28,888 nt of DNA from a virus: the IMG/VR virus record IMGVR_UViG_3300031774_000100, positions 1-28,888 of that record; one strand, given 5' to 3'. Below the pieces are notes generated by a model. It saw nothing but the letters and a program-made list of their open reading frames with translations, ran no database searches and was not told where the DNA came from. Both the position numbers and the translations under genes were made by a program. This document shows, piece by piece, positions 1 to 28,888 of this stretch. Position 1 is the stretch's first letter; each line of letters begins with the position of its first letter.

Positions 1-726
1 AAAACTAAAACTCGCAGAAGATAGAGCGATCATTTTTGAATTGTTCTCAAACTTGATTCTATCCTTTTCCTGCATTTGTCCTTTTTTAATTAAGTCGTCC
101 TCCATTTCCCTTATCTTAATTCTTTCTGCCATATCTTGGGGAGCTACCAAAAATGGCATTAGCACTGTCTTAATAGTATCCTCCGGTAATAATAAAAACT
201 CGTCGAGTACCAAAATATTAGCGCGGAAACCACGAATCTTTTCTCCGCTTAAAGGTATAGCGGTAATAGTCCCTTCGTTTATTTTCCATTCAAATTGATC
301 ATTACGTTTAGATTTAGCGCCAAAAGCATGAGCTAACATCTGAGCTTCTTTCGATTCAACTATCTTTTCTAAATTGTTAAAGATAAACCGCGCAGTACGA
401 AAAGTCGGCCCAGCTATAAGAATTTTTGTTCGAGGCTCGAATACGCATTGCAAAAAACAATAAACGGCAGCGATGAAACTTTTGCCACATCCACGACCCC
501 AGACACACATGCTAAAGTTGCGGTTAAAAAAAGCCTTAAGAGTTATCTCTTGGTAGAGGGCCAGTTTAATCCCCGAAAGTAATTCAGTAGTAAAACCCAA
601 GTTAGAACGCATAAACTTAGCTAAAGTAATCTTAGCCTGTCTATCTGGAAGCTCCCCTTTTAAATCAAGAAACTCTTCATTTAAGTTGGGGATGGTTTTT
701 TTATATTTATCGGGGCAATACCACAT
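1..726 (-). CDS. terL: Terminase large subunit, N-terminal ATPase part (cut by window edge)
   Basis: Motor protein that cuts and pumps phage DNA into the prohead. The 242 codons in the window are open without a stop and run off the left edge, so the C-terminal nuclease is missing. Walker A is WGRGCGKS (about residues 76-83), Walker B is ILVLDEF (about 171-177), and a coupling-type segment ALSSAS follows near 235. The ATG at 726 lies one base beyond the stop of the upstream nuclease gene (728), so it belongs to a leftward operon with the genes at 728-3842. Family assignment rests on motif order and spacing. Confidence 0.9.
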   Translation of the reverse strand, partial: MWYCPDKYKKTIPNLNEEFLDLKGELPDRQAKITLAKFMRSNLGFTTELLSGIKLALYQEITLKAFFNRNFSMCVWGRGCGKSFIAAVYCFLQCVFEPRTKILIAGPTFRTARFIFNNLEKIVESKEAQMLAHAFGAKSKRNDQFEWKINEGTITAIPLSGEKIRGFRANILVLDEFLLLPEDTIKTVLMPFLVAPQDMAERIKIREMEDDLIKKGQMQEKDRIKFENNSKMIALSSASFSF

Positions 727-727
727 G

Positions 728-1666
728 CTATAACAACTCCAAATCGTAGGCTAGTTGCAAATCAAATTTCTTTTGAGGAATACTGGTGAGTAATATCCTC
801 TTTACTACACGCACACATTCCTCTCTTCCTTTTACAAATAGGAATTGTATATGGGGAAATTTTTGAATTAAGTACCTAACGTTGTGAAAAATAAAATCAG
901 GAGTAACTCTAGTATTCTTTTTGTAGACATGTCGTAATTTATTAAACGCTAGACACTCATCCATTTTTCTTTCAACTAAAATTACTAAATAAGCTTTTTC
1001 TTCTGCGGCTCTTTCTATCTCTCTTTCAAACCTTTCGAGACCCGAGCTTAACGTTCCTATCAAATCAGGGACTGATTTCCTTTCTATGTAACAGTTGCCG
1101 GTTTTCTTTTTATCGTTTAAGCAATAGTCTCCAAATTTCAAACCTTTAACTTCTGTGGGGAAGTCTTTTATATCCAGAGGTTTTTGTTCACGTGAATCCA
1201 CGTAGATAACATGCTCTTCCGAAAACCTTTCTTTGGCTCTAGACTTCTTAGGGAAGATTGAAAACTTATTTTTAAATCCTATTTCTTCGCATAAAGCATA
1301 ATAGTCACCAAACATTAACTGGTAATAGGGAATAGGGGGAACCATTAAAGTTCTTAGCTCTACTTCAGTAGGAGTGTACTCTAGTTCTTTTTCTTTCTTA
1401 CGCTTAGTGAGTAGCTCTTTACAGTATTTTTTAGCAGTTTCTAGGGGCGTAGCTTTTAGCCATTTTTTTAAGTTTCCCTTATTGTTAAAGTCTGCCGATA
1501 AATATTGTTCTTTATTTTTAAATTTTATAATCTTCTCATCATACATGTCATGGCGAGGAAACTCGGACTGATAATATTCTCCTATCGACAGTTTATGAGC
1601 TTTTATATGAAGATGAAGATTTTTATCTTCGGGGAATTCCTTATCGCAAATAGCGCAGTTAACCAT
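728..1666 (-). CDS. XPF/ERCC4-fold nuclease with N-terminal C2H2 zinc finger
   Basis: Predicted structure-specific DNA endonuclease. Residues 4-24 form a classical C2H2 finger (C4-x2-C7-x12-H20-x3-H24). The ERCC4 core follows with VDSREQ (about 156-161), GDY (about 179-181) and ERKSVPDL (about 195-202), matching the family's catalytic D...ERKxxxD pattern. A GTG at 1684 is also in frame, but the ATG at 1666 has a GGAGG-type ribosome site nine bases upstream, so I start there. It overlaps the upstream gene by 8 nt. Its place directly before terL suggests trimming of branched DNA before or during packaging; that role is inferred. Confidence 0.8.
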   Translation of the reverse strand: MVNCAICDKEFPEDKNLHLHIKAHKLSIGEYYQSEFPRHDMYDEKIIKFKNKEQYLSADFNNKGNLKKWLKATPLETAKKYCKELLTKRKKEKELEYTPTEVELRTLMVPPIPYYQLMFGDYYALCEEIGFKNKFSIFPKKSRAKERFSEEHVIYVDSREQKPLDIKDFPTEVKGLKFGDYCLNDKKKTGNCYIERKSVPDLIGTLSSGLERFEREIERAAEEKAYLVILVERKMDECLAFNKLRHVYKKNTRVTPDFIFHNVRYLIQKFPHIQFLFVKGREECVRVVKRILLTSIPQKKFDLQLAYDLELL

Positions 1667-2768
1667 TGAGAACTTCCTCCTCACTTATCCCCATTATTCT
1701 TGATTTGATCTCTTCCATAGAGGTGAGCCTTTCTATCTCGGTTGAGACGTTTTTCTTTCTAATCTCTGCGATCTTAATCATTTTATTTCGAGACTCTTCA
1801 TCTTTCCAAAGTTCCACTAAGTTTAATATAGAAGCAGATTCCTGCATGATCTTACTCATGCGTTGACTTCTTTTTTCTTTAAGCTCGTTAAGTAATTTAG
1901 TTTGGCGATTTACGCATTGGTTGTATTCAGTTTGTGCCGTGTTAATAGCTTCAACCAAACTCATGGCCATTCGTCTTCCTTCAGTATCTTCTGCATTTTG
2001 ATCAAGAAGTTGTTGTAGCCTTTCTACGCGTCTTTGAATATTAGAAGCGATCACCACTTCCGCTGCTAAAACTATATACTGATCTACCTCTTCTTGAGAA
2101 AGATCGGATTTATCCCATGTATAACGAACGAAACTACTTTCAAATAATTCTCGATCTGTCTCAATAGTATAAGTGCTAATCTGATGAAGAAAGCGAAAAG
2201 TATGCATGTAGCCAATAAGAGTAGAAAGGTTCCTTTTTATTTTGGTGGTGACTTTCTCTTTATTAATTCCATTGTAAACGTATTTATTTACCCGAACTAA
2301 CGCTCGACTCTCAGACTTCGGAGGTTGATAACCACCTTCGACAGGGACATCTTCATTACTGTCGGAATACTTTACTTTATTAGGAACCGTATTAAGGAAA
2401 TCTACCGTGACCTTATACCTTTGATCTAAAGCGGATATTTTAGGATCATCAAAAATCAATCGCGCCATTTCCATCGGTTTCATCGCGCTACAATTATTTG
2501 AGACAAATTCTTTTTGTTCGTCGTTTAGCTCGATCTTTTCTTTGGGGTAATATTTATGAGAGACTTTCGCTTCTAGACTTTTTTCAGCTAAAAACTTTTT
2601 TACAGCTCTTCCGTATTTTGATCTTCCGTCTCTTTGTTTTTCTGGGATATCTGGAAATACTAACTCTATCAATTGGGATATATAAGGGGGGTCCTCAGGG
2701 CGGTTATTCCACTCGGTAAGAATTGCTAACTGTTGATCTTCGTTAAGTCCTATATTCTTGGAGCTCAT
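1659..2768 (-). CDS. Hypothetical protein; possible terminase small subunit
   Basis: 369 aa, not recognised by sequence. Charged and mostly helical in character. The segment around residues 245-345 is rich in Q, E, R and K with long helix-forming stretches, suggesting coiled coil. It sits two genes upstream of terL in the same operon and its ATG overlaps the upstream stop as ATGA (2765-2768). That position, plus a helical DNA-binding look, makes a small-terminase or packaging-recognition role plausible, but no motif proves it. Confidence 0.5.
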   Translation of the reverse strand: MSSKNIGLNEDQQLAILTEWNNRPEDPPYISQLIELVFPDIPEKQRDGRSKYGRAVKKFLAEKSLEAKVSHKYYPKEKIELNDEQKEFVSNNCSAMKPMEMARLIFDDPKISALDQRYKVTVDFLNTVPNKVKYSDSNEDVPVEGGYQPPKSESRALVRVNKYVYNGINKEKVTTKIKRNLSTLIGYMHTFRFLHQISTYTIETDRELFESSFVRYTWDKSDLSQEEVDQYIVLAAEVVIASNIQRRVERLQQLLDQNAEDTEGRRMAMSLVEAINTAQTEYNQCVNRQTKLLNELKEKRSQRMSKIMQESASILNLVELWKDEESRNKMIKIAEIRKKNVSTEIERLTSMEEIKSRIMGISEEEVLNG

Positions 2769-3451
2769 ATTATTTCTATCTCTCCTTCTTTTAGCATTTT
2801 TTTAACTTTTTGAATAATTGACTTTTTGACATTTTTAATCTGTTTATATCCCGGAACCCGATTCTTTTCATTTGTCTTATACCCCATTAAAGATGCAGCG
2901 TCTTCCTCTGACATGTTGTCGATATATAAAGCTTTATAGATTTTCCATTCAGAAGACTTGAGGGTCTCTTTCATTTTATCGTTAATCTTCTTCATTAGAG
3001 AAATAATGTCCAAACCCGTATACTCGGTACTATTTATCTCCGTAGCATGTTGATTGATAGAAACCGGCAATTTAGCATCATAGGCTTGTTTTTTTGTCCT
3101 TGTCCAATTAGCATATAAAGGACACGTGTCACATTGCTTACCGTAAATGTAACATAAGTCACCAGCTTCGGCTGCGGCACACTTGAGGCAGGGGCGGCAA
3201 TAATTTCCGTAATTGTTTCGGATTAAGTTTTTTATTTGATTGGATATAATCCGGTTTATCCAAGGGTTTAATGGTTTCTTAGTATCGTATAGATGCCACT
3301 TCTTAAAAATGTGAATTCTTAAAATTTGAGAAACATCATCAAAATCCATCCAAGATAACGCAGTAAGGTTCCATTTGGACCTTCTCTTTTTAATTTCTAC
3401 ATCTATCTGTTCTATGAAATCTTCAAATTTGGGTTTTTTAGGTCTGGGCAT
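2765..3451 (-). CDS. Sigma-70-like transcription factor with cysteine-rich insert
   Basis: 228 aa. Residues about 34-80 (FDDVSQILRIHIFKKW, then PWINRIISNQIKNLIRNN) resemble sigma region 2. The C-terminal part (about 165-225) looks like a region-4 helix-turn-helix (SEEDAASLMGYK). Between them lies a segment with seven cysteines (about 85-110, including CRPCLKC and CDTC) that may bind zinc. I start at the ATG at 3451 (MPRPKK); a longer frame to 3619 only runs inside the upstream gene. An inverted repeat (CGGATC/GATCCG, 3452-3471) lies directly before the start. Probably directs late transcription; inferred. Confidence 0.6.
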   Translation of the reverse strand: MPRPKKPKFEDFIEQIDVEIKKRRSKWNLTALSWMDFDDVSQILRIHIFKKWHLYDTKKPLNPWINRIISNQIKNLIRNNYGNYCRPCLKCAAAEAGDLCYIYGKQCDTCPLYANWTRTKKQAYDAKLPVSINQHATEINSTEYTGLDIISLMKKINDKMKETLKSSEWKIYKALYIDNMSEEDAASLMGYKTNEKNRVPGYKQIKNVKKSIIQKVKKMLKEGEIEII

Positions 3452-3842
3452 CGGATCGTCGCGATGATCCGGCTTCTCTCTGTAGGTCGTTAACAATAGA
3501 CTCTTTAGAGTAAGATGGATCCACTTCCCTCCTGTAGTTATCCTTCTCTCCGTTAGCGGTTCCCGCAAGTTGGTCAAGAGGCACACTACTAAAACTTTGA
3601 GACACTTGTATATCAACATCTAAACCCTCAATAGAGGGGATATACTCTTCCTCATATTCCTCTTCTTCCTCCATTACCACAGGGGAGCTTACAACTGGAG
3701 CCTGAGCTTTAAATACTCTTCTTGGAGAATTAGCACTAATCTGCGCAAAAGGGTCCCCACAAGAGCAACAAAACTGAGGCTTCTTTAAAGAATACTCTGT
3801 TCCCGACCCACAATTCGTGCAATAAACCTTCATAGATGACAT
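3438..3842 (-). CDS. Zinc-ribbon protein with acidic middle
   Basis: 134 aa. Two CxxC-type knuckles near the N-terminus (CTNCGSG and CCSCGDP) make a small zinc ribbon. A run of glutamates (VMEEEEEYEEEY) follows, then a polar, probably disordered tail. First gene of the leftward packaging operon; its end overlaps the sigma-like gene by 14 nt. Upstream is TTGAAA, 16 nt, TAATAT, 10 nt, then the ATG, so the mRNA may have almost no leader. The second ATG (3833, MKVYC) is an alternative start. Function unknown. Confidence 0.65.
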   Translation of the reverse strand: MSSMKVYCTNCGSGTEYSLKKPQFCCSCGDPFAQISANSPRRVFKAQAPVVSSPVVMEEEEEYEEEYIPSIEGLDVDIQVSQSFSSVPLDQLAGTANGEKDNYRREVDPSYSKESIVNDLQREAGSSRRSDAQT

Positions 3843-3904
3843 TACACTATATATATTACTGAAAATCCCAGTTTTTTCAAAAAAAGTGTATAACCTATAT
3901 GGAC
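3843..3904. promoter_or_regulatory. Divergent promoter region between zinc-ribbon and metallopeptidase-like genes
   Basis: Leftward: TTGAAA, 16 nt, TAATAT, 10 nt, ATG (3842). Rightward: GTGTATAAC (about 3888-3896) before the ATG codons at 3899 and 3905, without a clear -35. The region is AT-rich. The rightward GTGTATAA motif recurs before other genes in the left half. Confidence 0.5.
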
Positions 3905-4174
3905 ATGGAAAACGTCAAGTTTAAAACCTCGGATGGAATCGAATACGAATTGATGTGGAAAAAACCCCATCACACCTATAATGCGGATGGGTTGTGTTAC
4001 TCTCCTGACTCTGATAATCCCAGAATCCTAGTGGATCCCACGCTTAAGAAAAGGCGAAAAATGAGCACTCTCATAGAAGAGGTCACTCATGCCTTTTTTT
4101 GGGACAAGTCAGAAAAACAGGTTAGGAAATTTTCTTCCGTTCTTGCCGGGTTAATAAATAAACAGATTAAATAG
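3905..4174 (+). CDS. Small metallopeptidase-like protein with degenerate active site
   Basis: 89 aa. The C-terminal half has MSTLIEEVTHAFFWDKSEK, which resembles the helix of small phage HExxH-type (ImmA/IrrE or SprT-like) proteins ending in HAxxWDxSE. Here the first His is Glu (EEVTHA), so catalysis may be lost. An ATG at 3899 is two codons upstream, but only 4 nt from a -10-like TATAAC; the ATG at 3905 keeps the 10-nt spacing seen elsewhere, so I prefer it. It converges on the phoH-like gene with an 8-nt overlap at the 3' ends. Confidence 0.6.
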   Translation: MENVKFKTSDGIEYELMWKKPHHTYNADGLCYSPDSDNPRILVDPTLKKRRKMSTLIEEVTHAFFWDKSEKQVRKFSSVLAGLINKQIK

Positions 4175-4928
4175 TATCACATTCCGCTAATTTGGAGACG
4201 ATAAACTTGGTCAGTTCTGACCTAACGATATCTTCTTGACTAAATTCGAAAGTGTGAATGCCCATATCCCTGCTTTCTTGATTATCAAAAACATCATAGA
4301 GTTTAAGGAAGCCTCCACGGTTTCCGTTTTTTAAATCAGTTTGCATAGGGTCAGCCATAATAATACATCTAGAATATTTACCAATACGTGTTAAAACTGT
4401 AACAATTTCACGAAAAGAACTATTTTGAGCTTCGTCCATTAATATAGCTTTCCCGTTCCAACTCATCCCCCGAGCGAAGTTAACAGGGTGAATAGATACT
4501 CTTTTTTCTTTTTGAAGCTTTTTGACAGTCTCTTCGCTAAGAAGCTCATCTAGCTTGTCCATAAAGGGCAAATTATAGTAGTGAAGTTTCTCATCTGCGT
4601 CGCCGGGAAGAAAACCCAATCTTGAGTCAGAGCTTTCTACGGCTGAGCGCATATATATAACGTCTGAGACTTTAGAATTATTTAAAAGGTTTAAAGCTGA
4701 ATAAACTGCAGTTAAAGTTTTAGAACTTCCTGCGGGGCCTTTACATAAAATAAGTCTTGTATTCTTATCTTTGGAAATTTCTATAAAGCGTTTTTGCTTA
4801 TCTGTCCAAGGAAGCTCTTCGATATAAAAAGTATCCTTGGGTTTTAGTGGATCTCGTTGGTGAATCTTGACCCTTCCGTCCGTAACTTCGAGAGACCCAA
4901 AGTCTCCCGTGCTCTTTACTTTTGGCAT
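4167..4928 (-). CDS. phoH: PhoH-like P-loop ATPase
   Basis: About 253 aa. Walker A GPAGSSKT (about 64-71) and Walker B ILMDEAQN (about 163-170), followed by MADPMQTDL, are the standard PhoH arrangement. PhoH-like proteins are common in marine and freshwater phages; their role in infection is unclear and may involve RNA. I start at the ATG at 4928 (MPKVKST); the longer frame to 5123 lies antisense to the MscS-like gene. A GTGTAAAAA motif (reverse strand, about 4945) precedes it. Divergent from the gene at 4975. Confidence 0.85.
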   Translation of the reverse strand: MPKVKSTGDFGSLEVTDGRVKIHQRDPLKPKDTFYIEELPWTDKQKRFIEISKDKNTRLILCKGPAGSSKTLTAVYSALNLLNNSKVSDVIYMRSAVESSDSRLGFLPGDADEKLHYYNLPFMDKLDELLSEETVKKLQKEKRVSIHPVNFARGMSWNGKAILMDEAQNSSFREIVTVLTRIGKYSRCIIMADPMQTDLKNGNRGGFLKLYDVFDNQESRDMGIHTFEFSQEDIVRSELTKFIVSKLAECDTI

Positions 4929-4974
4929 CACTATCTTTTTACACCCAAAAAAGTGTAATATACAAAATAAAGTA
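4929..4974. promoter_or_regulatory. Short divergent promoter region between phoH and MscS-like gene
   Basis: 46 bp with the dyad ACACccaaaaaaGTGT. Rightward: AAGTGTAATATACA with TATACA 10 nt before the ATG at 4975. Leftward: GTGTAAAAAGATAGTG directly before the phoH ATG. Neither direction has a clear -35. Confidence 0.45.
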
Positions 4975-5463
4975 ATGAACGAAATAACTAATATTGTGGG
5001 GAACCTAACTAATCTGACTTCTTTAACGGAAAAGGAAGAAGTCCAAGGTTTCTTAGAGGGGTTAATTGGGGAATATGGTTGGATATTACTAATAGCCATA
5101 GCCACAATCTTGGCTAAAGACATGATTATGAACTTCGTTCAGGGGATACTCGTGTTCATGGGGAACGATTTTAATAACGACGATATAATTTACATTTCTG
5201 GACGTCAAGCACGTATAGTTCGCGTAGGAATTCGTAATACAGTTTTTTACATGCTTGACAGAAAAACTAAGATGCTCGTACCAAATGAGCAGTTGAAACA
5301 ACTAACTATCGAAAAAACTTTACCTAAGAACGGGGGAATTCCCTATTTGCCTAAAGGAAGCGATCCCGACTTTATTGGAACAAAGGAAGTTCCAATTAGC
5401 TCTCCCCCCATGCAGGTGGAGGTGGTAACCAAGCCCACTCCCCGGAAAAGTATAAAAAAATGA
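4975..5463 (+). CDS. MscS-like mechanosensitive channel fragment (pore helix plus beta domain)
   Basis: 162 aa. A strongly hydrophobic stretch (about residues 36-63) leads into DIIYISGRQARIVRVGIRNT and KMLVPNEQLKQLTIEK (about 70-113). This matches the join of the MscS pore helix to the beta domain, where the family has 'GD.I...G..G.V..I..R.T.......VPN..L'. Full MscS proteins have three or more TM helices and a C-terminal domain; this one keeps the core and a proline-rich tail. It overlaps the next lipoprotein gene by 4 nt. It could form or modify a host membrane channel; the role in infection is unknown. Confidence 0.65.
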   Translation: MNEITNIVGNLTNLTSLTEKEEVQGFLEGLIGEYGWILLIAIATILAKDMIMNFVQGILVFMGNDFNNDDIIYISGRQARIVRVGIRNTVFYMLDRKTKMLVPNEQLKQLTIEKTLPKNGGIPYLPKGSDPDFIGTKEVPISSPPMQVEVVTKPTPRKSIKK

Positions 5464-5690
5464 AAAAACTCCTACTTACTGCCTTACTGCTTACTGGATG
5501 TAAAAACATTGACGAAAACGGAAGATTGGAAAAAGTTAGGTTCTCCGTTCCTGCTTTTTTTCATGTAGAGATGGAATATTATGCTGACCAAGAAAATCTT
5601 ACTGATAGATCACAACGTCAACAGGTCCCTTCCCATAAATTAGTAAATGGAAAATATTTTCCCCGATTAATGGAAATGGGAGAAAAATAA
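5460..5690 (+). CDS. Small lipoprotein
   Basis: 76 aa. MKKLLLTALLLTGC is a typical lipoprotein signal with lipobox LLTGC (Cys14). The mature part is about 60 polar residues without a known domain. Its ATG overlaps the stop of the MscS-like gene (ATGA), so the two envelope proteins are translated as a pair. It could be an outer-membrane partner of that protein or a lysis/superinfection-type lipoprotein. Confidence 0.65.
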   Translation: MKKLLLTALLLTGCKNIDENGRLEKVRFSVPAFFHVEMEYYADQENLTDRSQRQQVPSHKLVNGKYFPRLMEMGEK

Positions 5691-5710
5691 GTGTATAATA
5701 CTTTAGAAAG
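5690..5710 (+). promoter_or_regulatory. GTGTATAATA promoter-like motif
   Basis: aGTGTATAATA at 5690-5700 with TATAAT at 5694-5699, 11 nt before the ATG of the DUF6582-type gene. No -35 at the normal distance. Clearest member of the left-half motif. Confidence 0.5.
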
Positions 5711-6391
5711 ATGAAAGACTTAGATTTTGAAAATATCGACTTTAGTAAAGAGATCGCTGTCCTGATGGAAAAAGGCGTTTTCGCTAACAGCAAAGCTGGC
5801 TACCCACCCAACTGCAACGAGGGTTATATCCTCAGTAAAGATGGCACCCAATGCGTCTCTGAAGACTCTTCTGCAAAAACGAAAAAAGAATGGGAGAAGG
5901 TCGACACTAAAGAGTTAAAACGCGATTCAAAAAAAGAAAAGAAGGAGCATGAAAAAGACGCCATCAAGGATGATGAGAGCAAAATTAAAAAGCTCAAAAA
6001 AGGCAAACCTTCTGAAAAGAAAAGCGTAGAAATTCACGATATTAAAAAAGACGAGAAATACGATAAAGAAAGAAAAGCGGGTTGGAAAAAGAAAACTGAA
6101 GGAGCTAAGATGAGCAGTAAACAGAAAAACGATCTACCAGACTCCGATTTTGCTTATATACAACCCGGTGGTAAAAAAGATTCCGAAGGAAAAACGACCC
6201 CGCGGTCATTGCGTCATCTTCCAATTAACGACGCTGCACACGTGCGCAACGCTTTAGCAAGACTTGATCAAACGGATATTAGCCCAGAGGCTAAAAAAGC
6301 AGCGCTTAAGAAAATTAAAGCTGCGGCCAAGAAATTCGACATTAAGGTTAGTGAAAGTTCAGCCACAATAGATTATTCTGATCTATACTAA
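5711..6391 (+). CDS. Lysine-rich protein with C-terminal DUF6582-type domain
   Basis: 226 aa. The middle (about 55-135) is a highly charged K/E stretch, probably a long helix or disordered. The C-terminal part (from MSSKQKNDLPDSDFAYIQP to IKAAAKKFDIKV) has the DLPDSDFAYI, RSLRHLPINDAAHVRNALARL and KIKAAAKK blocks typical of DUF6582. That domain is often attached to phage head-maturation or capsid-associated proteins. A single-gene unit between a GTGTATAATA motif and a strong terminator. Domain call fairly firm; role inferred. Confidence 0.7.
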   Translation: MKDLDFENIDFSKEIAVLMEKGVFANSKAGYPPNCNEGYILSKDGTQCVSEDSSAKTKKEWEKVDTKELKRDSKKEKKEHEKDAIKDDESKIKKLKKGKPSEKKSVEIHDIKKDEKYDKERKAGWKKKTEGAKMSSKQKNDLPDSDFAYIQPGGKKDSEGKTTPRSLRHLPINDAAHVRNALARLDQTDISPEAKKAALKKIKAAAKKFDIKVSESSATIDYSDLY

Positions 6392-6415
6392 TCCTTTATA
6401 CTTGTTTTGTTAAAG

Positions 6416-6446
6416 AAAAAGCCCCGCAACCGCGGGGCTTTTATTT
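6416..6446 (+). terminator. Rho-independent terminator
   Basis: GCCCCGC-aacc-GCGGGGC followed by TTTTATTT. Ends the DUF6582 gene. The stem is preceded by AAAAA, so it could also act leftward. Confidence 0.85.
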
Positions 6447-6502
6447 CGTGCATAGGTCATCTGAAATATCGTTAAGATATAGAGATTGTGAAATGCACTA
6501 GA

Positions 6503-6736
6503 TTATTTGATACGACGCCGTAAGAGGAGTGGATCAAAATTATCGTTGCTGTCGTAAGCAAATGGTTCCCATCCTTCGGGAATATTTTTAGTGTTGGAGG
6601 TTTTATACTCCCACTGTTGAGTTGGGTCCCAAGAAACGATTAACGGGCTGGATGTAGCACCTGTGCCGAGTACTACGGTAGTGGTCAGTAATACACCAAT
6701 TGCGAACGACTTCCAATCAAGTATTTTAAGTTTCAT
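6503..6736 (-). CDS. Small membrane-anchored or secreted protein
   Basis: 77 aa. MKLKILDWKSFAIGVLLTTT starts a signal-anchor or signal peptide (hydrophobic to about residue 28). A short polar domain rich in W, D and N follows, ending in LLLRRRIK. No known domain. Second gene of a two-gene leftward unit with 6759-7274, so probably envelope-directed. TATACA lies about 12 nt upstream of the ATG. Confidence 0.55.
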   Translation of the reverse strand: MKLKILDWKSFAIGVLLTTTVVLGTGATSSPLIVSWDPTQQWEYKTSNTKNIPEGWEPFAYDSNDNFDPLLLRRRIK

Positions 6737-6758
6737 ATTTGTTTATATTGTATATAGC

Positions 6759-7274
6759 TTATTCTCCCGGTTTGTTTCCATCGATGACCTTATCTCTTTT
6801 GTTAGCGAATTCTTTTTTTATCTCAGCGATACGTTGACGAATTTCTGCGCGATGTTTTTTTGCATTTTCAGCCCATTCCTTATGGGTCGCTTTCATCTGA
6901 TCCCTCAATGCAGCTTTTTGATCATCCGTAGCATCTTTAAACTTGGATTTATCAAAATTGCCTTTCATTTTTTTTGAAGCTTCTGAAAAACTCTTCCTAA
7001 GCTCTTTTATCTTTTCGTCATCACGGACAAGCTTCCCGAATGCTCGACCCTTATGGTTAACTTTTTGACCTTTCTTTTTTGCGTTCCCGCGGTGCTTTTT
7101 ACGCTTATCAAAGGCAGCCTTGAGGCGCTCTTTAATCTTTTCTCGGTCAATCTTCTTTTCAGGGCGAGGTTTATCGGCCTTCCCCTTCTTCTTGTCGGGT
7201 CCAGCTTCTGCCGTGGATAACACTGATGCCATTATAGCCACCAATCCGTATTTGAAGATATTTTTAATCATCAT
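6759..7274 (-). CDS. Exported, highly basic lysine-rich protein
   Basis: 171 aa. An N-terminal signal peptide (MMIKNIFKYGLVAIMASVLS, likely cleaved near AEA-GP) precedes a mature part very rich in K, R, E and A with helical repeats. The combination of export signal and strongly basic helical body is unusual. It could bind envelope polymers or nucleic acid outside the cytoplasm. The start could be the first or second Met. Not recognised as a family. Confidence 0.6.
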   Translation of the reverse strand: MMIKNIFKYGLVAIMASVLSTAEAGPDKKKGKADKPRPEKKIDREKIKERLKAAFDKRKKHRGNAKKKGQKVNHKGRAFGKLVRDDEKIKELRKSFSEASKKMKGNFDKSKFKDATDDQKAALRDQMKATHKEWAENAKKHRAEIRQRIAEIKKEFANKRDKVIDGNKPGE

Positions 7275-7420
7275 GGTACTTTTTATTATGCAGGATTTAT
7301 GCCAAAGTGAAAATGATTTTTTAAAGGGGTTTATTTATAGAGCTTTTAAGTCATTGGGTCTTATTGCTCATTTTCCCAAAAACAGTTGGGTATTATTCCC
7401 TATGAGTGTAACTAAAGTAT
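7275..7420. other. Intergenic region upstream of 7421
   Basis: 146 bp, AT-rich. Holds a small stem CCCAA-aaacag-TTGGG near 7376-7391 and the motif GTGTAACTA (about 7406) before the ATG at 7421. The open frame crossing this stretch has no start signal and I do not call it. Confidence 0.4.
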
Positions 7421-7645
7421 ATGAAACAAGCTTACAAGAAAAAATGGATATGTGGTGGAGTGATAGTAGTTATAGCTGCGGGCCTTGTCTTCCTACTCGG
7501 TCACAAGAAAGAAGAGATAACCTCTACAGTGCAGGATAAGATCACAGAAAAGGCCACTGAAGCCATTGTTGATAAAGCAGTAGACAAAGTTGCGGATAAA
7601 GCAAAAGAAAAGCTTACAGATGAGATTTCTAAGATATTACCGTGA
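7421..7645 (+). CDS. Membrane protein with amphipathic repeat tail
   Basis: 74 aa. One TM helix (about residues 9-27, ICGGVIVVIAAGLVFLLG), then an amphipathic tail with repeated (V/A)DK(A/V) units (IVDKAVDKVADKAKEKLTD). Probably inner membrane, with the repeat helix lying on the membrane or forming a coiled coil. GTGTAACTA lies 8-15 nt upstream. Its stop overlaps the GTG of the next gene (GTGA). Confidence 0.6.
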   Translation: MKQAYKKKWICGGVIVVIAAGLVFLLGHKKEEITSTVQDKITEKATEAIVDKAVDKVADKAKEKLTDEISKILP

Positions 7646-7992
7646 ACAGATTTCATCTGTACGTTACAGAGTTAAGAAAAAGGAAATTCACTAATGTCAC
7701 TAAACTAGCGTCTTACTTAAAAGTCTCTTGTCAAATGTGGCGCAAGGTAGAGCGAGGAATAAACCCTCCCCCGCGAAAATCTCTATTGAGGACCTTTTGC
7801 CTTGTGGTTTCTGCAAAAGAATATGAACAAAATCAACTTTATCAATTAGCTAGGCGGTGGGAGCCTCATCCTGACACTAACTCCTTGAATCATAATCTTT
7901 ACCACCATGGATTAAAAGAGGATTGGACCCAAGCCATCTTAGAAGAAAATACCCCAGACTATACCCATAGATACTGGAAACCTGTACTTTAA
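7642..7992 (+). CDS. Possible XRE-type helix-turn-helix protein
   Basis: 116 aa with a GTG start coupled to the previous stop. Residues about 16-50 (TNVTKLASYLKVSCQMWRKVERGINPPPRKS) have the spacing of an XRE/Cro HTH, with the S/C-x-x-x-W-x-x-V-E-x-G core. The C-terminal half is aromatic and unassigned. It may be a regulator. The 3' end overlaps the convergent gene at 7989 by 4 nt. Confidence 0.55.
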   Translation: MNRFHLYVTELRKRKFTNVTKLASYLKVSCQMWRKVERGINPPPRKSLLRTFCLVVSAKEYEQNQLYQLARRWEPHPDTNSLNHNLYHHGLKEDWTQAILEENTPDYTHRYWKPVL

Positions 7993-8303
7993 TAGATTCG
8001 ACTAAGAACGTCGTTAATGTTATCAAAAGATATTCGGTCTATCCGGACGGATGGAGCTCTTACCCTAGTATTAGCTATTCTCAAACCAAAGACGTCATCA
8101 GCAGGACAAACCATGTCTTCCACAAAATCCCACAATCCCGTGTGCTTGGCCCATTTATAATAGAGATCAATATTCCTCTCCTCCGCTTCTAAGAGTATTT
8201 GACGTTCTTGTTTCAGAATCCTCAAATAAAGACACACTCCCCGAATGGCCAATGATTCACTTGGAGGTTCTACGATTCCCTCGTAGAAAATTAAAGCATT
8301 CAC
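7989..8303 (-). CDS. Hypothetical protein
   Basis: 104 aa, mixed helical, no TM segment or known motif; two Cys and many charged residues. Upstream is AAGTGTAAGCTATAAG, a variant of the left-half GTGTATAAT motif. Single leftward gene between two rightward units. Function unknown. Confidence 0.5.
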   Translation of the reverse strand: MNALIFYEGIVEPPSESLAIRGVCLYLRILKQERQILLEAEERNIDLYYKWAKHTGLWDFVEDMVCPADDVFGLRIANTRVRAPSVRIDRISFDNINDVLSRIY

Positions 8304-8355
8304 GCTTATAGCTTACACTTATTAGGGTTTAATTGGACCATTTCCCAAAAACCCC

Positions 8356-8371
8356 GTGTAATACATCTTAA
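8356..8371 (+). promoter_or_regulatory. GTGTAATAC promoter-like motif
   Basis: GTGTAATAC at about 8356-8364, seven bases before the ATG at 8372. A member of the left-half motif, without a clear -35. Confidence 0.4.
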
Positions 8372-8734
8372 ATGTCAAAAGAGACTAAAGAAAAAATAAG
8401 TTTTGCAGATTTGGATACTTTTCTTAAAATAGCTCCCGTGATAGGCTTAGCTCTCCTGACATATCTTCAGACTCTATTCCCTAGTAAAGCTGAATTTGAT
8501 AAACTGGAACAGCACTTAATTAAGATGGATAAGAAGATTACGGAGATGACCGTTCTCCAGCAAGCTATTAGCAGCAACACTACAGACCTTCGGAGAGTCG
8601 CCGAAAGGATTCGGCTCCTAGAACTGGAGGTAGCAAAACACAACGCTCAAAGCTCTGCTAAAGTGGGAAAAAACAATTCCCGCACTGTCGCGGCTAAAAA
8701 AAATACCAACGCCTCGGGGGGGAGTAGGAACTAA
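8372..8734 (+). CDS. Membrane protein with coiled coil (holin- or spanin-like shape)
   Basis: 120 aa. A short cytoplasmic N-terminus, one TM stretch (about residues 18-35, LKIAPVIGLALLTYLQTLF), a coiled coil with heptad-like leucines and isoleucines (about 40-90), and a basic Ser/Asn/Lys-rich end. First gene of a three-gene unit with a secreted HMA protein and a lipoprotein. The shape is common among phage lysis-accessory or virion-associated membrane proteins, but no family motif is visible. TAATG overlap with the next gene. Confidence 0.6.
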   Translation: MSKETKEKISFADLDTFLKIAPVIGLALLTYLQTLFPSKAEFDKLEQHLIKMDKKITEMTVLQQAISSNTTDLRRVAERIRLLELEVAKHNAQSSAKVGKNNSRTVAAKKNTNASGGSRN

Positions 8735-9045
8735 TGAAGTGGATTCTCCCTTTCTTATTTACTTTAGGTTTAAACGCCGAACCAAACTTTGATCCAGACG
8801 TAGAAGTCAAAATAAAAGGTCTAGTATGCGCCAGTTGCGCTATAGGGGTAAAAAAAGGTTTAGATAAAACTAAACTAGTTAAAAAAGTTAAATTTGATAC
8901 CAGTAAACAATTATGTATAATAGAATACATAAGCATAGAGATCCATCCTAGCCAAATTAATCAAATTGTTAAAGACGCAGGATATCAAGTAACCTCTATT
9001 AAATGGCTTAAAGATAAAAAGCCAAATAGATATAATAAACCATGA
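8734..9045 (+). CDS. Secreted heavy-metal-associated (HMA) domain protein
   Basis: 103 aa. A signal peptide (MKWILPFLFTLGLNA) is followed by an HMA/MerP-CopZ fold: KIKGLVCASCAIGVKKGL carries the metal-binding CxxC (Cys32, Cys35). The later segments KKVKFDTSKQLCIIEYI and QIVKDAGYQVTSIKW match the beta and alpha repeats. HMA domains bind Cu(I), Hg(II) or similar soft metals. Coupled to neighbours by TAATG and ATGA overlaps. Seeing this in a phage envelope-type operon is unusual. It may bind metal or act as a structural fold. Confidence 0.7.
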   Translation: MKWILPFLFTLGLNAEPNFDPDVEVKIKGLVCASCAIGVKKGLDKTKLVKKVKFDTSKQLCIIEYISIEIHPSQINQIVKDAGYQVTSIKWLKDKKPNRYNKP

Positions 9046-9554
9046 TGAAAAATATAATCCTATTAACAGCGACAATTCTCTTATTCACAGGATGCACTTG
9101 GACTTTCGTTGGTAACGAAAGGTCTGACGATATAAAATTAAAAACCGACCCAGCCAAGTTTACACTGACAGTAATAAACCATACTGACTCTGCTATGAAA
9201 TGGGAACAGACTTGGGCTATGACTGGTCCCGATTCTGGAATAGTAGCAGCGGGAGAAACTGTAGCCTTATCGTCCAATGAAACGGGAGGGGATGTAATCA
9301 CCATTACTCCGGTGCCACCCAAATCAGTTAAGAAACCAAACCCTCAAAATGGAAAGTTCCAAATGACTTATGGTTGGGATGGTCATATAGCCCGTGTCTA
9401 TGCCGACAATGTTAAAAACGTGGGTAGTCCAACAAAAGATGTTCATTACCCCGGATGTAATTGGATCTACGCAACTAAATGGCTAAAACCTTCAGGCGTC
9501 CAAACAAACGCGAGTAATACCGTTACATTCACCACAAAACCTTTCTCTGAGTAA
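9042..9554 (+). CDS. Lipoprotein
   Basis: 170 aa. Lipoprotein signal ending LLFTGC (Cys18). The mature part looks beta-rich (LTVINHTDSAMKWEQTW, TVTFTTKPFSE) and may be an Ig-like or jelly-roll fold; no family named. Last gene of the 8372-9554 unit, followed by a terminator. With the HMA protein and the TM coiled-coil protein it forms an envelope-directed set. Confidence 0.65.
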   Translation: MMKNIILLTATILLFTGCTWTFVGNERSDDIKLKTDPAKFTLTVINHTDSAMKWEQTWAMTGPDSGIVAAGETVALSSNETGGDVITITPVPPKSVKKPNPQNGKFQMTYGWDGHIARVYADNVKNVGSPTKDVHYPGCNWIYATKWLKPSGVQTNASNTVTFTTKPFSE

Positions 9555-9574
9555 AAGAGCTAGATATTTAAAGG

Positions 9575-9613
9575 AAAACCCCCCGTCAATTAAGACGAGG
9601 GGTTCTTTTTTTA
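9575..9613 (+). terminator. Rho-independent terminator
   Basis: AACCCCCCGTC-aattaa-GACGAGGGGTT followed by CTTTTTTT. Ends the 8372-9554 unit; the A-rich side may also serve the leftward gene ending at 9635 weakly. Confidence 0.85.
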
Positions 9614-9634
9614 TAAACTACTAGAAATTAGCAA

Positions 9635-9931
9635 TTATTTAGTTTCAATAGTAAGTCCACCAGTATGGTGAAGTACGAAGTTGGAAATCCACGCATAAAC
9701 TGCGCCTCCTACCCAACCACCTATGCCAAATGCTGCAATGCTCCCCAAATCTGCGGATACTGCCCCACTAATCTTTTCGATACCACCATCAACATCACCT
9801 AATGCTCCTGCGCCAATTAAGGCTAATACAGGAAGCACTACGCCCTTGATAGCGCCAGTAGCTACGCCCAGCAAACCTAAAAAGTTAGCTGCAGAACGTA
9901 TATGTATTTTTGTAATCTTCATATTCTTCAT
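9635..9931 (-). CDS. Glycine/alanine-rich membrane protein
   Basis: 98 aa. Two hydrophobic stretches (about 19-43 and 62-88) rich in Gly and Ala (LPVLALIGAGALG, IAAFGIGGWVGGAVYAWI) separated by a short polar loop. Two-TM, holin-like size and shape, but no diagnostic motif. Starts at 9931 or at the second Met (9922). Preceded by a leftward terminator, so probably its own unit. Confidence 0.5.
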   Translation of the reverse strand: MKNMKITKIHIRSAANFLGLLGVATGAIKGVVLPVLALIGAGALGDVDGGIEKISGAVSADLGSIAAFGIGGWVGGAVYAWISNFVLHHTGGLTIETK

Positions 9932-10011
9932 AACAAAACACCGAGCGCAAAAAACTTAGCGAACGGTTAATAACTTTACACCTCCTAGTTCCTTTTGGGT
10001 ATAAGGTAGAT

Positions 10012-10045
10012 AAAAAAATCGCAGCCTCCCGGAAGAGACTGCGAC
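10012..10045 (-). terminator. Rho-independent terminator
   Basis: Read leftward: GTCGCAGTCTC, loop ttccgg, GAGGCTGCGA, then TTTTTTT. Ends the 11135-10066 unit. Confidence 0.8.
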
Positions 10046-10065
10046 TAAAGGAACTTTTAAGATAA

Positions 10066-10248
10066 TTACTCTGAAGTACCAGCTCCGACGTTTCCGCCGC
10101 TAGTGCCAGCACCTACGTTAGCTTTTGGGGCTGGAGTCGGTGCAGGGGTCGGTGCAGGAGCAGACGTTCCTGCTCCAACGTTTCCCGTACCGACGTTGCC
10201 AGTGTCATCGTAACCGCGAGATCCTGTTCTATTATTGTATTTGCTCAT
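10066..10248 (-). CDS. Low-complexity repeat protein (GNVGAGTS and Pro/Ala repeats)
   Basis: 60 aa. After MSKYNNRTGSRGYDDT comes a variant of GNVGAGTS, then APAPTPAPTPAP, then two more GNVGAGTS copies. Probably extended and surface-exposed. AGGAG lies about 9 nt before the ATG. Last of three genes with the paralogue pair upstream, so possibly a virion decoration or linker protein; inferred. Confidence 0.55.
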   Translation of the reverse strand: MSKYNNRTGSRGYDDTGNVGTGNVGAGTSAPAPTPAPTPAPKANVGAGTSGGNVGAGTSE

Positions 10249-10266
10249 TATTTTTTTTCTCCTAAA

Positions 10267-10701
10267 TTAGTCTGGATAAACCTGACCAGTGACTACTGCG
10301 CCCGAAAAAGCGGGAACACAAACCAAAGCCCATGCCTCGGCGCCATTCCTTATGTCAGAGCTGTTGGCCATCCATCCGGATACGCTATTCTCTGTCCAAC
10401 TCCAGTTAGCAGGCAAATCTGGACCAACTCTCTTGGTTCCTGTAACTACACCACTAACTCCAGTTAAATCCATGTAAGGGTAGTGATCTGTACCACTAAC
10501 CATGCCGCAAGTGTAACTATTCCAGCGTTCAATAGGAGGTGCGCCATTATTGTAGTATTCTACATTATGATAGCCCCAAATATTAACATTAGCGTTTTGA
10601 TCAGCTGCGGTTGAGGCAGAGGTGTTAACTTCAACTATACCATAGTCCCAATAACTAAGAGTTGAACCGGCGTCTGTAGTAATTTCTTTATAAAGTCCCA
10701 T
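10267..10701 (-). CDS. Structural-type protein, paralogue of the upstream gene
   Basis: 144 aa. Shares DLTGVSGVVTG, SGWM...SDIR.GA..W..VCVP.FSGA and other blocks with the gene at 10704-11135, so the two arose by tandem duplication. Rich in G, S, T, N, W and Y, a composition typical of tail-fibre or virion surface proteins. I start at the ATG at 10701 (MGLYKEI), which has AGAAGGAGA upstream and parallels MGLNLNY in its paralogue; a longer frame to 10755 runs into that gene. Function unknown. Confidence 0.6.
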   Translation of the reverse strand: MGLYKEITTDAGSTLSYWDYGIVEVNTSASTAADQNANVNIWGYHNVEYYNNGAPPIERWNSYTCGMVSGTDHYPYMDLTGVSGVVTGTKRVGPDLPANWSWTENSVSGWMANSSDIRNGAEAWALVCVPAFSGAVVTGQVYPD

Positions 10702-10703
10702 GA

Positions 10704-11135
10704 TTATTCTCCTTCTGTCAATGCGTCGGTTGCTCCTGAGAAAAACGGCACACATACTTTAAGCCATGTATATGCCCCACTCCTAATATCATCACTTCTC
10801 TGCATCCATCCGGATACTCCGTTTTCTAGAGGGTCCCATCCGTCTGGAAGAGGTACCTCTCGTTCTGACCCAGTCACTACGCCGGAAACTCCGGTTAAAT
10901 CGTGATAAGGGTAAAAATCTGTTCCACTAGCATATGTACAGTTGTACATGTTACCATCCACGGAAGGAGCCCCGGCATTTCGGTAAGCTTCGCTTGTAAA
11001 CCCTAAAGTGTTTACGTTGGCCATGTATTGAGAGGATTCAGGGTCCGTGCCCTGAAACCAGTCTTCTACCCGACTTATTTTCCAGTAGTTGGCTGCTTGT
11101 CCATCTGGCTTGGTATAATTTAAGTTAAGACCCAT
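10704..11135 (-). CDS. Structural-type protein, paralogue of the downstream gene
   Basis: 143 aa, paralogue of 10267-10701 with the shared DLTGVSGVVTG block and the C-terminal SGWM/VCVP.FSGA pattern. The N-terminal half has diverged more (RVEDWFQGTDPESSQYMANV). The stop is two bases before the start of the next gene. Upstream is GTGTAATATT, a left-half promoter motif, about 8 nt before the ATG. Probably a virion or tail-associated protein; inferred from composition. Confidence 0.6.
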   Translation of the reverse strand: MGLNLNYTKPDGQAANYWKISRVEDWFQGTDPESSQYMANVNTLGFTSEAYRNAGAPSVDGNMYNCTYASGTDFYPYHDLTGVSGVVTGSEREVPLPDGWDPLENGVSGWMQRSDDIRSGAYTWLKVCVPFFSGATDALTEGE

Positions 11136-11180
11136 GTTAGTAAATATTACACATTAAAAATTAAAAATACTATTTTTTTT

Positions 11181-11450
11181 TCAAAAAGGACTCTTGTTAT
11201 GAGAGCTTTCGGCGCTGGATGGTTTATTCTTGCCATAATAAGACTTTTTGTAGGTTTTGACTTTGTCTGGATTGCTTTTTTGCCATTCCGTCACCTTTTC
11301 AATGATTTTGTTTTTGTTTTTTTCGTAGTATTTCTTCGCGGTCTGGTTATCACATTCTTTACAATAATACTTCAACCCATCCTTGGTACTACTTTGCTTT
11401 CTAAAAGCTCCAAGAGCTTTTGCCTCTTTGCATTTGGTACATATTTTCAT
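11181..11450 (-). CDS. Zinc-finger protein similar to the N-terminus of endonuclease-VII-type phage nucleases
   Basis: 89 aa starting at MKICTKCKEAKALGAF (11450); a longer frame to 11525 is not supported. Two CxxC pairs (CTKC and CKEC) with the intervening F.K....DGLKYYCKEC pattern match the zinc-binding N-terminus of HNH/EndoVII-like phage proteins. The downstream part is only K/N-rich helix, so the catalytic His/Asn motif seems absent. TATACA lies 10 nt before the ATG. Confidence 0.6.
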   Translation of the reverse strand: MKICTKCKEAKALGAFRKQSSTKDGLKYYCKECDNQTAKKYYEKNKNKIIEKVTEWQKSNPDKVKTYKKSYYGKNKPSSAESSHNKSPF

Positions 11451-11720
11451 TATGAAGCATTGTATAGTTCTAGCGCCGATTATTCTAAAAGTATTTTTGA
11501 AAAATATACTTGGATAGACGTTCACGGTATTTTTGAAAATATAGGAAAAAAAGGCTCGTGGAAAATGAAATTTAACACCCCCCGCTCGCTCTGACTCTGA
11601 AACAGGATTTCCCTTTTAGAAAAGGGGGGCTTTCCCTAGTTGAGGGAAGAGGCACAGGGAAGGACTCAGGAGGTTGGAGGTGGGTGGGGACTCAGAGGGT
11701 AGGGGACTCAGAGGGCTGGG
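11451..11720. other. Gene-free boundary with hairpins, direct repeats and a G-quadruplex motif
   Basis: 270 bp. Contains CCCTTTT-aga-AAAAGGG and TTCCCT-agttg-AGGGAA stems (about 11608-11647), which could end the leftward 14461-11721 genes. Two copies of GGACTCAGAGGG follow (with a third variant, GGACTCAGGAGG). At 11682-11720 there are six G runs of three to four separated by short loops. The region divides genes with GTGTATAAT-type motifs (left) from genes with the TTGACA/TATACT/ATGAGA module (right). Confidence 0.5.
11682..11720 (+). other. Predicted G-quadruplex-forming tract
   Basis: Six runs of G (GGG, GGGG, GGG, GGGG, GGG, GGG) within 39 nt, with loops of 1 to 7 nt, ending next to the stop codon of the gene at 11721. 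Fits the usual G3+N1-7 rule on the plus strand. Confidence 0.6.
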
Positions 11721-12050
11721 CTAGCCAACCCTCCCATCCGCACAGGTCTCGCACACTGGCACGGCCTTGTGTTCCTCGTCGTGGTTCACTACGCAGCTCT
11801 CCAATGGGAACCAACCGCCGCAGCAAAAACACTTGGCGACATCCTCAGCGATAAACACTTGGTCGCTCAACCCTACTGAAACATTGTCGCCGAGTATGAT
11901 AAACTCCTTTGGCACGTCAGCCCATCCAATGTCACCATCCCAGCTCATAGGAATATCATCATCCTCTAGCTTGGGCGGTGCGCCATAGGGGAAATTGTTA
12001 GCTCCCTGCAGGTGGTTGGCTGTGTTATCTGTCATTGCGTGAAATCTCAT
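11721..12050 (-). CDS. Zinc-finger-like hypothetical protein
   Basis: 109 aa from MRFHAMTDN (ATG 12050, directly after the previous stop). The C-terminal region has two CxxC pairs (CFCCGGW and CETC) with a nearby HDEEH, suggesting a zinc site. The N-terminal part is acidic with many D and W. Last gene of the leftward cluster; its stop abuts the G-rich tract. A longer frame to 12119 lies inside the upstream gene. Function unknown. Confidence 0.55.
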   Translation of the reverse strand: MRFHAMTDNTANHLQGANNFPYGAPPKLEDDDIPMSWDGDIGWADVPKEFIILGDNVSVGLSDQVFIAEDVAKCFCCGGWFPLESCVVNHDEEHKAVPVCETCADGRVG

Positions 12051-12051
12051 T

Positions 12052-12327
12052 TTAGTAGTTGTCTTTGTGGAATCTGCCCTTTGGTGTCCTGTCTTCAAAA
12101 CACTTTTCAATCTCAACAACTCGGTGAATGTCGCCGTTGGTCGTTGTGCTGTTAACCGCTTCCGCGTGGTACTGGTCGATCATCTCCTGCTCGGTTGTGC
12201 CTAGCGGGTAGGTGTTACCAAGTACGCTGTTGACGCTTGCGAGGTAGTGGTTGCCCGTGTAGTTCGGGTTGCGCTCCACCTTGAATGTGACGTTTAAGAA
12301 GTTTATGTATTCTGTTGTATCTCTCAT
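12052..12327 (-). CDS. Small hypothetical protein (MRDTTEY)
   Basis: 91 aa. The ATG at 12327 fits the recurring module exactly: TTGCAA, 17 nt, TATACT, 10 nt, gttATGAGAGA. The longer frame to 12366 would start within the promoter. The sequence (INFLNVTFKVERNPNYTGNHYLASV) suggests a small alpha/beta protein; no family recognised. Confidence 0.6.
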   Translation of the reverse strand: MRDTTEYINFLNVTFKVERNPNYTGNHYLASVNSVLGNTYPLGTTEQEMIDQYHAEAVNSTTTNGDIHRVVEIEKCFEDRTPKGRFHKDNY

Positions 12328-12337
12328 AACTGGGAAT

Positions 12338-12366
12338 AGTATAGCTAAAGACTCATAACTTTGCAA
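12338..12366 (-). promoter_or_regulatory. Promoter of 12327 gene
   Basis: -35 TTGCAA (12361-12366), 17-nt spacer, -10 TATACT (12338-12343), 10 nt to the ATG. The stop of the 41-aa gene (12353) lies inside it. Confidence 0.75.
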
Positions 12367-12478
12367 GCTTTTTCTTTAACTTTCTTACCTTTTTTTTCTG
12401 ACGTTTAATCTCTTGCTGGAGTGATAGGATGACTGGACAATCTCCACTAAACCTACCCTTGTGATCGACATCAAGCAT
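12353..12478 (-). CDS. 41-aa basic coiled-coil protein
   Basis: Starts MLDVDHKGRFSGDCP and ends in a lysine-rich helix (QQEIKRQKKKVRKLKKKLAKL) with leucine/valine spacing of a short coiled coil. The ATG overlaps the previous stop by 8 nt (ATGCTTGA), so it is probably translationally coupled. The stop lies within the next promoter. Too short for family assignment. Confidence 0.5.
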   Translation of the reverse strand: MLDVDHKGRFSGDCPVILSLQQEIKRQKKKVRKLKKKLAKL

Positions 12479-12698
12479 CGATCCCCGCCTTGTCCTCGAG
12501 CCACTCAAGTGACTCGCTGAATTCAATCTCGGTGAGTTTGTTCTGGATCTCGGTCAGCTTCTTCTCGGCAATAGCGATCCGCTCTTGGATAGCTTCCTTG
12601 CTTACAAAGGTATCGGCTGCCAATACTTGCAACGCTCCGCGAATGCTCGCGATCTCGCCGCCCTGCTCTCTGATGTGTGCTTGTGTTGTTTCTCTCAT
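12471..12698 (-). CDS. Small coiled-coil protein (MRETTQAH)
   Basis: 75 aa, almost entirely helical with heptad-like spacing (IREQGGEIASIRGALQVLAA, KKLTEIQNKLTEIEF). Start set by the shared module: TTGACA, 17 nt, TACTAT, 10 nt, gttATGAGAGA. Probably oligomeric and cytoplasmic; function unknown. Confidence 0.65.
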   Translation of the reverse strand: MRETTQAHIREQGGEIASIRGALQVLAADTFVSKEAIQERIAIAEKKLTEIQNKLTEIEFSESLEWLEDKAGIDA

Positions 12699-12708
12699 AA
12701 CTTGGTTA

Positions 12709-12737
12709 ATAGTATCAGTTTAATCGGTTGGTGTCAA
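12709..12737 (-). promoter_or_regulatory. Promoter of 12698 gene
   Basis: -35 TTGACA (12732-12737), 17 nt, extended -10 tgaTACTAT (12709-12714), 10 nt to the ATG. The TGA of the upstream gene's stop is part of the -35. Confidence 0.8.
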
Positions 12738-12886
12738 CCCTTTTTATTGGCTTTTATTCTAGCGTTAGCCAGTGCATTCAGTGGTGTGTAACCGTTCCAT
12801 TCGTCCAGACTGATCTCCTTGACTGTCCGTACTCCATTGACCCAAGGCCCCATGACCTTAACCGTCTTGATGTTCTTATCTCTCAT
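12734..12886 (-). CDS. 50-aa protein (MRDKNIKTVK)
   Basis: MRDKNIKTVKVMGPWVNGVR, then TVKEISLDEWNGYTPLNALA and a basic end. Start set by the shared module. Looks like a small single-domain protein (VRTVKEISLDEW). The stop codon TGA forms part of the next gene's TTGACA -35 box. Function unknown. Confidence 0.6.
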   Translation of the reverse strand: MRDKNIKTVKVMGPWVNGVRTVKEISLDEWNGYTPLNALANARIKANKKG

Positions 12887-12896
12887 AACTGGAAAT

Positions 12897-12925
12897 AGTA
12901 TGCCTTAAATCTCAGTTGATTGCAA
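12897..12925 (-). promoter_or_regulatory. Promoter of 12886 gene
   Basis: -35 TTGCAA (12920-12925), 17 nt, -10 CATACT (12897-12902), 10 nt, gttATGAGAGA. Confidence 0.75.
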
Positions 12926-12943
12926 GCCCTAACTCAAACTTTT

Positions 12944-13108
12944 TTACCATGATCCATCCTTGCGTAAACCGCTCGGAATAGCTGGCCCTACGTAGCTGTT
13001 ACCATGACGAAGCTTAGGCTTCCAGTGTTTAACCTTCCCGCGCACTGGGGGGATTGATCCCCCCTTCATTGCACGCTTGGCTGCCTTGCTTAGTTTTTGA
13101 TACTTCAT
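12944..13108 (-). CDS. 54-aa basic protein
   Basis: MKYQKLSKAAKRAMKGGSIP, then a K/R/P-rich body ending LRKDGSW. Its ATG overlaps the stop of the 351-aa gene (ATGA), so it is made with that protein. The basic character suggests RNA or DNA contact. Not recognised. Confidence 0.6.
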   Translation of the reverse strand: MKYQKLSKAAKRAMKGGSIPPVRGKVKHWKPKLRHGNSYVGPAIPSGLRKDGSW

Positions 13109-14160
13109 AACCTGCCTCCCTTCTTGGCTGCTCTGGTAGCCCTAGCCAATCGGCCAGCCCAGTTAATGCCGCCATCCTTCTTGACAGGCATCGCACCTAT
13201 TAGGTCAGGTCGATCCTCCATCAAGTACGCAGTACGATCAGCGTCAGTAGACCAACCGTAAGCAACCTCCTCCAGATACCTACTGTCCTCCTCACTCAAC
13301 TTCGCAGCCCTCTTGACTACTCGGCTTATGCTGTTAGCTTCGGTCTTCTTGACGTAGTCCGTGCTAATGGCTGGCGTAATGTCAGCCAACTTTCCGTAAG
13401 TAGTGGCTAAAGTCTGAAAAGAAAAGCCAAAAGTCATCATAGGTGCGCCTGAACCATAATAGGTGTGCTGGCTAACTAACTGGACGTTTTTTAGCCTAGC
13501 CTTGCGTAGTATTCGCCGGAAGTCCTTGATGGTCTGCTCGGTCTTGCTTACCGCATCACTCATCGCAGCTTTAGTGAAGTACTGCCTCATCTTCTGTCGC
13601 CAATTAGCGTCGAAGGTGAAGTAAATCAAGCCTGACCCGTTTAAGGTACGAGTGAACACTTGCACCGCTTCCCTAACCTTGGCTGTTGGTGATCCACAGA
13701 AATCGAGCCATACGAAATCGGCATCGAATTCCCCGCCTCGCCCTGTTTCCTTGAGTTTGGGGCCAATGGGCATCTTGGCGTACTTGTTGCACATTAGCTC
13801 ATTGACATCACCTAGGACGTAATCAGTCTGCACTGTTACGCCGTTAATGTCTCTGGAATCCGCAACGAACTCCCCTTGACGCTTCACTCCGCTTCTGTCG
13901 CCTACTGGCACGGGTGAATCATTGAACACTTTGCGGTCATGCTCGACCACAATGTTAAGCACTCGGTTGGTGCGAGCCGCCTTTGCTGAATGTACGGGCG
14001 TTTCCTCAAATGAGTTGGTGATACCAGCCAAGCTCACCGTGCGCACGGCAGTAGGTTTAACCTTGACCATGAACTGGGCCACTTGCTGGTTGATGCTGGC
14101 GCGAACTACGCGCTTGTTGGCTTCCCGTAGGAACTTCTTCGTTTGTGCTGATCTACTCAT
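13105..14160 (-). CDS. 351-aa phage protein, possible methyltransferase-like fold
   Basis: The central part has FDADFVWLDFCGSP (about residues 145-158), then KVREAVQVFTRTLNGSGLIYFTFDANW. This is a strand ending in a D/W/C motif, a helix and another strand, as in class I methyltransferase-like proteins of phages. A basic N-terminus and a lysine/arginine-rich C-terminus flank it. No SAM-binding GxGxG is evident, so a changed or lost activity is possible. The G+C is higher than the neighbouring late genes. Start gttATGAGTAG lacks the -10 box of the module; a GGAAG lies about 15 nt upstream. Confidence 0.5.
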   Translation of the reverse strand: MSRSAQTKKFLREANKRVVRASINQQVAQFMVKVKPTAVRTVSLAGITNSFEETPVHSAKAARTNRVLNIVVEHDRKVFNDSPVPVGDRSGVKRQGEFVADSRDINGVTVQTDYVLGDVNELMCNKYAKMPIGPKLKETGRGGEFDADFVWLDFCGSPTAKVREAVQVFTRTLNGSGLIYFTFDANWRQKMRQYFTKAAMSDAVSKTEQTIKDFRRILRKARLKNVQLVSQHTYYGSGAPMMTFGFSFQTLATTYGKLADITPAISTDYVKKTEANSISRVVKRAAKLSEEDSRYLEEVAYGWSTDADRTAYLMEDRPDLIGAMPVKKDGGINWAGRLARATRAAKKGGRL

Positions 14161-14209
14161 AACAATGTTGCTTTCGCTTCCTTTAACTTACTTGAATTGG
14201 ATTAAAACG

Positions 14210-14461
14210 TCAATCATAAAAATAATTTTTATGAATTTTTTCGACACAGCCTTGGTTGTCGGCATTAAGGGGATCAGCGGGATTGATCCCTAAACTCCTT
14301 GCTACACGCATTCTTGCGCTTGATGAAGGCATCTTTCTTTCCTCGATAGCGTGATTAATGAAGGTGCTGCGGAGGGCTCCCTTAATCTGCCTACTCTGCT
14401 CCCTTGCTCGTTGTGCAAGCGGTATGTTCCGTTTTTTTCCTTTCCTGCTTTTCTTTCTCAT
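14210..14461 (-). CDS. Small basic protein (MRKKSRKGKK)
   Basis: 83 aa, very basic N-terminus (MRKKSRKGKKRNIPLAQRAR), then a helical part (REQSRQIKGALRSTFINHAI) and ARSLGINPADPLNADNQG. Probably binds nucleic acid. First gene of the leftward cluster; start set by the shared promoter-start module. Confidence 0.6.
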   Translation of the reverse strand: MRKKSRKGKKRNIPLAQRAREQSRQIKGALRSTFINHAIEERKMPSSSARMRVARSLGINPADPLNADNQGCVEKIHKNYFYD

Positions 14462-14471
14462 AACGAAGATG

Positions 14472-14501
14472 ATACTACCCTAAAAACTGATAAGATTGCA
14501 A
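14472..14501 (-). promoter_or_regulatory. Promoter of 14461 gene
   Basis: -35 TTGCAA (14496-14501), 18 nt, -10 TAGTAT (14472-14477), 10 nt, gttATGAGAAA. Confidence 0.7.
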
Positions 14502-14667
14502 CCCCTAAATGCAAAAAAAATATTTTTTTTTATATTCTTAAAATTTACTCCATGGCATAAGCCTTGCTACTTAAAATTCCAAGCCTTACTACCATTGTAC
14601 CTCATCCAGCCGCCAAAGTCAAGCGTAAAAATGTTTTTTTCTTAAAAAAGTTTTTTTATTATTCTAT

Positions 14668-14750
14668 GTCGTAAGTCATTGACTATCAGGCACTTAGGGC
14701 CGCGGGGGAGGGCGCCGAAGGCGTAAGTCGTTGATACTCAGTAGGTTACG
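14668..14750 (+). repeat. 83-bp double-palindrome element, copy 1
   Basis: Left arm GTAAGTCATTGACTATCAGG.. ending CACTTAGG, a 22-nt GC-rich core, right arm CGTAAGTCGTTGATACTCAG.. ending GTTACG. Lies in the gene-free gap between the leftward cluster and the first rightward cassette. An AT-rich tail (14751-14830), similar to those after copies 2 and 4, leads to the promoter of 14875. Confidence 0.85.
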
Positions 14751-14838
14751 TTTCTGAAAGGCTGTTTTCTGTGCAGGTCTCGTGCCAACTCTCATAAAAA
14801 ATAAAAATAAAAAAAATGAAAAAACTCACACTTTAGGC

Positions 14839-14866
14839 TTGTAATTTTCTGTGGTTTTGCTATAAT
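14839..14866 (+). promoter_or_regulatory. Promoter of 14875 gene
   Basis: -35 TTGTAA (14839-14844), 16 nt, -10 TATAAT (14861-14866), 8 nt, cagATGAGAGA. Confidence 0.7.
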
Positions 14867-14874
14867 TTTTTCAG

Positions 14875-15099
14875 ATGAGAGAGATGAAATACGAGTCAGA
14901 CATCCTGACAAACCAGTGGAAAGAGTTCTTCAACGAGGTCGCAGCGAAATGCGAATACTGGGAACTAGGTTTCGGCGATATCAACGCCGACAAGGAAAGC
15001 GAAATAGTTCGCGAATGCTTTGTGGATAAATACACTGTACAGCACACGGTGGACGCATGGCACGAATACGTGGTAGAGGAAATGGTCGACAGCCTGTAA
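14875..15099 (+). CDS. Small acidic protein (MREMKYES)
   Basis: 74 aa, acidic and helical with many aromatic residues (WKEFFNEVAAKCEYWELGFG, DAWHEYVVEEMVDSL). First gene after 83-bp element 1, from a near-leaderless promoter. Small, acidic, strongly promoted genes in such positions often act on host proteins early in infection; this is inference only. Confidence 0.6.
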   Translation: MREMKYESDILTNQWKEFFNEVAAKCEYWELGFGDINADKESEIVRECFVDKYTVQHTVDAWHEYVVEEMVDSL

Positions 15100-15106
15100 A
15101 AAGGTG

Positions 15107-15135
15107 TTGACTTCGTTAAATAAATAACCTATAAT
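15107..15135 (+). promoter_or_regulatory. Promoter of 15146 gene
   Basis: -35 TTGACT (15107-15112), 17 nt, -10 TATAAT (15130-15135), 10 nt, gttATGAGAAA. Confidence 0.8.
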
Positions 15136-15145
15136 ATTTTTTGTT

Positions 15146-15358
15146 ATGAGAAAGTTTGTAATTACTTATCGGCCAGATGTCCACGAAGGGCATCGGAATC
15201 TAGAAGGGGATCTCCACGCTTATGTCGTCGAGGTCGAGGAACAGTTCGCTAACAGCGAAGAAAAGGACAACTGTGCTGGCATCACCGCCAAGTGCGTTGA
15301 GAGTGGAATGTGGAAACGATTCCGCTGGGATAGGATCACCAACATGGCCGCGGCCTAG
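15146..15358 (+). CDS. Small hypothetical protein (MRKFVITY)
   Basis: 70 aa. The N-terminal strand MRKFVITYRPD and LHAYVVEVEEQFAN suggest a small alpha/beta protein; the C-terminus is WKRFRWDRITNMAAA. Own promoter immediately upstream; no family recognised. Confidence 0.6.
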   Translation: MRKFVITYRPDVHEGHRNLEGDLHAYVVEVEEQFANSEEKDNCAGITAKCVESGMWKRFRWDRITNMAAA

Positions 15359-15368
15359 GTGATTGAGC

Positions 15369-15396
15369 TTGACCTTCAGTTAAAATCTGATATAAT
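15369..15396 (+). promoter_or_regulatory. Promoter of 15407 gene
   Basis: -35 TTGACC (15369-15374), 16 nt ending tga, -10 TATAAT (15391-15396), 10 nt, gttATGAGAGA. Confidence 0.8.
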
Positions 15397-15406
15397 TATT
15401 CCTGTT

Positions 15407-15694
15407 ATGAGAGACCATTTAATAAAAACCGTAATCGTTCGCGAAGATAAAAATAATAATTGGCATATAATCGCCAAGCGCGGAGAAAGAGTTCTAGAAG
15501 AAACAAGGCCAGAGCCGAATTTCACTAAGGTAATGGAAAGAGCGCGGTTTGATCACTGCCTCTTTGATGACGAGCCAACGCAGCCAACAATTGAACGCTT
15601 CGACGATTCTAATACAGTCGAGAAAGGTTTGACTAGATTAGGCCAATGGCTCGAGAAGTGTTTCGATAAAATGGCAAATAAAGTGACTTTTTAA
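15407..15694 (+). CDS. Hypothetical protein (MRDHLIKT)
   Basis: 95 aa. The start at 15407 fits the shared module; the frame is open to 15359 only through the promoter. Sequence begins MRDHLIKTVIVREDKNNNWH and later has the acidic stretch HCLFDDEPTQ. Unknown function. Confidence 0.6.
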   Translation: MRDHLIKTVIVREDKNNNWHIIAKRGERVLEETRPEPNFTKVMERARFDHCLFDDEPTQPTIERFDDSNTVEKGLTRLGQWLEKCFDKMANKVTF

Positions 15695-15695
15695 G

Positions 15696-15723
15696 TTGAC
15701 AAATCTAAAAATTCTGATATACT
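15696..15723 (+). promoter_or_regulatory. Promoter of 15734 gene
   Basis: -35 TTGACA (15696-15701), 16 nt ending tga, -10 TATACT (15718-15723), 10 nt, gttATGAGGGA. It starts two bases after the previous stop. Confidence 0.8.
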
Positions 15724-15733
15724 AATTTCCGTT

Positions 15734-15970
15734 ATGAGGGATAGAAGAAAGAAAGCAGCAGAGGTAATCGACTTAACCCGTTTAGATATGGCCGGAGTCG
15801 AGGGTACATTGAAGTTCATTAGCGAAAGCAATGGGGATATCCAAGAGTTAAAAGAGATGGTTAACTCACAAAGGTTAATTCTTCAGAATCTACGCAAAGG
15901 CTTAAACAAGCCAATGTTTCAAGACGGATTCGCTTCACCCCTAGGATTTGACTTACAAGACGAAGCATGA
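15734..15970 (+). CDS. Small coiled-coil protein upstream of hydrolase
   Basis: 78 aa. A basic N-terminus (MRDRRKKAAEVIDL), a helical coiled-coil middle (IQELKEMVNSQRLILQNLRK) and an FxxGFxSPLGFDLQ end. The stop overlaps the ATG of the SleB-like hydrolase (ATGA), so it is co-translated with it and could be an accessory factor; inferred from coupling only. Confidence 0.6.
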   Translation: MRDRRKKAAEVIDLTRLDMAGVEGTLKFISESNGDIQELKEMVNSQRLILQNLRKGLNKPMFQDGFASPLGFDLQDEA

Positions 15971-16479
15971 AAAAAATAAAATGGTTAATCAACGATCTCG
16001 GTCTAAACGAACTCAACGCATGGTGGCGGTTGGTCTGGACGGCAGCCCTAATGGCTTTGGCTCTTGAGACAGTTAGCGCACACACTCACACAAATGCAAA
16101 ACTTACCCGTGAAACAAAAATCATTGCTATCACTATACTTGCAGAGGCCAGAGGTGAAAAACAAAGCGGAATGTACGCGGTGGGTGCTGTCATTGCTCAA
16201 CGAGCATTTGAAAGAAAACAAACGCCCACAGAGGTATGCCTTAAAAAATGGCAGTTTAGTTGTTGGAACGGCAAAAGATTAAAAGACCTTGAGCATTTGT
16301 TAAAAGTCCCGCAAGCAAAGTATGCGCTGGCATTGGCTAAAAACATCAAACTTTTAAGTCGTGACTACGTTGGCTATGCTAATCACTACCACGCGACTTG
16401 GATGAAAAAGCTACCTTACTGGGCTAAAGGTCAAAAGCCTGTCAAGGTTATAGGCCAACACGCATTTTACAAACTATGA
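15967..16479 (+). CDS. SleB-like cell wall hydrolase with N-terminal signal/anchor (putative endolysin)
   Basis: 170 aa. A hydrophobic segment (about residues 20-38) is a signal or signal-anchor. The Hydrolase_2 (SleB/CwlJ) domain follows: ILAEARGEKQSGMYAVGAVIAQR with the catalytic-type Glu, then VCLKKWQFSCWN, then ANHYHATWMKKLPYWAKGQK. This family hydrolyses peptidoglycan. With an export anchor and no clear holin beside it, it could act as a signal-arrest-release type endolysin. Overlaps neighbours by 4 nt on both sides. Confidence 0.8.
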   Translation: MKKIKWLINDLGLNELNAWWRLVWTAALMALALETVSAHTHTNAKLTRETKIIAITILAEARGEKQSGMYAVGAVIAQRAFERKQTPTEVCLKKWQFSCWNGKRLKDLEHLLKVPQAKYALALAKNIKLLSRDYVGYANHYHATWMKKLPYWAKGQKPVKVIGQHAFYKL

Positions 16480-16712
16480 AAAACGAAAAACGGCACATAG
16501 GCGATATCGGACATATGCCATTAGGAGGACAAGAAGCCTACCAAGAAATGTTTTATTCTGGTGCTAGCTGCGGCCTCGTGCGACGGAGCGGACTAGATTC
16601 CAATGGCCGTAAAGACGGATCTCGCAGCAATGTCCATACAGTTTTTGAAAGACCAGCGGGATCGAACAAAACAAAATCAACTAATAGACAAAAACCAAAA
16701 CGAAGGAAATAA
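16476..16712 (+). CDS. Small basic protein with shared C-terminal tag (NRQKPKRRK)
   Basis: 78 aa, coupled to the hydrolase by ATGA overlap. Polar, with IGDIGHMPLGGQEAYQEMFY early and the C-terminal AGSNKTKSTNRQKPKRRK. The next gene ends in nearly the same peptide although codons differ, which suggests selection on the tail. The tail is basic and may bind nucleic acid, the wall or a partner. Function unknown. Confidence 0.6.
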   Translation: MKNEKRHIGDIGHMPLGGQEAYQEMFYSGASCGLVRRSGLDSNGRKDGSRSNVHTVFERPAGSNKTKSTNRQKPKRRK

Positions 16713-16715
16713 ATC

Positions 16716-16868
16716 ATGTCGAACGAAAACAGAAAAACACACGACACAAACGGCGGCCAAAGAGGTATGCACTTACGCGAAATGACCGCAGGCAAAGTGC
16801 TAATCAATAAAGCTGGTTCCAACAAGACGAACGCAACCAATCGCCAGAAACCGAAACGTAGAAAGTAA
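16716..16868 (+). CDS. 50-aa protein with shared C-terminal tag (NRQKPKRRK)
   Basis: Starts MSNENRKTHDTNGGQRGMHL and ends AGSNKTNATNRQKPKRRK, almost the same tail as the 78-aa gene before it, with different upstream sequence. It begins three bases after that stop. Last gene before the terminator. Confidence 0.6.
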   Translation: MSNENRKTHDTNGGQRGMHLREMTAGKVLINKAGSNKTNATNRQKPKRRK

Positions 16869-16887
16869 ATTTTTCTCATCATAACAA

Positions 16888-16932
16888 CAGCCCCGTCGAG
16901 TTCTCTCTCTGCTCGGCGGGGCATTTTTTTTA
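16888..16932 (+). terminator. Rho-independent terminator
   Basis: GCCCCGTCGAG, 11-nt loop, CTCGGCGGGGC, then ATTTTTTTTT. Ends the 14875-16868 cassette. Confidence 0.85.
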
Positions 16933-16966
16933 ATGTCAAGCAAAAAAATAAAAAAAGTTTTTTCAT

Positions 16967-17049
16967 GTCGTAAGTGACTGACTATCAAGGACTTAGGGCC
17001 GGGCAGCCCTGCGCGCAAGCGCTAAGTCACTAACTATCAATGACTTACG
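16967..17049 (+). repeat. 83-bp double-palindrome element, copy 2
   Basis: Left arm CGTAAGTGACTGACTATCAA.., 22-nt core GCCGGGCAGCCCTG.., right arm GCTAAGTCACTAACTATCAA.. ending GACTTACG. Sits between a terminator (16932) and the tail and promoter of 17167. Confidence 0.85.
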
Positions 17050-17128
17050 TTTTCAAAAGTGTCATTCTAGGAGGGATTTCATGCCAAGTGGTGTAAAAAA
17101 TAAAAATAAAAAAAGTGATGTTTTAGGG

Positions 17129-17156
17129 TTGACTTTTTCCTAAAATCTGATAAGAT
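17129..17156 (+). promoter_or_regulatory. Promoter of 17167 gene
   Basis: -35 TTGACT (17129-17134), 16 nt ending tga, -10 TAAGAT (17151-17156), 10 nt, gttATGAGAGA. Confidence 0.75.
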
Positions 17157-17166
17157 AATTCCTGTT

Positions 17167-17439
17167 ATGAGAGATATGTTTGAAAATATGTACAAGGTTC
17201 AGATCGCCAACTCTGGTGATGTCGCTGGTTTCCCGCGTTCTCACGATGGTCTTGAAAAGGCTATTATCTTGGCCTCGCGTGAGGGTACTGAGGTCACCTT
17301 TGATGGTGACGTCGTTTGGCCGGAGGAGGAGGCTCCTGACATGGATGAGTCCATGGACGGGGATCATGACTCCGCGATGGCCAGTGCCGGTTTCGGCACG
17401 GATGAGGACTACGGTTGTTTCGGTGGCGACGAGTGGTAA
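17167..17439 (+). CDS. Strongly acidic small protein (MRDMFENM)
   Basis: 90 aa with about 23 Asp/Glu against 5 Lys/Arg by my count. The N-terminal half (YKVQIANSGDVAGFPRSHDG) looks folded; the C-terminal half is an acidic tail (PDMDESMDGDHDS.. GTDEDYG). Such charge could mimic DNA, as in some anti-restriction proteins, but there is no sequence match to those. Shares the MRDM start with the next gene. Confidence 0.65.
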   Translation: MRDMFENMYKVQIANSGDVAGFPRSHDGLEKAIILASREGTEVTFDGDVVWPEEEAPDMDESMDGDHDSAMASAGFGTDEDYGCFGGDEW

Positions 17440-17467
17440 AAAAAGTAAAAAAAGTGAGATTTAACTG

Positions 17468-17495
17468 TTGACATTTTTTTAATCTGTGATATACT
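17468..17495 (+). promoter_or_regulatory. Promoter of 17506 gene
   Basis: -35 TTGACA (17468-17473), 16 nt ending tga, -10 TATACT (17490-17495), 10 nt, gttATGAGAGA. Confidence 0.85.
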
Positions 17496-17505
17496 GTTTT
17501 CTGTT

Positions 17506-17739
17506 ATGAGAGATATGATAAGTTGTGAAGAGGTTTTCGAGGCGGACGCGAATGCGCGTGCGGAGTTTGAGGCTGTGTGCAGTGCATGGCAGGATGAGGC
17601 CATCGCCGCGCAGGAGGTCGAGCTTGCGGCGCAAGCGGAACGCGAGGAGCGCGAGCGCGATCTGGCCATGGCCGAGGTCGAGGAGACGTGCTGGTGCAAG
17701 TTTTTCGAGTCGTGCTCCGCATGCTTCGGCAAGGCATAA
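17506..17739 (+). CDS. Acidic helical protein with C-terminal cysteines
   Basis: 77 aa. A long acidic Glu/Ala/Arg helix (EVELAAQAEREERERDLAMA) and a C-terminal cysteine cluster (CWCKFFESCSACFGKA) that might bind metal. The G+C is clearly higher than the flanks, so its reverse and shifted frames are also open; this frame has the shared promoter-start module. Followed by a terminator. Confidence 0.6.
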   Translation: MRDMISCEEVFEADANARAEFEAVCSAWQDEAIAAQEVELAAQAEREERERDLAMAEVEETCWCKFFESCSACFGKA

Positions 17740-17756
17740 ACCGTGCCAACCCCTAT

Positions 17757-17785
17757 CACTCACGCTGAAAAGCGTGAGTTTTTTT
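17757..17785 (+). terminator. Rho-independent terminator
   Basis: ACTCACGCT-gaaa-AGCGTGAGT with a GNRA-type loop, then TTTTTT. Ends the 17167-17739 cassette. Confidence 0.9.
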
Positions 17786-17798
17786 ACGCCTCTTTAAA

Positions 17799-17881
17799 GT
17801 CGTAAGTCGTTGGGCTGCAAGGACTTAGGGCCGGGGCGGAGGGTCCCAGCGACGTAAGTCGTTGACTATCAGTGGTTTACG
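17799..17881 (+). repeat. 83-bp double-palindrome element, copy 3
   Basis: Left arm CGTAAGTCGTTGGGCTGCAA.. (most diverged spacer), core GCCGGGGCGGAGGG.., right arm CGTAAGTCGTTGACTATCAG.. ending TTTACG. It follows a terminator by 13 bp. The end of the convergent zinc-ribbon gene (17869) lies inside its right arm. Confidence 0.8.
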
Positions 17882-18051
17882 AGGATAAAATCTGAAATTG
17901 GAGTGACGTAAATTTTTTTCTTTTTGCATTTTTCGCATTGCCCTTTTTCCCAAGAGCCGCATCTCTCAGTTATTTGAGGGTCGCGGCTTTCCTTTTTAGC
18001 AACACGTATTTCGCGCCGTTGGGCTTTGGTTCCACATTCGTAACAGATCAT
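17869..18051 (-). CDS. Small zinc-ribbon protein
   Basis: 60 aa. Cys pairs MICYECGTK and GQCEKCKKKK, about 35 residues apart, form a likely zinc ribbon. Ends ISDFILVNH, the last codons lying in element 3. Last of the leftward genes after the 18275 and 18099 genes. Probably nucleic-acid binding; inferred. Confidence 0.6.
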   Translation of the reverse strand: MICYECGTKAQRREIRVAKKESRDPQITERCGSWEKGQCEKCKKKKIYVTPISDFILVNH

Positions 18052-18098
18052 TATTTGACTGGTTCGTATTTCTTATTTAATAAATTACAAATCCGAAT

Positions 18099-18272
18099 TT
18101 AATCGCCGCTCTTTTTGCCATAATTAAAACTCATTCGATTTTTCTTATTGTTATAGCCTTCTGGTTCCAGCCCGTTCTTCTTGAGCCATTTCTTGTAACC
18201 AGCATCAACTTCTTTGGCTAGGCCCGTTGTGTCGCCGTAACCCCAATCACCTTGTTTTATTATGTCTTGCAT
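18099..18272 (-). CDS. 57-aa hypothetical protein
   Basis: MQDIIKQGDWGYGDTTGLAK, then EVDAGYKKWLKKNGLEPEGY and a basic Asn/Lys-rich end. The ATG is two bases after the upstream stop, so it is part of the 18556-17869 operon. Function unknown. Confidence 0.6.
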   Translation of the reverse strand: MQDIIKQGDWGYGDTTGLAKEVDAGYKKWLKKNGLEPEGYNNKKNRMSFNYGKKSGD

Positions 18273-18274
18273 TG

Positions 18275-18556
18275 TTATTCCGAAATGGTTTGACGAATCT
18301 CTTTCATCTTCTTCTTTAGAAAAGAAACAGCCTCACAGTTTTTGGCATTAGTTTGGATGATATGCCCTAGACTGTACTCTATCTTACGCGTGAAGTCTCT
18401 GCGTAACGCATCCAACTTATCTGCATCCGCTCGCTTTATTGCGCGAGTCTTCTTGACCGCTTTCTTCTTTTCGGCCTTTTGTTTTAAATGTTTTGTCTTC
18501 ACTTTCTTTTCTTCAAATGCCTCTAGTAACTTTTCGTAATTACTTACTTTATTCAT
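18275..18556 (-). CDS. Basic coiled-coil protein
   Basis: 93 aa from MNKVSNYEKLLEAFEE (18556). The lysine-rich helix KTKHLKQKAEKKKAVKKTRA is followed by a second helix. A longer frame to 18622 runs into the structured upstream region and is less likely. Directly downstream of the candidate structured RNA, with which it may share a transcript. Confidence 0.6.
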   Translation of the reverse strand: MNKVSNYEKLLEAFEEKKVKTKHLKQKAEKKKAVKKTRAIKRADADKLDALRRDFTRKIEYSLGHIIQTNAKNCEAVSFLKKKMKEIRQTISE

Positions 18557-18559
18557 ACT

Positions 18560-19206
18560 ATTAAAATAAGATGGTGGCGGGAGTATTTGTGTACCCGCAC
18601 CTTTTCTGTACCCAAGAAACAAATGTTTCTGATCTACTTACTTCGGACTCACCCGCGATTTTCCTCAACCGATTGGTCTCTGTACTTCTCGCAGTCGCTG
18701 CATTATCCCCGTGGGAGGGATTATTCTGCCACACCGACCTCTCTCCGTCGAGAGAGGAAATTGATAGGTTGCCGCCGCACCACCAGCAGTAAAACGGGCG
18801 TGAGTTCGTGCCTCACAGGGGTATTTAACTCCGTCAACCTAAATGAATCGCTCTTGAGAAACTTCTCATTCTTAACCGTTTCAAGTCGAGTTAACGACTG
18901 TCATGCTTTCAACGCGTTTATAGCTCAGAAAGACGTGATTAAGCGCATAGCCCAAGTTTTTTAGTGTTATGAGAGAGTCCTTTTGCAGGACAATCTTTAG
19001 ACTGCTAAACTCAAGAGCAAATTTTCAAAGAACCTAAAAATTGTCTGGGGGTGATTAGCATTGTATTCCTACCCTAATCTTTTAAGTCAGCCCAGCCTGA
19101 CACACCATAAACATGAAACGATAATATTAAATACAACCTTCGCTGATTAACCTCCACCAGCAGGGATTATCAAATGACAAACAATAATAAACATTCCCCG
19201 AAGGGA
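18560..19206 (-). ncRNA. Candidate large structured non-coding RNA
   Basis: About 647 nt between leftward genes with no convincing protein. A promoter of the shared type lies exactly upstream (TATACT at 19213-19218), predicting a 5' end near 19206. The predicted RNA starts with TTCCC-TTCG-GGGAA, a C(UUCG)G hairpin only on this strand. Other stems: GTCAG/CTGAC (19086-19101), TTTAG/CTAAA (18996-19009), GTCCT/AGGAC (18977-18991), AGTCG/CGACT (18884-18899), TGAGAA/TTCTCA (18855-18868), GTGAG/CTCAC (18800-18816), an 8-bp CCTCTCTC/GAGAGAGG (18738-18757), AGAAAC/GTTTCT (18615-18630) and a final GGTG-CGGG/CCCG-CACC (about 18572-18600). Size, phage setting and a nearby tRNA resemble ornate phage RNAs such as GOLLD and ROOL; no consensus match can be claimed. 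Confidence 0.4.
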
Positions 19207-19212
19207 AACTAA

Positions 19213-19241
19213 AGTATATCAGCAACGGTCTGGCAATGCAA
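19213..19241 (-). promoter_or_regulatory. Promoter of the candidate structured RNA
   Basis: -35 TTGCAT (19236-19241), 17 nt ending ctga, extended -10 TATACT (19213-19218). No ATG follows at 10 nt, unlike the gene promoters. The TGA in front of the -10 is the stop codon of the 19219 gene. Confidence 0.65.
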
Positions 19242-19464
19242 CCTTTTTCTTTTCCGTCTCCAGATTCTCAAACTTCTTGTCCATGCCTTCGTCATCCCAG
19301 TCGAAAGAAAAGTATTCATCAAATACCTTGGAGGCTATCCGTCCCTCTACGCTTTGAGTCGCTGCTTCTTTCAGCATAAACTTCATAGCTTTGAGTCTTT
19401 TCCGCATTTCTTCAGTACCCGCTTTTGTTCGCGGCCTCAACCAATGATCATCCATTTGTTTCAT
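19219..19464 (-). CDS. Hypothetical helical protein
   Basis: 81 aa. Begins MKQMDDHWLRPRTKAGTEEM; charged helices with an acidic patch (DEYFSFDWDDEGMDKKFENL). The ATG overlaps the stop of the upstream 213-aa gene (ATGA). Its last codons contain the promoter of the candidate RNA. Unknown function. Confidence 0.6.
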   Translation of the reverse strand: MKQMDDHWLRPRTKAGTEEMRKRLKAMKFMLKEAATQSVEGRIASKVFDEYFSFDWDDEGMDKKFENLETEKKKVALPDRC

Positions 19465-20102
19465 ACTTCTAATTTCGCTTCCCTTAACTGCTTATGAGTA
19501 TACCGTAGTCCGGCATTCCATGCAAGCCTTTTCTTCTTCGGTTCGGGAATATAAAAAATATTAAAGTGAGGCCCGATGGCAGTTTTATCCCGAAGGATTA
19601 CCCTGCTAGACTTGTAGATAGGCTTCTTGCTTATATCCTCTACAAAAGTCTTATACTTATAAGGATTGTAATATGCACCTTTAAATTCTTCTCCCGACTC
19701 TGGAATGCAATTCTCGCACCAAGAATACTCTCCTTCGTTACGGCAGTTGCAGCCCCAAACCTTTTTCAAGTTACCATCTTCCCCTTTCTCAAAACGATAG
19801 GCTTGGTGGTCTCCTTCGTTTACCCATGTGCCAATAACATAAGCGTGAACGTTTTTGCGCTTCTCACGGACAACACGTTGACGACCATTCTCGTTAACGT
19901 GAAACTTGGCATTCTTTAGCTCGACTCGGTGACTATGGCAATATAATCTCCCCGTGCTAGTATCAACTACAGAAAGGCAATCCTTCTGAAGATTGTAGTA
20001 AACTTTCACCCGATCAGGTGCAACAGGGCAACCCATGTAAGTCTTGCGGGTTTCTGCATCGGCCCAGCTAATGAATCCTTTTGGTTCTTCTCTTTCCCTC
20101 AT
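19461..20102 (-). CDS. 213-aa hypothetical protein with Cys-rich centre
   Basis: Starts MREREEPKGFISWADAETRK. The central part has Cys pairs (VWGCNCRNEGEYSWCENCIP, about residues 122-141), probably a zinc site, with strand-rich flanks (HAYVIGTWVNEG, FNIFYIPEPKKK). Start set by the shared promoter-start module. Not recognised. Confidence 0.6.
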   Translation of the reverse strand: MREREEPKGFISWADAETRKTYMGCPVAPDRVKVYYNLQKDCLSVVDTSTGRLYCHSHRVELKNAKFHVNENGRQRVVREKRKNVHAYVIGTWVNEGDHQAYRFEKGEDGNLKKVWGCNCRNEGEYSWCENCIPESGEEFKGAYYNPYKYKTFVEDISKKPIYKSSRVILRDKTAIGPHFNIFYIPEPKKKRLAWNAGLRYTHKQLREAKLEV

Positions 20103-20112
20103 AACTTCAAAT

Positions 20113-20141
20113 AGTATAAGTTAAATTGTTTCTAGAGTCAA
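20113..20141 (-). promoter_or_regulatory. Promoter of 20102 gene
   Basis: -35 TTGACT (20136-20141), 17 nt, -10 TATACT (20113-20118), 10 nt, gttATGAGGGA. Confidence 0.8.
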
Positions 20142-20164
20142 CTATAAAAATAACTTTTTTAAAT

Positions 20165-20238
20165 TGGACGCGAGGGAGGGAATCGAACCCTCAATTGTTC
20201 TTTTGCAGAGAACCGTCTTGCCGTTTGACCACCCCGCG
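20165..20238 (-). tRNA. trnC: tRNA-Cys (anticodon GCA)
   Basis: Complete cloverleaf on the minus strand: 7-bp acceptor CGCGGGG/CCTCGCG, D arm GTC..GAC, anticodon stem GTTCT/AGAAC with loop CTGCAAA (GCA), T arm GAGGG-TTCGATT-CCCTC, discriminator T, and an encoded CCA. Phage tRNAs commonly compensate for codon differences or host tRNA cleavage. A short open frame overlaps its 5' two thirds. Confidence 0.95.
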
Positions 20239-20331
20239 ATTGTAAGACCCCTTTCCCTTCTTGGGACGATGCACCCGCTCACCAGTGTTCCAACTGACTA
20301 CTGCTCGGGGCTTTTTAGGTTTCTCACTCAC
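20191..20331 (-). CDS. 46-aa open frame overlapping tRNA-Cys
   Basis: GTG start: MSEKPKKPRAVVSWNTGERV, then a basic middle and VVKRQDGSLQKNN, whose last 15 or so codons are tRNA-Cys sequence. A promoter sits 8 nt upstream of the GTG. It may be a real small protein or only the leader of the tRNA transcript. Confidence 0.35.
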   Translation of the reverse strand: MSEKPKKPRAVVSWNTGERVHRPKKGKGSYNRGVVKRQDGSLQKNN

Positions 20332-20339
20332 AGGTGTTA

Positions 20340-20367
20340 ATAATATCACACTTTACACATATGTCAA
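20340..20367 (-). promoter_or_regulatory. Promoter of tRNA-Cys and its overlapping frame
   Basis: -35 TTGACA (20362-20367), 16 nt ending tga, -10 TATTAT (20340-20345). Divergent from the promoter of the 20431 gene, which starts 25 bp away. Confidence 0.7.
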
Positions 20368-20391
20368 CAGTAAAAATGTTTTTTTTAGGGG

Positions 20392-20420
20392 TTGACAAGT
20401 AGACCCTTTTATCCTATACT
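20392..20420 (+). promoter_or_regulatory. Promoter of 20431 gene
   Basis: -35 TTGACA (20392-20397), 17 nt, -10 TATACT (20415-20420), 10 nt, gttATGAAACT. Confidence 0.85.
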
Positions 20421-20430
20421 CATCCCAGTT

Positions 20431-20685
20431 ATGAAACTTAAAGAAATCAAAAACGGATCAATCTACTACAATACCAAGAAGAACCGTGCAGAGCGGGTAA
20501 TCTCTAATACTTTTAGCAGTTCGCGAGTTGTGACAGAATTCCACGGTAAGAATCAAAGCGCGGTTGCTACTCGAAACATTCGACTCGCTAACAGCGTAGA
20601 AGTGGAAAAATACCTAGATAGAACAAGGAAAGGTAATCTAATGACTTTTTTCGGAAGACTCTTCTCTCCGAAGAAACTCGCTTGA
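20431..20685 (+). CDS. Small basic protein (MKLKEIKNGS)
   Basis: 84 aa. MKLKEIKNGSIYYNTKKNRA and RVVTEFHGKNQSAVATRNIR suggest a small beta-rich (SH3-like) fold; the C-terminus is FFGRLFSPKKLA. The in-frame ATG at 20392 lies in the -35 box and is not the start. Followed by a multi-hairpin 3' region. Confidence 0.6.
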   Translation: MKLKEIKNGSIYYNTKKNRAERVISNTFSSSRVVTEFHGKNQSAVATRNIRLANSVEVEKYLDRTRKGNLMTFFGRLFSPKKLA

Positions 20686-20711
20686 AAGTCTTAGTCATGA
20701 GCTTTTAAGCG

Positions 20712-20842
20712 CCCTACCTTGGGGGTTTGCATTGGTTTTTTTAGCTTTTCCCAATGTTTTACTAAGGTAGGGGGGAATCTCCTGAGTGCTAGTTTTATTC
20801 TAGCCCAACCCTCCAGCCAACGCTGGGGGGTTGTTTTCTTTT
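20712..20842 (+). terminator. Nested hairpins ending in a rho-independent terminator
   Basis: Outer stem CCCTACCTT (20712-20720) / AAGGTAGGG (20764-20772) encloses CATTGG/CCAATG (20730-20756). Then GCTAG/CTAGC (20788-20804), and finally AACCCTCCAGC-caac-GCTGGGGGGTT (20807-20832) with a T-rich tail. The last hairpin is the terminator; the others form a structured 3' region. Confidence 0.75.
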
Positions 20843-20845
20843 AAA

Positions 20846-20928
20846 GTCCTAAGTCTTTGGTAATCAGTGACTTAGGGGCCGCCGGGACCCCCCGCGCGAC
20901 GTAAGTCGTTGGTAATCAGTGACTTACG
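20846..20928 (+). repeat. 83-bp double-palindrome element, copy 4
   Basis: Left arm CCTAAGTCTTTGGTAATCAG.. ending GACTTAGG, core GGCCGCCGGGACCCC.., right arm CGTAAGTCGTTGGTAATCAG.. ending GACTTACG. Each arm keeps self-complementary ends (CC..GG and CG..CG), a paired change. It follows a terminator by 4 bp. Confidence 0.9.
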
Positions 20929-21017
20929 TTTCTAAAAGGTCAGTCTTTAGGAAAGAATCGTGCCAACTTCGGGCTAAATAAAAAAATATTTTTTTTAAAA
21001 TAATGATGATTTAGGGG

Positions 21018-21046
21018 TTGACTCTGGATCTTAAATATGAGAAGAT
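21018..21046 (+). promoter_or_regulatory. Promoter of 21079 gene with eroded module start
   Basis: -35 TTGACT (21018-21023), 17 nt ending atga, -10-like GAAGAT (21041-21046). At the usual ATG position the sequence is gttCTGAGGGA, so the ancestral start looks lost and translation begins 23 nt further on. Confidence 0.55.
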
Positions 21047-21078
21047 ATTCGTGTTCTGAGGGAGAACTAAAAAACGTT

Positions 21079-21981
21079 ATGGCTAGAAACACAAAACCTA
21101 CAAGTTCCGAATTCGACTACACAGTCGTGCAGGAACCGCTGTTCAACCGTGATGGTAAAGCCGTCAAGGTTGGTAATTCTCCAATTATGGGGAATTTTCG
21201 CACAGACAACAATGTCTGCTTAGGTACGTCCACTGAGGCGTATGAAATCGTCAATAACGAATCAGTTGTTGAAGTAGTTGAGGATGCCTTTGCCGGTGCT
21301 GGCTTAGGTGACTTCGAGAGAGAAATCGTGGTTGCTCGTGAGGGCGCACGTTTTTATGGAGTCTATGACTTCCCAACGCAGGAACGTCACATCGCCAACG
21401 TCGGTGATGTCGTGTCTCTTCGTTTGACCTTAAACAACTCATTTGATAGGAGTTGTGGTCTCAACTGGGCCGTGGGCATGATGCGTAAGATCTGCTCGAA
21501 TGGGATGTGTTCGCTGGTGGCTGACACCAACGTCACCAAAAAGCACAGCGCAAAGCTGGATCTGTCCTTCATTAAGGAAGGAATCGACGCATCGGTTGAA
21601 AAATTCGATGCATCTGTTGAGGCTTTCAAAAACCTCGGCAAGCGTGAGATCACCCAAAAAGAGGGCGGACTCATTCTGGACAACCTCGCCATCAAAAAGG
21701 TGCTTTCCGAGTCTCTTCGGGATTCAATCCAGATGGTCTGGGACTCGCCTACCTTCGCCAAGGAGGATGAAGGTCGCAACCTGTACAACCTGTACAACGC
21801 GGCCACGGAGCATCTCACGCGTGAGGTGCAGTCAACTCGGTTTGAGTATGCCAATCGAGTCAATCGGGGCGTGCTTACTAATCTGTCACGCGCAGAGCAG
21901 AGCGCCGCTCATTTCGCCAAGCTGACGGCCAAGGTTCCTGAAAAGGAAAAGGTCATCACTGAGGTGACGCTGACGGCCTAA
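21079..21981 (+). CDS. DUF932 family phage/plasmid protein
   Basis: 300 aa from MARNTKPTSSEFDYTVVQEP. The DUF932 pattern is visible: CLGTSTEAYEIVNNESVVEV, then FYGVYDFP, LRLTLNNSFDRSCGL and MMRKICSNGM. The family occurs in phages and plasmids, often with recombination or replication genes; its biochemical role is not settled. An ATG at 21037 lies in the -10 region, so I use 21079, with GGGAG about 15 nt upstream. Single-gene cassette between element 4 and a terminator. Confidence 0.8.
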   Translation: MARNTKPTSSEFDYTVVQEPLFNRDGKAVKVGNSPIMGNFRTDNNVCLGTSTEAYEIVNNESVVEVVEDAFAGAGLGDFEREIVVAREGARFYGVYDFPTQERHIANVGDVVSLRLTLNNSFDRSCGLNWAVGMMRKICSNGMCSLVADTNVTKKHSAKLDLSFIKEGIDASVEKFDASVEAFKNLGKREITQKEGGLILDNLAIKKVLSESLRDSIQMVWDSPTFAKEDEGRNLYNLYNAATEHLTREVQSTRFEYANRVNRGVLTNLSRAEQSAAHFAKLTAKVPEKEKVITEVTLTA

Positions 21982-21995
21982 GGGGAACACAAGCA

Positions 21996-22028
21996 ACCCC
22001 CACCCTTCGGGGTGGGGGATTTTTTTTA
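21996..22028 (+). terminator. Rho-independent terminator
   Basis: CCCCACCC-TTCG-GGGTGGGG with a UUCG loop, followed by a long T tract. Ends the DUF932 cassette. Confidence 0.9.
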
Positions 22029-22052
22029 ACTAAAAAGCTTGACAAAAAAAGA

Positions 22053-22135
22053 GGCCTAAGTGACTGACTATCAATGACTTAAGGGCGCCCGGCCTAGGCT
22101 GGCGTGCGTAAGTGCTTGGTACTCAATGACTTACG
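22053..22135 (+). repeat. 83-bp double-palindrome element, copy 5
   Basis: Left arm CCTAAGTGACTGACTATCAA.. ending GACTTAAG, core GGCGCCCGGCCTAGG.., right arm CGTAAGTGCTTGGTACTCAA.. ending GACTTACG. It follows the DUF932 terminator by 24 bp; a tRNA-like minihelix lies 36 bp downstream. Confidence 0.85.
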
Positions 22136-22171
22136 ACTTAGGTTTTTAAAAAACTGAGATTTAAGAAAAAG

Positions 22172-22203
22172 ACGCGAGGTCGGTTCGATTCCGACTCTCG
22201 CGT
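22172..22203 (+). other. tRNA minihelix (acceptor stem plus T arm only)
   Basis: ACGCGAG, then GTCGG-TTCGATT-CCGAC, one T, then CTCGCGT. The acceptor halves pair in all 7 bp and stack on a 5-bp T stem with a normal T loop. D and anticodon arms are absent and no CCA is encoded. It may be an internally deleted tRNA, a tRNA-like RNA element, or an attachment-site relic. Confidence 0.6.
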
Positions 22204-22226
22204 ATTATTTATTATTTGTTATTTAA

Positions 22227-22421
22227 TTATTTCTTTTTTCTATTTGCCTCGGAGACAAATTGCTGGTTCATTTTCTTTTTAGGAAATCCTGTCTTAATGC
22301 CTTTTTTCTTTGCCCACTTGGCAAAAGCATCGTCGAATTCTTTTTTCATTCCATTAGCGACGGCATACATACTGTCGAAGGAATCCGCTTGGTGTGTGTG
22401 GTTATTATCTTGTTGAATCAT
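22227..22421 (-). CDS. 64-aa hypothetical protein
   Basis: MIQQDNNHTHQADSFDSMYA, then a helical basic part (KKEFDDAFAKWAKKKGIKTG) and a KKK-ending tail. Overlaps the upstream gene by 17 nt. Last gene of the leftward 23646-22227 unit. Function unknown. Confidence 0.55.
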   Translation of the reverse strand: MIQQDNNHTHQADSFDSMYAVANGMKKEFDDAFAKWAKKKGIKTGFPKKKMNQQFVSEANRKKK

Positions 22422-22827
22422 AATCTGTTAAATTTTCTGCTGTTATCTTTCCTAAAGTATAAAAGTCATATTTATTACCTGTTACTAAAAACGTCATTGG
22501 TTTGAATTCCTCCAGTCTTGATTCTGCATACTCTCTAGCAAAAGGCATGATGCCTCCTTTCTTCCCCTTAAACAATGATAACTTACCTTCAGCCAGCATT
22601 ATATTAACGGACATATTAACTAATGACCTTTTTAACTTGGTTTGGCTTGTCCAAAAATATCCCAAGTAAGGTTTAACGTATTCATTAGACCAGATTAAGT
22701 CTTGGCCCGATGTTGCTGCATGGTTCCAAAAGCCCCAGTAGTGGCGAATAATCTCCTTTTTATTATCACCCCTTATGCCTACCGCTACTTTTTTCTCTCC
22801 GTCTCTCTGTATAACGTATTCTATCAT
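22405..22827 (-). CDS. 140-aa hypothetical protein
   Basis: Starts MIEYVIQRDGEKKVAVGIRG; AGGAAA lies just before the ATG, so this start uses a normal ribosome site. Middle: HYWGFWNHAATSGQDLIW and KPYLGYFWTSQTKLKRSLV, rich in aromatic residues. No known family. The ATG overlaps the stop of the 22-aa TM peptide gene. Confidence 0.6.
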   Translation of the reverse strand: MIEYVIQRDGEKKVAVGIRGDNKKEIIRHYWGFWNHAATSGQDLIWSNEYVKPYLGYFWTSQTKLKRSLVNMSVNIMLAEGKLSLFKGKKGGIMPFAREYAESRLEEFKPMTFLVTGNKYDFYTLGKITAENLTDYDSTR

Positions 22828-22892
22828 TTTTCCTGCTCATAAATTAACCAAAAAGCTAATAAGATACCCACCACAAAAACCATTGCTTCCAC
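22824..22892 (-). CDS. 22-aa membrane micropeptide
   Basis: GTG start 4 nt after the GP88 gene stop: VEAMVFVVGILLAFWLIYEQ then EK. One hydrophobic helix of about 14 residues and a charged end. The stop overlaps the next ATG (ATGA), so it fits exactly in the operon with no free bases. Confidence 0.4.
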   Translation of the reverse strand: MEAMVFVVGILLAFWLIYEQEK

Positions 22893-22896
22893 GGTA

Positions 22897-23646
22897 TTAA
22901 ATTTTAACAGTTGCGTTGTAGCCCGTAAAGCCTTTTTTCTTATTAGCTGAGAGAGCCTTGCTTGCATCGCTCCCCGCCGGTTGACTCCCGTGAATCACCA
23001 AGGCAAAATCATTCGAGCCAGATATTGCCAAGTCGTCCGTGTGGTCAACGTCCAATCCCAAGGCTTCCGCTTCCTCAGTAGAGAAAAACACCTTTGCGCT
23101 TTTCACCATCGTCTGAGGGATTAAGTCATCATACTTTCCACCACGCGAACAGGTAAAGACATAGTTTTTAGGCAAGCCACCATTAACGGCGATATACTCC
23201 AGCAAAAACTTGATGCTTTTAGTATAGGAATAAAAAACCACGTTTGGGAATAGTTTGGCCGCTCTCATCCAAGCGTTGAAATATCTCTGACTAAAAAAGT
23301 CTCCACCGATATGCACCCGACAAGTTCCGCCCCGATTCAATCCGGTTTCTTTTATGCTGCCCACTATCAAGTCAACCATCTCCCGAATAGTACGACAAGT
23401 CTTTAACAAGTCAAAATTACCCCAACGAACCTTACGCACATTAGGACGGCGAGCTTCATCCATTGCCGCATAGCATCGGAAAATCTGACCGTCAACAGGA
23501 GTTTGTTCATCACGAACTTTGCCCGTTTCCTTATCTGCAAAAGTCTTACAGTTTTTAGCTCCGGGGCAAGTATAGCCACTAGGAAGGGAGTAGTGCCAAA
23601 TACCTTTCAGCTTGGCGTTTTCAAATGTGAATTTTAGTAGACCCAT
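22897..23646 (-). CDS. GP88 family phage protein
   Basis: 249 aa. Visible family blocks: SLPSGYTCPGAKNCKTFADK, DGQIFRCYAAMDEARRPNVR, VHIGGDFFSQRYFNAWMRAA and VVFYSYTKSIKFL, as in mycobacteriophage GP88-like proteins. Conserved Cys (CPGAKNC, RCYAA) suggest metal binding; the biochemical function is not known. First gene of the leftward unit with its own promoter. Start at 23646 fits the module (gttATGGGTC). Confidence 0.75.
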   Translation of the reverse strand: MGLLKFTFENAKLKGIWHYSLPSGYTCPGAKNCKTFADKETGKVRDEQTPVDGQIFRCYAAMDEARRPNVRKVRWGNFDLLKTCRTIREMVDLIVGSIKETGLNRGGTCRVHIGGDFFSQRYFNAWMRAAKLFPNVVFYSYTKSIKFLLEYIAVNGGLPKNYVFTCSRGGKYDDLIPQTMVKSAKVFFSTEEAEALGLDVDHTDDLAISGSNDFALVIHGSQPAGSDASKALSANKKKGFTGYNATVKI

Positions 23647-23657
23647 AACTGAAAAAG

Positions 23658-23686
23658 ATAGTACCTTGTTTACTGGTTCAAGTCAA
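23658..23686 (-). promoter_or_regulatory. Promoter of GP88 gene
   Basis: -35 TTGACT (23681-23686), 17 nt, -10 TACTAT (23658-23663), 11 nt, gttATGGGT. Confidence 0.75.
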
Positions 23687-23701
23687 CCATAAAAATAATT
23701 T

Positions 23702-23944
23702 TTATCCGAATAATTTTTCCCACCCTTCGGGACTTGTTCCCGACATAACGAACTCCCGTTGGTCTGCATCTAATGAGCGCAGCGCGTCTTGAATAGGGAG
23801 GCCTTGGTTCAGGTCGAAAAGCTCGCTGCCATGAATCGTCACCGTGTAAGACTTCCCTGTGACTCGGCATGGCCCCGTGAATGTATACGTTCCCTTTTCG
23901 TGATCCTGAGTATACGTGCAATTAGTGTTAATATATCTTCCCAT
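23702..23944 (-). CDS. 80-aa phage protein with C-terminal SPEGWEKLFG
   Basis: MGRYINTNCTYTQDHEKGTY, then a strand-rich part (TFTGPCRVTGKSYTVTIHGS) and ALRSLDADQREFVMSGTSPE. The ending pattern ADQREFVMSGTSPxGWExLFG is seen in small phage proteins of unknown function. Start set by the module. Single-gene unit next to element 6. Confidence 0.6.
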   Translation of the reverse strand: MGRYINTNCTYTQDHEKGTYTFTGPCRVTGKSYTVTIHGSELFDLNQGLPIQDALRSLDADQREFVMSGTSPEGWEKLFG

Positions 23945-23954
23945 AACGCCGCTG

Positions 23955-23983
23955 AGTATATGTTAAAAATGTGTGCCTGTCAA
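23955..23983 (-). promoter_or_regulatory. Promoter of 23944 gene
   Basis: -35 TTGACA (23978-23983), 17 nt, -10 TATACT (23955-23960), 10 nt, gttATGGGA. Confidence 0.85.
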
Positions 23984-24031
23984 CCTAAAAAATCATTTTT
24001 TTTAATAATTTTTTTTTTATATACTTTTAGA

Positions 24032-24114
24032 TGCGTAAGTCGTTGACTATCAAAGAGTTACGACGGCGCCGGGGGGCGCCCCGCCCCTAAGTCGTTGACT
24101 ATCAGTGACTTACG
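24032..24114 (+). repeat. 83-bp double-palindrome element, copy 6
   Basis: Left arm CGTAAGTCGTTGACTATCAA.. ending GAGTTACG, core with GGCGCC-gggg-GGCGCC, right arm CCTAAGTCGTTGACTATCAG.. ending GACTTACG. Lies between two leftward units; the shared AT-rich tail is not clear here. Confidence 0.85.
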
Positions 24115-24313
24115 ACATTTTTTGGTTCATTTATATACTATGTAAATCTATCACTTAATTAATAAAACTGCATACCTCAGCCTACATTGCCACTCTTATT
24201 TGTTATTTATTTATTTCGGGTTCATTATTTCGCCTTTATATATTTCGCCTTCTATTATTTGCCTTTTATTTATTTACTATTCATTATTATTTGATGATTT
24301 AAAAATTTGCCGA
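24115..24313. other. AT-rich gene-free stretch
   Basis: Very AT-rich, with short repeated TATTTCGCC/TATTTGCC units (about 24220-24262). No promoter, gene or RNA structure found. Confidence 0.4.
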
Positions 24314-24342
24314 CAAAAAAACCCCACTCTTTCGAGTGGGGT
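24314..24342 (-). terminator. Rho-independent terminator (leftward)
   Basis: Read leftward: AACCCCACTC-gaaa-GAGTGGGGTT, then TTTTTT. Ends the 25556-24379 genes; GNRA-type loop. Confidence 0.85.
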
Positions 24343-24378
24343 TGGTAGTGTTATGAGGACTACTACTGAGGGGGGATT

Positions 24379-24564
24379 CTACTTACGTTTCCGCTTGGAA
24401 TACTTCAACGTACTAGCATCTTTATTTGAAGCGGTGAAAGTCGACTTTGCAACCTTCTCCCATTCGCTCCGATGCTGATTAAACTTACGCAACTTCTCAA
24501 CCGAATCCACGCTGAGTGAGTTGCCCTCTTGAGTTACATTAACACGATATGTCGTATTTCTCAT
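24379..24564 (-). CDS. Small basic protein (MRNTTYRVNV)
   Basis: 61 aa. MRNTTYRVNVTQEGNSLSVD, then KLRKFNQHRSEWEKVAKSTF and a KYSKRKRK end. It begins 14 nt after the RuvB-like gene stop; no clear promoter, so it is probably co-transcribed. Lys/Arg-rich C-terminus; function unknown. Confidence 0.6.
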   Translation of the reverse strand: MRNTTYRVNVTQEGNSLSVDSVEKLRKFNQHRSEWEKVAKSTFTASNKDASTLKYSKRKRK

Positions 24565-24578
24565 ACATTAATATAGTA

Positions 24579-25556
24579 TTAACTTGACTTACGTTTTTCT
24601 AATAATTGTGGATTTTTCTCAAACATTAGTTTCGCATCATTAGTTAGCTGCCTCCCATGTGCCGTTGCCTCAATGAAGTTTAGCTTTTGCAAGTAGGTTT
24701 CTGCATCAGATTGAATTGCTGCCCTAGTCATCTGGAGTTTGGCGGCGAGGTTGTATAGTCGCACGGTTCCCTCCCGATGTAGAGTACGCAAGTAACGAAG
24801 CTCAGTCTTATTCATGCCATGCGGCATAATGTCCAATATGCGGCAAAGTTCCTTCCAGTCTGATAACTTAAAGGTTTTAGTGTTATTCGCCGCTACATAA
24901 GATTTGATATTAGTTGCCATCTTTTGCGCTGCCCTGCCATTGCCCCGTAATGCTGGTGCGATATGTTTTGATACGATATCACCAGAGAATCTAATCTTAT
25001 CAGTATTAAGCAGAAGTATCTGACCTAATTCATCATAAGAATAATCATCCAAGTCGATACGCTCCATGCGATCAATCAAAGCATGGAATACCTCTTGTGG
25101 CTCAGTAGTTGCAAACAGAAAACTTAATTTTCTGAAATCAATCTCAATGTCCGTCCCTTCATAACTAAAAGTGTTATGGTTATCCTTATTGGGATTGGTT
25201 ATAGTTAATAAAGCCATTGTTACGTCCTTGGGTAACATATGACATTCATCAAATAGAACAGTAGCGTCCTCATTCTGCATATGAGGAATCATTATCATCT
25301 CAACGAATTGTCTGAGATTTTTAATCGTAGCACAATTTAGCTCAAGGAATTTCTTGGGATTCATTGTGTTTGGCATGATAAGATTCCGAGCAAATGCCCT
25401 TGCCAACATAGTTTTACCAGCACCTTTAGGTGCTGTGAGCATGATATTAGGGACGATCCCTGTCCTTTCAAACGCTTTGATATAAAACTCAAACTTACGC
25501 TTGGCAGGGTGCTGCCCGATCACTTGTGGGAATAATGTAGTAGATGTAGTAGTCAT
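24579..25556 (-). CDS. RuvB-like AAA+ ATPase with winged-helix end
   Basis: 325 aa. Walker A APKGAGKT (about 42-49), Walker B ATVLFDECH (about 98-106), sensor region RMERIDL, and a C-terminal winged helix (YLRTLHREGTVRLYNLAAKL to LNFIEATAHGRQLTNDA) that lines up with the RuvB C-terminal domain. RuvB drives branch migration of Holliday junctions, or the related phage proteins load or move DNA. No RuvA or RuvC gene is seen in the window. Start set by the module with its own promoter. Confidence 0.8.
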   Translation of the reverse strand: MTTTSTTLFPQVIGQHPAKRKFEFYIKAFERTGIVPNIMLTAPKGAGKTMLARAFARNLIMPNTMNPKKFLELNCATIKNLRQFVEMIMIPHMQNEDATVLFDECHMLPKDVTMALLTITNPNKDNHNTFSYEGTDIEIDFRKLSFLFATTEPQEVFHALIDRMERIDLDDYSYDELGQILLLNTDKIRFSGDIVSKHIAPALRGNGRAAQKMATNIKSYVAANNTKTFKLSDWKELCRILDIMPHGMNKTELRYLRTLHREGTVRLYNLAAKLQMTRAAIQSDAETYLQKLNFIEATAHGRQLTNDAKLMFEKNPQLLEKRKSS

Positions 25557-25566
25557 AACAGAGAAT

Positions 25567-25595
25567 ATATTAAATCAGTTCGGAATATAAGTCAA
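25567..25595 (-). promoter_or_regulatory. Promoter of RuvB-like gene
   Basis: -35 TTGACT (25590-25595), 17 nt, -10 TAATAT (25567-25572), 10 nt, gttATGACT. Confidence 0.8.
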
Positions 25596-25629
25596 CCCCA
25601 AAAAAGATTTTTTTTCAATAATTTAATTT

Positions 25630-25911
25630 TTACCAATCTCCTTCGCTGACATTTAACTCAATAGGAGCAGGGGCAATTTCTTCCTTCTTAACAGAAGTGT
25701 CTATCTTCTCCATTACCTTGGGTTCCTCTATCTTCTCAGATTTATCAGTAACCTTGATTGATATTGGTTTTGGTGCTTCAGTAATTCCACTAATCATTTT
25801 ATAGGATTCCATGAATTTCTTTGAAACGTGAATAACAGCATCTTCCTTAAAGTAGGTCATCAAGTCTTTAAGAGATACTCCGATGTAAGTTGAATTTCCT
25901 TTTTGCTTCAT
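25630..25911 (-). CDS. Hypothetical protein with charged linker
   Basis: 93 aa from MKQKGNSTYIGVSLKDLMTY (25911). The frame is open to an ATG at 25923, but that ATG directly abuts the -10 box, so the inner ATG is preferred. The N-terminal 45 residues look folded; the rest is a P/E/K-rich linker ending ELNVSEGDW. It may be a partner-binding peptide. Function unknown. Confidence 0.6.
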   Translation of the reverse strand: MKQKGNSTYIGVSLKDLMTYFKEDAVIHVSKKFMESYKMISGITEAPKPISIKVTDKSEKIEEPKVMEKIDTSVKKEEIAPAPIELNVSEGDW

Positions 25912-25923
25912 AAAGCAGTCCAT

Positions 25924-25952
25924 AGTATAAAATTTACGGTTTCGGGAGTCAA
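25924..25952 (-). promoter_or_regulatory. Promoter of 25911 gene
   Basis: -35 TTGACT (25947-25952), 17 nt, -10 TATACT (25924-25929), 12 nt to the ATG at 25911. Confidence 0.75.
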
Positions 25953-25959
25953 GCTAAAA

Positions 25960-26350
25960 TACGATAAAAATTTCAAAAAACCTAAAAATATTTTTTTTAT
26001 GGGGTAAAAACATCATTATTTATCATTTGCTTAAAAGTGAGATTTTAATAATTTGAGATTTTAAGGCGGCATAAATTTAATTTTTTCGGCCCAGCATATT
26101 TGGCATTATCTAATTCACAATTAGCTTTCGGTATTTCGGAAAAAGTCATTCACAATTAGCCGTATTTACGAAAATCCCATTCGCAATTTTGTTTTTTTTG
26201 AAATAAAGTTTTTTTTATTCGGCGGGGGGATAGGTTTTTATCATTGAACTTGAACTTAAACTGGTTTTGGTTTTAGTTTGGTTGGTATTTATATGTAGTA
26301 TTAGTATATAGGAAGGAATGAATTAAAAAAGAAGTAAAATATAATTTTGT
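25960..26350. other. AT-rich gene-free region with short direct repeats (possible origin)
   Basis: No gene. Two GAGATTTTAA copies (26039-26048, 26055-26064). Three ATTC(A/G)CAATT repeats (26113, 26148, 26179) spaced 35 and 31 bp, the first two followed by similar gTATTT.CGgAAA sequence. A GT-rich tract GGTTTTGGTTTTAGTTTGG follows near 26262-26280. Iteron-like repeats in AT-rich DNA fit a replication origin or a regulator site; not proven. Confidence 0.4.
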
Positions 26351-26361
26351 TCTTTATTTTA

Positions 26362-26402
26362 ATAAATAAAAAAAGAACAGTCCCATTTCGTACCGTTCTT
26401 TA
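26362..26402 (-). terminator. Rho-independent terminator (leftward)
   Basis: Read leftward: AAAGAACGGT, 10-nt loop, ACTGTTCTTT, then TTTTATTTATT. Ends the 40-aa gene. Confidence 0.75.
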
Positions 26403-26427
26403 CCTATCTCTACCTATTGTGAGAGTG

Positions 26428-26550
26428 TTATTTTAACTTCTTTACTATATGTTTTGTAATTTCATCCCAATCTTCTCTCTCATACCTATCATACCTCCTA
26501 TCCCTGACTATCCAGTATATTGCTATTACTATTCCTATTAAGATTTCCAC
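26428..26550 (-). CDS. 40-aa single-TM protein
   Basis: GTG start with GAGG seven bases upstream: MEILIGIVIAIYWIVRDRRY then DRYEREDWDEITKHIVKKLK. One TM helix and a charged cytoplasmic tail. Isolated between a gene-free region and a terminator. Phage micro-membrane proteins of this kind can act in lysis or host takeover; unknown here. Confidence 0.55.
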   Translation of the reverse strand: MEILIGIVIAIYWIVRDRRYDRYEREDWDEITKHIVKKLK

Positions 26551-26763
26551 TCTATTACCTCATAACCTTTACCTCTATTGATTGTTTTCTTATCCCTTAT
26601 TACATATACAAATAAATAGACCGATTTGTAGACATCTTGAAACATACTAACGTATGTAGTTGAATTGAAACAAAGCGATCTAAAAATTAAAAAAGCCGTC
26701 TAAAGATAAACTGAAACATATAAAAATATGAAAATACTTTGAATTAAACAGGCTTAAAACCCG
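26551..26763. other. AT-rich gene-free stretch with degenerate repeats
   Basis: Small stems CATAC-taac-GTATG and CATAT-aaaa-ATATG lie within two related units containing TGAAACATA and TTGAAT/TTGAATT. No gene found. It lies between a leftward terminator and the 40-aa gene, so the latter's promoter should be here; I see no convincing -35/-10. Confidence 0.4.
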
Positions 26764-26800
26764 AAAAAAACTCCCCCTTTCTCCTGAGAAAAAGAGGGAA
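26764..26800 (-). terminator. Rho-independent terminator (leftward)
   Basis: Read leftward: CCCTCTTTTTCTC-agga-GAGAAAGGGGGAG, then TTTTTTT. Ends the 27146 gene. Confidence 0.85.
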
Positions 26801-26825
26801 TTTAGTATGAACGGGGTAATTCTTC

Positions 26826-27146
26826 TTAACCCTGAGTAGTTACGTTGGGATCACCAACGACTTGTGGCCCTTCTTCGCCCGTAGGCTGCTGTCCTTGCTG
26901 TCCAAATGTCTGAGACAGGACTTGGATAGTGCCAGTAGCATCTGCGAGCTTCTTGGAAGTCTTAACGATTTCCTCCACGATATTCGTGTGGTCGCCAATG
27001 CCTACGGAACGATTAAATAGCATTTCTAAAACTGCTAGTGCTTCTTCCCTTTCGGCTGACAATCGAGCCAGCGTTGCGTTAAATAGCGGCGGCAACTGTT
27101 GTTGACTTTGCCCCGCTCCGTCTTGAGTAGTGGTTTCTTCTGCCAT
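26826..27146 (-). CDS. Hypothetical helical protein with Gln/Pro-rich ends
   Basis: 106 aa. A Gln-rich N-terminus (MAEETTTQDGAGQSQQQLPP), a helical centre (LSAEREEALAVLEMLFNRSV, EEIVKTSKKLADATGTIQVL) and a disordered G/P/Q tail. TATAAT lies 6 nt upstream of the ATG; the -35 is weak. May be a virion-associated or scaffolding-type protein; not recognised. Confidence 0.6.
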   Translation of the reverse strand: MAEETTTQDGAGQSQQQLPPLFNATLARLSAEREEALAVLEMLFNRSVGIGDHTNIVEEIVKTSKKLADATGTIQVLSQTFGQQGQQPTGEEGPQVVGDPNVTTQG

Positions 27147-27191
27147 ACTGTTATTATATTAGTTTATACGTTTTAAGATTTCTAAAATTTT

Positions 27192-27362
27192 TTATGTTAT
27201 TAGCCTAATTGTACCATCGTTCATCTTTTGAGCGGTAGTTATTCCCGTCATCGCCTCGTATAGTCGAGCGATAACTTGATCGCCCGTATTATCAAGGTTG
27301 TCCCTTATGTGGGATTTCATCTGCTCAATAGTTATCTTCTTTGGTTTCTTCTTTCTCGGCAT
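27192..27362 (-). CDS. 56-aa basic protein
   Basis: MPRKKKPKKITIEQMKSHIR, then DNLDNTGDQVIARLYEAMTG and TAQKMNDGTIRLIT. The ATG overlaps the upstream gene's end by 38 nt. Small helical protein with a basic start; unknown function. Confidence 0.55.
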   Translation of the reverse strand: MPRKKKPKKITIEQMKSHIRDNLDNTGDQVIARLYEAMTGITTAQKMNDGTIRLIT

Positions 27363-27540
27363 ATCTGATTACTTCTTGGGCTAATTCATCGCAATGTCTA
27401 TCATGCTTTTCATCTACTAACTGGCGTTTCCAAGTCGGTAGCTCCGAATACAGTCTGTCGTATGCTGCTTTGTAGCGGCGAGGTAGGTCATTCTTGGACT
27501 TTTTCATAAACGAAAGGAGGTTGCTCTCCATCTGCCTCAT
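27325..27540 (-). CDS. Hypothetical charged helical protein
   Basis: MRQMESNLLSFMKKSKNDLP, then RYKAAYDRLYSELPTWKRQL and an acidic end. The frame is also open from a TTG at 27546; inner Met codons at 27531 and 27507 reduce the overlap with the upstream gene. The start is not settled. Function unknown. Confidence 0.5.
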   Translation of the reverse strand: MRQMESNLLSFMKKSKNDLPRRYKAAYDRLYSELPTWKRQLVDEKHDRHCDELAQEVIRYAEKEETKEDNY

Positions 27541-27724
27541 TGTCAACTAAAACCATATTAGGTTCTGGCACATTTGCTAAAATCCATTTCTTTCTGTCTT
27601 TGTACTCCATCTTATCAAAGAACCCATTAACGATTTCTGAAATTTGGGTTCTATCCAATGTAAAATCAGCTTCTATCTCATACTGCTTTTGAACATCGTA
27701 TCCTATGGCTTTTCTAATTTTCAC
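27488..27724 (-). CDS. 78-aa hypothetical protein
   Basis: GTG start at 27724, overlapping the upstream lipoprotein end by 11 nt. Sequence MKIRKAIGYDVQKQYEIEAD, then DRTQISEIVNGFFDKMEYKD and WILANVPEPNMVLVDNEADG. Possibly a small regulator or adaptor; no motif. Confidence 0.55.
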   Translation of the reverse strand: MKIRKAIGYDVQKQYEIEADFTLDRTQISEIVNGFFDKMEYKDRKKWILANVPEPNMVLVDNEADGEQPPFVYEKVQE

Positions 27725-27974
27725 TTGGATGAGTATAATGCTGGGCTTTAACTATTCTATAAGTATGAAATTCTTTATACTTCTCTACATATTGCTGGGC
27801 ATCCCCTTTATCGACAAACTCCGCATCTGGTTCAGTCCCATGTACGTCAATAACGTAATATAAATGGGTTGGAGATTGAGGTACAAGGGTAGTGCAACCA
27901 CACAAAAGCAGAAAACAAACCCATGAACCGCATAAAAATAAAAAATATAAAGCAGCAAAAGTCTTTTTTATCAT
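27714..27974 (-). CDS. Lipoprotein
   Basis: 86 aa from MIKKTFAALYFLFLCGSWVC (27974). Long hydrophobic signal with lipobox LLLCGC (Cys27), then about 60 polar residues (HLYYVIDVHGTEPDAEFVDK). The ATG overlaps the stop of the preceding TM gene (ATGA), so a longer frame to 28052 is unlikely. With that TM protein it could form an inner/outer membrane pair of spanin type; inferred from gene order. Confidence 0.6.
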   Translation of the reverse strand: MIKKTFAALYFLFLCGSWVCFLLLCGCTTLVPQSPTHLYYVIDVHGTEPDAEFVDKGDAQQYVEKYKEFHTYRIVKAQHYTHPSEN

Positions 27975-28168
27975 TGTAAATGTCTCCATATTGCCCAAAT
28001 ACCTGTTAAAAGTACCATAGAATATATAATCAATCCTATTATTAGATTCCAATTTATGTGGACTTTAATCATTTCATCCTCTAAAGCTCGATTAAAGACT
28101 ACTTCTGCCATATCGTCATCGCACCCCAACTGTTTTTTTATCTTATCTTTAATTTGCTTTTTATTCAT
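27971..28168 (-). CDS. Small membrane protein with C-terminal TM helix
   Basis: 65 aa. A basic N-terminal helix (MNKKQIKDKIKKQLGCDDDM) and one TM helix near the C-terminus (NLIIGLIIYSMVLLTGIWAI). Overlaps the upstream gene by 8 nt and the downstream lipoprotein by 4 nt. Tail-anchored shape. Confidence 0.6.
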   Translation of the reverse strand: MNKKQIKDKIKKQLGCDDDMAEVVFNRALEDEMIKVHINWNLIIGLIIYSMVLLTGIWAIWRHLQ

Positions 28169-28490
28169 TTGGATTGTCTGATGGATAACCGTCAGAAATA
28201 TGAACGGCGGTAGCTTTTATACGCTTTCTATCATTAAAAAACCCTTCCATCCCTAAATAATTGATAGCCGTATCCATCCTGTTATCTATATTCTGAGAGT
28301 TTTCAAAAATAAAATGCACCTCATAATGCTTCTTCATCTCCAAAATAGAGACATTTAAGTCGCATACTTGGATGCCTTCGTGTTTATCTCCCTTGGCCAT
28401 TGTAAGGTTTTTTATAGTTTTTACTGCGAGGATTCCAACTGCTTTTGTTTTTGGAGTGGATACCTTTTCGACCTTTACTCTTTTTGCCAA
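28161..28490 (-). CDS. Hypothetical alpha/beta protein
   Basis: 109 aa with a TTG start at 28490; an inner ATG (MAKGDKHEG) is an alternative. GIQVCDLNVSILEMKKHYEV, then HFIFENSQNIDNRMDTAINY, suggests a small strand-helix fold. Unknown function. Confidence 0.5.
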   Translation of the reverse strand: MAKRVKVEKVSTPKTKAVGILAVKTIKNLTMAKGDKHEGIQVCDLNVSILEMKKHYEVHFIFENSQNIDNRMDTAINYLGMEGFFNDRKRIKATAVHISDGYPSDNPNE

Positions 28491-28507
28491 ATGTTATCTT
28501 GTTACTG

Positions 28508-28768
28508 TTAATTGTTTTTGCCATTTAATGTATTCTCTGTCTCTAAAAGTGTTTGATTTAATACTGCTTTGAGCCGCAAAAGCTCACCTCTGTAATAATC
28601 TCTAGTATACCCATCGTTGTAAGGGCTTAAATAATTGGTCTTACAATGGCTAACATAGTCTGCAAGCCCTCCGTCAACCGAAAAATTACGGTAGTTATCA
28701 ATTTGTTCGTTTTCAAAAGAGGGGTCTTTGCCTCTTATCGGCTTTGTATGTCTGTATTCCTGTTTCAT
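28508..28768 (-). CDS. Hypothetical protein
   Basis: 86 aa. MKQEYRHTKPIRGKDPSFEN, then NFSVDGGLADYVSHCKTNYL, ending in a helix (GELLRLKAVLNQTLLETENT). GGAGA lies 6 nt upstream and its ATG overlaps the previous stop as TAATG. No known family. Confidence 0.6.
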   Translation of the reverse strand: MKQEYRHTKPIRGKDPSFENEQIDNYRNFSVDGGLADYVSHCKTNYLSPYNDGYTRDYYRGELLRLKAVLNQTLLETENTLNGKNN

Positions 28769-28888
28769 TATTCTCCGTATAAAATGTCTCCAACGTGATT
28801 CAAAGCGAATGCTACTTCATCGGGAGTCAAGCCATAAGGCATCTGCCCCGTGAAGCTATAAATAGGCTTGGGATGGTGCATCATAGAG
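28768..28888 (-). CDS. Small protein or C-terminus entering from right edge
   Basis: The frame is open to the right edge. An ATG at 28884 would give 38 aa: MMHHPKPIYSFTGQMPYGLT then PDEVAFALNHVGDILYGE. It may instead be the end of a longer gene. Coupled to the 28508 gene. Confidence 0.45.
   Translation of the reverse strand, partial: SMMHHPKPIYSFTGQMPYGLTPDEVAFALNHVGDILYGE

Follow-up and report, generated by a model that had tools for sequence, protein, structure and literature searches.

The 83 bp elements described here probably, though by no means certainly, punctuate the operon boundaries in the early accessory region of T4-related, mostly uncultivated phages, as double dimer sites that double as shared recombination joints. 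The elements themselves are real and widespread. As far as the literature searched shows, they are previously undescribed in their present form.

Six copies of the element in a T4-related genome

The window, i.e. the whole 28.9 kbp stretch of IMG/VR DNA analysed, contains six copies of exactly 83 bp, all intergenic and all starting where the first-pass annotation had placed them (Table 1). In brief, each copy consists of two 25 nt arms of the type TAAGT(N15)ACTTA, with a few substitutions in some, on either side of a GC-rich core (the window has 41% GC). The arm starts, and the arm centres, are exactly 52 nt apart in every copy, in agreement with the roughly 52 bp estimated earlier. The core had been described as 22 nt long and constant; its length is indeed constant in the window, but it is 27 nt between 25 nt arms, the figure depending on where the arms are cut. 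A one-arm pattern gave eight matches on the plus strand and five on the minus strand of the window, and the same pattern read backwards gave none there.

The left half of the window had been noted to lack the element, and no copy is found left of 14.6 kbp. Similarly, the 144 kbp relative G002 has eight elements, all within its final 13 kbp. A near-identical contig of 40 kbp, G003, carries the same six elements as the window in the same order. A search of INPHARED (50,697 phage records) found no close DNA relative of the window's first 25 kbp. The window encodes PhoH and sigma matches, and a T4-type affiliation is indicated by terminase large subunit, PhoH, sigma-70 region 2 and RIIB matches among 121 proteins from three relatives, where the terminase large subunit matches include a T4-type N-terminal model.

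Table 1. Elements E1 to E6 of the window, their flanking sites and neighbouring features. Promoter-like and terminator-like sites are from consensus scans.
Feature	Position	Strand	Description
E1	14668..14750		Arms 14672-14696 and 14724-14748, core 14697-14723; between divergent units
E1 flanks	14622-14594 and 14839-14866	- and +	Promoter-like, pointing away on both sides
E2	16967..17049		Arms 16971-16995 and 17023-17047; between tandem (+) units
E2 flanks	16907-16923 and 17129-17156		Terminator-like before, promoter-like after
Place of extra unit in L006	~17438..17445	+	L006 has an additional promoter, small gene, terminator and element
E3	17799..17881		Arms 17803-17827 and 17855-17879; between convergent units; one border of the segment inverted in L153
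E3 flank	17758-17779		Terminator-like
E3-E4 gene block	17882..20845		Inverted relative to its neighbours in L153 (contig G006)
E4	20846..20928		Arms 20850-20874 and 20902-20926; tandem (+); other border of the segment inverted in L153
E4 flank	20806-20833		Terminator-like
DUF932 protein gene	21037..21981	+	Between E4 and E5; candidate partner of the elements
E5	22053..22135		Arms 22057-22081 and 22109-22133; between convergent units
E5 flank	21997-22018	both	Terminator-like
GP88 family gene	22897..23646	-	Likewise conserved in the element region
E6	24032..24114		Arms 24036-24060 and 24088-24112; between tandem (-) units
E6 flanks	24343-24320 and 23983-23955	-	Terminator-like upstream, promoter-like downstream

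Distribution among viruses and cells

The first-pass annotation had suggested a two-arm profile search of related phage contigs and bacterial genomes. Such a search finds the pattern in more than 100 related IMG/VR contigs (a loose two-arm pattern matched at least 119 stretches, and two tighter scans gave further ones) and in hardly any cellular genome. A similar scan of 84,980 prokaryote species matched 13 contigs; several short ones among these may be viral, and others look like chance. In the mapped contigs the elements lie mostly in one cluster, between units that each comprise one small gene or a few. Queries with the element consensus gave chance matches only. The cultured cyanophages S-EIV1, S-SRM01, B23 and Sf-FR1 and one single-cell virus, all of which bear the GP88 gene, have no elements.

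Spacing of the two arms

Within one phage the core length hardly varies. Of the 507 elements at 83 loci that have three or more two-arm elements each, 467 show the modal core length of their own locus and 489 are within 1 nt of it; if the lengths were shuffled among loci, 27% would be expected at the modal length. The mode varies by phage, mostly being 16-17, 21-23, 25, 27 or 28 nt, and even relatives with a common gene order differ in it: L006 has 27 nt like the window, L153 has 23-24 nt, and L168 and L043 have 28 nt. Free variation of the core length among relatives had been named beforehand as an observation that would speak against a common element: the length does differ between phages, but hardly within one. 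All elements of a genome thus change together. This is what one protein complex reading both arms would impose, and it points to one trans-acting protein per phage.

The fixed spacing within a phage is therefore real, whereas the proposed phasing over five helical turns is not a general rule. The common core classes of 16 to 28 nt place the arm centres 41-53 bp apart, or about 3.9 to 5.05 helical turns; with the classes 16-25, five-turn phasing was rejected as a general rule.

The arms as putative protein-binding sites

Across several hundred elements, opposite arm positions show no general covariation and are mostly anti-correlated, in counts that take all arms as they stand, kinship among the phages included. 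Positions 6 and 20 pair in 30% of 327 arms, with 37% expected. Their pairing is below expectation in the largest class, with 28 nt cores (z -5.1; -4.8 and -2.9 for the two arms separately), and pairing at positions 7/19 and 12/14 is likewise below expectation. In the class with 27 nt cores, the pairs 10/16 and 11/15 are positively associated (z about +4), which we read as relatedness within a few phages, genuine covariation being the alternative. The base just outside the arm covaries weakly in the 28 nt class (z about +3).

It had been observed that paired changes at the arm ends preserve the dyad. We could not reproduce this: the outer flanking letters agree in just 6 of the 12 window arms, and the inner positions are without general covariation. 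The two arms of one element are, by correlation, alike as direct repeats, which gives each arm a slight polarity. The arms are dyads only on average.

The lack of general covariation, with mostly anti-correlated positions, accords with a dimeric DNA-binding protein and speaks against hairpin formation in RNA and against a cruciform, the latter being one of the forms first proposed. A degenerate dimer site best explains the arm counts. Together with the half-site consensus and the near-constant spacing in each phage, these support another early proposal, a dyad to which a dimeric protein would bind. That the elements are structured RNAs or bidirectional terminators is extremely unlikely. The arms are palindromic, one arm of E6 itself scores as terminator-like, and in the Stenotrophomonas phage DLP6 (see below) the half-sites are followed by terminators; against this stand the mostly anti-correlated arms and the separate terminators beside most window elements. 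An Rfam scan gave no match at the elements, and we rejected structured RNA on this and on the arm counts. A terminator inside the window element was also rejected, because separate terminators exist beside the elements.

Placement at the borders of transcription units

Only 64 of 607 elements overlap a gene, though 79% of the sequence is called coding by our home-made gene caller. In the window, consensus scans usually place the element after the terminator of one gene and before the promoter of the next. Terminator-like sites adjoin five of the six elements, and a promoter-like site follows E2 and E6. Over all contigs, outward sigma-70-like promoters are found on 37% of the element sides from which, in tandem gene pairs, the gene reads away, compared with 1-3% of the sides where a gene reads toward the element. 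A recognisable sigma-70 pattern is thus present on only 37% of the sides where a promoter would be expected.

One possible interpretation is that the elements are purely regulatory, i.e. operators for an early repressor or activator, and that gene shuffling is a by-product of operon borders that tolerate breaks. The promoters do lie tens of bp outside the elements and on the correct side, dyads are typical of dimeric regulators, the half-sites found here would suit a dimeric repressor, and a unit inserted in L176 (see below) includes a promoter-like stretch. Yet E3 and E5 are retained at convergent borders in both the window and L006; as there is no promoter at these borders, promoter control alone cannot be the function. 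Breakage is also above that of gap-matched borders lacking an element. We therefore find a purely regulatory role improbable.

Sites for replication, compaction or DNA-domain organization, of the iteron, parS or nucleoid type, could also take the form of repeated dimer sites that keep a fixed spacing and gather in a single genome region, as the elements do. We hold this to be highly improbable, given that the placement tracks transcription-unit borders and promoters, and that 5 to 15 copies over about 10 kbp are unlike a single origin.

Gene shuffling at the elements

Same-strand neighbours that are split by an element show a mean adjacency loss in relatives of 0.61, against 0.37 for pairs without an element and 0.43 for pairs without an element but with a gap of at least 80 nt (rank test p = 7e-6, the gene pairs being phylogenetically non-independent). 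The excess over these gap-matched controls is moderate. Relative inversions were found in 8.0% of the comparisons with an element and in 2.2% of those without. Opposite-strand pairs show no excess breakage with an element (0.69 vs 0.76).

Several rearrangements can be followed in detail. In L153, the block between E3 and E4 is inverted between collinear flanks, and elements border the inverted block there too. A cassette of L150 is present in L163 in a different order and orientation; the homology runs from element to element and fades outside. L006 has one promoter-gene-terminator-element unit more than the window. In L176, approximately 168 nt consisting of an element and promoter-like sequence separate two genes whose counterparts in L078 and L014 overlap. 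The first-pass annotation had recommended mapping recombination junctions against the elements; judged by the L153 inversion, the L150/L163 cassette, the L176 insertion and the break rates, the two appear to coincide. Of 298 conserved adjacencies, 87 have an element in one partner only. We found 12 clusters of three or more arms, compared with 571 pairs.

Many copies, the presence or absence of an element at the same border in 87 adjacencies, and the insertion of an element with a promoter-like stretch in L176 could also be produced by short selfish mobile sequences, akin to REP elements or MITEs, that settle between genes by chance. This is very unlikely: in most phages the copies within a genome are divergent and not recent duplicates, the spacing changes together across a genome, and no RAYT-type transposase was found in 25 element-bearing contigs.

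Recombinases and candidate partner proteins

The 25 element-bearing contigs, many of them incomplete, gave no tyrosine integrase (PF00589) above the cut-off, with one weak match in G030, and neither a serine recombinase/resolvase (PF00239) nor a REP-type (RAYT) Y1 transposase. The tyrosine-recombinase core suggested by the first reading thus has no supporting gene in these often incomplete contigs. Assignment to integron attC sites, serine resolvase/invertase sites or REP/RAYT elements likewise has no support in these contigs, in which no cognate enzyme was found above the cut-off.

These searches bear on the idea that the elements are dedicated sites of site-specific recombination, which a phage recombinase would pair for strand exchange, making the early region integron- or shufflon-like. 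In its favour are the junctions at elements, the inversion between two elements and the cassette swaps, as well as the two-arm layout with its strict spacing per genome, the polarity of the arms, and tightly packed groups of three or four arms. Against it, none of the three enzyme types was found above the cut-off in the 25 contigs, many of which are fragments, and T4-type phages recombine very efficiently without a dedicated site-specific recombinase. We regard the idea as unlikely.

DUF932 proteins are encoded in 21 and GP88 proteins in 23 of the 25 contigs, in or near the element cluster wherever both could be placed. DUF932 was absent from all five cultured or single-cell records that have GP88 yet no elements. 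A DUF932 peptide search of IMG/VR returned only the two nearest contigs. The predicted structure (mean pLDDT 73) had no credible match in the PDB, and the idea of a Rad52-like annealase thus stays a guess. The DUF932 protein is at most a candidate partner of the elements. If a virus-borne system exchanged cassettes through a recombination or annealing factor of its own that has gone unrecognised, for which the DUF932 protein might be considered, and if this factor acted on double-dyad sites whose spacing co-evolves with it, the system would functionally be a phage integron; we consider this quite unlikely.

Proposed function

We suggest that a sequence-specific DNA-binding protein of phage or host origin most likely occupies both arms of an element jointly, and that the arm spacing would suit each phage's version of this protein. 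With the terminator of the preceding unit on one side and the promoter of the following unit on the other, such a complex would probably insulate adjacent units or control early promoters. The protein and the exact function of the elements are inferred; the place and history of the elements come from the genome comparisons, by which cassettes have been inserted, lost, swapped and inverted at them. Since one sequence recurs at many unit borders, the elements serve as shared joints. The exchange itself most likely proceeds through homologous recombination of the phage.

Comparison with known systems

Bacterial REP/BIME sequences are, like the elements, short intergenic palindromes in many copies; unlike them, the elements are found in phages, as direct pairs at a fixed spacing, and no RAYT transposase was found in the 25 contigs. 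The stoperators of mycobacteriophage L5, protein sites scattered between the genes of its early arm, resemble the elements in this placement, but they are asymmetric single sites of 13 bp.

In one genome arm of the haloarchaeal virus HGTV-1, most ORFs are preceded by an inverted repeat and a promoter-like box, for which a role in shuffling has been proposed (PMC3950731). That repeat is a single one with a TATA-like box, and the likeness described here is one of layout. In the Campylobacter group II phages CP21 and CP220, repeats also stand at module borders and modules are inverted between relatives, but these repeats form arrays of 1-2.9 kbp with a 13 nt core, four per genome (PMC4546147).

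T4-type phages have mobile regulatory cassettes known as promoter early stem-loops, or PeSLs (Arbiol et al. 2010, Comeau et al. 2014, as cited in PMC4503421 and PMC3950731). According to these citing papers, PeSLs lie at terminator-promoter borders between T4-type early genes, are dense where genes shuffle, and have been inferred to exchange modules. The elements likewise stand between units with an early-type promoter downstream, convergent borders excepted, and synteny breaks and cassette movement occur at them, in genomes of T4-type phages. As for the stem-loop, terminator-like sites adjoin the window elements as separate features and the element lacks general stem covariation. Judged against PeSLs as the citing papers present them, the elements differ in that their conserved part is a double dyad (83 bp in the window) with a spacing set per genome. 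Our best reading is that they are a variant of the PeSL promoter-terminator shuffling cassettes, built on a putative double protein-binding site. The question addressed is how T4-like phages exchange many small early genes without breaking operons, and the elements offer a sharply defined joint, present in more than 100 viral contigs, whose spacing hardly varies inside a genome and differs from one genome to the next. This concerted change makes the question testable.

A text search with arm 10-mers, amid many chance matches, brought up the paper on DLP6, a T4-like phage of Stenotrophomonas (KU682439). That paper predicts 25 promoters, of which 22 are paired (PMC5349666). In the DLP6 genome, two direct copies of AAATCAACGACTTA stand 25-26 nt apart at 14 gene-cluster borders; in most cases a terminator-like stretch comes next and, after it, a -10-like box. 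DLP6 gave no DUF932 or GP88 matches. The repeats share with the elements the half-site AAATCAACGACTTA, its occurrence twice per site, and the position at gene-cluster borders beside terminators. They differ from the elements in being direct half-sites 25-26 bp apart, not two dyads, in the order of repeats, terminator and -10-like box, and in having been published as predicted 'phage promoters' (PMC5349666). A binding specificity common to both is likely, and we suggest that the repeat pairs of DLP6, annotated as promoters, are signals of the same class as the elements.

About nine window genes have a common layout, in which a TTGAC-like box is separated by 16-17 nt from a TATAAT-like box and GTTATGAG follows the latter at a distance of approximately 7 nt. 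In these genes the start codon is about 10 nt past the -10 box, which suggests that their early mRNAs are near-leaderless, with conserved first codons.

A conserved gene beside E1, one of the six 83-bp elements, is found on the opposite side of the matching element in the relative L006, in reversed orientation. The viral contig L001, which has T4-like terminase and portal genes, carries near-identical copies of one arm plus the GC block (851-4544). Most of these lack the second arm and have TGTAGCTTTTACA in its place.

A manA-like RNA match, below the gathering score, is located within the E3-E4 block that is inverted in the relative L153. One tRNA gene is also found between these two elements.

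Coordinates of genes, RNA features and repeats
Feature	Location	Strand	Remarks
Conserved gene	window 15146-15358	+	right of E1
Same gene in L006	7010-7216	-	left of matching element, inverted
Genes with TTGAC-like/TATAAT-like/GTTATGAG layout	window 12327, 12698, 12886, 15146, 15407, 15734, 17167, 17506, 20102		
manA-like RNA, Rfam RF01745	window 18567-18755	-	46.3 bits, E 1.6e-9; gathering score 55.2
tRNA gene	window 20168-20238	-	
Paired direct repeats AAATCAACGACTTA	Stenotrophomonas phage DLP6, KU682439 (L230-L233), 14 places, 45309 to 144778		

In the cultured T4-like phage DLP6, direct copies of AAATCAACGACTTA are spaced 25-26 nt apart within each pair. The pairs are listed as predicted promoters (PMC5349666). 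This reading is doubtful, since the pairs mostly precede a terminator, with a -10-like box after it.
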